Assembly: GCA_030378005.1 (NCBI GenBank)
Contig: JAUCGF010000083.1
Span: 19,035-83,034, forward strand
DNA: 64,000 nt
Reading direction: 5' to 3'
DNA from: Desulfococcaceae bacterium HSG9
Lineage (GTDB): Bacteria; Desulfobacterota; Desulfobacteria; Desulfobacterales; JAUCGF01
Every line of letters starts with the position of its first letter. The stretch's first letter is position 1. Both the position numbers and the translations under genes were made by a program. Below are positions 1 to 64,000 of the stretch, in pieces. The notes under the pieces are model-generated. The model saw only the letters and a list, made by a program, of their open reading frames with translations, did no database searches and was not told where the DNA came from.

Positions 1-710
1 CGTTGCGCCGCCGAATGCAGATTATTTTTCAGGATCCTTATGCCAGTCTTAATCCGCGGTTCCGGGCAGCATCAATCGTTACCGAACCGCTATCGGCCCG
101 CCTGCGTATGACTAAGGCCCGACGCCGGCAGGAAGCCGCCCGGTTGCTTATTAAAGTGGGATTAAACGCGCATGATGTCCTGAAATATCCCCACGAATTT
201 TCCGGCGGCCAACGTCAGCGACTTGGCATTGCCCGCGCCCTGAGCGTGCAACCCGATTTGATTGTGGCGGATGAACCGGTCAGCGCGCTGGATGTGTCTG
301 TTCAGGCGCAAATTATCAATCTTTTACTTGATCTCAAAGAAAATGCCAATCTTACATATCTGTTTATTTCCCATGATCTCAGCGTTGTTGAATATCTATG
401 TGACCGTATCGCTGTGATGTATTTGGGGCGCATCGTAGAACTGGCTCCTAAAAATAATTTTCGTAATGTACCTCGCCATCCCTATACTAAAATGTTGCTG
501 CATGCTGCTCCGCAGCCTGATCCGCTTATGCCGATGGAAATTGATGTTCGTGACGAAGAAGCGCCTAACCCGATTAATCCGCCTTCGGGATGCGGTTTTC
601 ATCCTCGCTGCCCATACATGCGAAACCGATGTCGTGTGAATGTGCCTTCTCTTGTCAAAGTGGATAAAAGTCATTATGTTGCCTGTTTAAACTTAAACCT
701 TAAAACTTGA
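1..710 (+). CDS. Oligopeptide/dipeptide ABC transporter ATP-binding protein, 5'-truncated by window edge
   Basis: This is the C-terminal 235 residues of an OppF/DppF-type ATPase that powers peptide uptake at the inner membrane. The frame is open to the window edge, so the Walker A half lies outside. Visible motifs are the Q-loop (IIFQDPYASLNP), the signature FSGGQRQRLGIARAL, Walker B (DLIVADEP), the D-loop (SALD) and the switch His (FISHDLS). The tail has the oligopeptide-transporter C-terminal domain with HPYT and the Cys-containing CGFHPRCPY stretch. OppF rather than OppD is inferred from the shortness of the tail. The response regulator that follows starts 15 bp downstream, so the two may be co-transcribed. 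Confidence 0.93.
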   Translation, partial: LRRRMQIIFQDPYASLNPRFRAASIVTEPLSARLRMTKARRRQEAARLLIKVGLNAHDVLKYPHEFSGGQRQRLGIARALSVQPDLIVADEPVSALDVSVQAQIINLLLDLKENANLTYLFISHDLSVVEYLCDRIAVMYLGRIVELAPKNNFRNVPRHPYTKMLLHAAPQPDPLMPMEIDVRDEEAPNPINPPSGCGFHPRCPYMRNRCRVNVPSLVKVDKSHYVACLNLNLKT

Positions 711-725
711 TAACAAAGACACGAT

Positions 726-2123
726 ATGAAAAAACCAATATTTGAAAAAAAAGATATTTTGATTGTTGAAGATGAAGTTTCTTTGTCTAAACAACTGAAA
801 TGGGGGCTTCGACAGATCTATAACGTAACCACTACCAACAATGCTAAAAATGCGCGTAAACTGTTAAAAACCACTTTTTTTCCGGTGATCACTTTGGACT
901 TGGGATTGCCGCCGTCTCCGGATACGTCTGAAGAGGGGTTTCGACTTCTCAAAGAAATGCCCACTTTGGCACCTTACACCAAAGTCATCGTTATAACCGG
1001 AAATGATGAACAGGATAATGCTATCAAGGCGATTTCACTCGGCGCGGCAGATTTCTGCGCCAAACCGATTGATCTGGATATGCTCAAAATTATCCTTGAA
1101 CGCACATTCAAAATAAGTGAACTTGAAAAAGAAAATCGTCGTGCGGAACAATTAGAGGAAGTCGAACATTCTTTGTGCGGTATATACGGTAAATGCCAGA
1201 TAATGAAGGAGCTTTTCAGCTCTATCCGCCAAGTCAGCGACACCGCCTATCCGGTGCTTATACTGGGTGAAAGCGGTACGGGCAAAGAAATGGTGGCCAA
1301 TGCGATTCATCAATTAAGTTCCAAATCAAATCAGTCGTTGGTTGCGATCAATTGTGCGGCCATACCTGAAAATTTACTGGAGAGTGAATTGTTCGGACAT
1401 GAAAAAGGTTCTTTCACAGGTGCGGATGCGGTTAAAATCGGACGATTTGAAAAGGGGCATGACGGTACAGTTTTTCTGGATGAAATCGGAGATATGCCTA
1501 TGGGGCTTCAAGCCAAGTTGCTGCGTTTTTTGCAGGAAGGTACGATTGAACGTGTGGGAGGCACTGAAACATTAAAACTGAATGTGCGCATCTTGGCTGC
1601 AACCAATGTAAACATACGGAATGCCGTAAGTAAAGGGAAATTCCGTGAAGACCTTTTCTTTCGTTTAAATGTGGTTCCGATAAACATTCCGCCATTGAGG
1701 AAACGGCCTGAAGATATTTTATTTTTAATGAATCATTTTATGGAAAAAGAAAGCGGCAATCTCAAACGAACCGATATAGTCGTGTCGAGAGCAGCCCAAA
1801 ATGCCCTAAAACAGCATTCGTGGAGCGGTAATGTCCGGGAACTCCAAAATCGCATCCGCCGGGCTTTGGCAAGTCTTGAAGGCAATTTAATAACACCTGG
1901 GGAACTCGGATTAGAGGATACCACACCTGAACCTTTGGGAGAAGACGAGACTATAGAGGCAAATTCCGTTGTCACACTTAAAAACGCCCGCATTGAAGCC
2001 GAACGTCTGGCGATTCAGGCCGCCATGGCGGCCGCTTCAAACAATATCAGCAAAGCGGCTAAATTATTGGGGACAAGTCGGCCAACCGTGCATAATTTAC
2101 TAAAGAAATACAAGTTAGGTTAG
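726..2123 (+). CDS. prsR: Sigma-54-dependent response regulator, PrsR (PEP-CTERM box) type
   Basis: The protein is an NtrC-class activator. A receiver domain (about residues 10-125) has the phospho-acceptor Asp58 in TLDLGLPP. The AAA+ domain has Walker A GESGTGKE (181-188), the sigma-54 contact loop as GSFTGA and Walker B VFLDEIGD. A Fis-type helix-turn-helix ends the protein (ISKAAKLLGTSRPTVHNLLKK). The receiver sequence, with QLKWGL, DLGLPP and VITGNDEQDNAIKAISLGA, is what I associate with PrsR regulators that control exopolysaccharide/PEP-CTERM loci. No PEP-CTERM gene or partner kinase (PrsK) is in the window. The stop codon TAG lies inside the left arm of a palindromic element at 2120-2220. 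Confidence 0.85.
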   Translation: MKKPIFEKKDILIVEDEVSLSKQLKWGLRQIYNVTTTNNAKNARKLLKTTFFPVITLDLGLPPSPDTSEEGFRLLKEMPTLAPYTKVIVITGNDEQDNAIKAISLGAADFCAKPIDLDMLKIILERTFKISELEKENRRAEQLEEVEHSLCGIYGKCQIMKELFSSIRQVSDTAYPVLILGESGTGKEMVANAIHQLSSKSNQSLVAINCAAIPENLLESELFGHEKGSFTGADAVKIGRFEKGHDGTVFLDEIGDMPMGLQAKLLRFLQEGTIERVGGTETLKLNVRILAATNVNIRNAVSKGKFREDLFFRLNVVPINIPPLRKRPEDILFLMNHFMEKESGNLKRTDIVVSRAAQNALKQHSWSGNVRELQNRIRRALASLEGNLITPGELGLEDTTPEPLGEDETIEANSVVTLKNARIEAERLAIQAAMAAASNNISKAAKLLGTSRPTVHNLLKKYKLG

Positions 2124-2220
2124 TAGCACTTTGTTAGATTACCGGCAAACATCTGTGATTTTTGAAACGTGAAACGTGATTCGTGAAAGTAGAACGAAAA
2201 ATTTTATGAAATGCTACTAA
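2120..2220. repeat. Palindrome-bounded intergenic element, family B
   Basis: The element is bounded by perfect 9-bp inverted ends, TTAGTAGCA at 2120-2128 and TGCTACTAA at 2212-2220. Its left part (2128-2155) matches 63932-63959 with only two mismatches, including the shared core ACTTTGTTAGATTACCGGC. The left arm supplies the TAG stop of the upstream response regulator. Inside are three heptamers of the GAAACGT type (about 2163-2184). No coding capacity is seen, so it is a non-autonomous dispersed repeat. Confidence 0.75.
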
Positions 2221-2242
2221 AGGAGTGTTGCAATCAGAATAC

Positions 2243-2779
2243 TTATAGTTCTCCGTTTTTTTCCAACTTTTCAACCTCTTTGAGAGTTGGTAAGTCTTTT
2301 AGCGTATTCAAATCAAATACTTCAAGAAAAAATTTGGTGGTGGCATAAATCATGGGACGTCCCGGAATTTCACGTCTTCCAAGAATACGAATCAGTTTAC
2401 GATCCAGCAGCAAGCGCAAAACGCCACCGCTATCCACTCCTCTGATCTTTTCGATTTCGCTACGGATGACCGGTTCATTCCATGCGACAATCGACAGGGT
2501 TTCCAGAGCGGCTTTGCTAAGGCGCCGCGGATTGGCTTGAATCATACGGATAATATGCTGCCTATATTCGGGACGACTGCGTATCTGCCATCCACCGGCA
2601 ACTTCACATAAATGGAATCCGCCTCCACGGGCATTATATTCATCCGCCAATGCTTTAAGCGCTTCCCGAATTTCCTTTGTACTAAAATCAAGCGTATTTT
2701 TAAGTGTAGCGACCGCCAAAGGTTTCTCCGCCACAAACAGAATGCTTTCGATGATGTTTTTTATATCACTGTTTATCAT
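2243..2779 (-). CDS. scpB: Segregation and condensation protein B
   Basis: This 178-aa protein matches ScpB, the paired winged-helix subunit that binds ScpA and SMC in the bacterial condensin complex. Characteristic stretches are IIESILFVAEKPL near the N-terminus, LSKAALETLSIVAWNEPVIRSEIE in the centre and the GRREIPGRPMIYATTKFFLEVF segment. The length is normal. ScpA is usually adjacent but is not present here: upstream lies a palindromic element and downstream the response regulator region. No strong ribosome-binding site is visible before the ATG. Confidence 0.93.
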   Translation of the reverse strand: MINSDIKNIIESILFVAEKPLAVATLKNTLDFSTKEIREALKALADEYNARGGGFHLCEVAGGWQIRSRPEYRQHIIRMIQANPRRLSKAALETLSIVAWNEPVIRSEIEKIRGVDSGGVLRLLLDRKLIRILGRREIPGRPMIYATTKFFLEVFDLNTLKDLPTLKEVEKLEKNGEL

Positions 2780-2820
2780 TTAAAAAATTAAATTGCCTAT
2801 CATACTCGGCTTAGTTATAA

Positions 2821-2883
2821 TCAGTAGTATGCAAAAAATCGCTGTGCTTAATTTTTGCGCTCCTGAACTTTCCATCTACTGAT
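2821..2883. repeat. Palindromic element, family A (short copy)
   Basis: The sequence starts TCAGTAG and ends CTACTGA. Its right half (about 2837-2882) is nearly identical to the right half of the full element at 7202-7358, including TTAATTTTTGC, CTCCTGAACTTTCC and the terminal ATCTACTGAT. The left arm appears largely deleted. It lies between scpB and the Omp85 gene with no coding capacity. Confidence 0.7.
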
Positions 2884-3002
2884 ATAGACTGTCACATATT
2901 AAATTTCAGAAAGATTGTTCATAATCTTTGAGTTTTACCCAAGCATTTTTGAAATTATTTAGGTGACTGTCTATAATTGCGATTTTGATATGTACCTTAT
3001 GT

Positions 3003-5825
3003 TTAAAAAGTATAACCGATTGAAAAATAGAGCCTTCCCATACTTTCGTTTTCTTGGGAGTCCAGTTTGAATCCATATAAAAACCCGATAGGGCCGATGG
3101 GTGTGATATATCTTAATCCCAGACCGGCGGCAGAGCGAAATGTTTCGGAATTATCGGCGTCAATCGTATCGGTCAGGCGACCAATGTCATAAAAAACGGT
3201 CAGTTCAATATTCATCCCCATTTCGATGCGTGCTTCCATGCTTCCGATCATGGCCTGCTCGCCACCGAGGGGCCGTCCGTCTTGGTCGTAACGAAACAGA
3301 TTCTCTTTATATCCCCGTATGTCTCTGACGCCACCCATGAAAAAAAGTTGATCGTCAGGTATTTTTTTAATATCGCCATAAGGTTCAAGGCTACCGATTC
3401 GCCCCATGCAGGCCAGGGTCAGACGTTCCCACGGACTGTAATAATAGCGGGCATCGAATTCATATCTTATAAAATTATCCAATGAGTTTTCAAATCCGGT
3501 GGAAATATCGGCGGAAGCAGAGGAATAGACGCCTTTCTTAGGTCGTACAGAGGAATCACGGCCATCGTAGCGCAACGCCGGTGTTGCCACAAACATCCGC
3601 CGTTGCTCTGATTCATCGTTTTCGTAAAATTCGGACGCCGCATTTGTGAACGTATCAGTTCTGAATTGCTCCCTCTGTTCCAGACGGAACGTCAGGTCAG
3701 TAAACAGGCGTTCAATCCATTTACGGCTAAAAGCAAGGGATGTGCCAAATTTGCGTGTGCCAAAATCCTGATTCACTTCTTTTTGTTCTTCCCAGTAAGC
3801 GTCCCAGACAGATGTTATGCGAGATCCGAACAAGCGCGGCTCTCTGATTTTCAAACTGCCTGAATAGCCGATCTCGCTGATTTCCAATTCTGCCGAACCG
3901 TTCATATTGGCTCCGAACAAATTACGATGCCCGGCCTGGGACTGTAGATAGAAAAGGCGCAGCGTATCATAACCGACACCGGATTCGATATAATACGGCG
4001 CCTTTTCCTCAATTTCCGCAAAAAAATGTACTTTGGACGCACGCTCTTTTAATCCGACATATCTGATGTGTGCGCCGTCAATACATGTCAACGCTCTGAT
4101 ATTTTGTTCGGTTTTAAGAATTTTTTGCCGTGAAAAGGGCGTACCCGGCAGCACTTCAAGTTCATTTTCAAAAATTCGGCGTTGGGTCATAAAATTACCG
4201 CTGAAATATACCTCACCGGTCTCTACATACGGTCCCTGATTGACATTATACTCAATTTGAACAAGTGAATGATCGGGATTTGATTTGACGCTGACTTTGA
4301 TTGTAACATGGGGATAGCCTTTTTCGGCTATCAAAGCCACCAGAGTATTGGCATCATCTTCCAATAACACCGGATTAAACGGATTGCCTGCTCGCAATTT
4401 GAGTTCCGCCCGCATTTTTTCGTCTGACTGTAATTTACCGGCATCTGTTTCGGCCTGCCTGATTGTCACCGACTCGACCTGCGTTTGGATGCCTTCGGTG
4501 ATTTTGATGGTAACGTCCGCTTTTTGCTGTCTATACGAAAAATCGAAAATTTGTACCGTTTTATCAACATGGACATTCTGAAAGCCTTTTTGATGATATA
4601 AGGCGGTAATCGCCTTTAAATCATCATCCAGAATCTTGGGAACATAAGCGCCGCTATGAAGCCAACCCGGTCGATGGGTCAACATCTGTTTGGTAATTTT
4701 TTCATCGTCAAAGTGATGGTTGCCTGTGATATAGATTTCATTGACAATTGTTTGGAGGCCTTCATCTATATGTAAGTTTAACAGATGTACGGATTCTTGC
4801 TTTATGATTTCATCTGTTTCCTTCACAGCAATTTTTGTATCCCCAAAGCCGGCCTTCTCATAGCGTTGCCCGATTTTTTTCAGGCTTTGAGCAACCCCGC
4901 GTCCATGCTGGTTGCCTTTGTCTGACAGAACCAAATCTTTTTTAAGGGTGTAGTCCCAAAAAGCGGGGCTACCATCGAAAACCACATCATAACGCGGCCC
5001 GGCTTCAATTTTAAAAAAAAGCGAAACCTCTGTAAGTTCGGGAACTTTATCAGTCGTACAAGTTACTTTGACATCGGCAAAGCCTTTGCTGCGGCAGTAT
5101 TCGGTGATACTTTTTATATCTGTCTTAATATGTTTTTTGATAAAGCGTCCGGCTTCCCAAGGAAGCAGAAAGGCAATATATGTTTTCAGGCGTAATTTAA
5201 GCAGCATTTCCGAAAAAGAATGATTTCCATGTATTTCAAATCGTTTTATTTTATAATATTTACCAGAAGTTATATTGATATCTACAAGTACCTGTCCATC
5301 GGTGTTATCAGTTGTGGCGGACACTTCAATATGAGGGTTTATAAAGCCTTCATTATGATAAAGCTTTTTGATAAGATTCGGCTGCTCATCAAGTTTTTTA
5401 CGGGAAAAATTTTGACCGAAATCAATCGTCAGCGCTTTAAGGACATCTGCATTAAAGAGCGGTGAAGCTCCGGTAATACGGATATTTTTGATTTGTTGAA
5501 ACGGCGTTAATTGAAACACCAGCGTTATGCCGGTTTCATCTTCATGGGAATCCACATGAATTTTTTCAAATCGGCCGCAGTGTTTTAAAGCGTCAAGCGA
5601 TTGCTGAAGTTTTTCCCCGGAAAATGGCCGGTTTTCAGATAAACCAATCAGATTGTAAGCGATGTTACGATACATGCTGTTCGAACTGGCAAGACCATCT
5701 TTGATTTCAACGACGATAGCCGCAATTTCAAAATCAGAAGATGGTATCAGCGGTTCTGCTATGGCAAGTTCGTCATGCACACACAATATCATTAATAGCA
5801 TAATAAATAGTATAAGGTAGCGCAT
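3003..5825 (-). CDS. Omp85-family outer membrane protein (BamA/TamA-like) with many POTRA domains
   Basis: The 940-aa protein begins with a signal peptide (about residues 1-23, ending LAIAEP). A long periplasmic region of repeated POTRA-like units follows; recurring blocks such as IKNIRITGAS, IKRFEIHGNH, VNEIYITGNH and TGEVYFSGNF mark several of them. The C-terminal ~340 residues are a 16-strand-type barrel with the Omp85 motif GGVRDIRGY near residue 830 and a terminal Phe (SIGYTF), as in outer membrane beta-barrels. This suggests a role in inserting or secreting outer membrane proteins. The five or more POTRA units exceed TamA's three. With no bam or tam partner nearby I leave the subfamily open. 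Confidence 0.85.
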   Translation of the reverse strand: MRYLILFIMLLMILCVHDELAIAEPLIPSSDFEIAAIVVEIKDGLASSNSMYRNIAYNLIGLSENRPFSGEKLQQSLDALKHCGRFEKIHVDSHEDETGITLVFQLTPFQQIKNIRITGASPLFNADVLKALTIDFGQNFSRKKLDEQPNLIKKLYHNEGFINPHIEVSATTDNTDGQVLVDINITSGKYYKIKRFEIHGNHSFSEMLLKLRLKTYIAFLLPWEAGRFIKKHIKTDIKSITEYCRSKGFADVKVTCTTDKVPELTEVSLFFKIEAGPRYDVVFDGSPAFWDYTLKKDLVLSDKGNQHGRGVAQSLKKIGQRYEKAGFGDTKIAVKETDEIIKQESVHLLNLHIDEGLQTIVNEIYITGNHHFDDEKITKQMLTHRPGWLHSGAYVPKILDDDLKAITALYHQKGFQNVHVDKTVQIFDFSYRQQKADVTIKITEGIQTQVESVTIRQAETDAGKLQSDEKMRAELKLRAGNPFNPVLLEDDANTLVALIAEKGYPHVTIKVSVKSNPDHSLVQIEYNVNQGPYVETGEVYFSGNFMTQRRIFENELEVLPGTPFSRQKILKTEQNIRALTCIDGAHIRYVGLKERASKVHFFAEIEEKAPYYIESGVGYDTLRLFYLQSQAGHRNLFGANMNGSAELEISEIGYSGSLKIREPRLFGSRITSVWDAYWEEQKEVNQDFGTRKFGTSLAFSRKWIERLFTDLTFRLEQREQFRTDTFTNAASEFYENDESEQRRMFVATPALRYDGRDSSVRPKKGVYSSASADISTGFENSLDNFIRYEFDARYYYSPWERLTLACMGRIGSLEPYGDIKKIPDDQLFFMGGVRDIRGYKENLFRYDQDGRPLGGEQAMIGSMEARIEMGMNIELTVFYDIGRLTDTIDADNSETFRSAAGLGLRYITPIGPIGFLYGFKLDSQENESMGRLYFSIGYTF

Positions 5826-5875
5826 ATATCCCGCCTTTTTTGAGATTAAGAACAGTGATTCAATAACTTCCCCTA

Positions 5876-7156
5876 CTATAAATTCTTTTCCATCATTATC
5901 TCCAACATGGTGTCATCTGCATTTGCCATACCGATTTCACTGATTTTACCTAAATTATAAATTGTTTCTTCAGCCGTTCTTCCGATAAAACCTTCCAAGG
6001 CCGTAATCCCATGATTATTCAAAGCCATATAAGCCGAGCGAATCGCGGAATCAGTGGAACTTACCACTTTTAAAGCACATCCCCCTTTAGCGCCATCGCA
6101 AAGCATACCCCCTAAATCACTGATCAGACTGTTAATCGCCAAAGTGATTTTTTTCATATTTTTTCCTTTTTGTTGATAAACAATGGCCACGGCAGCGCCT
6201 ACGCCGGCCGCAATCGCACAACCGCAAATGGAAGACAAATCACCGGTAAAACATTTTACATAGCTATTTATCAAATGGGATAAAGCGATACTTCGTATAA
6301 TCGTTTTTTTTTTGATTTTAAAACATTTTCCAACATTATAAGGAACCAAAATAGCGACAATCCCTTGATTACCGCTCCCGCCACTGGACATTACCGGCAA
6401 ATTTTTTCCTGCCATTCGAGCATCTGCGGCTGATGCTGCTATTATTTTGCTTGAAGAAAAAACATCATCCAAAAGATAACCCTTCTGCATTAAATCGGAA
6501 AGATAATAACCGACTTTCTCTATTTTTCGCCCCACTTTGGAAATCTTCAAATTCATTTCAATGCCGCGCTTGAGGTAAGAATAATCTTCATCATCAATAT
6601 TTTCGGCTAAATCGACCAATTCGGATATTTTCATCTTCTTTAAAATAGCCTTATATTCCTGATTGGCAGATTTGTTTTCGCCACTTTTTTTCTTTAAAAT
6701 TACTTTATTATTTTTCTCCAGATGAACCAGATTTGTATGACTATTTTTAATTATAGCCCTGGCTGATTCTTTTTCAGTTTTAATAAGAACTTCGATATAT
6801 AAATCCGCCTGTGACTTATCGCAAAAAATTTTTGCTTTTTTTGCTTTAATTAAGGCCTTGGCCTGATTTATCAGCTCAACCTTAGTATTTTTTAAGATTT
6901 CCATTTTTAATTCAGGCTTCTTAATCAATGCCCCCAGAACACCGGCAATCAAATTGCCTTTTTCTCCTCCGGCATTCGGAACAGTTACGGCTAAACCGTT
7001 TTTATAGACACCGGAATCAACCGCTATTGTCATTTCTTCAATTTCATTTTCGAGTACTTTACCGGCAACGCTGGCGGCATAAGCCACCGCAATAGGTTCA
7101 GTGCAACCTAATGCGGGGAAAACCTCATTTTTTAAAACTTCTTTAAGAATATCCAT
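5876..7156 (-). CDS. L-cysteine desulfidase / serine dehydratase-like protein (UPF0597, CyuA/YhaM family)
   Basis: The protein has family hallmarks: an N-terminal PALGCTEPIAVAYAAS block, VPNAGGEKGN, SSGGSGNQGIVAILVPYNVG in the middle, and a C-terminal CDGAKGGCALK segment whose cysteines probably hold an iron-sulfur cluster. Family members break down L-cysteine to pyruvate, ammonia and sulfide. The chosen ATG at 7156 follows a GGAG site at normal spacing. The frame stays open upstream to 7243, but that part is encoded by a palindromic element and is unlikely to be translated. The downstream Omp85 gene is 50 bp away. Confidence 0.85.
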   Translation of the reverse strand: MDILKEVLKNEVFPALGCTEPIAVAYAASVAGKVLENEIEEMTIAVDSGVYKNGLAVTVPNAGGEKGNLIAGVLGALIKKPELKMEILKNTKVELINQAKALIKAKKAKIFCDKSQADLYIEVLIKTEKESARAIIKNSHTNLVHLEKNNKVILKKKSGENKSANQEYKAILKKMKISELVDLAENIDDEDYSYLKRGIEMNLKISKVGRKIEKVGYYLSDLMQKGYLLDDVFSSSKIIAASAADARMAGKNLPVMSSGGSGNQGIVAILVPYNVGKCFKIKKKTIIRSIALSHLINSYVKCFTGDLSSICGCAIAAGVGAAVAIVYQQKGKNMKKITLAINSLISDLGGMLCDGAKGGCALKVVSSTDSAIRSAYMALNNHGITALEGFIGRTAEETIYNLGKISEIGMANADDTMLEIMMEKNL

Positions 7157-7201
7157 TTTTGTTCTCCTCAATATCCTGTGGATAAAACTCTCCTCAATAT
7201 T

Positions 7202-7358
7202 ATCAGTAGATGGAAAAGCCTGAAAATACGGTATGGAGTGCAAAAATTAAGCGAAGCGGTTTTTTGCCGGCATAAGAATCCGCCAGCCTTCGGGTGGTGC
7301 CGGATGCTGAAAATCGTTGCACTTAATTTTTGCACTCCTGAACTTTCCATCTACTGAT
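7202..7358. repeat. Palindromic element, family A (full copy)
   Basis: This 157-bp imperfect palindrome starts ATCAGTAGATGGAAAA and ends CTTTCCATCTACTGAT. Inside the ends sit inverted arms GGAGTGCAAAAATTAAG (about 7235) and CTTAATTTTTGCACTCC (about 7322-7338). Related ends occur at 2821-2883, 22689-22762 and 63680-63927, and the GGAGTGC...GCACTCC core also at 18199, 22586 and 41040. No transposase is present, so it is MITE- or REP-like. Confidence 0.8.
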
Positions 7359-7390
7359 TATGGGAAAACCAATATCAGATCAGTATGATC

Positions 7391-8431
7391 TCATCTAATG
7401 CCGCCTCCGATTAATTTACGCCAAACATTATCTTTACACTGCAATCGTGCGTTTCCATTTCTGACACAATTGATCAGGTAATCCGAAACTTTATCTACAC
7501 CCATGTCGGCCAAGTGATCGCCTACTGAATTTTTGTCAAAATCGCAGGCAAAATTCAGAAAGTCAATGGCATAAGGAATTCCGTCCTTGACCAACAGTTC
7601 GGTCGTATTGATTTCATAGCCCAGAGATTGGTTCAATTTACGAACATACGCTTCAATACGCGCCAGCAGTTCGGGGCCGAAAAAATCCGGATCGACAGAG
7701 TAACTCCCTAACCGCGCACCAGCCACTCTGTCCGGCGGCTCGAAACGGGCTGTGGTGACATCGCCGGCGATATAAAAACAGCGGGCGAACTGCTGATAGG
7801 CGATGTCTTCTTGTAGCATAAAGACCAACGTCCGGCTGAGCCAATTACGTACTGCCATGTCTTTTTCGACGCCTTCAGGATAAATCGGTTTGGTATGGAA
7901 AATCTCGTTGTTGTAGAGGTGGAAGAATTCTTCCGGGCTATGGACTTTGTTGACTGCCAGCCAGCCTCCGCCGGTGACGGGTTTCAACCAGCACGGAAAA
8001 CCGATGTAATCAAAAATCGTCTGCCAATCAGAATTCTCCAGGTACTTTAAGTTGCGCAGTGATTCTGACGTGATGTCGTATAGTTGCGTTGAACCGGCAA
8101 TTGGCAAAAGACAGGTCTTAGGTACGGTCAAGCCGAGGTCAGCGGCCAAAGTAAATCCCAGATATTTGTCGTCCGCGCTCCACAGCATGGGGTTGGGAAT
8201 CACATAAGCGCCGCGTGCTACCGCGGCCTTGAGCATAAACCTGTAATAAGGGTAATCATGTGAAATACGGTCGTAAATCAAATCATAGGCTAACGGTTCG
8301 TCAAGGCGTCCGGCACCTATGGTTGCAATCTCAGCGACTATTTCACCTTTTCCTTTATGGTGGATAGCTTCGATCAGCGCATTTGGGAAATTATATTCTC
8401 GACCAGTTATAATTCCAATTTTTTTTACCAT
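7391..8431 (-). CDS. ATP-grasp superfamily ligase-like protein
   Basis: The fold is suggested by the order of motifs: PKTCLLP then FPCWLKPVTGGGWLAV (ATP-binding Lys and glycine-rich turn), FMLQEDI (hinge), and ELLVKDGIPYAIDFLNFACDFD, where Glu, Asp and Asn would hold Mg-ATP. Such enzymes join a carboxylate to an amine through an acyl-phosphate. The substrate is unknown. The ATG at 8431 follows GGAG at good spacing; an upstream in-frame extension to 8494 is less likely. It lies 84 bp downstream of the S51-like peptidase gene, so the two probably form a peptide-making/peptide-cutting or amidation pair. Confidence 0.75.
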   Translation of the reverse strand: MVKKIGIITGREYNFPNALIEAIHHKGKGEIVAEIATIGAGRLDEPLAYDLIYDRISHDYPYYRFMLKAAVARGAYVIPNPMLWSADDKYLGFTLAADLGLTVPKTCLLPIAGSTQLYDITSESLRNLKYLENSDWQTIFDYIGFPCWLKPVTGGGWLAVNKVHSPEEFFHLYNNEIFHTKPIYPEGVEKDMAVRNWLSRTLVFMLQEDIAYQQFARCFYIAGDVTTARFEPPDRVAGARLGSYSVDPDFFGPELLARIEAYVRKLNQSLGYEINTTELLVKDGIPYAIDFLNFACDFDKNSVGDHLADMGVDKVSDYLINCVRNGNARLQCKDNVWRKLIGGGIR

Positions 8432-8515
8432 TCTAAATCTCCTTTTATTGAGTTGCTTTTTAACGATTGGTTTTGGCGAAACATTGTATTCCAATTGACA
8501 AATTATTATGCCGAA

Positions 8516-9439
8516 TTAATGCTCGGCCAGGATATGGTCGATGCTGACAAACCTGGAAGGAGACCGACTCTGATAATCTGTAATCGTCGGATTGTCAGAC
8601 ATAATGACCCAGGTACCCTGATAACTGTAGTCCGGCGAAAAGACTCTGACCATCACATCACCACCGTTAAAAGTCCATTTACGGCCATCATTGTAAAAAT
8701 GCCCGATGCCCATTCCTTGGCGCGTCTTGATATGAAAATTGTCTTCCGCAAGATCCCATGAATTGTCGATGATAAACTGCAATATCTGCCATTTGTTGCC
8801 TGAGGGGAGAATGCCCTGGTTGGAAGCGATACCGGCATCGTTAGGCAATCCGAACGCAAGATGCCCTGGAAATCTCCGGGCCAATTCGCCCAGATTCGCC
8901 TCTCGGGACCATTCATAATGAAGCGTAGTGGTGACATTGTGTATCAAAGCGTAACAGCTATGATAATCATCTTGCTCACAAACATCACCGAGTTGAACGG
9001 CTCCGGCTGAAAACCCGACCGTTAATTTGCCGGCATTCTGGCGCTGATGGAGACAGTTTCTAAACATGTCATAATCATCGAAAAAATGTCCGCCCATAGC
9101 GTTATAACGTTCGAAACCCAGCTTAACAGCACCGCCTCCCAGAATGACGACCTCGCTGTCTTCGACCATTTTAAAAAATATTTCGGCATCATAACGCGAC
9201 AGGTTGTCATGCCAAAAAAAGACCCTGGCATCAAGGCCAAAAGGGATGAATCGGTCGAAATACCATTTGAAAGTGCCATACGAATAATCCTGAGATTCAC
9301 GGCTTTCCATGCCAAAAGGTAAGTACAATACGCTTTTGTTGTGGGGATGGTCCAAGGCGCGCTGGACGATCCAATCTTTGTGCAGATACTCACAACGGTT
9401 ATGGGAACTATAAATCAAGGCGGTTGGTTTAAGATACAA
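8516..9439 (-). CDS. Peptidase S51-like protein (cyanophycinase/dipeptidase E fold)
   Basis: The 307-aa protein shows the class I glutamine-amidotransferase-like pattern used by S51 peptidases: a beta-strand then glycine turn (VVILGGGAVKLGF) and the nucleophile elbow GFSAGAVQ with the candidate catalytic Ser, about 30 residues apart. No signal peptide is seen, so it is probably cytosolic. The start is TTG at 9439, six bases after an AGGAG site; no ATG is better placed. The pairing with the downstream ATP-grasp gene suggests both act on the same peptide-like compound. Exact substrate unknown. Confidence 0.7.
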   Translation of the reverse strand: MYLKPTALIYSSHNRCEYLHKDWIVQRALDHPHNKSVLYLPFGMESRESQDYSYGTFKWYFDRFIPFGLDARVFFWHDNLSRYDAEIFFKMVEDSEVVILGGGAVKLGFERYNAMGGHFFDDYDMFRNCLHQRQNAGKLTVGFSAGAVQLGDVCEQDDYHSCYALIHNVTTTLHYEWSREANLGELARRFPGHLAFGLPNDAGIASNQGILPSGNKWQILQFIIDNSWDLAEDNFHIKTRQGMGIGHFYNDGRKWTFNGGDVMVRVFSPDYSYQGTWVIMSDNPTITDYQSRSPSRFVSIDHILAEH

Positions 9440-9992
9440 AGTCAGCTCCTTTATGTAATCGGTTTGGAATCAATTTGAACAATTTAAAAAATCGGGTTTC
9501 CCAGTCATTGTAATTCCTGTAATTTTTCCTTACTTTAAAAGCCAGATTTTTTGTTTCACATTATCTTACAACATTTTATTAAAATTTACGGGTGATTGTC
9601 AACCAAAATCCGATTTGATGGAAAAGCGCGCCAGCATTGTTTTATCAATGGTTCGGTAATTTTTTCTGATTTAACGTGTTAAAAATCATAACTATCTGAA
9701 ATTATTATAAAAGGCTTTACAATCTTGTTTGTAACATGTTGAAATTATTAGATTTTTAATTTTTTACCGAACTATTGGTTTTATACGATCCTGGTTTTTT
9801 TAAAATCGGAATTTTTGGTCATTGTAATTTCCGTAGTTTTTCTTCGGAAGTCAAAAATAGTTTGACAGCAAATTTAAAGTAGGGCAAATAGGTGGATGTA
9901 TCGGCTTGAGCGATGAGTTTGCTTTTAGAAGCATATATCAACCTAACTGTTTAATAAAGGAAGTAGGAAGTAGGAAATTGAAAAGGAAGAAA
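9440..9992. other. Long AT-rich intergenic region between divergent genes, with internal repeats
   Basis: No gene is visible. The stretch separates the minus-strand S51-like gene from the plus-strand aminopeptidase, so it should hold both promoters. Two similar segments occur about 315 bp apart (about 9492-9535 and 9806-9845), sharing GTCATTGTAATT followed by CTGTAATTTTT or CCGTAGTTTTT. An imperfect inverted pair is at 9642-9665 (GGTTCGGTAATTTTT) and 9755-9778 (ATTTTTTACCGAACTATTGG). Just before the aminopeptidase, GTAGGAA heptamers are repeated (about 9962-9976). I could not assign promoters with confidence. Confidence 0.5.
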
Positions 9993-11024
9993 ATGAACCA
10001 AAAGCTATTGAATATTAATTTTGATCCTGAATTAAGTATAGGGGCTTATAATGCCCTGAATGTATGTCTCAGATTACAACCGGATGAACGCTTTACACTA
10101 ATCACCGATAATGCGACACTGGAAATTGCTGCCGCTTTAATCAATGAAGTAGAAAAAATCGGAGCGCGGCATCATGTCTTTGTGCTTGAAGATTTTATAC
10201 AGAGGCCTATGCTGAAAATGCCCAAGCTGATTTTAGATGATCTGGCAAAATCGCAGGTAAGCATTTTTGCAGGCATTGCGCAAAAAGGTGAACTGCCCAG
10301 CCGAATCAAAATGGCAGACGTTGTGAACCGGCATAAACTGCGCCACGGGCACATGGTAAACATTAGCAAACAAATTATGTGCGAGGGTATGCGCGCCGAT
10401 TTTAATCAAATCGATGAACTCAGTTTGAAAGTGATAAACAAAGCCCGTAAAGCTCAATTTATCAAGGCTAAATCAAAAGGCGGCACCGATATCGAAGCTG
10501 AATTTGTGCCTGAACTTAAATGGATAAAAACCAGCGGTGTCATTTCACCGGATAAATGGGGTAATCTTCCCGGCGGTGAAATATTCACTTCCCCCTACAA
10601 CCTTAACGGCGTCTTTGTTGCGGACGGCGTTGTGGGCGATTATCTTTGTCAAAAATATGGCGACCTCAAAGAAACCCCTCTGACCATTGAAATTGACGAT
10701 TCCCGCATAAAAAATCTTAAATGTGATGACAAAACATTATTAAACGAATTTGCCGGATACACCTCAATTGATGAAAACAGTGATCGTGTAGGCGAATTTG
10801 CAATAGGCACAAATACGGCTGTTAAAAATATTATCGGCCATATTTTACAGGATGAAAAAATACCGGGAATTCACCTGGCCTTCGGAAACCCTTATGCGGA
10901 GCATACCGGTCAGACATGGAAATCATCAACCCATATAGACTGTGTCGGACGCCGGTTTGATATATGGACGGACAAAGAGCAAATCATGCAAGATGGTGAT
11001 TTTCTCTCTTTAAAAGAAGCATAA
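9993..11024 (+). CDS. M29-family aminopeptidase (thermophilic-metalloprotease-like)
   Basis: The C-terminal half carries the family's metal-site blocks in order: NLPGGEIFTSP, GEFAIGTN and HLAFGNPYAEHTGQTWKSSTHIDCVGR, with Glu and His residues expected to bind two zinc ions. It would release N-terminal amino acids from peptides in the cytosol. The ATG at 9993 follows AAGGAAG; the frame extends upstream to 9906 but through repetitive sequence without a ribosome site. It opens the plus-strand amino-acid use region and is followed 58 bp later by a universal stress protein gene. Confidence 0.85.
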   Translation: MNQKLLNINFDPELSIGAYNALNVCLRLQPDERFTLITDNATLEIAAALINEVEKIGARHHVFVLEDFIQRPMLKMPKLILDDLAKSQVSIFAGIAQKGELPSRIKMADVVNRHKLRHGHMVNISKQIMCEGMRADFNQIDELSLKVINKARKAQFIKAKSKGGTDIEAEFVPELKWIKTSGVISPDKWGNLPGGEIFTSPYNLNGVFVADGVVGDYLCQKYGDLKETPLTIEIDDSRIKNLKCDDKTLLNEFAGYTSIDENSDRVGEFAIGTNTAVKNIIGHILQDEKIPGIHLAFGNPYAEHTGQTWKSSTHIDCVGRRFDIWTDKEQIMQDGDFLSLKEA

Positions 11025-11082
11025 TTATTGTTTTTGCGGTGAACTATTACAAATAAAACTAAATAGCTTAAAGGAGGTGTGT

Positions 11083-11541
11083 ATGCAAGAATTCAAGAAA
11101 ATTTTGTTTCCCGTCAGTTTGACGGACATGTCCCCGGGGGTGGCGCCTTATGTGTCATCGATGGCAATGAAGTATGATGCGGAGATCCATTTGTTGCATG
11201 TGGCGCGCGCATTAAACAGCCTTATCGATACGTATATCGTCCAACCCTCCATCACGGAATTTAAAAAACTGGCCAGCGATGTTGAAAAAGAGCTTGTCAC
11301 AGCCGCTGGAGACCGGCTTGAACAATTTCAAAACGAATTTTTTAATGATTTTACGGATATTCGGAAAACCGTGGTGTTTGGCAACCATTATAAAGAAATT
11401 TTAGCTTATGTGGAATCGGAAAAAATTGATTTGATTATTATGGGAACCGGAAGTCCGCTTTATAAAATGGTCATCGGTTCGGTGGCCGACAAAGTGGCCA
11501 AGTATGCCAAAATTCCGGTTATGTTGGTTAAAACCGTTTAA
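11083..11541 (+). CDS. Universal stress protein (UspA family)
   Basis: A 152-aa single Usp domain: N-terminal strand KKILFPVSLTDMS, a central helix-rich stretch, IDLIIMGTGSP and C-terminal KIPVMLVKTV. The ATP-binding glycine signature is weak (GTGSPLYKMVIGSVADKV), close to the Gly-x2-Gly-x9-Gly-Ser pattern of ATP-binding members. AAAGGAGG precedes the ATG at 11083. Its place between an aminopeptidase and an antiporter gene suggests it modulates transport, as Usp proteins often do beside transporters; that is inference. Confidence 0.88.
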   Translation: MQEFKKILFPVSLTDMSPGVAPYVSSMAMKYDAEIHLLHVARALNSLIDTYIVQPSITEFKKLASDVEKELVTAAGDRLEQFQNEFFNDFTDIRKTVVFGNHYKEILAYVESEKIDLIIMGTGSPLYKMVIGSVADKVAKYAKIPVMLVKTV

Positions 11542-11696
11542 TTGCTCGAAAGTTTGAAGTTACAACTTCCCGGTCAGTTGAAATTTATATAACCTGTTGA
11601 TTTTATTGAAAAACAAAACCAATTGCAGCCAGCTTGTTTTGCAATATTTTCAATTACTTATAATTTATTGGTACTTGTTATAAGGTGTTATGTAAT

Positions 11697-11757
11697 AACT
11701 TGAAACTTGTAACTTGAAACTTGAAACTTGTAACTTGTAACTTGTAACTTGTAACTT
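11697..11757. repeat. Heptanucleotide tandem repeat (AACTTGW)n
   Basis: About nine consecutive 7-bp units of AACTTGT or AACTTGA lie directly upstream of the ribosome-binding site of the NhaC gene. The period of seven is exact across the tract. It lies where a promoter or leader would be, so copy-number change could alter spacing; this effect is inferred. Confidence 0.9.
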
Positions 11758-11775
11758 AAAAGGAGGAATTCGGTT

Positions 11776-13200
11776 ATGGTGAAAAAAAGGGAAAAACGGG
11801 AACCTTATGTGTGGGAAGCCTTAATATCGATTTTGGCATTGATCACAGCTATCAGCCTGGCAATCGTCAAGTATGAATCGGATGCCCAAGTGCCTATCCT
11901 GCTCGGTGTTTTAGCCGCCGCGTTGATAGGCCTCAGAGCGGGCTACGAATGGAAAGATATTGAACTCGGCATGCTGAATGGCATCACCAACGCGCTTCAG
12001 GCGATTGTGATTTTGTCAATTATCGGAATATTGATCGGCGTGTGGATTTTAAGCGGAGTAGTGCCGACACTCCTGTATTACGGTTTAAAAATTTTGCATC
12101 CGAGCTATTTTCTGCCGGCCACGGTTGTTATATGCGCGATCACCTCAGTCGCCACCGGTACTTCCTGGGGCACCACCGGTACCATCGGCATCGCCTTAAT
12201 CGGGATTGGCTCCGGATTGGGCTTTCCACTTCCTGTGGTTGCAGGCGCGGTGCTTTCCGGTTCCTATTTCGGTGACAAAATGTCGCCGCTTTCGGACACC
12301 ACCAACTTGGCTCCGGCCATGGTGGGCACAGACCTTTACACCCATATAAAACACATGAGTTATACGACCGGGGTGAGTATCGGCCTGACGCTGATTCTGG
12401 AATTTGTTATGACTTATATATATGGCGGCGGTGAGGGCAATACGGCTGCCGTGTATGAAATTATGGAAGGCATTAAGAGCAATTTTTCCGTCAACCCGCT
12501 TCTCCTGTTGCCGCCGTTTGTGGTATTAGGTTTGGCATTCAAGAAAATACCGGCCCTTCCCGGTATCACGCTGGGCATCCTGGCCGCTGCGCTTCTTGGC
12601 GTTATATTTCAAGGCAACGGCTTCGGAGATATTCTGTCCGCAGCTTGGGGTGGTTATGTCAGCAAAACCGGTGTGGAAGCAGTGGATAATCTTTTAACCA
12701 AAGGCGGCTTTCAAGCCATGTTATATACTATCTCAATTGTTTTATGCGCCATGATGTTCGGCGGTATTATGGAGCGTACTAACCAATTGAGAGTTGTGGT
12801 CAACGCCATTCTTAAAAAGGCTAAAACCACAGGCTCTTTGTTTGTCGCTACGATTCTGACAGCGATTGCATCCAATCTGATTCTCTGCGATCAATATATG
12901 TCTATCGTTATGACCGGCAAGATGTACGCGCAGGCGTTTAAAGATAAAAATTTGCATCCCAAAAACTTGTCCCGTGCAGTGGAAGACAGCGCTACGGTAA
13001 CCGCCAATCTGGTTCCCTGGAACACCGGCGGAGCCTACAATGCGGCCACATTGGGGATTGCCACGATTGCCTATCTGCCGTTCAATTTTTTCTGCTGGTT
13101 ATCTCCCATTGTTTCGCTGCTTTTCGGGGTGTTTGGAATCACTGTTCATCCTCTTGAGGAAGAAACCGCTAAAGGGTCTGATGATGACAAAGCGGCGTAA
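11776..13200 (+). CDS. Na+/H+ antiporter, NhaC family
   Basis: The 474-aa protein has about 11-12 membrane segments and the family's signature region SVATGTSWGTTGTIGIALIG followed by SGSYFGDKMSPLSDTTNLAPAMVGTDLYTHI, including the conserved acidic and hydroxyl residues of the transport path. A second half repeats the fold with SNLILCDQYMSIVMTGKMY and EDSATVTANLVPWNTGGAYNAATLG. It would exchange cytosolic sodium or an amine for protons at the inner membrane. GGAGG lies ahead of the ATG. The neighbouring sodium-coupled symporter gene suggests this antiporter recycles sodium. Confidence 0.92.
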   Translation: MVKKREKREPYVWEALISILALITAISLAIVKYESDAQVPILLGVLAAALIGLRAGYEWKDIELGMLNGITNALQAIVILSIIGILIGVWILSGVVPTLLYYGLKILHPSYFLPATVVICAITSVATGTSWGTTGTIGIALIGIGSGLGFPLPVVAGAVLSGSYFGDKMSPLSDTTNLAPAMVGTDLYTHIKHMSYTTGVSIGLTLILEFVMTYIYGGGEGNTAAVYEIMEGIKSNFSVNPLLLLPPFVVLGLAFKKIPALPGITLGILAAALLGVIFQGNGFGDILSAAWGGYVSKTGVEAVDNLLTKGGFQAMLYTISIVLCAMMFGGIMERTNQLRVVVNAILKKAKTTGSLFVATILTAIASNLILCDQYMSIVMTGKMYAQAFKDKNLHPKNLSRAVEDSATVTANLVPWNTGGAYNAATLGIATIAYLPFNFFCWLSPIVSLLFGVFGITVHPLEEETAKGSDDDKAA

Positions 13201-13270
13201 GCAAGTGAATCAGTTTCACAGAAAGAATAACCTATAGGCTTTAAGAAAAGGTTTTTGGGTTCGATGTAGG

Positions 13271-13327
13271 GTGGGCATCGCCTGTTAAATATTTGGTATT
13301 ACATATAATTTTTTTGGCGATGCCCAC
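13271..13327. repeat. Inverted repeat (GTGGGCATCGCC), GTAGGGTGGGC family
   Basis: Perfect 12-bp arms lie at 13271-13282 and 13316-13327 with a 33-bp AT-rich loop. The left arm is preceded by GTAGG, and the same GTAGGGTGGGCA-type word recurs in the hairpin at 18141-18168. It lies 71 bp past the NhaC stop and could act as a transcription or mRNA 3'-end structure. Confidence 0.65.
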
Positions 13328-13385
13328 TGATTGACACCAAATTCTTTATCTTAAGAGCTATAATCGTTACACAGGAGGTTTTAAG

Positions 13386-14270
13386 ATGTTGAAAACATTT
13401 ATCAGCGGATTGTGCGCCTTGATATTTTGCCTGTCAGGCGCGGTTTCTTTGGCTGTAGGCGCGGATGCGCAATTGTCTGAAAATTCCACATTAGAGGGTA
13501 TTTTAAAAAGAGGCGAATTGCGTATCGGCCTGGAAACGGGGTACTGGCCTTTTCAAATGCTGGATAAGCGCAGCGGCTTGCGTCAAAAGAATATTCGTTA
13601 TGGCGATGTGCGGCACAAAGGGCAGCAGATCAGTATTATCGGTTTTGATGTCGATATTGGCATTGAAATGGCTAAAAAACTGGGTGTGAAACCGGTTTTT
13701 GTGAATACACGCTGGCCTAGTATCATTCCGGCGCTTCATCTGGGAAGATACGATATTATTTTTGGCGGGATGTCGGTCACCGAAAAACGCAAGCTCAAAG
13801 TGGATTTTTGCGACCCGCTTATGACCGTGGGACAAACTGTTTTGTTAAATCCCAAACATAAGGGAAAAGTGCTGTCATACAAGGATTTGAACGATCCTCA
13901 ATATACCGTGATTTCCAAACCCGGGACCACCGGCGAGGAGGCTGTATTAAAAAAAATTCCCAAATGCACCTACAAGACGGAGGATTCGGAACAGGAAGGT
14001 GCCATGCTAGTGTTAAATGGCGAGGCGGATGCGTTTGTTTATGACCTTCCCTTTAATGCGGTTTTTCACAACATGCACCCTAAGGACAAACTTATTTTTC
14101 TGGATACGCCCTTTACCACCGAACCTATTGCCTGGGCTATTCGTAAAAACGATCCGGATTTATTTAAATTTGCCAACGACTTTCTATCGGAAATCAAAAA
14201 AGACGGTCGTTTTGAGCGTATTTACAACAAGTGGTTTAAAGACACCGCTTGGATGCGCTATGTTCGCTAA
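13386..14270 (+). CDS. Periplasmic amino-acid-binding protein (SBP family 3)
   Basis: A signal peptide (about residues 1-26, ending SLAVGADA) leads into a family 3 solute-binding fold: LRIGLETGYWPFQM, IIGFDVDIGIEMAKKLGVKPVFVNTRW, GRYDIIFGGMSVTEKRKLKVDF and a C-terminal IRKNDPDLFKFANDFLSEIKKDGRFERIYNKWF. These proteins capture polar amino acids for ABC importers or sensors. No ABC permease or ATPase of that type is adjacent, so it is an orphan binding protein beside sodium-coupled transport genes. AGGAGG precedes the ATG. Confidence 0.88.
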   Translation: MLKTFISGLCALIFCLSGAVSLAVGADAQLSENSTLEGILKRGELRIGLETGYWPFQMLDKRSGLRQKNIRYGDVRHKGQQISIIGFDVDIGIEMAKKLGVKPVFVNTRWPSIIPALHLGRYDIIFGGMSVTEKRKLKVDFCDPLMTVGQTVLLNPKHKGKVLSYKDLNDPQYTVISKPGTTGEEAVLKKIPKCTYKTEDSEQEGAMLVLNGEADAFVYDLPFNAVFHNMHPKDKLIFLDTPFTTEPIAWAIRKNDPDLFKFANDFLSEIKKDGRFERIYNKWFKDTAWMRYVR

Positions 14271-14462
14271 TCACCGGGCGTCTAGCGGTTTCACTTTTGG
14301 CAGACTTATATATATGCAACAGTGTGGCACCTTTTTTTAAATGCCCTTGCATAATATTTATTCTTCTGCTATATGACTCCGTAGTATTTATTTTCCATCT
14401 ATCGCTGATGGCAAATATTTTGATTTGGTTCATGGCATTAATAATAACAAAAGGAGGCGGAA

Positions 14463-15821
14463 ATGGGGACTAAGGAAGCGGTGCAAAGAGATTCGTTTGG
14501 AAGTAAACTGGGAATTATAGCGGCCGTGGCGGGTTCTGCTGTGGGGCTGGGTAACATTTGGAAATTTCCATATATTACAGGTATTTACGGAGGAGGTGCT
14601 TTTGTTCTTGTCTATCTGATATGTATTGCTTTGATCGGCTTGCCGATTGTACTTTCCGAATTTATCATCGGCCGCAAAGCGCAAAAAAATGCAATCGGGT
14701 CATTCAAAATGCTGGCACCCGGCACTTTATGGTTTGTTCCCGGCTTAATGGGGCTTGCGGCGGCTTTTATGATTCTGGCCTTTTATGGCGTTGTGGCCGG
14801 ATGGACCCTTGAATACCTGTTTAAAGCGCTTACCAATTCGTTTGTAGGTAAAAATCCTGCTGACCTTGAAGGAATGTTCGGCGGATTTATCAGCCAACTT
14901 TACAAACCCATTATCTGGCAAGTTATATTTATGGCGCTGACTTGCTCGATTGTTTTGGCCGGCATCAAAGGAGGTATTGAAAAAGCCTCTAAAATGTTGA
15001 TGCCTGTTTTATTGGTTATCATTATTATTCTGGACATTCGCGCGGTCACACTGCCAGGAGCTAGCGAGGGTTTGGCATTCTTGTTTAAGCCCGATTTTTC
15101 CAAGTTGACCGGCGAAGGGATGTTGAACGCGTTGGGACACGCCTTTTTTTCATTAAGTTTGGGCATGGGCACCTTAATCACCTATAGTTCTTATATGAGT
15201 AAAAAAGAAAATCTTGGCACAACCGCACTTCAGGTCACAATCGCCGATACGGGAATCGCACTGTTGGCCGGTATCGCTATTTTTCCGGCTGTATTCGCAT
15301 TTGGTATCGAACCGGGTGCCGGACCCGGATTGGTCTTCATCACCCTGCCCAATGTATTCCAGCAAATGCCTGGCGGATATGTATTTTGTATCCTGTTTTT
15401 CTTGTTGCTCGCTGTGGCGGCCTTGACGTCATCAATATCCATTCTCGAAGTGGTCGTTGCCTACTTTGTCGAAGAGCTTAAACTTGCAAGGCGCGCCGCC
15501 ACTATAATGGCCGGGGCCGCCATCACAATCATGGGAATTCCCTGTTCGTTATCTATGGGTGTGTGGTCCAAAGCGACATTATGGGACAAGACGTTCTTTG
15601 ATTGGTTGGATTTTATCGCCTCAAACGTACTGCTTCCGTTGGGCGGATTGTTGATTGTCGCCTTTGTCGGTTGGTATCTGGGCCGTGAAAAAACAGAAGC
15701 GGAAGTCACCAATGAGGGTGAGTTGAAAGCCGGTTATATGCCGCTTTTCATGTTTCTGGCCAAATTTGTGGCGCCGGTGGTCATAGCCATCGTATTTTTA
15801 CATGGACTGGGGTTGTTTTAA
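14463..15821 (+). CDS. Sodium-dependent transporter, NSS/SNF family
   Basis: The 452-aa protein has about 11-12 membrane segments and the NSS signature near the N-terminus, AVAGSAVGLGNIWKFPYITG, which forms the sodium and substrate site, followed by GAFVLVYLI and LPIVLSEFIIGR. A later block, GHAFFSLSLGMGTLITYSSYM, is the matching unwound helix with conserved Ser and Gly. Bacterial members take up amino acids with sodium. It lies between two solute-binding protein genes. GGAGG precedes the ATG. Confidence 0.92.
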   Translation: MGTKEAVQRDSFGSKLGIIAAVAGSAVGLGNIWKFPYITGIYGGGAFVLVYLICIALIGLPIVLSEFIIGRKAQKNAIGSFKMLAPGTLWFVPGLMGLAAAFMILAFYGVVAGWTLEYLFKALTNSFVGKNPADLEGMFGGFISQLYKPIIWQVIFMALTCSIVLAGIKGGIEKASKMLMPVLLVIIIILDIRAVTLPGASEGLAFLFKPDFSKLTGEGMLNALGHAFFSLSLGMGTLITYSSYMSKKENLGTTALQVTIADTGIALLAGIAIFPAVFAFGIEPGAGPGLVFITLPNVFQQMPGGYVFCILFFLLLAVAALTSSISILEVVVAYFVEELKLARRAATIMAGAAITIMGIPCSLSMGVWSKATLWDKTFFDWLDFIASNVLLPLGGLLIVAFVGWYLGREKTEAEVTNEGELKAGYMPLFMFLAKFVAPVVIAIVFLHGLGLF

Positions 15822-15830
15822 ATCAATTTG

Positions 15831-15873
15831 AAAAATCGGATTTTTGTAACCGGGTGTGAAAAATCCGATTTTT
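15831..15873. terminator. Hairpin between NSS symporter and solute-binding protein genes
   Basis: Perfect 15-bp arms, AAAAATCGGATTTTT at 15831-15845 and AAAAATCCGATTTTT at 15859-15873, flank a 13-nt loop. The right arm ends in a T run, as in an intrinsic terminator or attenuator. It begins 9 bp after the symporter stop and ends 42 bp before the next start. Confidence 0.65.
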
Positions 15874-15915
15874 ATCAACATTTATAAAAAACTGGAAGAT
15901 ATAGAGGAGGTAACC

Positions 15916-16704
15916 ATGTATTCAACTAAAAAGCACATCGTTTATGTAATCTCATTTTTCTTTTGTATTCTTGTCAGCGCCACGGCGTTCGGAGAAACGC
16001 TTCAGGTTGTGACCGAAGAATATCCGCCGTATAATTATACGGAAGATGGTAAAGTTGTCGGATTTTGCACCGATGTCGTCAAGGAAATTTTAAAACGCGC
16101 CAAACTGGACGACCATTCGATTAAATCCCTTCCCTGGGCGGAATCTTATCAAAAAGCACAGACCGAACCGAATGTGCTGATTTATTCCATGGGACGCAAT
16201 GTGGAAAGGGAGCCTTTGTTCAAATGGGTGGATGTTATCGCCCGCACCGAAGTGTATTTATATAAGCTCAAAAGTCGGCCGGAAGTTAAAATCAAAGCGT
16301 TTGATGATGTCAAAAAGTATAAAGTCGGAGCCGTCAAGGATGACTTTCGGGCGCAGTGGCTTGGGAAACAGGGGATTAAAAAACAGTTGACCCTGGTTGC
16401 GAATGACAAGGAAAATATGAAAAACCTGTTCGCTCGCAAAATTGATATTTTTCCCATCGGTGAATATGTGGCTTACAATATAGCTCATCAGGAAGGACGC
16501 GCTTTCAGCGGTTTGGAAAAGGCGATGTATGTAAAGGATATGTCCGCGGATCTCTATATGGCCTTCAGCAAGGAAACACCGGATGTGACTGTGGAAAAAT
16601 GTAAAAGCGCGCTGTTTGAAATTAAAAATGACGGCACCTACGAAAAAATCAAATCGAAGTACGCGATTTTTTCTTTGCCTATTTTTAAAATCAGAAGTTA
16701 CTGA
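15916..16704 (+). CDS. Periplasmic solute-binding protein, SBP family 3
   Basis: The chosen ATG at 15916 follows GAGGAGG at ideal spacing and gives a clear signal peptide (about 1-25, ending ATAFG-ET). The upstream in-frame stretch from 15856 is read through the hairpin. The mature part has LQVVTEEYPPYNYTEDGKVVGFCTDVVKEIL and the paired domains of polar-amino-acid binding proteins. EYPPYNYTE plus the Trp-rich SLPWAESYQKA resemble the subclass often found without ABC partners. None is present here either. Confidence 0.86.
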   Translation: MYSTKKHIVYVISFFFCILVSATAFGETLQVVTEEYPPYNYTEDGKVVGFCTDVVKEILKRAKLDDHSIKSLPWAESYQKAQTEPNVLIYSMGRNVEREPLFKWVDVIARTEVYLYKLKSRPEVKIKAFDDVKKYKVGAVKDDFRAQWLGKQGIKKQLTLVANDKENMKNLFARKIDIFPIGEYVAYNIAHQEGRAFSGLEKAMYVKDMSADLYMAFSKETPDVTVEKCKSALFEIKNDGTYEKIKSKYAIFSLPIFKIRSY

Positions 16705-16761
16705 TGTCTGATGACCATTTAAATCTCAGAAGCCGCAAAACAGCAGGTATGGAGGCAATTT

Positions 16762-17376
16762 ATGAAATATCAATTAGATGACATCGCAAAAATCGCAGCC
16801 AAATTCACAGAGCAAGGCGCTGGAGTTACAAGGGATTTGATACTCATTGCCGCCCTTCCGGGAGTAGGCAAAACAACCCTTGCCAAGGAATTTGCAAGGC
16901 AAACCCAAGGGGCCCATTTTGATCTTGATGATATTAAAAGAGTTGTGGTTCCCCAAGATATTGTAACCGAAGGCATAGATCCGCCTGAGTATCGCTACAA
17001 ATATTATGCAGAAGCGATACGCAAGCTGCCGGACCTCTTTGCCGAAACGCCTGAGCAGCTTGTGATCATGGATGAAACCTTTCATTTGCAGGAGTTTCGT
17101 CAAATGTGGGATGAAGCTGCCAAGGAATTGAATATCAGACTGCATTGGGTGGAAGCCGTATGCGATGAAGAAATCGTGAAAGAGAGGCTGAACGTTGGAA
17201 AAAATCGTGAAAACCACATTTTAGCTGGTAAAGGCTATCAAATGCATCTGCTTTTCAAACAAGCTTTTGAACCATTAAAAGGACCCCATGAAACTGTTGA
17301 CACCAACAAAGATATCGTGCCTCAAGTCAGCAGGATCGTCAGTGAACGATCTTTAGGGGAAAAAGCGATATCATAA
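16762..17376 (+). CDS. P-loop nucleotide kinase-like protein (zeta-toxin/AAA_33 type)
   Basis: A 204-aa protein with Walker A ALPGVGKTTLAKEFA (about residues 33-47), a following FDLDDIKRVV acidic motif typical of zeta-like and polynucleotide kinases, and LVIMDETFH as Walker B. These features indicate phosphoryl transfer from ATP to a small molecule, nucleic acid or protein. No antitoxin-like partner is adjacent, so a toxin role is not supported. It lies between a solute-binding protein and a universal stress protein gene. GGAGG precedes the ATG. Confidence 0.65.
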   Translation: MKYQLDDIAKIAAKFTEQGAGVTRDLILIAALPGVGKTTLAKEFARQTQGAHFDLDDIKRVVVPQDIVTEGIDPPEYRYKYYAEAIRKLPDLFAETPEQLVIMDETFHLQEFRQMWDEAAKELNIRLHWVEAVCDEEIVKERLNVGKNRENHILAGKGYQMHLLFKQAFEPLKGPHETVDTNKDIVPQVSRIVSERSLGEKAIS

Positions 17377-17401
17377 ATTCGGTATCCTCTAAAATAGCCC
17401 C

Positions 17402-17440
17402 AAATAAACCCTCCTCCTTAATTTGGAGAAGGGTTTAGGC
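17402..17440. terminator. Hairpin after P-loop kinase gene
   Basis: AAACCCTCCTCC and GGAGAAGGGTTT form an imperfect stem around a TTAATTT loop, about 25-60 bp past the stop codon. The right arm is not followed by a T run, so this may be a dispersed hairpin rather than a true terminator. Confidence 0.45.
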
Positions 17441-17523
17441 GGGAATGAAAACAAAGGATACCCATAATTCTCTACCTGAAAATTCAGTTTTAATTTTTAA
17501 AATATACTAAAGGAGGTAATGCT

Positions 17524-18018
17524 ATGATGCCTGAAATAAAAAAAGTTCTTTACGCTACTGATCTTTCGCCAAATTCTGACTATGCCTTTCGTTATGCCAT
17601 AAACTCTGCAAAGAAGCATGATGCTGATGTCGTCATTTTATACGTTGTTGAGGAAAGGGCGCCTTTCTTTGATCAAGAGCGGCTGACAGAGATTGCAGAT
17701 AAAAAAGTGGCCGAAGCGACAGATGAAATTAAAAAGCGAGTAAAAACATTCTGTGACAATGAACTTAAAGGTGATTCTAAATACGCAGACAAAGCTGTAT
17801 CCATAGAAGTATGTAAAGGCTACCCGCCGGAGGAAATACTCAAGAAAGCAGATGAGTTGAACTGCGATATAATTGTCATGGGAACCCATGGCAAAGGCAT
17901 CATAAGACATAGTTTTTTGGGAAGTGCGGCTCAAAAGGTGTTGCGCCGGGTGAGAAAGCCTGTTTTTATTATCCCATTGCCAGAAGGCGAAACAGACGTT
18001 ATATTTGATGATGCATAA
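17524..18018 (+). CDS. Universal stress protein (UspA family), ATP-binding type
   Basis: A 164-aa Usp domain with KKVLYATDLSPNSDYAFRYA at the N-terminus, a 140s-region CDIIVMGTHGKG followed by FLGSAAQKVLRRVRKPVFIIP. This is the complete Gly-x2-Gly-x9-Gly-Ser ATP-binding signature, so it should bind ATP. AAAGGAGG precedes the ATG. It closes the amino-acid use region, which also has another Usp gene at 11083. Confidence 0.92.
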   Translation: MMPEIKKVLYATDLSPNSDYAFRYAINSAKKHDADVVILYVVEERAPFFDQERLTEIADKKVAEATDEIKKRVKTFCDNELKGDSKYADKAVSIEVCKGYPPEEILKKADELNCDIIVMGTHGKGIIRHSFLGSAAQKVLRRVRKPVFIIPLPEGETDVIFDDA

Positions 18019-18140
18019 ATACTGCAATATCATTGCAGGGTGCGTAAGTCGTAGTACACTGAAATCATTAGCTAAATAAATTATTTAATATTAACTGCAT
18101 TTCAGGTAGTTTGTTTTATGCTAAATCCCTTAGTATAAAT

Positions 18141-18168
18141 GGTGGGCAACGCTTCGCTTTTGCCCACC
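18141..18168. repeat. Small hairpin of the GGTGGGCAA type
   Basis: Arms GGTGGGCAA (18141-18149) and TTGCCCACC (18160-18168) pair perfectly around a 10-nt loop. The TGCCCACCCTAC right edge matches the word at 13266-13276 in reverse complement, so both belong to one dispersed family. Confidence 0.65.
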
Positions 18169-18198
18169 CTACCGATTATTCTGCCCATTCGGACATTC

Positions 18199-18257
18199 GG
18201 AGTGTAAGAACTTCAGCTTACGTTGCCGCTAATGCGAGCTGAAGCTTGCACTTCTCC
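18199..18257. repeat. Palindromic element, GGAGTGC/GCACTCC core family
   Basis: Imperfect arms run GGAGTGTAAGAACTTCAGCTT then GAGCTGAAGCTTGCACTTCTCC around a ~15-nt loop. The AACTTCAG/CTGAAG..TTGCAC words are shared with the elements at 22586-22639 and 41040-41100. The 360-bp gap that holds it (18019-18378) shows no gene. Confidence 0.7.
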
Positions 18258-18378
18258 TTTTACCCATTCCATCCCTTTCTGCCATTTTCAAATTATGTCA
18301 AATATATTGTTGTATCACACGATCAAATTTGATAGAAAGCTTCAGGTAGCGAACTAAACAAAGAAGAATGAATGTATT

Positions 18379-18879
18379 ATGAATTTACAGGAAAAAATCC
18401 GCAGCTTTTTACTGCCTTCCATGTCAAAAAGTTTCGTACTCAGGCTTGTCTGTGTCGGATTGGCAGCCTGGATTTTCTTCGGTTATATCTGCATCCCATT
18501 GCGTATCCAGGGGAAAAGCATGGAACCAACCTATCATGACGGCGGTTTTAATTTTTGTCAGAGCCTCAGTTATCTTTTCGCCGAACCGAAACGCTTTGAT
18601 GTTGTCGGCGTTAAGCTAGCCGGCAATCGGGTCATGCTATTAAAACGTATCGTTGCCTTAGGCGGCGAAACCGTTGAATTTCGCAACGGCAAACTCTGGG
18701 TGAACGGCACGCTGTTGAATGAACCTTATCTTCAATACCCTTGTGACTGGTCGCTGCCGCCGCGTCGTGTAAAGCCTAATCGTGTTTATGTGGTCGGTGA
18801 TAATCGGAGTACAGCCCATCAAGGGCATCAATTCGGCCAGGCGCCGATTCAACGTATCGCAGGGAAAATCTTATGGTAA
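18379..18879 (+). CDS. lepB: Signal peptidase I (S26A), short form
   Basis: The 166-aa protein has one membrane segment (about residues 20-40) and all the catalytic boxes: box B with the nucleophile Ser in IQGKSMEPTYHDG, box D with the general-base Lys in LLKRIVALGGETVEF, and box E as YVVGDNRSTAHQG. It would cut signal peptides at the outer face of the inner membrane. It is shorter than E. coli LepB and lacks a large insert, as in many Gram-positive and plasmid-type forms. It overlaps the following gene by 7 bp. Confidence 0.88.
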   Translation: MNLQEKIRSFLLPSMSKSFVLRLVCVGLAAWIFFGYICIPLRIQGKSMEPTYHDGGFNFCQSLSYLFAEPKRFDVVGVKLAGNRVMLLKRIVALGGETVEFRNGKLWVNGTLLNEPYLQYPCDWSLPPRRVKPNRVYVVGDNRSTAHQGHQFGQAPIQRIAGKILW

Positions 18880-19364
18880 ATAAAAATATTCTGATTGGCA
18901 TCTTTATCCTGATAGCAGGCGTCGCTGTTTATTATTTTTTCTTTTATGAAAATGATGAAAAAGCGATTAAAAAACGTTTTGATCTTGTGGCAGAAAATGT
19001 TTCTAAAGATTCAGACGAAAGCAAATTGGTTATGATTAAAAGACTGGCGATCATTGAAAGGGCTTTTACTCAAAACGTTCATTTTAAAATCGAAAATCGA
19101 TCAGGTGAATATTCATCCCGTGAAATTGCCCGCCGGGTCGGAGGCGTTCGCTCACATTTCACCCGCATGGCACTTAAATTTTATGATATCAACATTGATC
19201 TGCAAGGCCAAACAGCAGCCGTCATGGCAACTGCCCGTATCACCGGCCTCAAAAAAAATGGTGAGCAGGTTGCCGAAACGCGTGAATTGGAATTTGGCCT
19301 GCAAAAAAAAGATGGTGATTGGTTTATTGCCACAGTGAAAGCGGTCGAAGTGTTGGAAAAGTAG
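18873..19364 (+). CDS. Membrane-anchored protein of unknown function, translationally coupled to signal peptidase
   Basis: A 163-aa protein with an N-terminal membrane anchor (about residues 5-24) and a small alpha/beta domain outside. The pattern AIKKRFDLVAENVSKD, then strands LKFYDINIDLQGQTAAVMATARITG and RELEFGLQKKDGDWFIATVKAVEV, resembles an NTF2-like cone fold. Its start overlaps the signal peptidase stop, so the two are probably co-expressed. The function is not recognised. Confidence 0.7.
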   Translation: MVNKNILIGIFILIAGVAVYYFFFYENDEKAIKKRFDLVAENVSKDSDESKLVMIKRLAIIERAFTQNVHFKIENRSGEYSSREIARRVGGVRSHFTRMALKFYDINIDLQGQTAAVMATARITGLKKNGEQVAETRELEFGLQKKDGDWFIATVKAVEVLEK

Positions 19365-19773
19365 CGGGTGCCAAAGGTGTGATTCAATTGATTTTTGGTG
19401 TTTAAATAATCTGTGACAGTATCTTAAACAAGACATGATCATAACCGACATTGCCAACGAGTAAATGAAAAGATTTATACCTGTCTGGCAAGAAAAGTGA
19501 TTGTTATTTGAACAGAGTTGTGCTACTTTTATGGTGTGTTCATTTGAGGCTGATGACACATTAGGAATTAGGAATTAGGAATTAGGAATTAGGAATTAGG
19601 AATTAGGAATTAGGAATTAGGAATTAGGAATGAGGATGAAATAGATTTTTTGATTATCTGTGAAACGTGAATTCATGCATCATGTTTCAGAAATCATAAT
19701 TGGGGTGGTTATTTTGTCCCTGATCCTTATCAAGGAAAAATATTATCCATTTAAAAAAAATGAAACTGCTTGA
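19365..19773. other. Intergenic region with tandem repeat
   Basis: No gene is seen in this 409-bp stretch before the nos-like cluster. It holds the 10-copy heptamer tract at 19561-19631. A tiny frame, ATG at 19760 with five codons, ends on the ATG of the next gene and could couple translation, but this may be chance. Confidence 0.5.
19561..19631. repeat. Heptanucleotide tandem repeat (TTAGGAA)10
   Basis: About ten uninterrupted copies of the 7-bp unit TTAGGAA span 71 bp, the last slightly changed. The tract lies 143 bp before the first NosL gene. The long perfect array suggests active slippage. Confidence 0.95.
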
Positions 19774-20277
19774 ATGAAGACTGAAAGGCTTTTAATCAAA
19801 ACATCCGCGTTGGTTTTATTTTTTATCTTTGGCCAGATCATATTTGGAGCCTGTAAGCAGGGCAACAAAGAACAACTTCCAGTTGATTTTGTCTGGGACC
19901 GGGTGGCGTGTGAAGAATGCAAAATGGCACTTAGCGACCCGCATTACTCGGCTCAGGTGATAGACCCTGAAGGAAAGGCTTATTACTTTGATGATATCGG
20001 TTGCGCAATTTTGTGGTTACAGCGACAGCCTTTTAAAAATAAGGCGCGCATCTGGGTCAATGATGTCAAAACCACTGAATGGATTGAGGCTAAAAAAGCT
20101 CGCTGGATATATGGAGACCCTAAAACCCCGATGGGTTACGGATTCGCGGCTACACTTACGCCGCTGGAATCGAATGAAAAACAGAAACTGGACTGGGAAA
20201 CAGTTAAAAAATGGATGATTATCGGCAAAACTTTGGTTAATGAGAATATGGGCAAACATCTTGATGACAAAAAATAA
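19774..20277 (+). CDS. NosL-family copper-chaperone-like lipoprotein
   Basis: The N-terminus has a signal sequence ending in a lipobox, IIFGAC, so the mature protein starts at a lipid-modified Cys. The NosL metal motif appears as CEECKMAL, followed by YSAQVIDPEGKAYYFDDIGCAILWL, the typical NosL core. NosL binds Cu(I) for N2O reductase assembly. No nosZ is present nearby. It is the first of four NosL-like genes between 19.8 and 28.6 kb. Confidence 0.85.
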   Translation: MKTERLLIKTSALVLFFIFGQIIFGACKQGNKEQLPVDFVWDRVACEECKMALSDPHYSAQVIDPEGKAYYFDDIGCAILWLQRQPFKNKARIWVNDVKTTEWIEAKKARWIYGDPKTPMGYGFAATLTPLESNEKQKLDWETVKKWMIIGKTLVNENMGKHLDDKK

Positions 20278-20348
20278 CCGTATGTTGGAAATAATCATGT
20301 TCACAGCTCTGAAAAAAAATGAAAGCCAATTTCTGTAGAAGGTGAAAA

Positions 20349-21272
20349 GTGACAAAAAAACAGGCTAACACACCGATTTCAAGAAGAAAATTTCTTAAAA
20401 CTTCTACAATGGCAGTAACCGGTACCGCCATTGCTTATGGCGCGGTCAGCGTTCCGCTTTTAAGAAGTGACAAACTTTTTTTACGTCCGCCTGGGGCTTT
20501 GGATGAGAAACTTTTTCTGGCCTCGTGCATCAAATGCGGGCAGTGTTTGCAGGTCTGCCCCCCACAGGTCATTGAACTGGCCGGAATCAGCCAAGGATTT
20601 GGTATTGGCACACCTTATATTACTCCGAGGCATGGCGGCTGTATTTTATGCAGCGGTCTGCCCTGTGTCTTGGCGTGTCCGACCGGTGCGCTGAACCACG
20701 ATCTTTCTTTGGGCAAAGATGCGGAAATGGGGCTGGCCGTGATTACCAATCCTGATACCTGTCTTTCAGTTCGGGGAATTAACGATCTGGTTTACCGACT
20801 GGAAAATCTTCAAAAAAAGAGTGCTTCTTCTCCAAATTCAACTGAATTAAAAGAAATTTTGGCATCTTTAATAAAAAAATTAACCCAAGATGAAAAAAAA
20901 GCATGGCAAAACAAATTCGCTTTGTCGGATATATCTGATAACGCTTTGTTATCAATTCTGAAGCAGTCCGAAAATGTCGATTTAAAATGGATTATCAATT
21001 TTGCCGGGTCTTGCGGTCAGGCACAAAAGGCTTGTCAGGTATGTCTTGAAGAATGCCCGCTTAAAGATGAAAAACCGATTGTTTTTATTAACAAAACCAA
21101 TCCGGATACGGGTAAAAAATATGTCTGGCCATCTGTAAGAAAAACTTGTGTCGGTTGCGGTGTTTGCGAGGAAAAATGTCCGACGCCGGCAGCCTCTGTA
21201 AAAATTACGGCACGGCTGAAATGGTCTGAAAAGCAGGCTGACAATGAAACCCGGAAAGATAATCTGACATGA
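20349..21272 (+). CDS. Tat-exported ferredoxin-type protein, NapG/NosG-like
   Basis: A twin-arginine signal (SRRKFLKTS) targets the protein to the periplasm folded. Several Cys clusters follow: CIKCGQCLQVCP, CILCSGLPCVLACP, CQVCLEECP and CVGCGVCEEKCP, giving up to four [4Fe-4S] sites as in MauM/NapG ferredoxins. It would pass electrons from NapH at the membrane to a periplasmic enzyme. The start is GTG at 20349 after AAGG. It overlaps the NapH-like gene by 4 bp. A lysine-rich helical insert (about residues 155-215) is unusual for NapG. Confidence 0.85.
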   Translation: MTKKQANTPISRRKFLKTSTMAVTGTAIAYGAVSVPLLRSDKLFLRPPGALDEKLFLASCIKCGQCLQVCPPQVIELAGISQGFGIGTPYITPRHGGCILCSGLPCVLACPTGALNHDLSLGKDAEMGLAVITNPDTCLSVRGINDLVYRLENLQKKSASSPNSTELKEILASLIKKLTQDEKKAWQNKFALSDISDNALLSILKQSENVDLKWIINFAGSCGQAQKACQVCLEECPLKDEKPIVFINKTNPDTGKKYVWPSVRKTCVGCGVCEEKCPTPAASVKITARLKWSEKQADNETRKDNLT

Positions 21273-22171
21273 AAGAAATGTCCGCTAATAAAGACAAAAA
21301 ACAAGCTGAAGTAAAGACCTTCAAAGGTCCCGGCCTACGATCTCAAAATTGTCCGCAGCCAGGGCATTCCAAGCACAAATGGAGAAATATCCGTTGGGCT
21401 GTGTTGATATTTTTTAATTTTTTGTTTTTCGCTTCTTTTTTCTTCGATATTCAAATTTTGGAAGGAACCTTGAGCGGCTCACGCCTGTTAGGATTCCATC
21501 TGATTGACCCCCTGGCGGCTTTTCAGGTTATCCTGTCCAGTAAAATAATAATGGTAAACCTGGTTATCGGAGTGGTAACAATTTTTCTGATTTACATGAT
21601 GTTCGGCGGACGCTCATTTTGCTCGTGGATTTGTCCTTATCACTGGCTGGCTGAACTGGGCGAAAAAATCCATCTGAATCTGAAAAAGAAAAAAATCATC
21701 AAAAATCACTCTTTTGATCGTAAAATCCGTTATTACTTTTACGTCATTTTTCTTGCACTGGCGATGCTTACCGGCTATACTGTTTTTGAAACGATCAATC
21801 CGGTGGCAATTATCAGCCGGTTTATTGTATATGGGCCGTCTTTAATGCTTCTCTGGGTAATAACACTGCTGGTTTTCGAGATATTATATAGCCGCCGCGC
21901 CTGGTGTCGCTATTTTTGCCCGGTTGGCGTATCCTACCAACTTATCGGCCTGGTGTCCCCTTTACGGATAAAATGGGACAAAGAAAGTTGCTCAAACTGT
22001 AAACGTTGTCAAAGTGTTTGTTTGGTTCCTCATGTTCTGGCTGATTCTGTCAATCAGGGCAAGTCCGAATATGTTAATTCATCGGTCTGTACCCGCTGCG
22101 GCCTTTGTGTTGATATTTGCGATGATCAAGCACTGAGTTATGGGGTCAAGTATCTGGATAAAATTATTTGA
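21269..22171 (+). CDS. Membrane ferredoxin-type quinol dehydrogenase, NapH/NosH-like
   Basis: Four to five membrane segments carry two conserved Cys-Pro pairs near helix ends (CSWICPYHW and CRYFCPVG), the NapH/CcoG hallmark. Two [4Fe-4S] sites follow at the C-terminus (CSNCKRCQSVCLVP and CTRCGLCVDIC). Such proteins oxidise menaquinol and feed NapG. Stop and start overlap with the NapG-like gene (ATGA). The set matches the nosG-nosH arrangement of clade II N2O reductase loci. Confidence 0.88.
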   Translation: MKEMSANKDKKQAEVKTFKGPGLRSQNCPQPGHSKHKWRNIRWAVLIFFNFLFFASFFFDIQILEGTLSGSRLLGFHLIDPLAAFQVILSSKIIMVNLVIGVVTIFLIYMMFGGRSFCSWICPYHWLAELGEKIHLNLKKKKIIKNHSFDRKIRYYFYVIFLALAMLTGYTVFETINPVAIISRFIVYGPSLMLLWVITLLVFEILYSRRAWCRYFCPVGVSYQLIGLVSPLRIKWDKESCSNCKRCQSVCLVPHVLADSVNQGKSEYVNSSVCTRCGLCVDICDDQALSYGVKYLDKII

Positions 22172-22201
22172 ATAATAACATTTATCTTTGAGAGGTGAAT
22201 T

Positions 22202-22570
22202 ATGAAAAAAACAATTCAACTATGTGTGTTATCTTTCTTTATTGTTTCGCTGGCTTTTATTATGGCCGCCACATCAATTTCGGCCCAAGACAGTAACCAA
22301 GCCGGTGAGCAGAACGGTGAAAAATTTTATATGACTAAATTCTGCATCACCTGCCATGGCCAAAAGGGAATATCTGTAGCTCCCAATTATCCTAACCTGG
22401 CCAAGCAAAACGAACAGTATCTGGCCAATCAGGTGAAGGACATCATTAAAAAAAAGAGGGCTAACAAACTCACCCTGCTGATGACTGAAAATCCGATTGT
22501 AAATAATATCAGTGACGAAGAAATAGCCGCTGTGGCAACCCATCTGACAAATATCAAAATAACGAAGTAA
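22202..22570 (+). CDS. Class I c-type cytochrome (monohaem)
   Basis: A 122-aa protein with a signal peptide (about residues 1-29, ending SISAQ) and one haem-binding CITCHGQKG motif near residue 51. The distal Met ligand is likely in LLMTENPIV or a nearby Met. Spacing to the NapH-like gene is 30 bp. It would carry electrons in the periplasm, like NosC in clade II nos loci. Confidence 0.85.
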   Translation: MKKTIQLCVLSFFIVSLAFIMAATSISAQDSNQAGEQNGEKFYMTKFCITCHGQKGISVAPNYPNLAKQNEQYLANQVKDIIKKKRANKLTLLMTENPIVNNISDEEIAAVATHLTNIKITK

Positions 22571-22585
22571 CTCCGTAATTGCTTA

Positions 22586-22639
22586 GGAATGCAAACTTCA
22601 GTCAGCTTCACCAGTGACGCTGACTGAAGTTTGCACTCC
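22586..22639. repeat. Palindromic element, GGAGTGC/GCACTCC core family
   Basis: Near-perfect arms GGAATGCAAACTTCAGTCAGC and GCTGACTGAAGTTTGCACTCC close around a 12-nt loop. The arms share GCAAACTTCAGT with the element at 41040-41100. It lies just after the cytochrome gene and may also end its transcript. Confidence 0.8.
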
Positions 22640-22688
22640 TCTTTGTTAATGTGTATAAGTTATTTTATTTCTAATACTTGGTCTGCTT

Positions 22689-22762
22689 ATCGAAAAGTTT
22701 ATGAAATACAGCCAAAGGAGTGCTAAACTGTAAGTTCAGCACTCCTTTTTCGATCTACTGAT
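22689..22762. repeat. Palindromic element, family A, with terminator-like core
   Basis: The inner hairpin GGAGTGCT...AGCACTCC (22717-22745) is followed by TTTTT, as in an intrinsic terminator, and the element ends CGATCTACTGAT like the copies at 7202 and 63680. The left end (ATCGAAAAG) is degenerate. Confidence 0.65.
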
Positions 22763-22868
22763 GGTTTTTCGTGGGATTTTTTCGTTTTAAAAAAGGGATA
22801 CCTTATGTAAATTTACGCCGCGGTCAAATCTTAATCTTAATTAAAATAATATAAGAGGGATGAATACA

Positions 22869-23537
22869 ATGAGCAACAAGAACAAATTGAGTCGCAGAGA
22901 AGCGCTACGAATGATAACAATAACAGGTGCTGCCGGTTTAACCGGGCTGTACGCCGCCAATGCCAGCGCCAAAGATATTGGTGCCATGATGCCGGGTAAG
23001 GGATGGCTTAAACAGGGCGCTAAATGTGACGGAGACGGAACGCCGTTGCAATTTATCCCCAAGTCTAAGCCCGATTCTGACCCGCTTAAAGATGAGTTGC
23101 AAAAATATCCGAAATGTCCCTATTGCGGTATGGACCGGAAAATGTGGAACCATAGCCGCTACCTTGTACACTATGATGATGACCTGGTTGATGGCACTTG
23201 TTCCCTGCACTGCTTGGCTATAAGCCTCTCTCTTAATCTTGATCGTGGCACCAAGGCGATTTATGCTGCTGATTTCGGGTCTGAAAGTAAGATAAAATCG
23301 CTCGTAAACGTAGATAAAGCTTCCTTTCTGATAGGGTCTGATTTACCTGGCACAATGACCAAACAAAGCAAAATGGCCTTTTCTTCTCCTGAAGCCGCCA
23401 AAGCTGCCCAAAAAACTCATGGAGGTGAATTGGCGGATTTTGACGAAGCCATGACTAAGGCGTATCTCAGTATGGCGAGAGACACGGCCATGATTCGTAA
23501 GAAACGGGCTGCTAAAAGAAAAAAGATGAAACAGTAA
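22869..23537 (+). CDS. Tat-exported NosL-domain protein
   Basis: The N-terminus has a twin-arginine signal (LSRREALRMI) and an AANASAK cleavage region. The core motif KCPYCGMDRKMW gives the NosL Cys-x2-Cys-x-Met site, and a second cluster, GTCSLHCLAISL, is typical of NosL/MerB-fold proteins. A basic tail (KKRAAKRKKMK) ends it. Two ATGs are in frame; the one at 22869 is better spaced from GAGGG than that at 22860. Tat export rather than lipoprotein export suggests it may load its metal in the cytosol; this is inference. Confidence 0.8.
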   Translation: MSNKNKLSRREALRMITITGAAGLTGLYAANASAKDIGAMMPGKGWLKQGAKCDGDGTPLQFIPKSKPDSDPLKDELQKYPKCPYCGMDRKMWNHSRYLVHYDDDLVDGTCSLHCLAISLSLNLDRGTKAIYAADFGSESKIKSLVNVDKASFLIGSDLPGTMTKQSKMAFSSPEAAKAAQKTHGGELADFDEAMTKAYLSMARDTAMIRKKRAAKRKKMKQ

Positions 23538-23642
23538 GAGGTCTGTATGAGATAAGCTGTTAATTACCGTCTGAATTAGGATTTGTAAGATTAATGGATT
23601 GTAGGATGGTGTACGGTAGCGTAAAATAAGGGCAATGTTGTT

Positions 23643-23936
23643 GTGAAATTCGAATGGGACGAACTAAAAAACCAGGAAAATATCAAAAAGCATGGCTTTG
23701 ATTTCGCAGATGCCCATAAAGTTTTCTCCCTTCCCATGATAGTCAATATGGATGACCGCGAAGATTATGGCGAAGAACGTCAGTTTGGGATTGGTTTTCT
23801 TGAATTGCGAGTTGTTGTTCTCATTTTTGCTGAAACCGATGAGCAAACTATCCGTATTATTTCTTTTCGAAAGGCAATAAAAGATGAAAGGAAACGATTT
23901 GAGTACTACTACAAAAACAAATTTGGAGCGTATTGA
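23643..23936 (+). CDS. brnT: BrnT-family toxin (ribonuclease)
   Basis: The 97-aa sequence has the BrnT pattern: FEWDELKNQENIKKHGFDFADAHKVF at the start, a strand pair around RQFGIGFLELRVVVLIFAE and the C-terminal RIISFRKAIKDERKRFEYYY. BrnT toxins are RelE-like RNases that stop translation. The start here is GTG/ATG-proximal: GTG at 23643. The antitoxin gene overlaps its 3' end. The pair lies inside the NosL cluster, between two NosL genes. Confidence 0.9.
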   Translation: MKFEWDELKNQENIKKHGFDFADAHKVFSLPMIVNMDDREDYGEERQFGIGFLELRVVVLIFAETDEQTIRIISFRKAIKDERKRFEYYYKNKFGAY

Positions 23937-24153
23937 TGCTATGACCGATGATATGATTGATACATCGGATATTCCGCCTTTAACAGATAGTTTTTTTGCG
24001 ACGGCAAAGTGGCGAATGCCAAAACAAAAAGTTAAAGTTACAGTGGAAATTGAGCAGGAAGTTCTGGATTGGTTCAAGGCTCAAGGCGCTGGGTGGGAGC
24101 ATCAACTGGCGGCAGCAATCAGAATTTATGCACATGCTCACAAAGTGGCGTGA
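23884..24153 (+). CDS. brnA: BrnA-family antitoxin
   Basis: The 89-aa protein has the BrnA pattern MTDDMIDTSDIPPLTDSFF, then VKVTVEIEQEVLDWFKAQGAGWEHQLAAAIRIYA, a ribbon-helix-helix dimer that binds BrnT and represses its own operon. The start at 23884 overlaps brnT by 53 bp and keeps the KTNLERIDAMTDD stretch, which is usual in BrnA relatives; an internal ATG at 23941 is the alternative. Overlap fits tight co-expression. Confidence 0.88.
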   Translation: MKGNDLSTTTKTNLERIDAMTDDMIDTSDIPPLTDSFFATAKWRMPKQKVKVTVEIEQEVLDWFKAQGAGWEHQLAAAIRIYAHAHKVA

Positions 24154-24304
24154 GCATGATGCTAACGGATGATGATGTGATGGCGTAGTATGAAGATGTG
24201 ACATAGAAAATCATCGGTTGCGTCATCTCAGCCACCCGGCAAAATAAAAATTGAAAAATAATCCTGAAATCCCAAAAATCTTAATTCAGGCAATAGTAAA
24301 AAAT

Positions 24305-24847
24305 ATGAAAAACCTAATTTATCCCATTATCACGCTATTTTTTATCACCATGTTTTTTACCCCGGATGCCTGCGCTCTGGATTTAAGCCGCAAAAAAAAG
24401 AAAGCTGAAAGAAAGCTTTATATTACGGTTACAAAAAAGGATCGTTGTCCGGTTTGCGGCATGTTTGTTCATCCTTATCAAAAATGGATCACTCAGATTC
24501 AGTTTAAAAACGGCTCTCATCACAGCTTTGATGGTATGAAATGTATGTGCCGATTTTATATTGATCCTGAAAAATATGACGCAACTAAAAAAAAACAGGA
24601 TATTACACTGATCCTGGTGAGGGACTATTACACATTAAAATTTATTCCCTATGATAAAGCTTTCTATGCGGTCGGAAGCGATGTTTTCGGGCCGATGGGC
24701 CATGAACTGATCCCTTTTGACAGTCAAAAGAATGCTGATATTTTTCTGTCCGATCATAATGGTTTGAAAGTGTTGCGGTTCGACGATATTAATACGGAAC
24801 TGCTTGATAAACTGGATAAAGCCAAAAAAACCGTTACACTTGATTAA
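24305..24847 (+). CDS. NosL-domain protein (secreted)
   Basis: The chosen ATG at 24305 gives a signal peptide (MKNLIYPIITLFFITMFF, cut near ACALD). A basic KKKKAERK stretch follows, then the metal motif DRCPVCGMFVHPYQKW and FKNGSHHSFDGMKCMCRFY. The typical NosL end GPMGHELIPF is present. The gene starts a tight plus-strand group: its stop overlaps the next start, and the ABC permease and ATPase follow. Confidence 0.85.
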   Translation: MKNLIYPIITLFFITMFFTPDACALDLSRKKKKAERKLYITVTKKDRCPVCGMFVHPYQKWITQIQFKNGSHHSFDGMKCMCRFYIDPEKYDATKKKQDITLILVRDYYTLKFIPYDKAFYAVGSDVFGPMGHELIPFDSQKNADIFLSDHNGLKVLRFDDINTELLDKLDKAKKTVTLD

Positions 24848-25196
24848 AACGATACGATATTCTTCCTGGCTGGCAATTGTAATTGCCGTTTTTTGTTTAT
24901 GGAGCGGATTGTCATACCTGCATTACCACATCCGGCAGATTGAATCCGGACAGCAATTGAAATTGCGGCATCAGTTTCAAAAAGCGGTCGGTTTGCCGAA
25001 TTTGGCGATTACCAGCGCTGCCAGATATTTAAGACATTATTCAATTGCAGACCTGACAACTCCCTTTCAGGATTACCCGGCCAGCCTTGACCATTTTCCG
25101 GCCGGTTTTGCTTTTGCGCCCCCTGATTATTCTGATATGCCATGTCCGATTGTTTTCGGTAAATTAGAGAAGCATAAGGGGATAAAAACATTATGA
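24840..25196 (+). CDS. Small membrane-anchored protein of unknown function
   Basis: Read from the TTG at 24840, which overlaps the NosL stop, this is a protein of about 118 aa with one membrane segment (WLAIVIAVFCLWSGLSYLH) and a soluble tail. An alternative start at 24804 is in frame. The end overlaps the permease gene by 4 bp. The RYLRHYSIADLTTPFQDYPASLDHFPAGF stretch suggests an external domain. I do not recognise the family; the location suggests a part of the exporter. Confidence 0.65.
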   Translation: MIKTIRYSSWLAIVIAVFCLWSGLSYLHYHIRQIESGQQLKLRHQFQKAVGLPNLAITSAARYLRHYSIADLTTPFQDYPASLDHFPAGFAFAPPDYSDMPCPIVFGKLEKHKGIKTL

Positions 25197-26407
25197 TTTC
25201 AGGAAGCTGGTTTGAAAGACAAAAAAATATCATTGATTACAGTCTGCAAAGCCTGTTACGGCGTCGGTCGAAAAATATCCTCATCCTGATCATATTTATT
25301 TTACTGGTTTTTGTCGTGTCCTCTGTTCTTTTTATAACCGGCTCCCTGACTCAGGAGATGATGGTTACCAGCAACAGCCTGCCTGATATCACGGTTCAAC
25401 GTATTGTAGGCGGTCGGCAGGTAAATTTAACGGCTTCATACATCCCTGAAATTGAAAAGATAACGGGAGTGGAAATTGTGGAACCCAGAGTCTGGGGATA
25501 TTTTTACCTGGCTTCATTGCAAGCCAATTTTACGATTTACGGGATGGATTTGAATTTGCTTGAAGAGGGCGAATACCAAAAGATTGTGAACTGGAAAAAC
25601 ATTCCAGACCAAGCGGAAAAAAATTCTGATTTCCGTATGATTGTCGGACAAGGTGTCTTTGAGTTATTGAGAGATGTTGAAATGGAAAAGGCCTATCTGT
25701 TTTATCAGCCGACCTGGGAAAAGCCGATTCCTTTTGATATTATCGGAACCTTTAAAACAGAGACTGAATTACAGTCCAATGATATGATGATACTGCAAAC
25801 CGAGGGCGCCCGCCGGGTTCTGGAACTGCCTCTGGATGAATTCACAGATTTGGCCGTTTACGTTCCCAATCCTGAAGAGATCGATAATATCGCCTTGAAA
25901 ATTCGGCGGTATTTCCCTGAATTAAGAACGATTACCAAAGCGCAAATCAAAAACACCTATTCTTCTGTTTTTGGCTGGAAAAGCGCTTTTGTGCTTTCCA
26001 GTATGTCAGCGGCAATCTTCGCCTTTTTGATTTTAATATGGGACAAAGCCAGCGGCCTGTCTCCAGAAGAAAAAAGAGAAATTGGTATTTTAAAAGCTAT
26101 CGGCTGGGATACGGATGTTGTGTTATCGGTTAAATTCTGGGAAGGGCTTATTCTTTCCGGTGTCAGCAGTCAGGCCGGTATATTGCTGGCTTATACATAT
26201 ATTTACTGGCTGCGCGCTCCGGGATTTAAAGAAATTTTTTTGGGCTGGTCAACCATATATCCGTCGTTTAAATTATTACCGGATGCAGATCCCAAATTTC
26301 TGATACTCATTATAACAATTGCCGTGGTTCCTTATATGGTAGTGACGATTTTTCCTGCTTGGAAAGCCGCGATAACCGATCCCGACGTGATAATACGTAA
26401 TATCTGA
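25193..26407 (+). CDS. ABC transporter permease, FtsX/MacB-LolC type
   Basis: The 404-aa protein has one N-terminal membrane helix (about residues 28-50), a ~200-residue periplasmic domain and three C-terminal helices with the FtsX-family block KREIGILKAIGWDTDVVLSVKFWEG. This is the layout of type VII ABC systems, which move lipoproteins or transmit force rather than import small solutes. The ATPase gene follows 12 bp downstream. In nos loci the ABC unit is NosFY, which has a different permease; here it is replaced by a LolCDE-like pair. Confidence 0.85.
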   Translation: MISGSWFERQKNIIDYSLQSLLRRRSKNILILIIFILLVFVVSSVLFITGSLTQEMMVTSNSLPDITVQRIVGGRQVNLTASYIPEIEKITGVEIVEPRVWGYFYLASLQANFTIYGMDLNLLEEGEYQKIVNWKNIPDQAEKNSDFRMIVGQGVFELLRDVEMEKAYLFYQPTWEKPIPFDIIGTFKTETELQSNDMMILQTEGARRVLELPLDEFTDLAVYVPNPEEIDNIALKIRRYFPELRTITKAQIKNTYSSVFGWKSAFVLSSMSAAIFAFLILIWDKASGLSPEEKREIGILKAIGWDTDVVLSVKFWEGLILSGVSSQAGILLAYTYIYWLRAPGFKEIFLGWSTIYPSFKLLPDADPKFLILIITIAVVPYMVVTIFPAWKAAITDPDVIIRNI

Positions 26408-26419
26408 TAAGGCACATAT

Positions 26420-27106
26420 ATGGCTGGTCCTATTGTTGAAACCGTTGGCGTCACCAAAATATATAATCGGGGGAAACCCAACGAAGTGACTGCGGTGAAA
26501 GATGCATCGCTTAAAATTAATGAAGGCAGCCTGGCTGTGCTGAAAGGCCCCAGCGGATCAGGAAAAACAACGATGCTTTCTGTAATCGGCTGTCTGACAG
26601 CACCAACCCGGGGAGAAGTGGTTATACTGGGAAAAAAGGTATCCAAACTTCCGGAAAAATTTAGGAATCAGCATAAACGTAACCATATCGGCTTTATTTT
26701 TCAGCACTTTCAACTGATTGGAGACATGAGCGTTTTGGATAATATTGTGCTTCCCCTTCTTCCGGAAGGTATCAGCCCCAAAAAAAGAAACAAGAGAGCG
26801 GATCGATTGTTGGAACAGTTCAATCTGACGCATCGCCGGCATTTTAAAGTGCGCAGCCTTTCGGGAGGTGAACAGCAAAGAGTGGCAATTGCCAGAGCAT
26901 TGATAAATAACGCCGGTATTCTTCTGGCGGATGAACCCACGGCTCATCTTGACAGTAAATTAACCGGTGATTTGCTTGATTATATCCGGCAGTTAAAAGA
27001 AGCCGGCCATACGATTCTGATAACAAGCCATGATCCGATTATTTATCAAAACCCGATGGCAGACCAGGTTTTTGAAATGAAAGATGCTCATATCATATCG
27101 TCATGA
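26420..27106 (+). CDS. ABC transporter ATP-binding protein, LolD/MacB type
   Basis: A full 228-aa nucleotide-binding domain with Walker A GPSGSGKTT, Q-loop FIFQHFQLIG, signature LSGGEQQRVAIARAL, Walker B ILLADEPTAHLDS and switch His in TSHDP. The FQHFxL Q-loop region is typical of LolD-like ATPases. It pairs with the upstream FtsX-type permease and overlaps the next gene by 4 bp. Confidence 0.92.
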   Translation: MAGPIVETVGVTKIYNRGKPNEVTAVKDASLKINEGSLAVLKGPSGSGKTTMLSVIGCLTAPTRGEVVILGKKVSKLPEKFRNQHKRNHIGFIFQHFQLIGDMSVLDNIVLPLLPEGISPKKRNKRADRLLEQFNLTHRRHFKVRSLSGGEQQRVAIARALINNAGILLADEPTAHLDSKLTGDLLDYIRQLKEAGHTILITSHDPIIYQNPMADQVFEMKDAHIISS

Positions 27107-28140
27107 TTTTGCATCCGTGGATTATAGGGCTGATGATTGGGCATAGCGCCCTGATGGTGATTTTTTCTATCGGTGTTATAAATGCCTGGCTGATTTTCAG
27201 AGGATGGGATTATAATTCCACTGAGGAAAAGCAATTTCTTCTGGAGAAAAAAACCTATCTGATTTCCACCTCCATGAATTTCGCCCTGTTCACGCAAATA
27301 TTGATGCTTTTTCTATTTGAAACGGCGGCGGATGAACTGGCTGACATTTTACCGGGAGCGATGTGCGCGGTAGGAACGCTGTCATCGAACAGTTACGGAT
27401 TCCCTTTATTGAATCTTAAAATTGTTTCATTTTTTGTTTATTTTATCTGGCTGATGATCAATTTTCTTGATAACCAAATAGAAACGTATCCCCTGGTGCG
27501 CAAGAAATATTTGGGCTTGATTCTGATTTATCCTTTAGCAGCCGCAGAAACGGTTCTGCTTTTTATGTTTGCTTTTAATTTGGACCCATCGGTCATCACT
27601 TCCTGTTGCGGTTCGGTTTACAATGAAGGAACCGAAGGTTTAGGGGGAAACTTGGCCGGTGCTTCCACAAATTTTATTTTACCACTATTTTTCGGTATTG
27701 TCATACTGTTGTTGCTGAATCGTTTTGTTTTGAACCATTGGAATACGGGAAAAAAACGGATCGGAAATCTGCTTGAATTTCCGCTCTGGATTGCATTTTT
27801 TATAACGTCAATTGCGGTGATTATCTCTTTTATCAGCATTTATGTTTACGAAATGCTTTCTCATAAATGCCCTTTCTGCTTTATGGGTGCTGAGTATCAT
27901 TACTATGGCGTTGCACTATATATTTTCCTCTTTGTTGCCACGGCTGCCGGCCTGACCGGAGGAGTGCTGGAAATGATCCCTTTTTATTTAAAAGAGCCGG
28001 ATTCGCAAACGCTGAGGGCAAAGGCGAGGCTTTTGCAAAAGAAAATGCATTTCGTCTCTCTCTACGGCATGTCAGCTTTTGTTGTGACAGGCTTTTTACC
28101 TTTTGTGATCTATTATATAAAGACAGGTCGTTTAATATGA
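27103..28140 (+). CDS. Polytopic membrane protein with CPFC motif, nos-like cluster
   Basis: The 345-aa protein has about eight to nine membrane segments and no soluble domain. Cysteine-bearing spots near helix ends stand out: VITSCCGSVY and SHKCPFCFMGAEYHYYG. The CPFCFM word resembles the CPxCGM metal site of NosL. It overlaps both the ATPase gene and the following NosL gene by 4 bp, so it is part of one operon. By position it could match NosB of clade II loci, but I do not recognise the family. Confidence 0.65.
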   Translation: MILHPWIIGLMIGHSALMVIFSIGVINAWLIFRGWDYNSTEEKQFLLEKKTYLISTSMNFALFTQILMLFLFETAADELADILPGAMCAVGTLSSNSYGFPLLNLKIVSFFVYFIWLMINFLDNQIETYPLVRKKYLGLILIYPLAAAETVLLFMFAFNLDPSVITSCCGSVYNEGTEGLGGNLAGASTNFILPLFFGIVILLLLNRFVLNHWNTGKKRIGNLLEFPLWIAFFITSIAVIISFISIYVYEMLSHKCPFCFMGAEYHYYGVALYIFLFVATAAGLTGGVLEMIPFYLKEPDSQTLRAKARLLQKKMHFVSLYGMSAFVVTGFLPFVIYYIKTGRLI

Positions 28141-28646
28141 AAAAACTTTTTTTAATATATTTATTGATCGCCTTATTTGGAATGACAAATCAGGCTTTCT
28201 CGCAGCCTCTAAAGATCGAATCGAATAAGATATGCCCTTTATGCGGCATGTATCCGGCCCGTTATTCGCAATTCAATTGTCAAATTGTGTTTAAAGATGG
28301 CACCTATGAAGCTTTTGACAGTGCGGCCGGGCTGTTGATTTACATGCTTTTTCCCGATAAAACCGGTATAAAACCCAAACCCGTTGACAGAATTTATTTT
28401 AAGGATTATCAGAAAGAAAGCTGGCTTGAAGCTGGCAAAACTTTTTTTGTGACCGGATCAGAAATCATGGGGCCCATGGGGATTGAGTTTCTGCCGGCAG
28501 ACAGCGAACAAGCCGCTAAGGAACTTAAAAAACAGGAGCAAGGCAAAGATATTATCCATTTTAAAAAGATAGACCGGCAATATATGATCAAAGCCGCTAA
28601 AGCCGGATGGCTTCATTTTCTGGCCAAAAAACTGGTACTGAAATAA
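28137..28646 (+). CDS. NosL-domain protein (secreted)
   Basis: A signal peptide (MKKLFLIYLLIALFGMTNQAFS) leads to the NosL motif NKICPLCGMYPARYSQF, then CQIVFKDGTYEAFDSAAGLLIYM and GSEIMGPMGIEFLPAD, the standard NosL core. It is closest in layout to the NosL at 24305 and overlaps the upstream membrane protein gene by 4 bp. It ends the operon. Confidence 0.87.
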   Translation: MKKLFLIYLLIALFGMTNQAFSQPLKIESNKICPLCGMYPARYSQFNCQIVFKDGTYEAFDSAAGLLIYMLFPDKTGIKPKPVDRIYFKDYQKESWLEAGKTFFVTGSEIMGPMGIEFLPADSEQAAKELKKQEQGKDIIHFKKIDRQYMIKAAKAGWLHFLAKKLVLK

Positions 28647-28849
28647 AGACTGAAAAGATTTAATTCAGCATTTTCCATTCTGTCAATTCTAATTCTTGAC
28701 GCATACATCGCACTTTGATAGAAAGCCGCTTTATGATACGGAAACTTAAAAAATATAAGCATAAGGCAGATAACTGGTTGTTATGAATATGGCATTCGCG
28801 CTGAAAGTTCAGGTGGATGTAAATTTGTCAAGTTCATGGGGGAATATGG

Positions 28850-29851
28850 ATGGAAAAGTCAGTAAATGAAAAATCAATGAAACCGAGTACGCACATATCC
28901 TGGAAAGAAGCCTTTTGGTCTGGTCCGGGGCCTCGATCCGCTCCGGAAGCTATCCGATTAGCCCTGAAAGGCGTTTGCATGGGAACAGCCGATATCATTC
29001 CTGGTGTTTCCGGAGGTACAATCGCTTTGATTACCGGTATTTACGAAAATCTGCTGGAAGCAATCAAATCAGCTAATATACTTATGATACAACGCGTTTT
29101 AAACGCTGATTTTAAAAACGCCCTGGCCGGTTTACATCTTCGTTTTTTGCTGGCACTTTTTTCAGGAATCGGTTTGGCTATCATCAGCCTGGCTCGCTTG
29201 ATGAACTATCTTTTACATCATCATCCGGTGGAAATATGGAGCCTTTTTTTCGGCCTTATTGCAGCATCAATTATCGTTGTTGGTAAACATGTAGAAAAAA
29301 TAGCAGGCGTTGCAGGACTATCCCTGGCAGGCGGCATGTTGATTGCTCATATCATCGTCAACATTATTCCAATAGCCACACCGGAAGCGCTATGGTTTAT
29401 TTTTCTTTCAGGTTTTATCGCTATATGCGCAATGATTCTGCCGGGTCTGAGCGGTGCATTTATCCTGTTGATTCTGGGAAAATATGAATTTATCACGGCA
29501 ACTTTAAAAAACCCTTTTGTGCTGGATAATTTGGCGGTTATTTTTGTATTCTGCATGGGATGTCTGGCAGGTTTGACAAGTTTCACCAGACTGCTTAATT
29601 ATCTGCTTTCAAAATGGCACAACCTGACGCTTGCATTTCTGACAGGTCTGATGATCGGTTCCATGCAAAAAATCTGGCCGTGGAAAGAGATACTGGATAC
29701 TGTAATCATTCGAGGTAAAGAGCATGTTGTGGCCAGTCGTAATATTTTACCGCAAACATTCGACGGGCAGCTTTTACTTGCAGTCGTACTGATTGTTATC
29801 GGTTTTGTCGCAGTTATCCTGTTAGAGCGCCTTTCAGAACGTACACAATAA
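28850..29851 (+). CDS. popT: DUF368 polyprenyl-phosphate translocase (PopT family)
   Basis: The 333-aa protein has about eight to ten membrane segments and the DUF368 signature CMGTADIIPGVSGGTIALITGIYENLLEAI near the N-terminus; a second copy of that motif, CAMILPGLSGAFILLILGKYEFI, lies in the second half. DUF368 proteins recycle undecaprenyl phosphate across the inner membrane for cell wall synthesis. The function is taken from family knowledge. It stands alone on the plus strand. Confidence 0.9.
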   Translation: MEKSVNEKSMKPSTHISWKEAFWSGPGPRSAPEAIRLALKGVCMGTADIIPGVSGGTIALITGIYENLLEAIKSANILMIQRVLNADFKNALAGLHLRFLLALFSGIGLAIISLARLMNYLLHHHPVEIWSLFFGLIAASIIVVGKHVEKIAGVAGLSLAGGMLIAHIIVNIIPIATPEALWFIFLSGFIAICAMILPGLSGAFILLILGKYEFITATLKNPFVLDNLAVIFVFCMGCLAGLTSFTRLLNYLLSKWHNLTLAFLTGLMIGSMQKIWPWKEILDTVIIRGKEHVVASRNILPQTFDGQLLLAVVLIVIGFVAVILLERLSERTQ

Positions 29852-29931
29852 ATCACAGAACTAAAAATACAAAATGTAGATAATCAGCGTAACACGAAGT
29901 ATCCATAACGATTGATATTTGTCATTTTGGC

Positions 29932-30429
29932 TCATTTGGGATTATCTGAAAAACCATGCTTCTCCTTTAATTTTTGGTAAACATAAGAGGGCACCATGTC
30001 ACTGATATCAGCGTTAAAACTTGCCGCTTCTTTGATAATTGAAGAACTGGTAAAAATCCATCGCAAACCGGTCATCAGAAAAACGGTTTGAATGTTACGG
30101 TTCAATCGTCTGTTCATCAGCGCCAATTGAAATTCGTATTCAAAGTCTGACACAGCGCGCATTCCCCTAAGCACCGCATCCGCTTTTTTATCAGCAGCAT
30201 AATCAACTAATAACCCAGCGAAAGAATCGACTTCAATATTAGAGAATTGGTTTAAGCTCTCAGTTAACATGTCAAGGCGCTCTTCAACGGAAAAAAGTGA
30301 TTTTTTTCCTGGGTTATGCAGTACGGCCACAATAATTTTGTCAAAAAGACTGAGTCCTCTTTGGATAATATCAATATGGCCGTTTGTTACGGGATCGAAA
30401 GAACCAGGGTAGATAGCGGTTTTACTCAT
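29932..30429 (-). CDS. coaD: Pantetheine-phosphate adenylyltransferase
   Basis: A normal-length 165-aa CoaD, the enzyme that joins AMP to phosphopantetheine to form dephospho-CoA. Seen are the nucleotidyl-transfer motif AIYPGSFDPVTNGHIDIIQRG at the N-terminus, LRGMRAVSDFEYEFQLALMNR in the middle and FTSSSIIKEAA as the variant of the ISST loop. It follows rsmD by 24 bp, a common gene pair in bacteria. Confidence 0.97.
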   Translation of the reverse strand: MSKTAIYPGSFDPVTNGHIDIIQRGLSLFDKIIVAVLHNPGKKSLFSVEERLDMLTESLNQFSNIEVDSFAGLLVDYAADKKADAVLRGMRAVSDFEYEFQLALMNRRLNRNIQTVFLMTGLRWIFTSSSIIKEAASFNADISDMVPSYVYQKLKEKHGFSDNPK

Positions 30430-30453
30430 AAGTTAGATCTCTAAATTTTTCGA

Positions 30454-31038
30454 TTAGCTGTTATCAGTTATTTGGCTATTCATAATTTTCTTGTATGTCA
30501 AAAATGAAACAATGGTTTTGCCATATTTTCTTTGGTCGGTACGTGTAAAGTATGGCTGCATATCGGGAATACATTCGTTCAGACTGTGTTCAACAACGAT
30601 ACAGGCGTTTTGAGCAAGAGCTTGGGTGCGTTGCAGATGATATAAGGCCGGTTTTACCAAGCATTGCGTGTATGGCGGATCCATAAATACAAGATCAAAA
30701 TGCGGTTCAGATGAACGAATGCAGTTTAAATTTTTTTTAATATTCCAATAACGGATTACTGAAATATTATCAAGGCCGCATGCCATAATATTACGCTGTA
30801 TTAATAAATTGGCCTGTTTGGAATTATCTATAAATACGGCTGACCGGGCCCCTCTGCTCAAAGCCTCAATACCCAAAGCGCCGGTTCCTGCAAATAAATC
30901 CAATACAATGGCGTTACGGATACGATTACGTAGTATATTGAAAACCGATTCCCTCAAGCGATCCGATGTTGGACGAATATTTTTTCCCCGAAACGTATAA
31001 AATTTTTTGCCCTTGAATTGTCCTCCGATGATACGCAT
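30454..31038 (-). CDS. rsmD: 16S rRNA (guanine(966)-N2)-methyltransferase
   Basis: A 194-aa SAM-dependent methyltransferase with the RsmD N-terminus MRIIGGQFKGKKF, TRPTSDRLRESVFN-like IRPTSDRLRESVFNIL, the SAM site LDLFAGTGALGIEALSRGA and the catalytic motif LVFMDPPY. It methylates G966 of 16S rRNA. The order rsmD-coaD downstream of the NtrX-like gene suggests one operon. Confidence 0.96.
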   Translation of the reverse strand: MRIIGGQFKGKKFYTFRGKNIRPTSDRLRESVFNILRNRIRNAIVLDLFAGTGALGIEALSRGARSAVFIDNSKQANLLIQRNIMACGLDNISVIRYWNIKKNLNCIRSSEPHFDLVFMDPPYTQCLVKPALYHLQRTQALAQNACIVVEHSLNECIPDMQPYFTRTDQRKYGKTIVSFLTYKKIMNSQITDNS

Positions 31039-31049
31039 AAGGATTTACA

Positions 31050-32399
31050 TTAAATATTCAATGTCTGTTTTATATAATTCGGCTCAATATTAAGTACCTG
31101 AGCTGTCATGCCAATATCGTTGTTATAATGCAAGAGCTTCATTCGTATATATTCATTTTTAAATTTTTTTTGGGCATCTTGAAAAGAATCTATCTCGAAA
31201 CATCGGGGTTCTACAGGCCAATCAGGATCATTCACTTGCTCACAATAAGTTCCCGGTAAGTCAGAAACATCAATTACATCTTTCGGCACCATAATAACTA
31301 AGCGTTCCAACAAATTTTTCAGTTCCCTGACATTTCCCGGCCAGGAATATTGTTTTAATTGCTCCAATGCTCCGCTAGTCAGCTTTTTAACTTTACTGCG
31401 GCTTTGTTCAGCCGTTTGGTTCAAAAAAGTTTCAACTAAAAGAGGCAAATCATCCAAGCGTTCTCTTAAAGAAGGCACTTGAATCGGTATCACATTAAGT
31501 CGATAATAGAGATCTTCTCGAAATAAGCCTTTATCAATTTCATTCTCAAGGTTTTTATTTGTTGATGCAATTACTCTGACATCTACTTTTAATATCCGAC
31601 TTCCCCCGACACGATGAAATTTTTGTTCCTGAAGAACACGTAAAATGCGAGCTTGTGTTTTAAAGCTCATGTCGCCGATTTCGTCAAAAAAAAGGGTGCC
31701 TTTATTGGCTAACTCAAATTTACCTCTGTATTTATTCGTAGCTCCGCTGAAAGCTCCCTTTTCATGCCCAAAAAGTTCACTCTCAATCGAATCTTCGGGA
31801 ATTGCGGCACAATTGACATTAATCAGGGGTTCATCAGTTCGAGTGCTTAATTTGTGAATCGTACGCGCTACCAGCTCTTTACCGGTGCCGTTTTCTCCTG
31901 AAATCAAAACCCAGGCTTCGGTTGGCGCTGTTACCGCAATTTGCTTTCTTATGTCCATAATAGCCGCACTGTTGCCAGTAAGGGAATTTTGCTCAATTGA
32001 TTTTTTGCGTAAATACTTGTTTTCTTCTTCAAGTCGTCTGAAATTCAACGCATTATTAATTGAAACAATAACTTTATCAATTGAAAGCGGTTTTTCAATG
32101 AAATCGAAAGCGCCGAGTTTGGTAGCCTTTACGGCCGTTTCAATGGTTCCGTGGCCGGTGATAATAATCACCTGTATAAACGGATTGTCTTTTTTTATGG
32201 CTTTTAAAGTTTCAATGCCGTCAATTCCGGGCATCCAGATATCTAACAGCACCAAGTCCGGCGATTCGGCCTCGATTGTTTTCAGTGCCTCATATCCGTT
32301 GGCAGCGGTAAGCACTTCAAAGCCTTCATCCATAAGGATACCGCTTAAAGACTGAAGGATGGCGGGTTCGTCATCCACAACTAAAATTGTCGGAAACAT
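31050..32399 (-). CDS. ntrX: Sigma-54-type response regulator, NtrX-like
   Basis: Receiver domain with phospho-acceptor Asp in LVLLDIWMPG, an AAA+ domain with Walker A as SGENGTGKE and Walker B TLFFDEIGDM, and a short Fis-type tail (MTAQVLNIEPNYIKQTLNI). The sigma-54 contact loop reads GAFSGA instead of GAFTGA. The ATG at 32399 follows AAAGGAG; a TTG at 32420 would overlap the kinase stop. It partners the NtrY-like kinase immediately upstream. Confidence 0.9.
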   Translation of the reverse strand: MFPTILVVDDEPAILQSLSGILMDEGFEVLTAANGYEALKTIEAESPDLVLLDIWMPGIDGIETLKAIKKDNPFIQVIIITGHGTIETAVKATKLGAFDFIEKPLSIDKVIVSINNALNFRRLEEENKYLRKKSIEQNSLTGNSAAIMDIRKQIAVTAPTEAWVLISGENGTGKELVARTIHKLSTRTDEPLINVNCAAIPEDSIESELFGHEKGAFSGATNKYRGKFELANKGTLFFDEIGDMSFKTQARILRVLQEQKFHRVGGSRILKVDVRVIASTNKNLENEIDKGLFREDLYYRLNVIPIQVPSLRERLDDLPLLVETFLNQTAEQSRSKVKKLTSGALEQLKQYSWPGNVRELKNLLERLVIMVPKDVIDVSDLPGTYCEQVNDPDWPVEPRCFEIDSFQDAQKKFKNEYIRMKLLHYNNDIGMTAQVLNIEPNYIKQTLNI

Positions 32400-32416
32400 G
32401 AAAATCAACTCCTTTA

Positions 32417-34651
32417 TCAAACAGGCAATTCGATCACAAATTTAGCTCCGTGCGGTTTATTGTCTCGAACCCGTATCAGACCGTTGTGATCAGCTATAAT
32501 TGAACTTACAATGGTGAGTCCTAAGCCCATTCCTGTACTTTTAGTGGAAAAATAGGGCTCAAAAAGACGCGTTTTATTTTCATCAGATATCCCTTTACCG
32601 TTATCCGCCACTTCAATTCGTACCATGTTTAAAATAGGGTCATGCGTTAAAGTGATATGAACAGTTCCCTCTTGTTTAATCGAAACAATGGCATTGTCAA
32701 CCAGATTAATCATCGCTTGTTTGATTTGTTGACGATCAAGATTCAGACTGGGAATTTCATCATGAATATCAAATTTAAAATCTATCTCCGGATGCCCCTC
32801 TTTGTAAAGTGCCAATGTTTCAGTAACAATCGGCGGCAATTCACATAAAAGAGGCTTTGCTGTTGGAAATTTGGCAAAGGAGGAAAATTCGTTTACCAGG
32901 TTTCGAATCAAATCGACATGATCAATAATCATTTTGGTGCATTCTTCGAAAACCGACTCGTTAATTTTCTGATTATATCTACGTTGAAGACGTTGGGCTG
33001 ATAACTTTATCGGAGTCAGCGGATTTTTAACTTCGTGGGCGATACGACGCGCAACCTCACGCCAAGCCGCCATACGCTGGGCTTTTTCAAGTTCCGTAAG
33101 ATCGTCAAATACCATTACGATACCGATATGGCGATTGTCATCATCTTTAAGCGCATTGAAATGCATCACAAAACTGCGCGAACGTCCTGCGATTGACAGT
33201 TTAAGAGGTATGGCTATGGCATCTTCGCGCGCGCGCGTCAGATTCTCCATAATTTCCATTGCAAGGTCTAAACGATCTCCCTTCAGAATATTTTTATAGC
33301 TTTTGTTGATAACATCTTCAGAATCCAAATCAAGCATTTTCTGAGCTGATTTATTGATAGTTGTAATCAATCCGTTCGGGCCGATTGTAATCACACCGGC
33401 AGACACATTTTCCAGCACGATTTCCATATATTGGCGCTTTTCTTCAATCTCCGTATTTTGTTCCCTCAGAATACGAGCAGAATACATCAACTGTTCACGT
33501 CCCATACGAAGATCATTGGTCATTTTGTTAAATGAATCCACTAAAATTCCGATTTCATCATTGGCTTTACGATTAATAAAAAAACTCAAATCCCCTTCAG
33601 CGATTCGACGGGTGCCTTCAGCCAATTCCATGATAGGAATGCTAATTGATTTTGCCAAGTAAAAACCAAACCATATAGCACAAAAAAGAACCAGCAACGC
33701 CACGATCGTAAGCGTGATATAAAAAATACTCTGAATCGGCTTTTTCAGCAATTTAATCTGTTGGTACTCTTCAACCCCCTTTGAAATGGACGCCATGTTA
33801 TCAGACAAGGACGACGGAATTAATATCGTTATCACCGCAAAAGCTTGCGCCAGAGATGGTTTTATCCCATTTGGAACCGTTCCGATTATGCGGAACAACT
33901 CTCCGTTCGGCGTGTTTTCAGATATGGTGTGAACACCGGAGACATTAAACTCTTTTTGGAAATCGTTCGCAGTTACCGGATTCAAACGAATTGTTTCTAA
34001 CGATTCAGCCACTGAAAAAGCAATCCGATTATAATTCGGTGAGTAAACTTCGATACCTTGAATATTAAAGGTGCGTTGAACTCCGCGGATATATTTTTCA
34101 AGCGCATTTACTTTTTTAGGGTCTGACAGGTTTTTTTTGACAATCTGATACGCAATCCGTTTCAGATAAAAAAGATTATGTTCTTCTATGCGTTCATAAT
34201 AACTGCGCCCAACCGCGATTGAATTTGTTAAGGCCTGTTCCACCGGTGCGTTGAACCAAAATTTAATACTCGCAGTTATGAAATGGATAGAAAACAAAAA
34301 TAAAATAGCGGTGGGAAGAAGCGTTAAGGTAATAAAGGTCGCCACTAGTTTGGTGCGCAGTTTTGAACCCATCACTTTACGCCGGCGATCGTAAAATAGC
34401 TTGACTAAGTTTCTAAACACCAGAAATATCAGCAAAAGTAGTAATAATAAATTGATGTTAATTAAGGTAAACATCAAGATGGCATTGGAAATAGGAAAGT
34501 CAACACCGAGATCAATGACCCTGTTTTCAAAGTATGTCAAGACAGGAACAACAGCAATGATGATTACAATGATTATGATTTCGCGTTTCCGCCGCCGGCG
34601 GTCTTCGGGCGAAACGGATGATTTGATCGGTTTGAAACGGTTCTTTGTCAT
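32417..34651 (-). CDS. ntrY: Membrane sensor histidine kinase, NtrY-like
   Basis: The 744-aa protein has three N-terminal membrane segments (about 25-45, 58-84, 98-130), an extracytoplasmic region, a fourth segment (about 308-332), then HAMP, PAS, HisKA (phospho-acceptor His about residue 536 in ARRIAHEVKNPLTPIK) and the ATPase domain with DNAIVSI, DNGKGI and GMGLGLTIV. This is the NtrY layout. It sits between DUF4390 and NtrX-like genes on the same strand, a typical arrangement. Confidence 0.92.
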   Translation of the reverse strand: MTKNRFKPIKSSVSPEDRRRRKREIIIIVIIIAVVPVLTYFENRVIDLGVDFPISNAILMFTLININLLLLLLLIFLVFRNLVKLFYDRRRKVMGSKLRTKLVATFITLTLLPTAILFLFSIHFITASIKFWFNAPVEQALTNSIAVGRSYYERIEEHNLFYLKRIAYQIVKKNLSDPKKVNALEKYIRGVQRTFNIQGIEVYSPNYNRIAFSVAESLETIRLNPVTANDFQKEFNVSGVHTISENTPNGELFRIIGTVPNGIKPSLAQAFAVITILIPSSLSDNMASISKGVEEYQQIKLLKKPIQSIFYITLTIVALLVLFCAIWFGFYLAKSISIPIMELAEGTRRIAEGDLSFFINRKANDEIGILVDSFNKMTNDLRMGREQLMYSARILREQNTEIEEKRQYMEIVLENVSAGVITIGPNGLITTINKSAQKMLDLDSEDVINKSYKNILKGDRLDLAMEIMENLTRAREDAIAIPLKLSIAGRSRSFVMHFNALKDDDNRHIGIVMVFDDLTELEKAQRMAAWREVARRIAHEVKNPLTPIKLSAQRLQRRYNQKINESVFEECTKMIIDHVDLIRNLVNEFSSFAKFPTAKPLLCELPPIVTETLALYKEGHPEIDFKFDIHDEIPSLNLDRQQIKQAMINLVDNAIVSIKQEGTVHITLTHDPILNMVRIEVADNGKGISDENKTRLFEPYFSTKSTGMGLGLTIVSSIIADHNGLIRVRDNKPHGAKFVIELPV

Positions 34652-34735
34652 AATTACTGTGGAAATAGCGATAAGAAAATTTTCAATGCTGACAAAAAGG
34701 TTGTACAGATTTTATTGTTATGCGATCATCTGAAA

Positions 34736-35299
34736 TTAATAAATAAAATCAACTGTATGCCAATCGGTTTCAAAATCCCAGAGAGATAAGAAAAAGAGAA
34801 TGTAATGTAAATAAAAAGGAAGCGTTAATTTGCTCAATTCAGCCTTGGCCCTGATCTGATATCGGCTGCCTTTTTCCAGTTTACTAAGCTCAACTATTTT
34901 CAGGTTGTCAATCTCACATAAACGTTTGCGGGCGTCATTCAAAGATTGTGTCACAATCGGGTCGCCCTTTTTGGAAGAACGCGTTATGATAAATTCTTTT
35001 TTAATTATATTATACCTGATCGTATGGGTGATTTTCAAATCTACAATTTGCTGATCAAACCACAGGTCGCGAACCTTATCCAGTGTGATAACATAAGAAA
35101 AAGTGGTTGGCACTCCGCTTAGTATAGCCTTTTCTATTTTTTCAGTAAAGGCACCTTTAACGGTTAAATAGATAAGCAGGTGATCCCTCGTATTAGTAAC
35201 ATTAATATTTGACAATTGCGGACTTTGTGACAGGGCAATATGCTGAGATTGGAATATAACCGTAAATAGAATAAATAAGATATATTTTTGCATCGTCAC
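34736..35299 (-). CDS. DUF4390 domain-containing secreted protein
   Basis: A signal peptide (about residues 1-24, ending IALSQS) leads into a DUF4390 domain, seen in LIYLTVKGAFTEKIEKAILSGVPTTFSYVITL and in the C-terminal LPFYLHYILFFLSLWDFETDWHTVDFIY. DUF4390 genes commonly stand beside NtrY/NtrX pairs, as here, and may feed the kinase a periplasmic signal. The function is unknown. Confidence 0.88.
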   Translation of the reverse strand: MTMQKYILFILFTVIFQSQHIALSQSPQLSNINVTNTRDHLLIYLTVKGAFTEKIEKAILSGVPTTFSYVITLDKVRDLWFDQQIVDLKITHTIRYNIIKKEFIITRSSKKGDPIVTQSLNDARKRLCEIDNLKIVELSKLEKGSRYQIRAKAELSKLTLPFYLHYILFFLSLWDFETDWHTVDFIY

Positions 35300-35460
35300 A
35301 TTTTTGAAATTTGAAGTTGCAAGTGTTAAGTTTAAAATGATAATATCAATAAATGAGCGTAAACCACAGTTTGCATGTTATGCCAAAAAAATCAAAATAA
35401 GAATACTAAAATTACAAACATGCAGTCATAATCTGTAGCATAGCAACTATAACTTAAAAC
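35300..35460. other. AT-rich upstream region of the DUF4390-ntrYX operon
   Basis: No gene is seen. The stretch should hold the promoter of the minus-strand operon that starts with the DUF4390 gene, but no convincing -10/-35 or -24/-12 pair was found by eye. The other part of the 484-bp gap (35461-35783) holds a likely coding remnant. Confidence 0.4.
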
Positions 35461-35637
35461 TTAACCAGTTGGCAAGTGATTCCAGTTTAATAACATAAAT
35501 TTGGAATCAGACTGCAACAAGCTGAAATCCCACGTATTTTGGTTGTTTTCCAAGCGTTTTTTCATATCATCGAAAGCTTTTTGATATTTGGAAAGATGAA
35601 AAATGATTCGTGCCGGTTTATAAGCGATTGAAATAGG
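35461..35637 (-). pseudogene. Probable coding remnant, about 58 codons
   Basis: The minus strand keeps an open frame of about 58 codons ending in TAA at 35461-35463. It reads like real protein, with KPISIAYKPARIIFHLSKYQ, KKRLENNQNTWDFSLL and LLNWNHLPTG. It has no ATG, GTG or TTG near its beginning and is preceded by stop codons, so it looks like the 3' end of a decayed gene. No family is recognised. Confidence 0.4.
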
Positions 35638-35783
35638 TTTTTATTTTTTATTAAATTGCCGTTAATGGCATGTATTTATCAGGTTTTGATAAATTTAGAC
35701 GAATCAGGTTGTCTGATTGCTTCAAAGGGAGTGAACAAGCTTCGGAAAAAGTGGAACTCAGTTGAAATTCCGATCTGTCACCT

Positions 35784-37082
35784 TTATTTCTCAAGAATCG
35801 GAAATGTATTGGCTCCTTGTGGCATGACCGTAATTTTAGGGGATTTGTTGCCACATTTGACATACGCCATTGCCAATGCCTCATCCATAGTAGCCACTCC
35901 GTGAACACCGGCCTGTCTGGCCAATTTGATGTTCTCTTTGCGGGTGACCATGATGATGGTTCCTTGATTGGCATACTCCAATTGCCGTACCGCCACCCAT
36001 CCCGATATGAGGTAATTTGCCCGCACAGCCTTCTCCATCTCCAAAAAATCAGGATATTTGAACCAGTCGAAAAATTCAGCAGGATCCTTGATATCCGGAC
36101 ACTCTGCCAAAAGGATGGTAACACCTCCCTGTTTCATAGCGTAAACCGCGTTGTCAATGGTCTTTTGGGACTGGTAAAGGTTGATGTCTTTAGGGTAGCC
36201 GCCGGCCGAAGCGATAACGATGTCGGCCTGCTCTTGAATCGTCACTCCGAATGTCTCGTCCACCAGCCGGGTGGCCTGCTGCCATGCTGAAATCCAATTG
36301 CCTGCAAATATACCGGTAATGTCACCATCCAAATTGGGCACCACATTGACGATGAAGTCGGGCTTGAGAAATGCCGCGGCTTCCATCATGTCTTCGTGCG
36401 CCGGATTGCCGTCAGTTTTCATGTTGGCGGACAAAGGGTTGGAACCGTTGCCGACGGTCTTTTCCATAGCCCATATATGACTCTGCTGAATGGTTTGGAG
36501 TGAAGACACTCCCGGCAGGATACTTTTTCGCCCGCCGCCATAACCCACCATGTAGTGGTAGATGACCCCTCCGGTCAGAATGACCCTGTCGGCCTCGGCT
36601 ACTATTTGGTTGAAGGACACTTCCGTTCCACGTCTGGTTTTACCGTAGTAAATCATGTTGTCCGTGTCCCAGGCGTTGTGGTTGATTACGCGGACACGCC
36701 GGCAGATCTCTGGTGTGCATAACTCAGCCAACTCCTCGGCCGTGTTCTGACGATGGGCACCTACGGCGATGATAACCGTTATGTCCTTATCGGCGATGCC
36801 GGCTTTATTCAGGCTGTCAATCAGGATTGGCAGCGTCAGATCGTTGCGTTGCCAGCTACGTGTGATGTCGCTGACCGTAATAACCACCGTCTCACCCGGT
36901 TTGACAACTTCGCTTAATGGCGGGCTGTCAATGGGATTGGCCAGGGCGTAGCGATAGGCCGCGGCCAAGTCTTCCGGCGGCGCACGATTTATTCCTACGA
37001 GTTCATAGAGAAGCTGTTGTTTTGGGATTGAAAAAGACGCCGTCCCTTTACCAATCTTCAGTTTAAAATTTATATCCGTCAT
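35784..37082 (-). CDS. LarA-family nickel-pincer racemase/epimerase
   Basis: The protein has the LarA (DUF2088) hallmarks: SDITRSWQ, VAVGAHR-like IIAVGAHRQNT with the first catalytic His, and HYMVGYGGGRKSILPGVSS holding the second His and the Lys that bonds the nickel-pincer cofactor; a further His lies in IQQSHIWAME. LarA enzymes racemise 2-hydroxy acids such as lactate. The ATG at 37082 is 5 bp after the panB stop. Genes for larB, larC and larE are not here. Substrate is unknown; the neighbours suggest a branched 2-hydroxy acid. Confidence 0.85.
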   Translation of the reverse strand: MTDINFKLKIGKGTASFSIPKQQLLYELVGINRAPPEDLAAAYRYALANPIDSPPLSEVVKPGETVVITVSDITRSWQRNDLTLPILIDSLNKAGIADKDITVIIAVGAHRQNTAEELAELCTPEICRRVRVINHNAWDTDNMIYYGKTRRGTEVSFNQIVAEADRVILTGGVIYHYMVGYGGGRKSILPGVSSLQTIQQSHIWAMEKTVGNGSNPLSANMKTDGNPAHEDMMEAAAFLKPDFIVNVVPNLDGDITGIFAGNWISAWQQATRLVDETFGVTIQEQADIVIASAGGYPKDINLYQSQKTIDNAVYAMKQGGVTILLAECPDIKDPAEFFDWFKYPDFLEMEKAVRANYLISGWVAVRQLEYANQGTIIMVTRKENIKLARQAGVHGVATMDEALAMAYVKCGNKSPKITVMPQGANTFPILEK

Positions 37083-37087
37083 ATTAA

Positions 37088-37924
37088 TCAATCCGCTTCG
37101 AGCTTGGCCGCTTCGCCATCTATCATTCGATAAACATGTTCTTCCCCCGGAAACACCCCGCTGCGAACTTCATCGATATACGCGGCGAAAACTTTGCGGT
37201 ACTCATCGGCGATGTTGCCGTAACGCTTGACAAATTTGGGGGTGAACGCCTGAAAAAGGCCGAGTATATCCGAACAGATCATCACCTGGCCGTCGCAGTC
37301 GCCGGCTCCGATGCCATACACAGGGATTGGCAGGGCGTCGCAAATCAGCTTAGTCACCTCTGGAGGAATCCCTTCCGCAAGAACGGCAAAAGCGCCTGAT
37401 TCATAGACGGCTTTGGCGTCTTCGATAATGGCCTTGGCACTGTCCGCCGTCCGTCCCTGGGCACGGAACCCGCCCATGGCACCGGAACTCTGAGGGGTCA
37501 GCCCCACATGTCCCATAACCAGCATACCGCCGTCACTGATGGCCCGGATGACCGGCGCAACCCGCGTGCCGCCTTCTAATTTAACGCAGTCCACACCGGC
37601 TTCTTTATGAAAACGGATCGCATTTTTACACGCATCGGATACACTGGTTTGATAGGAACCGAATGGCATATCTCCGATAACAAAAGTATCAGCCGCGGCG
37701 CGGCGCACGGCTTCAGTGTGATAGATACACTGTTCCATGGTAACGGGAACGGTACCGGAATATCCGTAAACAGCCATTCCCAGGCTGTCTCCTACCAAAA
37801 GCATGTCCATGCCCGCTTCTTCGGCTAACTGGGCGGTGATGTAGTCATAAGCGGTCATCCAGACAGCCTTTTGGCCATCATCTTTCATTTTCTGAAGATC
37901 AAAACGTGTGAGTTTCTTTTTCAA
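37088..37924 (-). CDS. panB: 3-methyl-2-oxobutanoate hydroxymethyltransferase
   Basis: A PanB TIM-barrel enzyme that makes ketopantoate from ketoisovalerate and methylene-tetrahydrofolate. Family motifs are WMTAYDYITAQLAEEAGMDMLLVGDSLGM, GDMPFGSYQTS, VKLEGG, MGHVGLTPQS and VYGIGAGDCDGQ. The best start is TTG at 37924, just after AAGGAG; an earlier TTG at 37945 would start before that site. Its place between a TRAP transporter and LarA, away from panC/panD, suggests it may work in a catabolic or interconversion path. Confidence 0.93.
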   Translation of the reverse strand: MKKKLTRFDLQKMKDDGQKAVWMTAYDYITAQLAEEAGMDMLLVGDSLGMAVYGYSGTVPVTMEQCIYHTEAVRRAAADTFVIGDMPFGSYQTSVSDACKNAIRFHKEAGVDCVKLEGGTRVAPVIRAISDGGMLVMGHVGLTPQSSGAMGGFRAQGRTADSAKAIIEDAKAVYESGAFAVLAEGIPPEVTKLICDALPIPVYGIGAGDCDGQVMICSDILGLFQAFTPKFVKRYGNIADEYRKVFAAYIDEVRSGVFPGEEHVYRMIDGEAAKLEAD

Positions 37925-37953
37925 AGTATTTCTCCTTATTATCAAAAAATCAG

Positions 37954-39234
37954 TTATTTTACCAACAAGTCAGACAACCACATAGTAATCGGCGAATAAA
38001 AAGTGATGATCAAAAGATCAACAATCAATATCCCAAGAAAAGGTAAAATGCGCTTGCTGATAGCGGCAATACTGTCATTGGAAATGGAACAGGAGACGAT
38101 CAGGCAGATGCCCATGGGGGGAGTCAACATACCGATGGCCAGGTTGGTAACAACGATTACTCCCAGTTGAATCAGGTCAATTCCCAGAGAAGGCAACATA
38201 GCCGTTATCATCGGCACAAGAAGTATGAGTGCGGCTGTGGTTTCGACAAAGGTTCCGGCAATCAGCAAGACCATGTTTATCAGCAACAGCAAAATTATGG
38301 GATTATCAGACAATCCCAGCAGAGTTCCGGCCAGTTGTGCCGGGATATCTTCAATGGCCGCAATCCAACTGAATACGGATGCGGTGGCAATAATAAACAT
38401 CACAATGGCAGAGGTGACAGACCCGTTGATAAACAGGGGTAAAAGGTCTTTCACCTTTATTTTGCGATAAACGAACATACCGACGATCAGGCCATACACC
38501 ACGGCAATGGCTGCAGATTCCGTAGCCGTGAAAATACCGAACAAAATTCCTCCCAGAATGATAGCCGGAGCGCCCATGGCCAGCAAGGAGCGTTTGAATG
38601 TCCGCCAGAGTTCTTTGACTGAAAATGACAAGGTTGCCGAGTAGCCTTTTTGCCATGAAATAAACGTGGCGATACCGATTAGGGAAACACCGATCAGGAT
38701 GCCGGGAAGAATGCCGGCTGCAAAAAGACGTCCGATGGATGCGCCTGTCAGAAAACCGAAGATAATCATAGGAATGGAAGGCGGAATGATCACACCGATT
38801 GATCCGCCTGAAGCCTGAACAGCCGCGGCAAAGTCGGATTCATAACCGGATTTTTTCATGGCCGGTATCAGAATCGCTCCCACAGCCGCAGCGTCGGCAG
38901 CCGCAGAACCTGAAATTCCGGCAAAAAACATGGCGGATACAATCGTTACGGCGGCAAGTCCTCCCGGAAGCCATCCCACAAGAGCGTTGGCAAAATCAAT
39001 GATTCGGCGGCTGATGCCTCCGGCCTCCATGATGGTACCGGTGAACATGAAAAGAGGAACGGCCATGAGATGAAATGAGTCGGTTCCTCCGAACATGCGT
39101 TGAACCACCATCATCAGGTTAAAATCGCCCTGTATCAGAACAGCCAAAACTGACGCGACACCGATAGCAATGGCAATGGGCGTATTGATGGCAAAAAGAA
39201 AAAGAAGCGCCACAATAAGAACTTCAGTGGTCAT
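37954..39234 (-). CDS. dctM: TRAP transporter large permease, DctM
   Basis: The 426-aa protein has about 12 membrane segments with DctM hallmarks: LFLFAINTPIAIAIG, PLFMFTGTIMEAGGISRRII, GSAAADAAAVGAILIPAMKKSGY and PPSIPMIIFG. It forms the sodium-driven translocation channel for organic acids. It overlaps dctQ by 11 bp. The order on the minus strand is dctP, dctQ, dctM, panB, larA. Confidence 0.95.
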   Translation of the reverse strand: MTTEVLIVALLFLFAINTPIAIAIGVASVLAVLIQGDFNLMMVVQRMFGGTDSFHLMAVPLFMFTGTIMEAGGISRRIIDFANALVGWLPGGLAAVTIVSAMFFAGISGSAAADAAAVGAILIPAMKKSGYESDFAAAVQASGGSIGVIIPPSIPMIIFGFLTGASIGRLFAAGILPGILIGVSLIGIATFISWQKGYSATLSFSVKELWRTFKRSLLAMGAPAIILGGILFGIFTATESAAIAVVYGLIVGMFVYRKIKVKDLLPLFINGSVTSAIVMFIIATASVFSWIAAIEDIPAQLAGTLLGLSDNPIILLLLINMVLLIAGTFVETTAALILLVPMITAMLPSLGIDLIQLGVIVVTNLAIGMLTPPMGICLIVSCSISNDSIAAISKRILPFLGILIVDLLIITFYSPITMWLSDLLVK

Positions 39235-39709
39235 GAGGGCCTCTTTTCAATTCAGCAATAAAGAAAGTAACGGCATGAATCATCAGAATCAAGCCACTGA
39301 TGGGAATAATACTTAAAATAATCCATTTGGGGGTTTGGAGGGCAGGGGAAATTTGCAGGCGCACGAACCAGGCGAACTGACATCCATAGACAATCATAAC
39401 GGCAAACAGGGCCATGGATGCCAGATGGGTCAGCATTGCGGAAATTTTTTTTAACAGCGGCGACAGTTTGGTATAAAGAAAATCAACGCCCGGATTGACT
39501 TTACGATAATAAGCGCATGATGCTCCCAGAAAGGTCAGCCACACCAGAATAAACCGGGCAAGCTCCTCTGACCAGAACAAGGAATGGTTCAGAACATATC
39601 GGAAAAAAACCTGAACGGCAACAATCAGGGTCATGGTGAACCCCAGACCGAATAATAGATATTCGATCCATCGGTTGATAATCAAGCTTATTCGTTCCAT
39701 TGCAGACAT
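39224..39709 (-). CDS. dctQ: TRAP transporter small permease, DctQ
   Basis: Four membrane segments and the DctQ motif FFRYVLNHSLFWSEELARFILVWLTFLGA, then NPGVDFL. DctQ pairs with DctM in the membrane. The start is uncertain: ATGs at 39709 and 39700 and a TTG at 39739 are all in frame, with no strong ribosome site. The hairpin at 39800-39835 separates it from dctP. Confidence 0.92.
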   Translation of the reverse strand: MSAMERISLIINRWIEYLLFGLGFTMTLIVAVQVFFRYVLNHSLFWSEELARFILVWLTFLGASCAYYRKVNPGVDFLYTKLSPLLKKISAMLTHLASMALFAVMIVYGCQFAWFVRLQISPALQTPKWIILSIIPISGLILMIHAVTFFIAELKRGPHDH

Positions 39710-39799
39710 CGCCGTCTTGTTCAAAAATCCAAATAACAAATTTCAAATAAATCACAATGACCAAACTTCAAAATTTGAAACTGTGTGGTTGCTATAAAT

Positions 39800-39835
39800 C
39801 GTAGATTAAATGAAAAAATTTTCATTTAATCTACG
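39800..39835. terminator. Perfect hairpin between dctP and dctQ
   Basis: Seventeen-base perfect arms (CGTAGATTAAATGAAAA at 39800-39816 and its complement at 39819-39835) close on a 2-nt loop. It lies 28 bp past the dctP stop. In TRAP operons the binding protein is needed in excess, so a processing or attenuation hairpin here would lower dctQM expression; this is inference. Confidence 0.7.
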
Positions 39836-39863
39836 GAAAAATCAATTGATCGGTCGAAAAATT

Positions 39864-40844
39864 CTATTTAACCGCTTCCATGATTTTCAAGAGAATTTCC
39901 TGCACCTTCGGATCCTTGTATAGATCCATATCTTTCAAATTCGCAACCTTAGCCCGAAAAGCGGCAATATCAGGATTTTCCTCGACCTGCATCCCCTTTT
40001 CCTTCAACATTTTAAGGCGGGCGGCATTCTTTGAGCGGTTGTCTTTGCGCTGAAATACGGCCGCTTCGTACATGGCTTTTTGGATCATGTCCTGATCCGC
40101 TTTATCAAGGGTTTTCCACCATTTAAGCGAAGCGATGTCGATATGATATGAATATACATGACGAGATAAGGTCATATATTTTTGAATTTCATAAAATTTA
40201 TACACTTCCATGACCCACAGCGGGTTTTCTTGCCCGTCAATCACTTTTTGTTCAAGCTCCGTATAGATCGGCCAGGGCATGGGAGTTGGATTGGCTCCAA
40301 GCGCGTTCCAGATCGCCTTGTGAATTGCGGAAGCCATGACTCTTACTTTGAGGCCCTTTATATCATCGGGGCTTTTGATCGGGCGTTTACTGTTGGTCAG
40401 GTTTCTGAAACCGTTTTCTGAAAAACTCAACCCTTTAAAAGCGGAGCTTTCAAGGCTTGTCAGGATTTGTTGACCCAGCGGGCCGTCAAGAATTTGATCG
40501 GCCTGCTCATTATTCTTGAAAAGAAACGGATAGTTGACAACCCGTGTAATGGGATCAAAAGTGTCAAACGGGCCGCCGGTAACGACAGCCATCTGGATGG
40601 TATTCATCTGAACCTGCTGTAGAATTTCAGTTTCATTGCCAAGGGATGCTGAATGAAAGATTTTAATCTCATATTTGCCGTTTGAACGCTGTTCAATCAG
40701 TTCCTTGAATTTACCGGCAGCGATGTTCTGGGCGCTTCCGGGCTTGGTGACAACTCCCAGCTTTATTTTAGTGGCGGCAAATGCAGCACAGTTGAAAAAG
40801 AAAAGTACAGTGATAGCCAGAATAAAAACAAAAACTTTTTTCAT
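39864..40844 (-). CDS. dctP: TRAP transporter solute-binding protein, DctP
   Basis: A signal peptide (about 1-23, ending AAFAA) leads into a DctP fold: KLGVVTKPGSAQNIAAGKFKELIEQRSNGKYEI, SASLGNETEILQQVQ, the binding-site Arg in LKVRVMAS and the VIDGQENPLWVM region. It captures an organic acid for DctQM. GGAGG precedes the ATG. It is the first gene of the dctPQM-panB-larA set. Confidence 0.95.
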   Translation of the reverse strand: MKKVFVFILAITVLFFFNCAAFAATKIKLGVVTKPGSAQNIAAGKFKELIEQRSNGKYEIKIFHSASLGNETEILQQVQMNTIQMAVVTGGPFDTFDPITRVVNYPFLFKNNEQADQILDGPLGQQILTSLESSAFKGLSFSENGFRNLTNSKRPIKSPDDIKGLKVRVMASAIHKAIWNALGANPTPMPWPIYTELEQKVIDGQENPLWVMEVYKFYEIQKYMTLSRHVYSYHIDIASLKWWKTLDKADQDMIQKAMYEAAVFQRKDNRSKNAARLKMLKEKGMQVEENPDIAAFRAKVANLKDMDLYKDPKVQEILLKIMEAVK

Positions 40845-41000
40845 AATTGTTCCTCCTTAAAAATAGAATGATAAAAAAATTTAGCAGGGCCTCTCTTTGC
40901 TTCAAGTTATGCCACTTTGCAAACATTTGGCAAGGATTTTGCAATAAATCGCACGAAAGTTGATAAGTCCGGAGACACCTTTACAATACTGAAAAAAATA

Positions 41001-41131
41001 CTAGTGTTGTGTCAAGTTTAAGATGACGAGTGAAAATCAGGAGTGCAAACTTCAGTTTGCAGCTTTTGGAGCGTTTTGGCAAACTGAAGTTTGCACTCCT
41101 ACCCGTCAGCTAAATGTTGACACAACACTAG
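41001..41131. repeat. Palindromic element with 15-bp perfect terminal inverted repeats
   Basis: Outer ends CTAGTGTTGTGTCAA (41001-41015) and TTGACACAACACTAG (41117-41131) pair perfectly. Inside, GGAGTGCAAACTTCAGTTTGC (41040-41060) pairs with GCAAACTGAAGTTTGCACTCC (about 41079-41099), the core seen at 22586 and 18199. The right end contains the TAG stop (41128-41130) of the GlmS-like gene. No coding capacity. Confidence 0.9.
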
Positions 41132-44100
41132 CGCTTATGCGAAGGCGCACTCACTCGTGCAACGATCAATTCGGCAACTTTTTCAGCCGAACGCCCGAAT
41201 AATTCGCGCACATCAATCAGATTGAGATGTTCGTCGCGCCATTGAACACCGGTTTCCTGCACAATATTGGTTATATTTTCATACTTGCCGCCCAGTGCGC
41301 TGATTTTATCCGTTAACGCAATATTGTCTTTAAAAGCGATATGGTGTAAAAGGATATATTCAATAATATTCGGTGTTTTGGGAGAAGCGGAAAAAATCGG
41401 AATAATAATGATACTGCGGTCATCTTTACGTCCGATACCGATAAAGACATTGCCTGAGCGTACGATTATTTTTTTTGTGCCTTTTAATTTGCTATCGCCC
41501 TCCACGCGCGAAGTTAACGGTTTTAATGTGCCTTCCTTATTCATAATGTGAATTATGGTCTGCTCAGTGGTTTCTCCCAACAAATTCAATCCGGCGACAC
41601 GGTAAAGGATTGAACCTCGAATTTGAGCGATAATACGTTGGAGGTTCTGAACCACCAAAATATTCCGGTTGGTCATTTGGGCAATGCTGATATCGCAGGC
41701 ATCCAACGAATCAAACAGAATACCTTCCATTTTAGAGATAATCCGGCTGGTGCCCACCGTTACTGTTTTGGCCTGATGTTTAATGGCGTCCACCGGCCGT
41801 AACATCCGATTAATCGCTTCTCCGGTGCATTCAAACAGGGTGTCCAGCATATTGAGCGCGGTTCCCTTTTTGCCAAAATCGAATTCAAAATCGGTCATTG
41901 GCAACTTGCCGGATAAATATTTTAAGAGCAGAGTCAGGTCGGATGCTTTAGCGATATTCACTGGAAAACGCTGTTCTGATTTGATCGACCTGAATTCATT
42001 GTAAAAACGGACAATTTTTTCACGAAACGCTTCTTCCAGAATCACCTCATAAATATTCATACCGCTAGCCGAATACTCATCCACCATACGACGAATATCT
42101 TCCTGAAAGCGGTATAGCAACTGAGAACCGCTATTGATGGACAAAGCGGCATAGTAACCCCAAATATGGCCTGCCAGCGTATTCACAATCGGAGCCAAAT
42201 GTTCACTGACTGCGGGAACATGAAAAATATCGGCAGAGTATGGATCGAAACGCTTTTCCCCCTCATCGACAATAACAATAGGTGTGGCCTTGTGCGCATG
42301 AAAAATGGCGGTGTCTTTTATAATATCGCCAATGACTGTTTCACGCGCGCCGGCAGCGCATACCATAATCAAGGGTTCCGCAGACAAATCAATATGTTTT
42401 TTGTCTTCTACGAAATCCGATGAAAGGGTTTTGTAACAGAGTTCGCTTAACTTAATACGGATTTCATCAGATGACGCCTTATTGGGGCCGCTACCCACTA
42501 CAGCCCAGTATGTTTTATCCGCCGCCAGACGGTGCGCCGAACGCTTGATCTGTCCCTGAATAGCCAAAATGCGCCGCATCTTATCAGGAAGCGACAATAA
42601 TTCTCTGATTTCATCGGTAATAAACTGAACTCCGCGTCGTCCGGTCAGTTGTGCCATATTCAGACCGAGCAGCGCTCCGGCCACTATTTGGGAATAAAAC
42701 GCCTTGGTTGATGCCACTGACATTTCAATATCACGACCGCTGCTGGTGTACATAACGCCGTCTGCTTTGAATGTAATATCAGAATCCCGGCGGTTGACAA
42801 TCGCCAGCGTGTGAGCGCCGCGTTGTTTTACCATATCAACAGTACGGTTGGTGTCTGTGGTGGTTCCGGATTGGCTGATTGCTATGACCAAAGCATCCGC
42901 CATGCTTTGTTCATCATCGCCGAGCTTAAAGCCACTCATTTCGGATGCTTTTAAGGCACTTACCTGAATACCCGGATCATTCATATAGTAGTCAAAAATA
43001 TTGGCGCACGCCAAAGCGGCCACACCGGCAGTTCCCTGACCGATAAAAAAGATGCGCCGGATTTTAGTCACCGTGGCATCTTCTTGCAACGCATCACAAA
43101 TAGAATCTGGAAAGGTCGTTTTATCCAAGGTGACAAGATACCGATCTTTCTCATCAAGTTTGACTTTCCAGCTATTTTCCAGTGTTTTGGCCACAGATTC
43201 AGGAGCTTCAGAAATCTCTTTCAAAAAATAGTGTGCATAGCCCTGGCGATCAATATCACGCGACGTGATATCCGTCAGTTTAACATCGCTTTCTGAAAGT
43301 TCAATAGGCGTGTTATCATAGTAAAATGTTTTTATACCCGTTAGATCGCCGCCGCCTTTCTGATCAAGGATAAAGATTTGACCTTGAACAGGTCCCTGCG
43401 GTCCCTGGAATATTTTTTCACCGTCCATTTTAAGATAACGGGATGTTTCTTCAACAAATCCATATACTTCCGATGCAGGCATATAATGATCGGGGGCCAG
43501 TCCGATAAAAATAGCCTGACCGCTGCCTTTTTGGGCTAGGAATATTTTACCCGGAGCCAAGTCAGTTTGCATGGAAATTGCATGAGAGCCTTTGAAAGCA
43601 TTCACCGCCTGACGAAACGCCTCTTCAATATCGACACCGCTATTCAAATACTTTTTGATTTGAAGCGGAATAATTTTGGTGTCAGTGGTGATCGCTTTAT
43701 CAATCAAGCCTCCCTCTATTTCGAAATCAGCTTCATAATCTGCTTTCAATTCGATGTAATTATCAATATCACCGTTAAGGCAAACGTGAATGATCGGCTC
43801 ATCAGAAGTGCTCTGCCGTGTAATGCTATCAACCGGATGACAATTTGGTTCGGTGATTTCGCCCACAGATGCCCAGCGCGTATGCGCGCTGACCGTAAAA
43901 TAGCGGTAAGCGGAGCTGGCTAACAGCCCTAACAAAGGGTCAGTTTTGATCTGATTGCGTAAAAACCGAATATTATCTCCCAAACTGCCAACAGCATTGG
44001 CGACCTTATAAACCAGAGATACGGAGATACATGCGGCGCCTTCCTGATCTTCGACTTTACGGAAATTAACGCAATTATTCATTAAAATCGGCTGGTTTCT

Positions 44101-44769
44101 GCGCGCATCCAACTGCTCTTCCTGTTGGTTGTCTGCAAGTGCCGCCATGACAAATTCAAATTCAGACTCATCAAGGACGAACAGCAGGGAAATACCGGCA
44201 GAATCGCGTCCTCTGACTTCTAACCGGTCAATACTGTTCAGCACTGCGTTAATATGGCGGTATATTTTAATCAACTCAAAAGTGGGCGCTAAATTGGCAT
44301 ATCCGATCAGTTCATTGATCTTGGTGCAATTATCCAAGATTTCCCAATTGATACGCCAGGCACTGTCTTTTAACATTTCGATACGCTGCGAAATCGTCGT
44401 AACAGTTTCAGAATTAAGGCGTCCCATTATCTGTGGTAAAACAGATTCTTCAGTTTCGATGATTTTGGTAATTCGGTCGGCCAATTGGGTCAGTTTAGCC
44501 TGATATTCGCGGTGATGAAATACTTTATAAAACAGCAGATCGCTTTTTAAACTGACCACGGTTTCACAAAGAGCGTCAATGTGATCAGCACCGCCTAAAC
44601 AGTCTGAACATATCTGCTCTTCATTTCCCAAGCTATCTCCCGTTTTTCTATATTCGGCGCAACCGTTTTCTTCAATACGCGTGATCATTGCGTCTAAAGC
44701 ATCAATATCGGGATAAACGTCAGCTATCTCTTTTGTATGAATTGCAACAATTCCGGCAAGTCCGCACAT
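41128..44769 (-). CDS. Outsized GlmS-like glutamine amidotransferase/SIS protein (1213 aa)
   Basis: The N-terminus MCGLAGIV gives the Cys2 nucleophile of a class II amidotransferase. About 170 residues are then inserted before the normal continuation, DRLEVRGRDSAGIS (about residue 188). Glutaminase blocks HTRWASVGE and NGDIDNY follow. Two SIS domains are clear: FFIGQGTAGVAA with AISQSGTTTDTNRTV (about 573-720) and YWAVVGSGPN with SSDFVEDKKHIDL (about 753-890). A further ~300-residue tail has no match I know. GlmS is normally ~610 aa. It would make a sugar phosphate amine. It starts 4 bp after the KdnB-like gene. Confidence 0.8.
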   Translation of the reverse strand: MCGLAGIVAIHTKEIADVYPDIDALDAMITRIEENGCAEYRKTGDSLGNEEQICSDCLGGADHIDALCETVVSLKSDLLFYKVFHHREYQAKLTQLADRITKIIETEESVLPQIMGRLNSETVTTISQRIEMLKDSAWRINWEILDNCTKINELIGYANLAPTFELIKIYRHINAVLNSIDRLEVRGRDSAGISLLFVLDESEFEFVMAALADNQQEEQLDARRNQPILMNNCVNFRKVEDQEGAACISVSLVYKVANAVGSLGDNIRFLRNQIKTDPLLGLLASSAYRYFTVSAHTRWASVGEITEPNCHPVDSITRQSTSDEPIIHVCLNGDIDNYIELKADYEADFEIEGGLIDKAITTDTKIIPLQIKKYLNSGVDIEEAFRQAVNAFKGSHAISMQTDLAPGKIFLAQKGSGQAIFIGLAPDHYMPASEVYGFVEETSRYLKMDGEKIFQGPQGPVQGQIFILDQKGGGDLTGIKTFYYDNTPIELSESDVKLTDITSRDIDRQGYAHYFLKEISEAPESVAKTLENSWKVKLDEKDRYLVTLDKTTFPDSICDALQEDATVTKIRRIFFIGQGTAGVAALACANIFDYYMNDPGIQVSALKASEMSGFKLGDDEQSMADALVIAISQSGTTTDTNRTVDMVKQRGAHTLAIVNRRDSDITFKADGVMYTSSGRDIEMSVASTKAFYSQIVAGALLGLNMAQLTGRRGVQFITDEIRELLSLPDKMRRILAIQGQIKRSAHRLAADKTYWAVVGSGPNKASSDEIRIKLSELCYKTLSSDFVEDKKHIDLSAEPLIMVCAAGARETVIGDIIKDTAIFHAHKATPIVIVDEGEKRFDPYSADIFHVPAVSEHLAPIVNTLAGHIWGYYAALSINSGSQLLYRFQEDIRRMVDEYSASGMNIYEVILEEAFREKIVRFYNEFRSIKSEQRFPVNIAKASDLTLLLKYLSGKLPMTDFEFDFGKKGTALNMLDTLFECTGEAINRMLRPVDAIKHQAKTVTVGTSRIISKMEGILFDSLDACDISIAQMTNRNILVVQNLQRIIAQIRGSILYRVAGLNLLGETTEQTIIHIMNKEGTLKPLTSRVEGDSKLKGTKKIIVRSGNVFIGIGRKDDRSIIIIPIFSASPKTPNIIEYILLHHIAFKDNIALTDKISALGGKYENITNIVQETGVQWRDEHLNLIDVRELFGRSAEKVAELIVARVSAPSHKR

Positions 44770-44773
44770 TTTA

Positions 44774-45853
44774 TCACATCCTTTGGTAAAGTTCTTTTAT
44801 TTTAGCGCGAGTCATTATCTGTTTCCAGTTCACACCCAGCGCATTTTCCCATAATGGCTCCAAAACCAAAGCCACATCAATCATTTTTTCAAGCTGTGTT
44901 TCGTTTACATCCGCCATGAGGTTGCGCGGAAGCACAATATGATGCCTTGACATCATCTGACGAAATTCGCGCACACCTTCGGGATAATAATCTTCAAGGT
45001 AATCAAACGCAACGCAATTGCCAATACCGTGGTGCAGTCCGAGAATATAGGCCAGCCCATAAGACAACGCATGGCAAATTCCGACTTGGGAATAAACGAT
45101 ACTCATGCCTCCGCAATAGGATGCCATCATCAGTTTATCGTCACGATCTGATGGATCGCCTAAAAACACCTCCCGGCAAAGTTCAAGGGCTTTTTCGCCA
45201 TAAGTTTGGCTGAAAGTGTTGAGATAGGTGCCGGTCAAGGATTCTATACAGTGGATATAGCAATCCATACCGGTAAAAAAGTATTGATCGGCCGGTGCGC
45301 CGGATAAAAGTTCCGGGTCAAGCACCAGTTGATCAAACGTCGTATAATCGGAATTGAGACCCAGTTTCTTATCCGGGCCGGTTAAAACGGTGGTGCGTGA
45401 AACCTCCGACCCTGTGCCTGACAATGTCGGCACACCGGCGTGATAGACCGCCGGTTGCTGAATCAAATCCCAACCTTGATAATCAGCCGACGATCCAGGA
45501 TTGGTCAGCATCAAAGCGACCGCTTTGGCCAAATCCATGGTACTGCCGCCGCCAATGCCGATAATACCGCCCGGCAAGGCATCCGCAGCAGATTCCATTT
45601 CGTTTTGTACACGCCGGGTGAGTTCATCCACATAAACCGTTTTAGGCTCGTCATCCACATTGACCCATAGTAATAAATCGTGTGCTTTAACAGGTATTCT
45701 TGAACCCAGGGGCGAATTTTTGAAAACGTCGTCTATCATAAAAACCATGACCGTTTCCGAATTTACGCGTTCAGCCGCCAAAATTTCATCAAGTTGATTG
45801 AAGCTGCCCCGTCCGAAAACCACCCGTGATACCATTTTAAAATTACGAAACAT
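44774..45853 (-). CDS. kdnB: Iron-containing alcohol dehydrogenase, KdnB-like (Kdo 8-oxidase)
   Basis: A type III alcohol dehydrogenase with the NAD site GIGGGSTMDLAKAVALMLTNPG and metal-binding residues in GMDCYIHCIES and HALSYGLAYILGLHHGIGN. The start MFRNFKMVSRVVFGRGSFNQL and LLLWVNVDDEP strongly resemble KdnB, which oxidises C8 of Kdo before KdnA adds an amino group to give 8-amino-Kdo in lipopolysaccharide. KdnA is not adjacent. The ATG at 45853 follows AAAAGGA. The call rests on recalled similarity. Confidence 0.75.
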   Translation of the reverse strand: MFRNFKMVSRVVFGRGSFNQLDEILAAERVNSETVMVFMIDDVFKNSPLGSRIPVKAHDLLLWVNVDDEPKTVYVDELTRRVQNEMESAADALPGGIIGIGGGSTMDLAKAVALMLTNPGSSADYQGWDLIQQPAVYHAGVPTLSGTGSEVSRTTVLTGPDKKLGLNSDYTTFDQLVLDPELLSGAPADQYFFTGMDCYIHCIESLTGTYLNTFSQTYGEKALELCREVFLGDPSDRDDKLMMASYCGGMSIVYSQVGICHALSYGLAYILGLHHGIGNCVAFDYLEDYYPEGVREFRQMMSRHHIVLPRNLMADVNETQLEKMIDVALVLEPLWENALGVNWKQIMTRAKIKELYQRM

Positions 45854-45879
45854 GAAAATTTTCCTTTTTATATCGCCAT

Positions 45880-46311
45880 TCAATTTTGGTTTTTCAGTAT
45901 CATTTCCCAGGCTTGTGCTTTAATTTGCGATTCATCCACCATCCGGGCAAGCTCGGCCTCATCAAAAGCTCCTCCGAACGCTTCAACTGACGCATATTTC
46001 AAAGATGCCTGGTAACTTTCCTCTATAGACGCTTTCAATTCGTTTTCACTTAAATAATAGCCCCCTGCTTTCCTTCTTTTATTTGTCTTTTCAATCTGGC
46101 GTGATGCGTTATGAACAGAGGCATTCCAAGAACGCGTCGTTCTTTTTTCCGCTTGTTGTTTGATAAGATGAATCAGCAGAACATCCAGAAAGCTTTCAAT
46201 CTTATTGATTTTGTCCTCCCTGCTCATCTCCTCCATTTCTCCCAGCAAAACCAATGCGTCCGCATAACGCCCCTTCTCAATATGAGTTCTTAGTTCAAAT
46301 AGCTCTTCCAT
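45880..46311 (-). CDS. DUF29-like small protein
   Basis: A 143-aa mostly helical protein. The stretch MEELFELRTHIEKGRYADALVLLGEMEEMSREDKINKIESFLDVLLIHLIKQQAEKRTTRSWNASV resembles DUF29 family members common in cyanobacteria and multicellular bacteria. The function is unknown. It is spaced 19 bp after comF and 26 bp before the KdnB-like gene. Confidence 0.7.
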   Translation of the reverse strand: MEELFELRTHIEKGRYADALVLLGEMEEMSREDKINKIESFLDVLLIHLIKQQAEKRTTRSWNASVHNASRQIEKTNKRRKAGGYYLSENELKASIEESYQASLKYASVEAFGGAFDEAELARMVDESQIKAQAWEMILKNQN

Positions 46312-46330
46312 CTTGTTTTACACTTGTTCC

Positions 46331-47185
46331 CTACCAAAATTTATTTGCTTGCGCCAACGTCAAAACATCCACATGCCTTGCACTATGATTTAAAAGAACT
46401 TTGGCGCATTCATTAACAGTTGCACCGGATGTGATCACATCATCAATAAGAAGAATCCTTTGGCCTTTAATTTTTTCCGGTATTTTAACAGCAAAAGCGT
46501 TTTTAATATTCGCCTGACGGTCTTTTAATTTCATACCGACTTGAGGTTGCGTCCATCGTGTGCGTACTAAAATTTCACGTTCAATGCGAATAGGCGTCAG
46601 CTCGCAATTAAACGCTTGGGCGACTTTACGCCAATTATGCACCAACTGATACGCCTGATTAAATCCTCTTTTCCGCATTCGGCGAATATGTAGTGGAACC
46701 GGAGTGATAATGTCAATCGCATTATTATCCCAATAATTACGAAACGCAGAAAAAAGAAAAAATGAAAACGGCTTCACTAACTGTAATTTATTTTGATATT
46801 TATAGCAAGGAATTAAATCTTTAAACACACCGTTGTAAATTGCGAAAGCGCGCGCTTTATTATAATAGTTATCCGCTTTCAGGCAAGTGCCGCAGACATG
46901 ACCGGTGCCTTCACGAGATTTGAACATCAGGCCGCATCTGGAGCATTGCGGGGATTTCACCGGATTAAAATCGGATATACAAGGAGCACAAAGATAAGCA
47001 GATATGAGCGATCTGAAATGATTCCTTTTACGAAGATCGGCATCCGCATGCTGATAAAGCATCCTGGCGTTGTTATAAGCGTCATTCGGGATTTTATATA
47101 TTCGGCGGCATTTTAAACATACCGGTGGGAAGAAACCCTCCCGAATACATTTGATAAGACGGTCATAAAACTTCATCTGATTCAC
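46331..47185 (-). CDS. ComF family phosphoribosyltransferase-like protein
   Basis: The N-terminal half has a zinc-ribbon set of Cys pairs (CLKCRRIY, CAPCISDF, CSRCGLMF, CGTCLK), and the C-terminal half has a type I phosphoribosyltransferase site, ILLIDDVITSGATVNECAKVL. This is the ComF/GntX layout, linked to DNA uptake in other bacteria. There are 22-44 residues more than usual at the N-terminus and centre. The start at 47185 or the Met at 47176 are both possible. Confidence 0.88.
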   Translation of the reverse strand: MNQMKFYDRLIKCIREGFFPPVCLKCRRIYKIPNDAYNNARMLYQHADADLRKRNHFRSLISAYLCAPCISDFNPVKSPQCSRCGLMFKSREGTGHVCGTCLKADNYYNKARAFAIYNGVFKDLIPCYKYQNKLQLVKPFSFFLFSAFRNYWDNNAIDIITPVPLHIRRMRKRGFNQAYQLVHNWRKVAQAFNCELTPIRIEREILVRTRWTQPQVGMKLKDRQANIKNAFAVKIPEKIKGQRILLIDDVITSGATVNECAKVLLNHSARHVDVLTLAQANKFW

Positions 47186-47249
47186 AGATCATGACGAATT
47201 GGAAATTTGTCCCGGGGTTATTTTATTGGCCAGTACCATTTTACATGGG

Positions 47250-47471
47250 CTATTCATAGTCTGGATATTCATGCAAGAAACGACCGGTGGGGGTCATGTC
47301 ATTTGCTGGCGTTTTACCGTTTATGCGCAATTTTTTGCGTTCGCATTGCTCAAATTTAGCCGGATTTTTACAAAACCATAACTCCCACCCTCTGCGTACA
47401 GCATCGACTTGAAGACTGTTAAAAAAGTTACATTTTTCAATTAGTTCACATGGTTGAGATTTTTGTGACAT
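47250..47471 (-). CDS. Small cysteine-containing protein of unknown function
   Basis: A 73-aa frame starting ATG at 47471, 8 bp after the fumarase stop. Four Cys residues are spread as ELIEKCNFFN, CELI, WFCKNP and FEQCERKKL, a spacing seen in small proteins that bind an iron-sulfur cluster or zinc. The close spacing and protein-like composition favour a real gene. An AGGT site precedes the start. No family name is assigned. Confidence 0.6.
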   Translation of the reverse strand: MSQKSQPCELIEKCNFFNSLQVDAVRRGWELWFCKNPAKFEQCERKKLRINGKTPANDMTPTGRFLHEYPDYE

Positions 47472-47479
47472 ATCTTTAC

Positions 47480-49087
<1,608 letters not shown>

Positions 49088-49132
49088 AACGAGCGGTTTC
49101 CTTTTGCCAGTGTTGAAATTTATTGTTCTTAT

Positions 49133-49468
49133 TTAAGAATTCGGGCCTTCCTCAAACATCACTGTATCTTCGGGGGGTTCGATTTCTTCCGGCAAATTGT
49201 TAAAAGGAAACGGTGGCAGATTTTCACAAAGTAATAGATAACGCATTAATCTATAGGTGTAAATAGCGAGTTTATTTGATAAACTCCGCACAGGCTCAAT
49301 ATGTTGTTTCATGATAAAAAGACAACCAAATTGAAAAATAAAAATTACCAAAGCTATCCAAGGCAGTAAAAAAAAGAACGCCACCATAAATAAGAGGGAA
49401 AATATAAAACGTTTTCCTATCTTTTTGTAGTATTCAACGTCAATCATGTTTTTTAAATCATTGTTCAT
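49133..49468 (-). CDS. DUF4389 domain-containing membrane protein
   Basis: A 111-aa protein with one or two membrane segments (FIFSLLFMVAFFFLLPWIALVIFIFQFGCLF) followed by LSNKLAIYTYRLMRYLLLCENLPPFPFNNLPEE, the DUF4389 pattern. The function is unknown. Good GGAGG-like spacing to ATG at 49468. It is the first gene of the operon that runs to the GlmS-like protein. Confidence 0.82.
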   Translation of the reverse strand: MNNDLKNMIDVEYYKKIGKRFIFSLLFMVAFFFLLPWIALVIFIFQFGCLFIMKQHIEPVRSLSNKLAIYTYRLMRYLLLCENLPPFPFNNLPEEIEPPEDTVMFEEGPNS

Positions 49469-49923
49469 AAATTAATTCCTCCTTCTTAGTTTTCTAATTG
49501 TCTCAAAAAAATAAACATTATAATCACTTTACGTAAAATTCATTTTATGGAGATGGTCATATAATAAATGAAGGCTGCTTGTCAATCCATAATCCTTTAA
49601 GTTATGAAAGGATGAACTATTTTAATATACTTAGAAGTTACGCAGTTGGTTAAAAAGCATAAACAGGATTTGCCTGATATTTTCTGACGGCATCTCTGAT
49701 AAGGGATATTTTGGCTTTAAATTGACTGTGACCTGTTTTCAGACTTTAATTCCGCTAATTCTGATTCAGACATTTTTCACTTTTCAGCTTTGCGCTTGAT
49801 ACATTTTTTTCTGTCAACTGTTAAATGAAGGATGCTGAAAAACACAAAAAAATTGTCGCGAGCAGGGGGAAATTTCCCCTGCACCCCTAAATTATCAAAT
49901 AATTCAAATGACAAAATAATCTG
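49469..49923. other. Intergenic region with 3' flank duplicated at kinase B
   Basis: No gene is seen in this 455-bp stretch. Its last ~180 bp (49744-49923) match 54763-54943 closely, so the 3' flank was duplicated along with the kinase gene. The rest should hold the promoter of the DUF4389-to-GlmS operon, which was not identified. Confidence 0.55.
49862..49882 (-). terminator. Terminator-like hairpin after kinase A
   Basis: Arms GCAGGGG and CCCCTGC close around an AT loop, and on the minus strand a T run follows a short spacer. The same structure follows kinase B at 54881-54902. Confidence 0.65.
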
Positions 49924-52596
49924 TCATTGTCCGGTGCGTACTAAACGCACGTAGTCGTCGTAATCGATGGAGTGGCAGTAGACGTAGCCGTCGCCGAAAT
50001 CGACGTACCACGCCATCCCCGACGAACCTCTATCAGAACTCCAACAGTATCGTTGTTTTTTATCAAATACCGAACTGATATACAGACCACTGCCTTGCCT
50101 TGTTTCTGTCATCAGGGACGTCAGCTCGTCTGCTGTGGGGAGTCGCCAATCATTATAGCCGGCAAAATTGTCAATGTTCAGCGTTTTGACATATTTCTGT
50201 GCTGCTCTGTAGTTCAATTTGGATGACCCGGCCTGCTGCCACATCAAACCGGTGGCATTGTCTTTAATGACCAGACCGTTTTTAATCTTTTGAAAGCGGT
50301 TCGATGTAATGGGAATGTATTGTCTCGGACGCCAATTTTCATCAAGTTGGAATACGTCTTTAAAATTATTCCTTGAAACCGTTTTGGGTTCAGAACGTCG
50401 CGGATGAGTGACTTTCCCTTGACCTGGGAGCAGGAGAAGCCGGAACCCTATGTCGTCGAGCCGGATGACACGGCCGGTCCTGTCGCGTTGCGCCGTCCGG
50501 CATCTCCCGGCCGAGGAGTCCCATGACCCGCCGCGGAGCACTCGAGCCACACCTTTTTGCGGACCAGTCGGATCGGTTATAACTGCATCTTCCGGATAAC
50601 CTCTGTACCTATCCTGACACCACTCCCACACGTTGCCGTGCATGTCATATAATCCCCAGGCATTTGGTTTTAAACTGGCTACTGGCAATGTTTTTCCACG
50701 ATATTTGCCTTTGTCACATCCGGTTAAAGGAGATTTTCCATTATAATTCGCCTGATCGGCAGAAAGGCATTTCCCAAAAGCGAACGGCGTCAGCGTCCCC
50801 GCGCGGCAGGAATACTCCCATTGCGCTTCGGTCGGCAGATGATATTGAGTGCCTTTTGCATCACTATTCAGCTTTTCGATAAACTTCTGAGCATCATTCC
50901 AAGAAACATTCTCAACCGGACAATCATCACCGCAATCTTTAAAACGGGACGGATTTTTGCCTGTCACCTTTTTCCACTGTCCTTGGGTCACTTCAGTGGT
51001 TTGAGAATAAAATCCCCGGCTTAACACCACTTTATGCAGCCTTTCATCGCTACTACGTCCGGGTTCGTCTTTCGGGCTTCCCATCATTAACTCTCCCGGC
51101 GGAATATAGACAAACTTCATACCCAGAGAATTGATCAAAAGCGGTTTGCCGTTCATGCTTTTTTCATGTACGGTTTTTATTGTTACAATAATCGGCTCCG
51201 GTTTGACAGCCATATAGACACAAGTGGCAAAGGTTAGCAAGGTGATTGTGACGATAGCAATGCGAACCTTGCCGGATTTGATGCGACTTAGCGCCAATGC
51301 CAGCAATAGCGTAAAGAAAGTGGCAAGTTTCGAAAAAAAAGACTTCTTTTGCGGCGCAGGCGGAGTTACAGGAACCGGTTTGACACGGCTGCGAATTGTT
51401 TTGGGAGGAGGCTTGGGTGTGGTCGGCCGAGGCGTCGTCGATTTCCTATGCCGGGCCACTTTAGCTGCGGCTGCTTTGCCGGCGGCCATATATTCACTGA
51501 GCGCTTTCCAACGGCCTTTTCCTGGTTTACGCGGTTTGACTGGCTTGATTTTTTCGACTTCAGCAGCGGGGCTTTCAATCTGATCGGCTTCATATTCTGT
51601 CACCTGGCCGCTTTTCAACGCCAACGCCCATTCAATGACGGACTTGAAATCGGGCATCGGGTCCGATTTTTCCGGCAAAACCAGCCAGTCGGTTATCTCC
51701 TGAGACGCGCCGATTTTTTCGATTGCGTTTATTTCAAGCGGATGCAGCGAACAGGCTTCGACCAGATGTGATGCCAATGCCCGGATGTGAGGCGTTTCCG
51801 ATTTAAGTCCGCTTTGAATCAATTCGCTTTGTTCTGGGTTCTTATAATCGACCTCTTTTAACAGCAAGCGTCGGTCATCGTGAAGATTTTGCCAAAGTTC
51901 GGGTGTGATTATGGAAAGTTGATAAAGAATCGAAATCAGCGCGAAATCATCAATTTTATTATTGAAATGCGTCTTGTCACGCAAAGGATGCTGGTAATTG
52001 CGCAAGCCCATTTCACAGGGGGGTTCATCTTTAAGTAACGGCACAAACATGCCGTCATAGTCGATCAGCACCAGTTTGTTGTCATCGCGCACCAGGATAT
52101 TGCCTTCCTGGAGATCGTTATGCCCCATGTTCCATTCTTGCAGTGTTTTGACGATTGTGAACAAATCACCTGCAAAATGTGGCGCACATTGGAAAATACC
52201 GTCATCCGCCAAGTCCTGCTCGATGGCGGCGTCCAATTGAAGGCCGCGTCCCCATTCCATCACCACAACCGGATAAGGTGTGCCTTTCACCTTAAAACCC
52301 TCATGCACATAGTGAAAATCGGCCATAAAGGGAAATTGGGTGATTTGCAAAGTTTTGTGCAGCGCTTCATAGCGCTCAGCGCGGTTTTTCACATCACGGG
52401 TGAAAACCTTGAAAGCGTATTCGCGTTTGTTTTTATCACGAAATTTGAAGATGGCTCCGAAACCGCCCACAAACATGAAGGGATAGCCGCGCGGGTTCAG
52501 AAAAATTTCCAACGATTCGCTTTGAAAGAAAGGAATATTGAAATTATTTTGGTTGACGATTGCGTTTTGGTAGTCGCGTAAAGAAGGATATTGCAT
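49924..52596 (-). CDS. Membrane receptor-like kinase A: kinase-TM-FGE-DUF1566, candidate hypervariable C-termini
   Basis: Start ATG 52596 (MQYPSLRDYQN) follows AAAAGGG and is shared by all three paralogs. Kinase domain about 20-260: glycine loop VGGFGA (43-48), Lys63 in YAFKVF, catalytic HNDLQEGN (159-166), metal-binding Asp179 in DYDG. A Lys/Pro-rich linker follows, one membrane segment (about 442-463), then an FGE-sulfatase-type domain (about 490-725, PTEAQWEYSCRAG, MHGNVWEWC, RGGSW) and a DUF1566 domain (about 770-890, ATGLMWQQAGSS, YNDWRLPTADELTSLM). With no signal peptide, the kinase is inside and both lectin-fold domains outside. Both end in candidate DGR variable regions. 890 aa. Confidence 0.85.
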   Translation of the reverse strand: MQYPSLRDYQNAIVNQNNFNIPFFQSESLEIFLNPRGYPFMFVGGFGAIFKFRDKNKREYAFKVFTRDVKNRAERYEALHKTLQITQFPFMADFHYVHEGFKVKGTPYPVVVMEWGRGLQLDAAIEQDLADDGIFQCAPHFAGDLFTIVKTLQEWNMGHNDLQEGNILVRDDNKLVLIDYDGMFVPLLKDEPPCEMGLRNYQHPLRDKTHFNNKIDDFALISILYQLSIITPELWQNLHDDRRLLLKEVDYKNPEQSELIQSGLKSETPHIRALASHLVEACSLHPLEINAIEKIGASQEITDWLVLPEKSDPMPDFKSVIEWALALKSGQVTEYEADQIESPAAEVEKIKPVKPRKPGKGRWKALSEYMAAGKAAAAKVARHRKSTTPRPTTPKPPPKTIRSRVKPVPVTPPAPQKKSFFSKLATFFTLLLALALSRIKSGKVRIAIVTITLLTFATCVYMAVKPEPIIVTIKTVHEKSMNGKPLLINSLGMKFVYIPPGELMMGSPKDEPGRSSDERLHKVVLSRGFYSQTTEVTQGQWKKVTGKNPSRFKDCGDDCPVENVSWNDAQKFIEKLNSDAKGTQYHLPTEAQWEYSCRAGTLTPFAFGKCLSADQANYNGKSPLTGCDKGKYRGKTLPVASLKPNAWGLYDMHGNVWEWCQDRYRGYPEDAVITDPTGPQKGVARVLRGGSWDSSAGRCRTAQRDRTGRVIRLDDIGFRLLLLPGQGKVTHPRRSEPKTVSRNNFKDVFQLDENWRPRQYIPITSNRFQKIKNGLVIKDNATGLMWQQAGSSKLNYRAAQKYVKTLNIDNFAGYNDWRLPTADELTSLMTETRQGSGLYISSVFDKKQRYCWSSDRGSSGMAWYVDFGDGYVYCHSIDYDDYVRLVRTGQ
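49951..50007 (-). other. Candidate DGR variable region, kinase A DUF1566 domain
   Basis: Nineteen codons lie between the invariant TGG (50008-50010) and the invariant 14-bp word GTGCGTTTAGTACG (49937-49950 in complement). All 19 end in C or T. Compared with the copy at 54971-55027, most codons differ at positions 1 and 2 while GTC, TTC, GGY, GTC and TAY stay fixed, as expected if AAC/AAT template codons were randomised at A. Confidence 0.75.
50446..50520 (-). other. Candidate DGR variable region, kinase A FGE domain
   Basis: Twenty-five codons follow RGGSW and precede GFRLL. Adenine is scarce, with GC content clearly above the flanks. 14 of 25 codons end in C or T and several others are AGG-, CGG- or GGG-like. 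This suits a different template (AAC plus AGG codons) from the one for kinase C. The evidence is weaker than for the DUF1566 copies. Confidence 0.55.
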
Positions 52597-52672
52597 TGTT
52601 GCGGCCCTTTTACATTTTTTCCTTTTGATGAAGGATGCCAAAAGGTTGCATCTGAAACTCATTTTTTATACA

Positions 52673-53443
52673 TCAATACCACCATTTGTAAAGAATTTTA
52701 TCCATTTCAGTCAGAGGTTCTGTCCAAAACGGGTCTTTTTTAATAAACCGGCTCCATACCTTGAGCGTACAAATATCAATTCGATTTTTATTGAGAAATT
52801 TTTCAATAACCCGTTCATCCGGTTGCTCAAGTCTGCGGAAATAGAGTTCGATTTGATGGAAATAATCATCTGCCGAGTTCAGATTGTATGATGACCCTGT
52901 CCGATCATAAACCCCGTGGCAATCTTCCAAACACGAATCCGTTATGATGTTGCGGAGGGATTTTTCAACACGCGGAAGATCGAGCAAGACTTCGGGAATA
53001 TCATGCGTTTTCAGCAATTCGATTGTCCTTTCAATCACGCTGGGATGCCGGTACTCTTCGTAAGCAAAGGGCATGAGGCTGTTTGATAAAGAAAGAGGAA
53101 GGGGCTTGGGGCCTGCCACGATAAAGATATGATCCTTTTTAGCGTGATAGGCCTGAACTTTCCAGGAGTACTTGTCAATCACACTGCCATTTTTTAAGTG
53201 AACAGGTGTTTTTGTATAATAGCGCAATACTCGGAAAGGCAAGGCACAGGGAAAAGCGATTTTCCGTATCAGCGGTTCTGATAAAAATAAAATATGTCCG
53301 GGAATAACAGCCCAATATACTCCAAAAAATGTGAGAATGAGATAATAAGGCCCCCGAGGCGGAGCATCCGAGGCATGACAAACAAGCCCGGTTATTACCA
53401 TAATAATGCCAAGCAGGGCGTGAAGAGGTTTATCTGCATTCAT
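52673..53443 (-). CDS. Membrane protein of unknown function
   Basis: From ATG 53443, which follows GGAGAG, the protein has 256 aa, with two membrane segments (LHALLGIIMVITGLVCHA and YYLILTFFGVYWAVIPGHILFL) followed by a soluble domain of ~190 residues. The frame runs upstream to 53575 but that part is coded by a perfect inverted repeat (53482-53561), so it is not part of the gene. No family recognised. It lies between kinase A and a methyltransferase gene. The first 75 bp upstream of kinase A overlap its 3' side. Confidence 0.65.
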   Translation of the reverse strand: MNADKPLHALLGIIMVITGLVCHASDAPPRGPYYLILTFFGVYWAVIPGHILFLSEPLIRKIAFPCALPFRVLRYYTKTPVHLKNGSVIDKYSWKVQAYHAKKDHIFIVAGPKPLPLSLSNSLMPFAYEEYRHPSVIERTIELLKTHDIPEVLLDLPRVEKSLRNIITDSCLEDCHGVYDRTGSSYNLNSADDYFHQIELYFRRLEQPDERVIEKFLNKNRIDICTLKVWSRFIKKDPFWTEPLTEMDKILYKWWY

Positions 53444-53481
53444 CTTGTACTCTCCATATTTCCATTCCGATAAAGCAATGA

Positions 53482-53561
53482 TGTAGGTCGGGTTAGCGAG
53501 AGCGTAACCCGACGGTAGAGACTGTTTCTGTCGGGTTACGCTCTCGCTAACCCGACCTACA
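53482..53561. repeat. Perfect inverted repeat, TAGGTCGGGTTAGCG family
   Basis: Two 32-nt arms (53482-53513 and 53530-53561) are exact complements around a 16-nt loop. The arm word TGTAGGTCGGGTTAGCG is found widely in bacterial genomes as a dispersed palindrome. It lies between the two genes at 53443 and 53585 and causes a false N-terminal extension of the former. Confidence 0.9.
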
Positions 53562-53584
53562 GAAATGGCTTCCATGCGCTCAGA

Positions 53585-54526
53585 TTACACGTTACATATC
53601 CTTTTGGCAATTGCGGTAATATGAGCAGAATCAGACCCGCAACAACCGCCTAAAACTTTCAGGCCGAAGCGATTATGCAAAGCAATCATGGAAGCGCTAA
53701 ATTCCTCTGGGTCAGAGGTGTCAAGATAAGCTAAATTATCCAATTCATCAGGACTTTTTGAAGATGTATTGGCTTGAAAACCCAGAAGCCTGTCAGTTAT
53801 CATTTCTGAAAATTTAATTTCTTTGGCCATTGCCTGCTCAAAAATCGTCGGATGAACACAATTGACCATATAAAACAGCGGTTGCGAATCTATTTCGGAA
53901 TCAATTAATTCAATCGCTGCATGAAGCGGAGTTCCGTCAAGAATTGTCCCATCAGGTTTGATTACAAAACTTAAAATGTATGGTATTTTATGGGATGAGA
54001 TTGTCGAAGCGATTCCATAAGCTTCGGAAACGGCCGGCAAAGTGGCTACTTTGATAAAATCGACATCACTTTCCGCTAAGAGTGCCACTTGCTCTTTATG
54101 AAATAATTCCGCCGCCACTTTTGAAAGCGCCTCTTGAGGACGATAAGCGTCACCCCTGCAAGCCATCATCCCGCCAATAAAAATAAGTTCGGAATATTCT
54201 GAATAACTCTTCCGAATCTCTTTTAGAAAATTGACACAATCTTTGTTGATATTTTCATATTTGCTGAAAACCGATTGTTTAATTCTTTCAGGATTTGCCC
54301 GCCAAGTAGGCGCCAAACTTAACATGGGCAAATTATATCTTTTGCCTATATCAAGATATTCCATGTAAATTTCTTTCAAAACCGCTTTTCCTTTTGAATC
54401 ATAAATCAATCCTGAATGGCAAATATGCGGGTCTAAATTGACTGAAGGGTGTCTGTTAATTCTTTCAACCACGCTGCCTTCGGTTAATAAAACCGTGGAC
54501 GCGGCAATCATATTTTTAAAATTCAT
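53585..54526 (-). CDS. Homocysteine S-methyltransferase family protein
   Basis: The 313-aa protein has the zinc-binding Cys motifs of the family: VNCVHP in the middle and GGCCGSDSAHI at the end. The N-terminus MIAASTVLLTEGSVVERINRHP fits the TIM-barrel start. Such enzymes move a methyl group from S-methylmethionine or a related donor to homocysteine. It sits between kinases B and A on the same strand, and its link with them is unclear. Confidence 0.85.
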   Translation of the reverse strand: MNFKNMIAASTVLLTEGSVVERINRHPSVNLDPHICHSGLIYDSKGKAVLKEIYMEYLDIGKRYNLPMLSLAPTWRANPERIKQSVFSKYENINKDCVNFLKEIRKSYSEYSELIFIGGMMACRGDAYRPQEALSKVAAELFHKEQVALLAESDVDFIKVATLPAVSEAYGIASTISSHKIPYILSFVIKPDGTILDGTPLHAAIELIDSEIDSQPLFYMVNCVHPTIFEQAMAKEIKFSEMITDRLLGFQANTSSKSPDELDNLAYLDTSDPEEFSASMIALHNRFGLKVLGGCCGSDSAHITAIAKRICNV

Positions 54527-54943
54527 TGTGTCTTCCTTTTCATTGAATAAGTTTATTTTAAATTTCTGTCATTTAATTTTTTCATCGCACTGCATGACAA
54601 AAGGTCACTGCTTTTAATTTTGCCTCGCTCTTTCAGGCTGCCTTCATCTAACGCTGAAAGCAGTTTGCACTTTGTATTTTCATTTAGTCTGACTTTAATT
54701 GTCTGAATCAGAATTTATCGGATTTTAGACCCGATTTTAAAAAGGGTCAGAATTCTGTTCATCCTTTAATTCTGCTAATTCTGATTCAGACATTCTTAAC
54801 GTTTCAGCTTTACGCTTGATACATTTTTTTCTGTCAACTGTTAAATGAAGGATGCTGAAAAACGCAAAAAATTGTCGCGAGCAGGGGGAAATTTTCCCCT
54901 GCACCCCTGAATTATCAAATAATTCAAATGACCAAAGAATCTG
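54527..54943. other. Intergenic region, 3' flank of kinase B
   Basis: No gene is seen. About 180 bp next to the kinase (54763-54943) match the 3' flank of kinase A. The rest contains AT-rich sequence that should hold the promoter for the methyltransferase gene. Confidence 0.5.
54881..54902 (-). terminator. Terminator-like hairpin after kinase B
   Basis: Arms GCAGGGG and CCCCTGC around an AT loop, followed on the minus strand by CTCGCGACAATTTTTTGCG. It is the duplicate of the hairpin at 49862-49882. Confidence 0.65.
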
Positions 54944-57529
54944 TCATTGTCCGGCGCGTACTAAACGCACATAGCAGCCGCTGCCGAAGCTGAAGTAGGT
55001 GACGCTACCGAGGTGGAAACTGACGTCCCACGCCGACCCCGACGAACCTTTTACTGTGTCAGAACTCCGGCACCACACTTGTTTTCTATTAAAAATTGAG
55101 CTGAAATACAGGCCGCCGTTTTGCTTTGTTTTTGTCAATAGAGACGTCAGTTCGTCTATTGTGGGCAGTCTCCAATCATCATAGCCTGCAAAATTGTTTC
55201 TGTTTAGTTTTTTGACATATTGCTGGGCCGTTTTGTATTTCATATATTTGGATGATCCGGCCTGCTGCCACATCAAACCGGTGGCGCGGTCTTTAATTAC
55301 CTGGCCGTTTTTAATCTTTTGAAAACGGTTCGTTGTAATTGGAACGTATTGTTTTGGACGCTTATTTTTATCAAGTTTGAACACTTCTTTAAAATAATCA
55401 TGAGAAACCGTTTTGGGTTCAGAACGTCGTGGATGAGTGATTTTTACACGGAAGGACGCAACTGGCACCAGCGTCGGTTCAGGCATTTCAACATTCTTTT
55501 GACGTTCCTTGACGGGAACGTATTGTCCGGTTCGTACTAAACGCACATAGTAGTTGAGGCTGAGGCTGTGGTAGTAGTGGACTTCGCCGCGGTCGAAAAG
55601 AACGTCCCACGCCAACCTCGACGAACCTCTATCAGAACTCCAACACCACCGTTGTTTTTTATCAAAAATCGAACTGATATACAAACCACCGTCTTGCTTT
55701 GTTTGTGTTATCAGGGACGTCAGTTCGTCTATTGTGGGAATTCTCCAATCATGGTAGCCTGCAAAATGCATTTTAACATATTTCTGTGCCGCTCCGTATT
55801 TCATATACTTAGATGACCCGGCCTGTTGCCACATCAAACCCGTGGCATGGTCTTTAATTACCTGGCCGTTTTTAATCTTTTGAAAACGGTTTGATGTAAT
55901 GGGAACGTATTGTTTAGGACGTCTTTTTTTATCAAGCTTGAATACAACTTCACACTCATTCAATGAAACCGTTTTTGGTTCAGATCGCCGCGGATGAGTG
56001 ACTTTTACATGGGATGACGCAACCGGTGTTGACGTCGGTTCAAGCATTTCAACACTCTTTTTACGTTCCTTAATAAGAAAAAATGCTGATAGCACCAAGG
56101 TCAGTATAACGATTACAGTAAGAACAATGTGAAACAAAAGGCGAAAGAATCGGAGGAGTTTAGAGAAGAAGGAATTGATTGCATCAAGGACAGTGTTAAA
56201 CACCGCTTCAATACGATTTAGTGACAATGCCAATAGCAACGTGAAGAAAGTGGCAAGTTTCGACAAAAACGACTTCTTTTGCGGTGCGGGCGGAGTTACA
56301 GGAACCGGTTTGACACGGCGATGTACTGTTGTTTTCGGAGGAGGCTTGGGTGAAGGCGGTTCAGGCACAGCCGCTTTCCTTTGCCGCGCCGCTTTGGCTG
56401 CGGCCGCTTTGCCGGCGGCCATATATTCACTGAGCGGTTTCCAACGGCCTTTACCTTCTTTACGCGGTTTGACGGGCTTGATTTTTTCGACTTCAGCAGC
56501 TGGGCTTTCAATCTGATCGGCTTCATATTCCTTCACCTGGCCGCTTTTCAAAGCCAGCGCCCATTCAATGACGGACTTGAAATCGGGCATCGGGTCCGGC
56601 TTTTCCGGTAAAACCAGCCAATCGGTTATCTCCGGAGACGCGCCGATTTTCTCGATTGCATTTATTTCAAGCGGATGCAGCGAACAGGCTTCGACCAGCA
56701 TACCGGCCAAAGCCCGGACATGCGGTTCTTCCGCTTTCATCCCGTTTTGAATCAAATCGCTTTGTTCGGGATTTTTATAATCGGCCTCTTTTAACAGCAG
56801 GCGTCTATCATCGTGAAGATTTTGCCAAAGTTCGGGTGTGATGATAGAAAGCTGATAAAGAATCGAAACCAGCGCGAAATCATCAATTTTATTGTTGAAA
56901 TGCGTCTTGTCGCGTAACGGATGCTGGTAATTGCGCAACCCCATTTCACAGGGGGGCTCATCTTTAAGCAAAGGCACGAACATGCCGTCATAGTCGATAA
57001 GCACCAATTTGTTGTCATCGCGCACCAGGATATTGCCTTCCTGGAGATCATTATGCCCCATGTTCCACTCTTGGAGCGTTTTGACGATTGTAAACAAATC
57101 GCCTGCAAAATGAGGCGCGCATTGGAAAATACCGTCATCGGCCAAGTCCTGCTCGATGGCGGCGTCCAACTGAAGGCCGCGTCCCCATTCCATCACCACG
57201 ACCGGATAGGGCGTACCTTTCACCCTGAAACCTTCATGCACATAATGAAAATCGGCCATAAAGGGAAATTGGGTGATTTGAAGGGTTTTGTGCAACGCTT
57301 CATAGCGTTCAGCACGGTCTTTCACATCACGGGTGAAAACCTTGAAAGCGTATTCACGTTTGTTTTTATCGCGGAATTTGAAAATTGCTCCGAAACCGCC
57401 GACGAACATAAAGGGATAGCCGCGCGGGTTCAGAAAAATTTCCAGCGATTCGCTTTGAAAGAAGGGAATGTTGAAATTGTTTTGGTTGACGATTGCGTTT
57501 TGGTAGTCGCGTAATGAGGGATATTGCAT
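54944..57529 (-). CDS. Membrane receptor-like kinase B: kinase-TM-DUF1566-DUF1566
   Basis: ATG 57529 starts the shared MQYPSLRDYQN; about 75 bp upstream also match kinase A. The kinase half (about 20-260) keeps HNDLQEGN and DYDG and is nearly identical to A and C. A membrane segment (about 460-484) is followed by two DUF1566 domains (about 555-665 and 735-861), each opened by a THPRRSEPKTVS linker and each with ATGLMWQQAGSSKYMKY. Each ends in a variable stretch before YVRLVR. No FGE domain. 861 aa. Confidence 0.85.
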   Translation of the reverse strand: MQYPSLRDYQNAIVNQNNFNIPFFQSESLEIFLNPRGYPFMFVGGFGAIFKFRDKNKREYAFKVFTRDVKDRAERYEALHKTLQITQFPFMADFHYVHEGFRVKGTPYPVVVMEWGRGLQLDAAIEQDLADDGIFQCAPHFAGDLFTIVKTLQEWNMGHNDLQEGNILVRDDNKLVLIDYDGMFVPLLKDEPPCEMGLRNYQHPLRDKTHFNNKIDDFALVSILYQLSIITPELWQNLHDDRRLLLKEADYKNPEQSDLIQNGMKAEEPHVRALAGMLVEACSLHPLEINAIEKIGASPEITDWLVLPEKPDPMPDFKSVIEWALALKSGQVKEYEADQIESPAAEVEKIKPVKPRKEGKGRWKPLSEYMAAGKAAAAKAARQRKAAVPEPPSPKPPPKTTVHRRVKPVPVTPPAPQKKSFLSKLATFFTLLLALSLNRIEAVFNTVLDAINSFFSKLLRFFRLLFHIVLTVIVILTLVLSAFFLIKERKKSVEMLEPTSTPVASSHVKVTHPRRSEPKTVSLNECEVVFKLDKKRRPKQYVPITSNRFQKIKNGQVIKDHATGLMWQQAGSSKYMKYGAAQKYVKMHFAGYHDWRIPTIDELTSLITQTKQDGGLYISSIFDKKQRWCWSSDRGSSRLAWDVLFDRGEVHYYHSLSLNYYVRLVRTGQYVPVKERQKNVEMPEPTLVPVASFRVKITHPRRSEPKTVSHDYFKEVFKLDKNKRPKQYVPITTNRFQKIKNGQVIKDRATGLMWQQAGSSKYMKYKTAQQYVKKLNRNNFAGYDDWRLPTIDELTSLLTKTKQNGGLYFSSIFNRKQVWCRSSDTVKGSSGSAWDVSFHLGSVTYFSFGSGCYVRLVRAGQ
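54971..55027 (-). other. Candidate DGR variable region, kinase B second DUF1566 domain
   Basis: All 19 codons between TGG (55028-55030) and the invariant GTGCGTTTAGTACG word (54957-54970) end in C or T. Against the kinase A copy, the first two codon bases differ at most positions while the third stays pyrimidine. Confidence 0.75.
55547..55606 (-). other. Candidate DGR variable region, kinase B first DUF1566 domain
   Basis: Twenty codons lie between TGG (55607-55609) and the same 14-bp word (55533-55546); 19 end in C or T, the exception being GAA. It is one codon longer than the other two copies. Confidence 0.7.
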
Positions 57530-57698
57530 TGTTGCGGTCCTTTTACATTTTACCCTTTGATGAAGGATGCCAAAAGGTTGCATCTGAAACTCAAACAGGC
57601 ACACGACCGGATTGATAATCTTCTATCGTATTTTGTCCCTCCGCCCTCTGTACGGCGGCAGCACTCAATTCCGCGCGTAGTGCCTTCTCCAGTTTGGC

Positions 57699-60600
57699 TC
57701 AATCTTGACCTGGTAATGACATCACGAGGCGCACGCCGGTACTGCTATCGCTGTCATCCGGGTGACTGGGGAAGCCGCGAGAGGCGCTGCGACAACCACT
57801 GGCGTGGTAGTACCAGGAACCGCCGCGCATACGTTTCCCTCTGTTAGAAGGGCCGACCGGATCCGTAACCGCATCTTGAGGATAGTTATTATAAGACCCG
57901 CCGTCCTGACACCACTCCCACACATTGCCGTGCATATCATATAATCCCCAGGCGTTTGGATTAAAACTGGCGACCGGCATTGTTTTTCTTCGAGATCTCC
58001 CCTTGGTGCATCCTGATAAAGGATTACCGTTATAATTGGCCTGATCAGCGGAAAGGCATTTTCCGAAAGCAAACGGTGTCTGTGTCCCGGCGCGACAGGC
58101 ATACTCCCATTGCGCCTCGGTCGGCAGACTATATCTGGTGTTTTTTGCATCGCTATTAAGCTTTTGGATAAACTTCTGAGTATCATTCCAAGAAACCATC
58201 TCAACCGGACAATCATCACCGCAACCTTTAAAACTGGACGGATTTTTACCCATCACCTTTTCCCACTGCCCTTGAGTAACTTCGGTGGTTTGCATGTAAA
58301 ATCCCTTTGTTAAAATCACCTTGTGCAGTCTTTCTTTGGAATAACGGGCCCGTCCTTGTTCATATTTCGGGCTGCCCATCATAAACACACCCGGTGGAAT
58401 ATGAACAAACTCCATACCCAGGGAATTTACTAAGCGCGGTTTATCTGACGTATCATATTCATGTACGGCCTTTGTTGTTAACACGACCGGTTCCGTTAGT
58501 TCTTTTTTAACCTGCGCTTTCAACGGGATTGCTTCTTGGGGCTCCGGTTTAAGCGGTGCCTGTAATGACATCACGAGGCGGACACCTATATAGTTAAGGC
58601 CTCCCCCCGCGCCATTAGTAGAGCTACTGTCGCTACGACAAAAACTGGCATGTGCGTGCCAGGAACCGCCGCGTAAGATCCTATGAAAGCCAATAGAAGA
58701 GCCAACCGGATCTGTAACGGTACCTTGTTGAAGATAGTGATCGTCCCGATCCTGACACCATTCAGACACATTGCCGTGCATATCATACAAACCCCATTGA
58801 TTAGGTTCAAGACTGGCCACGTCAATTGGTTTTTTACGGTATTTGCCTTTGGGACAGCTCTGCAACGGGTGGCTACCATTATAATTCGCCTGATCTGTCG
58901 ACAAACATCTCCCGAACGCAAACGGCGTCCGTGTTCCGGCGCGACAGGCATACTCCCACTGCGCTTCCGTCGGCAGTCTATATTTGGTGTTTTTTTCATT
59001 GCGATTAAGTTTTTTGATAAATTTCTGAACATCATACCAAGAAACACTCTCAACCGGGCAATCATCACCGCAACGCCTAAAAAAGGACGGATTTCCTCCC
59101 ATTATCTTTTTCCATTGCCCTTGGGTCACTTCGGTTGTTTGCATGTAAAATCCCTTGCTTAAAATCACCTTATGCTGCCACACATTCGCATTAGAAGCGG
59201 TCATAAACTCGCCGGGCGGAATGTAGACAAACTCCATGCCCAGGGAATTTTTGAATTTCGGCTTACTAACGCGATTGTTTTTAGGTTCATGTTCAGGCTG
59301 TGCCTTTAACGGTGTTGCTACTTGAGGCTTGGGTTCAGATCGCCGCGGATGAGTGATTTTTTCAGGTTTAAGTTTAATAAGAATACAGGCGCAAGTGGCA
59401 AAGGTCAGCAAGGCGATTGCAATAACGACAAAGCGAAATGTTAATTTGATGCGGCTCAACGCCAATGCTGTTAATAACGTGAAAAAAGTGACAAGTTTCG
59501 AAAAAAAAGACTTCTTTTGCGGTGCGGGCGGAGTCACCGGAGCCGGTTTGACACGGCTGCGAACTGTTTTGGGAGGAGGCTTGGGTGTGGTCGGTCGAGG
59601 CGTCGTCGCTTTCCTCTGCTGGGCTACTTTTGCGGCGGCTGCTTTGCCGGCGGCCATATATTCACTGAGCGGTTTCCAACGGCCAGCCCCTTCTTTACGC
59701 GGTTTGACGGCCTTGATTTTTTCGACTTCAGCAGCGGGGCTTTCAATCTGATCGGCTTCATATTCTTTCACCTGGCCGCTTTTCAAAGCCAGCGCCCATT
59801 CAATGACGGACTTGAAATCGGGCATCGGGTCCGGCTTTTCCGGTAAAACCAGCCAGTCGGTTATTTCCGGAGACGCGCCGATTTTTTCGATTGCATTTAT
59901 TTCAAGCGGATGCAGCGAACAGGCTTTGACCAACAGTGCAGCCAAAGCCCGGGCATGCGGCTCTTCCGCTTTCAGCCCGTTTTGAATCAATTCGCTTTGT
60001 TCGGGATTTTTATAATCGACCTCTTTTAGCAGCAGACGCCGGTCATCGTGAAGTTTCAGCCAAAGTTCGGGTGTGATGATGGAAAGTTGGTAAAGAATCG
60101 AAACAAGGGCGAAATCATCAATTTTATTATTGAAATGCGTCTTGTCGCGTTCAGGATGCTGGTAATTGCGCAAGCCCATTTCACATGGAGCTTCATCTTT
60201 AAGTAGCGGCACAAACATGCCATCATAGTCGATCAGCACCAGTTTGTTGTCATCGCGCACCAGGATGTTGCCTTCCTGGAGATCGTTATGACCCATATTC
60301 CACTCTTGCAGTGTTTTGACGATTGTGAACAGATTGCCTGCAAAATGGGGCGCGCACTGGAAAATACCGTCATCGGCCAAGTCCTGCTCGATGGCGGCGT
60401 CCAACTGAAGGCCGCGTCCCCATTCCATCACCACGACCGGATAAGGCTCACCTTTCACCTTAAAACCTTCATGCACATAATTAAAATCGGCCATAAAGGG
60501 AAATTTGGTGATTTGCAAGGTTTTGTGCAGCGCTTCATAGCGTTCAGCGCGGTCTTTCACATCACGGGTGAAAACCTTGAAAGCGTATTCGCGTTTGTTT

Positions 60601-60764
60601 TTATCGCGGAACTTGAAGATGGCTCCGAAACCGCCGACAAACATAAAGGGGTAGCCGCGGGGGTTGAGGAAAATTTCCAGAGATTCGCTTTGAAAGAAAG
60701 GAATATTGAAATTATTTTGGTTGACGATTGTGTTTTGGTAGTCGCGTAGGGATGGGTATTGCAT
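57699..60764 (-). CDS. Membrane receptor-like kinase C: kinase-TM-FGE-FGE
   Basis: 1021 aa from the shared MQYPSLRDYQN. The kinase has VGGFGA (43-48), Lys63, HNDLQEGN (159-166) and Asp179. A Lys/Pro-rich linker and a membrane segment (about 438-460) are followed by one ITHPRRSEP linker and two FGE-type domains (about 505-735 and 778-1021). Each has NSLGMEFVxIPPG, TTEVTQGQW, LPTEAQWEYACRAGT, MHGNVxEWCQD and RGGSW, and ends in GVRLVMSL after a variable stretch. It is closest to the PP2C gene and heads the kinase series. Confidence 0.85.
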   Translation of the reverse strand: MQYPSLRDYQNTIVNQNNFNIPFFQSESLEIFLNPRGYPFMFVGGFGAIFKFRDKNKREYAFKVFTRDVKDRAERYEALHKTLQITKFPFMADFNYVHEGFKVKGEPYPVVVMEWGRGLQLDAAIEQDLADDGIFQCAPHFAGNLFTIVKTLQEWNMGHNDLQEGNILVRDDNKLVLIDYDGMFVPLLKDEAPCEMGLRNYQHPERDKTHFNNKIDDFALVSILYQLSIITPELWLKLHDDRRLLLKEVDYKNPEQSELIQNGLKAEEPHARALAALLVKACSLHPLEINAIEKIGASPEITDWLVLPEKPDPMPDFKSVIEWALALKSGQVKEYEADQIESPAAEVEKIKAVKPRKEGAGRWKPLSEYMAAGKAAAAKVAQQRKATTPRPTTPKPPPKTVRSRVKPAPVTPPAPQKKSFFSKLVTFFTLLTALALSRIKLTFRFVVIAIALLTFATCACILIKLKPEKITHPRRSEPKPQVATPLKAQPEHEPKNNRVSKPKFKNSLGMEFVYIPPGEFMTASNANVWQHKVILSKGFYMQTTEVTQGQWKKIMGGNPSFFRRCGDDCPVESVSWYDVQKFIKKLNRNEKNTKYRLPTEAQWEYACRAGTRTPFAFGRCLSTDQANYNGSHPLQSCPKGKYRKKPIDVASLEPNQWGLYDMHGNVSEWCQDRDDHYLQQGTVTDPVGSSIGFHRILRGGSWHAHASFCRSDSSSTNGAGGGLNYIGVRLVMSLQAPLKPEPQEAIPLKAQVKKELTEPVVLTTKAVHEYDTSDKPRLVNSLGMEFVHIPPGVFMMGSPKYEQGRARYSKERLHKVILTKGFYMQTTEVTQGQWEKVMGKNPSSFKGCGDDCPVEMVSWNDTQKFIQKLNSDAKNTRYSLPTEAQWEYACRAGTQTPFAFGKCLSADQANYNGNPLSGCTKGRSRRKTMPVASFNPNAWGLYDMHGNVWEWCQDGGSYNNYPQDAVTDPVGPSNRGKRMRGGSWYYHASGCRSASRGFPSHPDDSDSSTGVRLVMSLPGQD
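57735..57812 (-). other. Candidate DGR variable region, kinase C second FGE domain
   Basis: Twenty-six codons follow RGGSW (TGG at 57813-57815) and precede GVRLVMSL; 25 end in C or T, with CCG the exception. The 19-bp stretch after it (57713-57731) is identical to that at 58562-58580. Residue pattern YYHASGCRSASRGFPSH fits randomised AAC/AAT codons. Confidence 0.75.
58584..58658 (-). other. Candidate DGR variable region, kinase C first FGE domain
   Basis: Twenty-five codons follow RGGSW (TGG at 58659-58661) and precede GVRLVMSL; 20 end in C or T. It shares the framing bases GCC AGY and TGY CGY AGC with the second FGE copy but differs elsewhere and is one codon shorter. Confidence 0.65.
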
Positions 60765-60839
60765 TGTTGCAGTCCTTTATGTTAAAAATGGAATGCGGAC
60801 GGTACGGAACAGACAGTTTGGAACGGGTTGAAATCTTCA

Positions 60840-60872
60840 AGAAACCGGGTTTTTTCAAAAAACCCGGTTTCT
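60840..60872. terminator. Perfect hairpin between PP2C and kinase C
   Basis: Arms AGAAACCGGGTTTTTT (60840-60855) and AAAAAACCCGGTTTCT (60857-60872) pair around a 1-nt loop. It follows the PP2C stop by 8 bp in the minus direction and has a T run within the stem. It could attenuate read-through into the kinase genes. Confidence 0.7.
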
Positions 60873-60880
60873 AAAAATTG

Positions 60881-61639
60881 CTAAACAAAATACAAATCCG
60901 GTCGGGCTGTAAGGAAACAAACCGCGACATCGTCATTTTTCATTCCCTCGGCATTGCGAAAAGTATCGATAACTTCTTTAAAAGCCATATCATCCTTGCA
61001 TTGAAGCATCTTGAGCAACTTGTTCGGATGGTTGCCGGAGGAAACAGTTTTGAAAAGAAACTCGCTCAACGCATCGGTGGCCATAACAATCAGCTCGTCA
61101 GGCTGTGAACTGATTTCAGCCTGAGCGATTTTATAAGGCGTTTTGGCTTGCAACGCGGCTTTTGAGCGAATCAGGTCAGGGACGTTATTGAAATCCCGCA
61201 TCGCCTTGTAAGGAAAGGTGAACATAGGCTCACCGGCCCGGTTAAACACAAACAGATTGACATCTCCGACAGCGAAAAGCGTCAATTGCAGGGCGGTGTC
61301 AGCGGTTGCGTCCGTTTTTTGCACCAAGGCGGTCAGGAGCGTGGCGTAGCTGCCTTCCATCAGAAACTTTCTTAATGCCGATGGCCGGGTGATTTCAGGC
61401 TGAAATGATTCTCGAAGGTTCTCTAAACCGTCTTCAAAATGCTGTTCGGATTGGATCCAATCCGCTTCAAAATTATGGCAGAGATGCCGAGACCATTCCC
61501 GTGAAAAAACGCCGGTGCTGGCACCATCGGCCACGCGAATCAAAAGAGCGGCAGCACCGGCAGGGTTTACCGCAACGGCGTCTTCATTTTGAAAATCTTC
61601 CAGGCCGGCCTTGGGGGTTGTATAAATACGTGTTTTCAT
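60881..61639 (-). CDS. PP2C-family serine/threonine phosphatase
   Basis: The 252-aa protein has the PP2C metal-site pattern: NEDAVAV, LIRVADGAST (the DG motif), FAVGDVNLFVF, VMATDALSEFLF and NDDVAVCF at the end. No membrane segment is seen, so it acts in the cytosol. It starts 2 bp after the vWA stop, giving tight coupling. It would remove phosphates placed by kinases A-C. The PP2C-vWA-kinase combination is the TerY-P triad. Confidence 0.88.
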   Translation of the reverse strand: MKTRIYTTPKAGLEDFQNEDAVAVNPAGAAALLIRVADGASTGVFSREWSRHLCHNFEADWIQSEQHFEDGLENLRESFQPEITRPSALRKFLMEGSYATLLTALVQKTDATADTALQLTLFAVGDVNLFVFNRAGEPMFTFPYKAMRDFNNVPDLIRSKAALQAKTPYKIAQAEISSQPDELIVMATDALSEFLFKTVSSGNHPNKLLKMLQCKDDMAFKEVIDTFRNAEGMKNDDVAVCFLTARPDLYFV

Positions 61640-61641
61640 AA

Positions 61642-62421
61642 TTATCCTATCAAACGGGTGCCGATGTCGAAAAATTTGGAAAGATCGTCCGGCTGGGCGT
61701 TGAACATGTAGCCGCGTGCGTCATCCGGAACATGGCTGTAAGTCTCTCGCGCTCTTTGCAGAAAGCTATCCGGAAGAACAGCGGACATTTGAAACAGAGC
61801 TTTTTGATGTTTGTCTCCCACAGGTTCCAATGACGGAAAAATGATCACTTCGGACAGGTTGTCACCGATGTGGATATTCATAATAGCACAGGCGCCATCA
61901 TCGGTTTGCACTTTCGTGTGAATTTCCTGAGCCGTAGAAACCGGATCATCAGTCGTCCATTGTCCGTCACTTACATGCAACAGCACCGGCGGGAAACTGG
62001 CCGGATGCGCCTTTGCCCAACGCTTCAGAACGTCATAAGCCAAATTGAAACCGGCTTTCATATCCGTATTGACCTTTTGAGTGGGGTCTTCCAGCCAGAC
62101 CGGTTTTTCAATGGGAACGCCGTCAATGTCGCCTTGTTCCATTTTGAGCGGGTTATGGGCCAGGTCGATTATCGATTGAACCGGCTTGATGATTTGGGCG
62201 CCATCACCATAACCCAATATGCCGAGTTCGAAATAGGCTCGAATTTCAGTTCCTTTTTCACATGCAAGAATCACCTGATCAATGGTCTTATTGCACAAAC
62301 CGGCCAAAAAGGCTCCCCTGCTCATATTCGTGGAACCGTAAACTTCGCTCATGGAATAAGAACAGTCGAACAAAAAAAGAATCAAGGCCGGGTTATCCCG
62401 GCTGATTTCAGCTTGGTACAT
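61642..62421 (-). CDS. vWA domain protein, TerY-like
   Basis: The 259-aa vWA domain keeps the MIDAS metal site: DxSxS as FDCSYSM (about residues 18-24), a later Thr in VNTDMKAGF and Asp in HVSDGQW. It lacks a signal peptide. This fits TerY-like proteins that recruit partners in Ter-linked phosphorylation systems. ATG 62421 follows AAAGGAG. It lies 2 bp before the PP2C gene. Confidence 0.88.
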   Translation of the reverse strand: MYQAEISRDNPALILFLFDCSYSMSEVYGSTNMSRGAFLAGLCNKTIDQVILACEKGTEIRAYFELGILGYGDGAQIIKPVQSIIDLAHNPLKMEQGDIDGVPIEKPVWLEDPTQKVNTDMKAGFNLAYDVLKRWAKAHPASFPPVLLHVSDGQWTTDDPVSTAQEIHTKVQTDDGACAIMNIHIGDNLSEVIIFPSLEPVGDKHQKALFQMSAVLPDSFLQRARETYSHVPDDARGYMFNAQPDDLSKFFDIGTRLIG

Positions 62422-62448
62422 GATTTCACTCCTTTGGTTTTAGGGTTA

Positions 62449-62955
62449 TCAGTCAGTCGCGATTGTTGAATTTTTCAGTATATCCACAACCATTGTAAGC
62501 TTAGATGTAAAATTTTCATACGCGCGGTTAAAGGAAGCTTCCATCTCGGCAGCATGGTTTTCAGGCGATTCCGAAGTATTTGCGGCCGTTTGCGCATGTT
62601 CAGACGTTTTAATATCTTTCAGGAAACGTTGACGTGCCTCTTGAAAGGTTTTCAGGTAGTAATCATAATTTTCGATTAACGTTGATTTGTTGACGCCCAG
62701 GGTTTCCGAGGCGGAGAGCGCCAGTTGAACAGCTTGCCGTTCAGATCGTCCTTGAGCGCAGGCATTTTTAAAAATCTGCCGGAATTCATAAAGATCGAAT
62801 CCGGGGAGATTGTGCGTGGCCATGGTTTGTTCAAGGGTGCGGGCAAAATGTTTATAAACAGCATCATCAAGCTTGGCCCGTTTTTCGTTGTCCGAAGCGT
62901 TGATATAAGCGCTGTCAGATTTAAGCGTGTTTCTGATTTTTTCAAATAATGCCAT
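62449..62955 (-). CDS. Helical cytosolic protein of unknown function, TerY-P operon
   Basis: The 168-aa sequence from ATG 62955 (after GGAGG) is nearly all predicted helix, with LDDAVYKHFARTLEQTMATHNLPGF and YDYYLKTFQEARQRFLKDI. No motif is recognised. It is 27 bp ahead of the vWA gene and probably belongs to the same transcript. It is longer than the DGR accessory protein Avd and lacks its usual basic character, so I do not call it that. Confidence 0.6.
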   Translation of the reverse strand: MALFEKIRNTLKSDSAYINASDNEKRAKLDDAVYKHFARTLEQTMATHNLPGFDLYEFRQIFKNACAQGRSERQAVQLALSASETLGVNKSTLIENYDYYLKTFQEARQRFLKDIKTSEHAQTAANTSESPENHAAEMEASFNRAYENFTSKLTMVVDILKNSTIATD

Positions 62956-63041
62956 ACAATCCTCCTTCACAAAAAATCACAAATTATGGAATCCGAGAGT
63001 AAATATTTGGACAAAAATTTTCCGGTTTTTTAAAAAGCCGA

Positions 63042-63608
63042 TTATGAGTTCTTTTTACGTTTTTTCATCCAATCAGGCAAATGAGCGGTTTTGCGCCCAG
63101 AGGTTTTAAAAGCATCGTCAGCACTCGGCCGCGCTCTGGTTTGGCGTGTTTTGCCTGAAGCCGGTCGAGGAGTACTCTGTTTACGAGGCATAGAAGACCT
63201 TTTTCCCGAAGCCGGTCGAGGCGAACTCGTTTTACGAGGCATAGGAGACGTTTTGCCTGAAGCCGGTTGAGGTGAACTCGTTTTATAAGGCTTAGAAGAC
63301 GTTTTGCTGGTGGGCGTAACAGTTTTTGCAGCCCGGGCTGTAGTGCGGATACCGGGGAACTCATAAACAATGGCGCCGGAATCATTGAGACGCATATTCG
63401 CGTAGCCTTTGGCTGCAAAATATTGCAGCATTTCCTCTGCTTCTTCCAATGACAGAGATGTTCCCAAAACGATCTCTGATACAGTGACGGTTCCGCCCTT
63501 AGTCTTAGCCAACTTCAGAATTGCTTTGTGCTGCTCTTCAGGATCAAGGCCGGGATTTTTATTTAACTTATTAAAAAGCGCCTTATTTAATTTGTCCATT
63601 AATGACAT
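63042..63608 (-). CDS. Winged-helix-like protein with S/T-P-rich repeat tail
   Basis: The first ~90 residues form a winged-helix pattern, ILKLAKTKGGTVTVSEIVLGTSLSLEEAEEMLQYFAAKGYANM, then a basic tail with three 17-residue repeats of the KTSSPRPASGKxSxMPR type (about residues 100-151). The end DWMKKRKKN is very basic. The S/T-P and Arg/Lys content makes the tail a good candidate kinase substrate or nucleic-acid binder. It is the first gene of the operon. Confidence 0.65.
   Translation of the reverse strand: MSLMDKLNKALFNKLNKNPGLDPEEQHKAILKLAKTKGGTVTVSEIVLGTSLSLEEAEEMLQYFAAKGYANMRLNDSGAIVYEFPGIRTTARAAKTVTPTSKTSSKPYKTSSPQPASGKTSPMPRKTSSPRPASGKRSSMPRKQSTPRPASGKTRQTRARPSADDAFKTSGRKTAHLPDWMKKRKKNS
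63157..63309. repeat. 51-bp coding tandem repeat, three copies
   Basis: Units start with GAAGCCGG at 63157, 63208 and 63259. The period is exactly 51 bp (17 codons), so copy-number change would keep the frame. Confidence 0.9.
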
Positions 63609-63679
63609 GACGAGAACCTTTATCCGGTTTTATAGTTATCAATATTTCAGAAGCCCGATTTTTGTCCAAATATTAATAC

Positions 63680-63927
63680 TCAGTAGATCGAAAACTTTTT
63701 GTCAACCCCTGAGAAATCAGATATTTTCAGCATTTCATGAATTAGCTGAAGCCAAGAAAGAAGCGGACAATATCATAAAAAGCCGTTTTCGATCTTTCCC
63801 AAGTTTAGAAGAAAAGGTTTGTTTTTCGGTTCTGTAAAATGTAACCTTCTGATTTTTCAGTATATATCATGTGAAATGATTTATATTCAATAAAATCAAA
63901 GTGTTAAAGAACTTTTCGATCTACTGA
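63680..63927. repeat. MITE-like element, family A ends
   Basis: The 248-bp element has perfect 15-bp inverted ends, TCAGTAGATCGAAAA at 63680-63694 and the complement within 63913-63927. Inside, a plus-strand frame ending at 63837 reads like protein (HELAEAKKEADNIIKSRF), perhaps the tail of a captured or decayed gene. There is no transposase. Confidence 0.7.
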
Positions 63928-64000
63928 TACTACTTTGTTAGATTACCGGCTGACATCTGACCTTATTTTAGAATTTTAAACCTTAGTAGTTGAAATACTG
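63928..64000. repeat. Family B palindromic element, second copy, cut by the window edge or degenerate
   Basis: ACTTTGTTAGATTACCGGC at 63932-63950 repeats the left part of the 2120-2220 element, and CTTAGTAGTTG near 63983 resembles its right end. It abuts the family A element directly, giving a composite. Confidence 0.6.

Follow-up and report, generated by a model that had tools for sequence, protein, structure and literature searches.

Targets of DGRs that combine a kinase with a lectin domain are already known in cyanobacteria, where the available text of PMC7517822 describes fusions of serine/threonine kinases with CLec domains, including remote variable proteins. In Thiohalocapsa PB-PSB1, where DGRs occur in ternary and STAND conflict systems, nine DGR loci with reverse transcriptases (RTs), together with population data, appear in the part of PMC10907252 at hand. 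A further relevant system is the TerY-P triad, reported in the accessible portion of PMC7699616 to be active against T7-like phages. FGE and DUF1566 domains, which a sequence-only reading of the present DNA had named as known DGR targets, are indeed documented as such in the available text of PMC4159848 and PMC6642488. Among PMC papers under CC0, CC BY or CC BY-SA licences, we found none that joins TerY-P, kinase and formylglycine, and none that joins TerY, PP2C, vWA, kinase and conflict, an absence that carries little weight. In the same openly licensed texts, DGR and TerY occurred together in two papers, in one of which "TerY" is a locus tag.

The window analysed here is a stretch of 64,000 nucleotides from Desulfococcaceae bacterium HSG9, which is probably related to sulfate reducers. 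Three of its genes encode kinases, each with C-terminal lectin domains, and adjoin a phosphatase gene and a TerY-type gene:

49924..52662, minus strand: kinase A; kinase part, hydrophobic stretch, FGE, DUF1566 (Pfam, PADLOC, hydropathy)
54944..57604, minus strand: kinase B; kinase part, hydrophobic stretch, two DUF1566 domains (Pfam, hydropathy)
57699..60764, minus strand: kinase C; kinase part, hydrophobic stretch, two FGE domains (Pfam, hydropathy)
60881..61639, minus strand: PP2C-type phosphatase (PADLOC PP2C, E 2.3e-24; Pfam PP2C_2, 24.1 bits, cut-off 24)
61642..62421, minus strand: TerY-type vWA protein (PADLOC TerY, E 5e-53; no Pfam match)

The Pkinase matches of kinases A, B and C (25.0, 26 and 29.8 bits) all fall under the Pfam cut-off of 31.7. 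Sequence conservation in kinase B points to a start some 25 codons into the gene. A fourth kinase copy, beyond the three in the window, is found on contig C65. Two close kinases, P0005 and P0006, are protein sequences only.

The present case is a variation on the cyanobacterial targets. As in the examples given in the available text of PMC7517822, a kinase is followed on its C-terminal side by a lectin-fold domain that ends in a DGR variable region, and remote copies occur in the genome. Unlike those examples, the kinases of the window have two lectin domains each, use DUF1566 besides FGE, and adjoin TerY and PP2C genes, two terms absent from the main text of that paper as available; moreover, the cyanobacterial genomes contain RTs and templates, whereas none was found in the draft genome studied here. 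In a scan of genome contigs the matches were mostly FGE, and among the 80 matches listed two (L231 and L264, both from cyanobacteria) extend into the kinase part. With Thiohalocapsa PB-PSB1, as described in the available text of PMC10907252, the likeness lies in several dispersed targets, tandem variable CLec domains per protein, targets that lie apart from an intact RT, and NACHT, TIR and metallophosphatase carriers; however, the ternary systems there are MoxR/vWA/VMAP, in place of a TerY-PP2C-kinase triad. Like the TerY-P triad as modelled in PADLOC, the window has genes for a vWA protein (TerY), a PP2C phosphatase and a kinase adjacent to one another. Kinase A, the sole kinase run, matched the PADLOC profile STK_OB with E 1.1e-48, but only over profile positions 1-283 of 562. 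The C-terminal half is unmatched; in its stead are the hydrophobic stretch and the variable lectin domains, and the window has three kinase copies. The DUF1566 DGRs of IMG/VR contigs and human microbiomes (PMC4159848, in the text available) share the template register TGGAACGTCAATTTCAACAACGGCAACGTC. In both sets C is scarce at the second codon position (14/672 A sites of the IMG/VR DGRs, whose non-A sites are fixed by the search pattern and left uncounted; 6/179 codons in ten host copies). These DGRs are compact: template and targets adjoin the RT. Their 3' side differs from that of the window.

The variable regions are the ends of FGE or Lcl_C (CLec-type) domains with a conserved 3' side, some of them at internal domain ends. 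They are listed with the number of codons ending in C or T (NNY):

49937..49950, minus strand: conserved 3' word GTGCGTTTAGTACG of kinase A (position from gene offset)
49951..50007, minus strand: variable region, DUF1566 end of kinase A; strong, 19/19 NNY
50449..50520, minus strand: FGE end of kinase A; weak candidate, 14/24 NNY
54957..54970, minus strand: conserved 3' word GTGCGTTTAGTACG, second copy of kinase B (word search)
54971..55027, minus strand: variable region, second DUF1566 end of kinase B; strong, 19/19 NNY
55533..55546, minus strand: conserved 3' word GTGCGTTTAGTACG, first copy of kinase B (word search)
55550..55606, minus strand: variable region, first DUF1566 end of kinase B; strong, 18/19 NNY
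57738..57812, minus strand: variable region, last FGE end of kinase C; likely, 24/25 NNY
58587..58658, minus strand: first FGE end of kinase C; weak candidate, 19/24 NNY

Coordinates, codon counts and shared words of the sequence-only reading were all reproduced on recount; counting one codon further gives 19/20 NNY for 55550-55606 and 25/26 for 57738-57812. GTGCGTTTAGTACG is common to all three DUF1566 copies of the window, and CGCCTCGTGATGTCATTAC to both FGE copies of kinase C. Of the six variable regions proposed there, four stand (49951-50007, 54971-55027, 55550-55606 and 57738-57812), and the two other FGE blocks are weak. Against an NNY background of 0.51 (the three kinase genes without the blocks), the excess in these four had binomial p values of 2.7e-6, 2.7e-6, 5.3e-5 and 1.2e-6, respectively. 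When simulations were conditioned on the amino acids, the observed NNY was reached in 51, 26 and 75 of 20000 runs for the last three. For 49951-50007 it was reached in 1526/20000, so that this block by itself is non-significant under the stricter test. The FGE end of kinase A had no significant NNY excess (p 0.3); the first FGE end of kinase C had p 0.0044, yet 7704/20000 conditioned simulations did as well.

The DUF1566 block is found at ten places on six contigs, and its carriers are kinases, a TIR protein and others. In these ten copies, 157/179 codons end in C, compared with 58.2 expected and 80 in the best of 20000 simulations, and K, E, Q, M and W codons make up 4/179 inside the blocks versus 263/1000 upstream. 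That changes fall on codon positions 1 and 2, as had been seen in the window, is borne out by pairwise differences over all ten: inside the blocks these two positions vary and the third is nearly fixed (0.48/0.36/0.16 and 0.64/0.60/0.07 for positions 1/2/3), whereas upstream sequence shows the reverse (0.30/0.20/0.41). Third positions differ by 0.07-0.16 inside versus 0.41 upstream, so the paralogs had already split when the blocks were reset. The near-identity of the 3' side holds within the window, but two genome copies (the first on C2 and that on C174) have several synonymous changes there. Because of these two differing 3' sides and a copy length of 17-19 codons, more than one template would be needed. 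As an attempted control, 24 loci with other DUF1566 domains of the genome were collected; 9 belong to the family, 12 have no recognisable end, and the 3 left are themselves C-rich (38/58 codons NNC), and hence provide no clean negative control.

For the DUF1566 ends, differences between variable region and template cluster at template A, the templates being those of other genomes and not the host's own. Compared with the IMG/VR template, the ten copies are changed at 80/140 A sites but at just 8/120 of the free non-A ones, a result that upholds the A-focused rewriting proposed for these ends; the three window copies by themselves gave 26/42 versus 2/36, and comparison with the template of genome G084 gave 68/110 versus 6/90. 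A template of the same register stands beside a DGR (Brt-like) RT in 38/64 IMG/VR stretches, and five DUF1566-type templates lie beside Brt-like RTs in order-level genomes. As for FGE, a same-genus genome carries a DGR cassette whose FGE target is mutated mainly at A (17/28 A vs 1/88 non-A changed). Against the foreign template of the same-genus genome G001, the last FGE end of kinase C is changed at 11/17 A vs 15/49 non-A sites (p 0.02), the FGE end of kinase A at 14/25 vs 14/72 (p 0.0015), and the first FGE end of kinase C at 14/25 vs 29/72 (p 0.24). Among solved structures, the last FGE domain best matches the Treponema denticola variable protein 2y3c (E 1.4e-19). The structure model of a DUF1566 domain is poor (mean pLDDT 57.6) and has no PDB match at E <= 0.001, the best being the C-terminal domain of Legionella Lcl (E 0.22).

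The RT and template that were to be sought in the same genome did not turn up in the draft assembly (6.61 Mb, 197 contigs, 94.0% complete). No DGR RT was found with RVT_1, Brt and a profile of 12 RTs at E up to 10, and no template repeat with pattern searches (two FGE patterns of which are narrow and missed related copies) or the G001 template. A sliding comparison of 27 domain ends with the stretches at hand also gave no template. Because the assembly is incomplete, this absence neither refutes nor proves remote targeting. The sole RT found, on C91, matches UG34 and was rejected as the mutator. An A-rich DUF1566 copy on C166 was rejected as a template, since by its letters it lacks A where the other copies vary, and a copy on C92 is of another lectin type, out of frame and decayed. 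G001 has DGR RT pieces and no DUF1566 template of the window kind. A search with its RT piece returned no near relative of the host species among the best 120 of 1298 matches; the L153 match reads as a short repeat and was discarded. One same-genus RT piece runs off a contig end, and there is a weak match (E 0.005) to the small accessory-like ORF on G000:C121.

Taken together, kinases A and B carry DGR variable regions at their DUF1566 ends, and kinase C likely carries one at its last FGE end; these regions were probably rewritten in trans. A ligand-binding loop shaped, with no DGR at all, by ordinary diversifying selection, gene conversion and codon bias would account for fixed residues (V, F, G, V, YVR) that are those of the DUF1566 family, for similar patterns in many genomes of the order, for the DUF1566 block of kinase A that fails the conditioned test and for the C-rich ends outside the family. 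However, selection on residues does not hold third bases constant where the first two codon positions change, nor does it yield the concentration of changes at A against an independent template, and this reading is already disfavoured and highly improbable.

That a DGR wrote the blocks and its RT and template have since been lost, with the blocks now evolving as ordinary sequence, is unlikely. In its favour, neither part turned up in the draft, two of the FGE blocks and the 3' sides of two DUF1566 copies show signs of drift, and the lectin copy on C92 is degraded. Such a relic is at odds with the reset third positions of the ten blocks and with RT pieces in the same genus, including the one that is cut by a contig end. 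We regard as quite improbable a mutator on a visiting phage or plasmid, with the chromosomal lectin ends as its targets. IMG/VR contigs often carry DGRs of the same register, and one of them, L277, has two copies whose 3' side is nearly that of the window; but the IMG/VR templates displayed have a different 3' side, and L277 has no Brt match within 6.7 kb.

Under rewriting in trans, which we favour, the kinases are likely remote targets, since the draft yielded neither RT nor template. Both would exist in the cell, having fallen into assembly gaps; the predicted chromosomal template would end like GTGCGTTTAGTACGC, and rewriting may still be ongoing. The lectin domains would face outward, and for the kinases we predict a role as sensors in an anti-phage system like TerY-P, retargetable in that the DGR would alter their ligand specificity. 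More tentatively, a few DUF1566 and FGE templates could serve a genome-wide receptor pool in trans, comprising TerY-P-like kinases and TIR, STAND-like pentapeptide, NACHT and KAP proteins. All of them would take their ligand-binding tips from the common templates and so form antibody-like sensors of phages or non-kin, coupled to effectors of various kinds, one of them an anti-phage phosphorylation triad.

A survey that requires an RT adjoining the target misses remote targets, as PMC8144416 says of its own approach in the text available. If the present reading is true, fixed third codon bases allow such targets to be spotted even where neither RT nor template is at hand. In that case, too, hypermutated lectin tips provide the input to a kinase-phosphatase-TerY set of the kind reported to be anti-phage, and the proposal of DGR-retargeted bacterial immune sensors would thereby gain an assayable output.

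The minus strand of the window, which runs to the end of the 83,034-base contig C33, carries the following genes:

TerY-type vWA gene, minus strand
PP2C gene, minus strand
57699..60764, minus strand, kinase C, lectin-type domains FGE-FGE
54944..57604, minus strand, kinase B, lectin-type domains DUF1566-DUF1566
49924..52662, minus strand, kinase A, lectin-type domains FGE-DUF1566

In each kinase, a kinase part, whose Pfam Pkinase score is under the cut-off in A, B and C alike, is accompanied by a hydrophobic stretch and a pair of lectin-type domains; an ORF without assignment and a homocysteine S-methyltransferase gene lie between B and A. A fourth, kinase D on contig C65, has the order DUF1566-FGE. 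In its kinase part, B shares 97, 96 and 95% identity with D, A and C, and 44-68 of 340 third positions differ between pairs of these kinase parts. Two metagenome kinases (94 and 92% identity) also end in FGE domains, with different variable ends, and the precomputed Pfam lists of the next eleven relatives (53-57% identity, ~500 residues) contain no lectin domain. Elsewhere in the window, the fumarate hydratase (47480-49087) has its closest named relative in Desulfococcaceae bacterium HSG7 (Desulfobacterales; 99% identity), and an ORF of 1213 residues (41128-44769) presumably resembles an unusually long GlmS-type amidotransferase/isomerase.

The sequence-only reading had placed six candidate DGR variable regions at the ends of these lectin-type domains. 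Its coordinates, counts and shared words were correct, and four blocks are strong (DUF1566 at 49951-50007, 54971-55027 and 55550-55606; FGE at 57738-57812); the FGE blocks at 50449-50520 and 58587-58658 proved weak. A DUF1566 pattern derived from the window copies, with N at suspected A sites, matched 20 places in the genome at up to three mismatches (10 for the reversed control) and 11 at up to two (0 for the control), of which one on C115 looks like chance. The ten DUF1566 ends lie on C33 (three), C2 and C76 (two each), C174, C65 and C166; an eleventh, divergent copy on C174 is not matched by the search expression and enters the counts only where stated. Because the pattern was built from window copies, recovery of paralogs is by itself no evidence for a DGR.

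Of the 179 codons in the ten ends, 157 have C as their last base, where the codon use of the kinase genes for the same amino acids predicts 58.2 and the best of 20000 simulations reached 80; K, E, Q, M and W together provide 4 of 179 residues in the ends and 263 of 1000 upstream. When the copies are compared in pairs, codon positions 1, 2 and 3 differ by 0.48, 0.36 and 0.16 in the first 11 codons and by 0.64, 0.60 and 0.07 in the last 6; the upstream values are 0.30, 0.20 and 0.41 (0.17, 0.14 and 0.23 over the final 40 codons of the upstream alignment). Third-position divergence is lower inside the blocks than upstream, which indicates that the DUF1566 blocks were overwritten after the paralogs split.

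Templates of this kind, A-rich repeats copied with changes at A, occur in other genomes. A search with TGGNNCGTCNNTTTCNNCNNCGGCNNCGTC matched 64 IMG/VR stretches, 42 of which hold one copy with A at 9 or more of 10 tested sites, and 38 of those 42 encode an RT like the DGR-type profile Brt in the same locus. With up to two mismatches, AACKTCAATTTCAACAACGGC matched in 42 of 389 genomes of the order. Brt matched in 6 of 30 examined order loci (L161, L166, L168, L181, L185 and L186) and in L140 of the same-genus genome G001; five of these seven have DUF1566-type templates, L185 and L140 being of another lectin type. Many of the remaining matches are to coding sequence without any relation to these templates. 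Compared with the IMG/VR template, the ten HSG9 copies carry changes at 80 of the 140 A sites and at 8 of the 120 free non-A sites, a count that excludes positions constrained by the search expression (89 of 154 and 10 of 132 with the eleventh copy). Against the template in L186, from order genome G084, the counts are 68 of 110 and 6 of 90. Taken by themselves, the three copies in the window gave 26 of 42 and 2 of 36. The fit is poorer for four further templates from the order (50-59 of 90-100 A, 22-44 of 170-180 non-A sites), in a comparison over nine codons that includes restricted sites; some bases that are fixed in the family are different in these templates. In one IMG/VR stretch (3300035698_018074, 2990-4667), two DUF1566 ends share this register and have a 3' side almost like that of HSG9; Brt has no match within the stretch examined.

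For the FGE ends, G001 offers a comparison. Brt matches three of its contigs, C561, C749 and C629. The order on C629 is a NACHT-FGE target whose end is variable, a small ORF (presumably an HRDC-type accessory), an RT piece containing YMDD and a second, A-rich version of the variable end. Between target and A-rich copy, 17 of 28 A positions and 1 of 88 non-A positions are changed, and there is one gap. This gap, of one base, lies near the 3' end of the copy and shifts it out of the frame of the target, and the RT there is without its N-terminal part. Because this template is foreign to the HSG9 FGE ends, the following figures are lower bounds on the fit: 14 of 25 A and 14 of 72 non-A positions changed in kinase A (p 0.0015), 14 of 25 and 29 of 72 in the first block of kinase C (p 0.24), 11 of 17 and 15 of 49 in its last (p 0.02) and, outside the window, 12 of 25 and 20 of 72 in kinase D (p 0.085) and 23 of 25 and 15 of 72 on C150 (p 2.7e-10). 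G001 also has a DUF1566 end of the same family on C617, in a protein which we take to be kinase-like, where the contig ends inside a second DUF1566.

The RT and template that the sequence-only reading expected elsewhere in the genome were not found in the assembly, a 6.61-Mb draft in 197 contigs with a completeness of 94.0%. Searches with RVT_1, with Brt (E 1e-5) and with a profile built from 12 RTs of the order (E up to 10) recovered no DGR RT; the sole RT found is a UG34-type defence RT of 557 residues (C91; L001, 1054-2727; PADLOC E 1.3e-169). Pattern searches found no DUF1566-type template, nor templates of two FGE types, for which both patterns also missed related copies. The G001 template retrieved just two variable ends, one on C33 and one on C65, and G001 itself gave no DUF1566 template of the HSG9 kind by pattern search. 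We infer that the DGR locus was lost in assembly, a reading supported by the G001 RT on C561, whose frame continues past the contig end. A decayed, out-of-frame lectin end on C92 (L104, 3899-4381) resembles a G001 template that belongs to a different type of DGR. The two-contig genome of an order relative, G049, has 38 RT matches, mostly of equal score, perhaps a proliferating group II intron.

Ten further proteins of the genome were tested for domains, and the ends are carried by the following:

C2, DUF1566 end, kinase protein
C76, DUF1566 ends, PKD protein and pentapeptide protein with a weak nSTAND3 match
C174, DUF1566 end, TIR protein
C166, DUF1566 end, small protein
C58 and C69, FGE ends, metallophosphatase-NACHT proteins
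C153, FGE end, KAP NTPase
C151 and C150, FGE ends, no other assigned domain above cut-off

These are kinds of carrier described in PMC10907252 for DGR-diversified conflict systems; the same source reports DGR targets in trans in Thiohalocapsa. Cyanobacteria are known to have kinase-lectin proteins as DGR targets, as well as remote variable proteins (PMC7517822), and PMC4159848 and PMC6642488 give DUF1566 and FGE as common DGR domains. Coupling of such targets to a TerY-P-like triad with tandem sensors was not found among open-licence PMC papers, an absence of little weight.

In the mechanism that we propose, copying of the template RNA would introduce random bases at A, and the resulting cDNA would take the place of the block as far as the conserved 3' side. 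The residues that change would sit on that face of the lectin fold which meets the ligand. Binding outside would switch the kinase inside, with PP2C and TerY counteracting. Of this mechanism, the analysis shows the sequence pattern and the set of genes. An outward topology of the lectin domains is predicted from the hydrophobic stretch, and an anti-phage role from homology to TerY-P.
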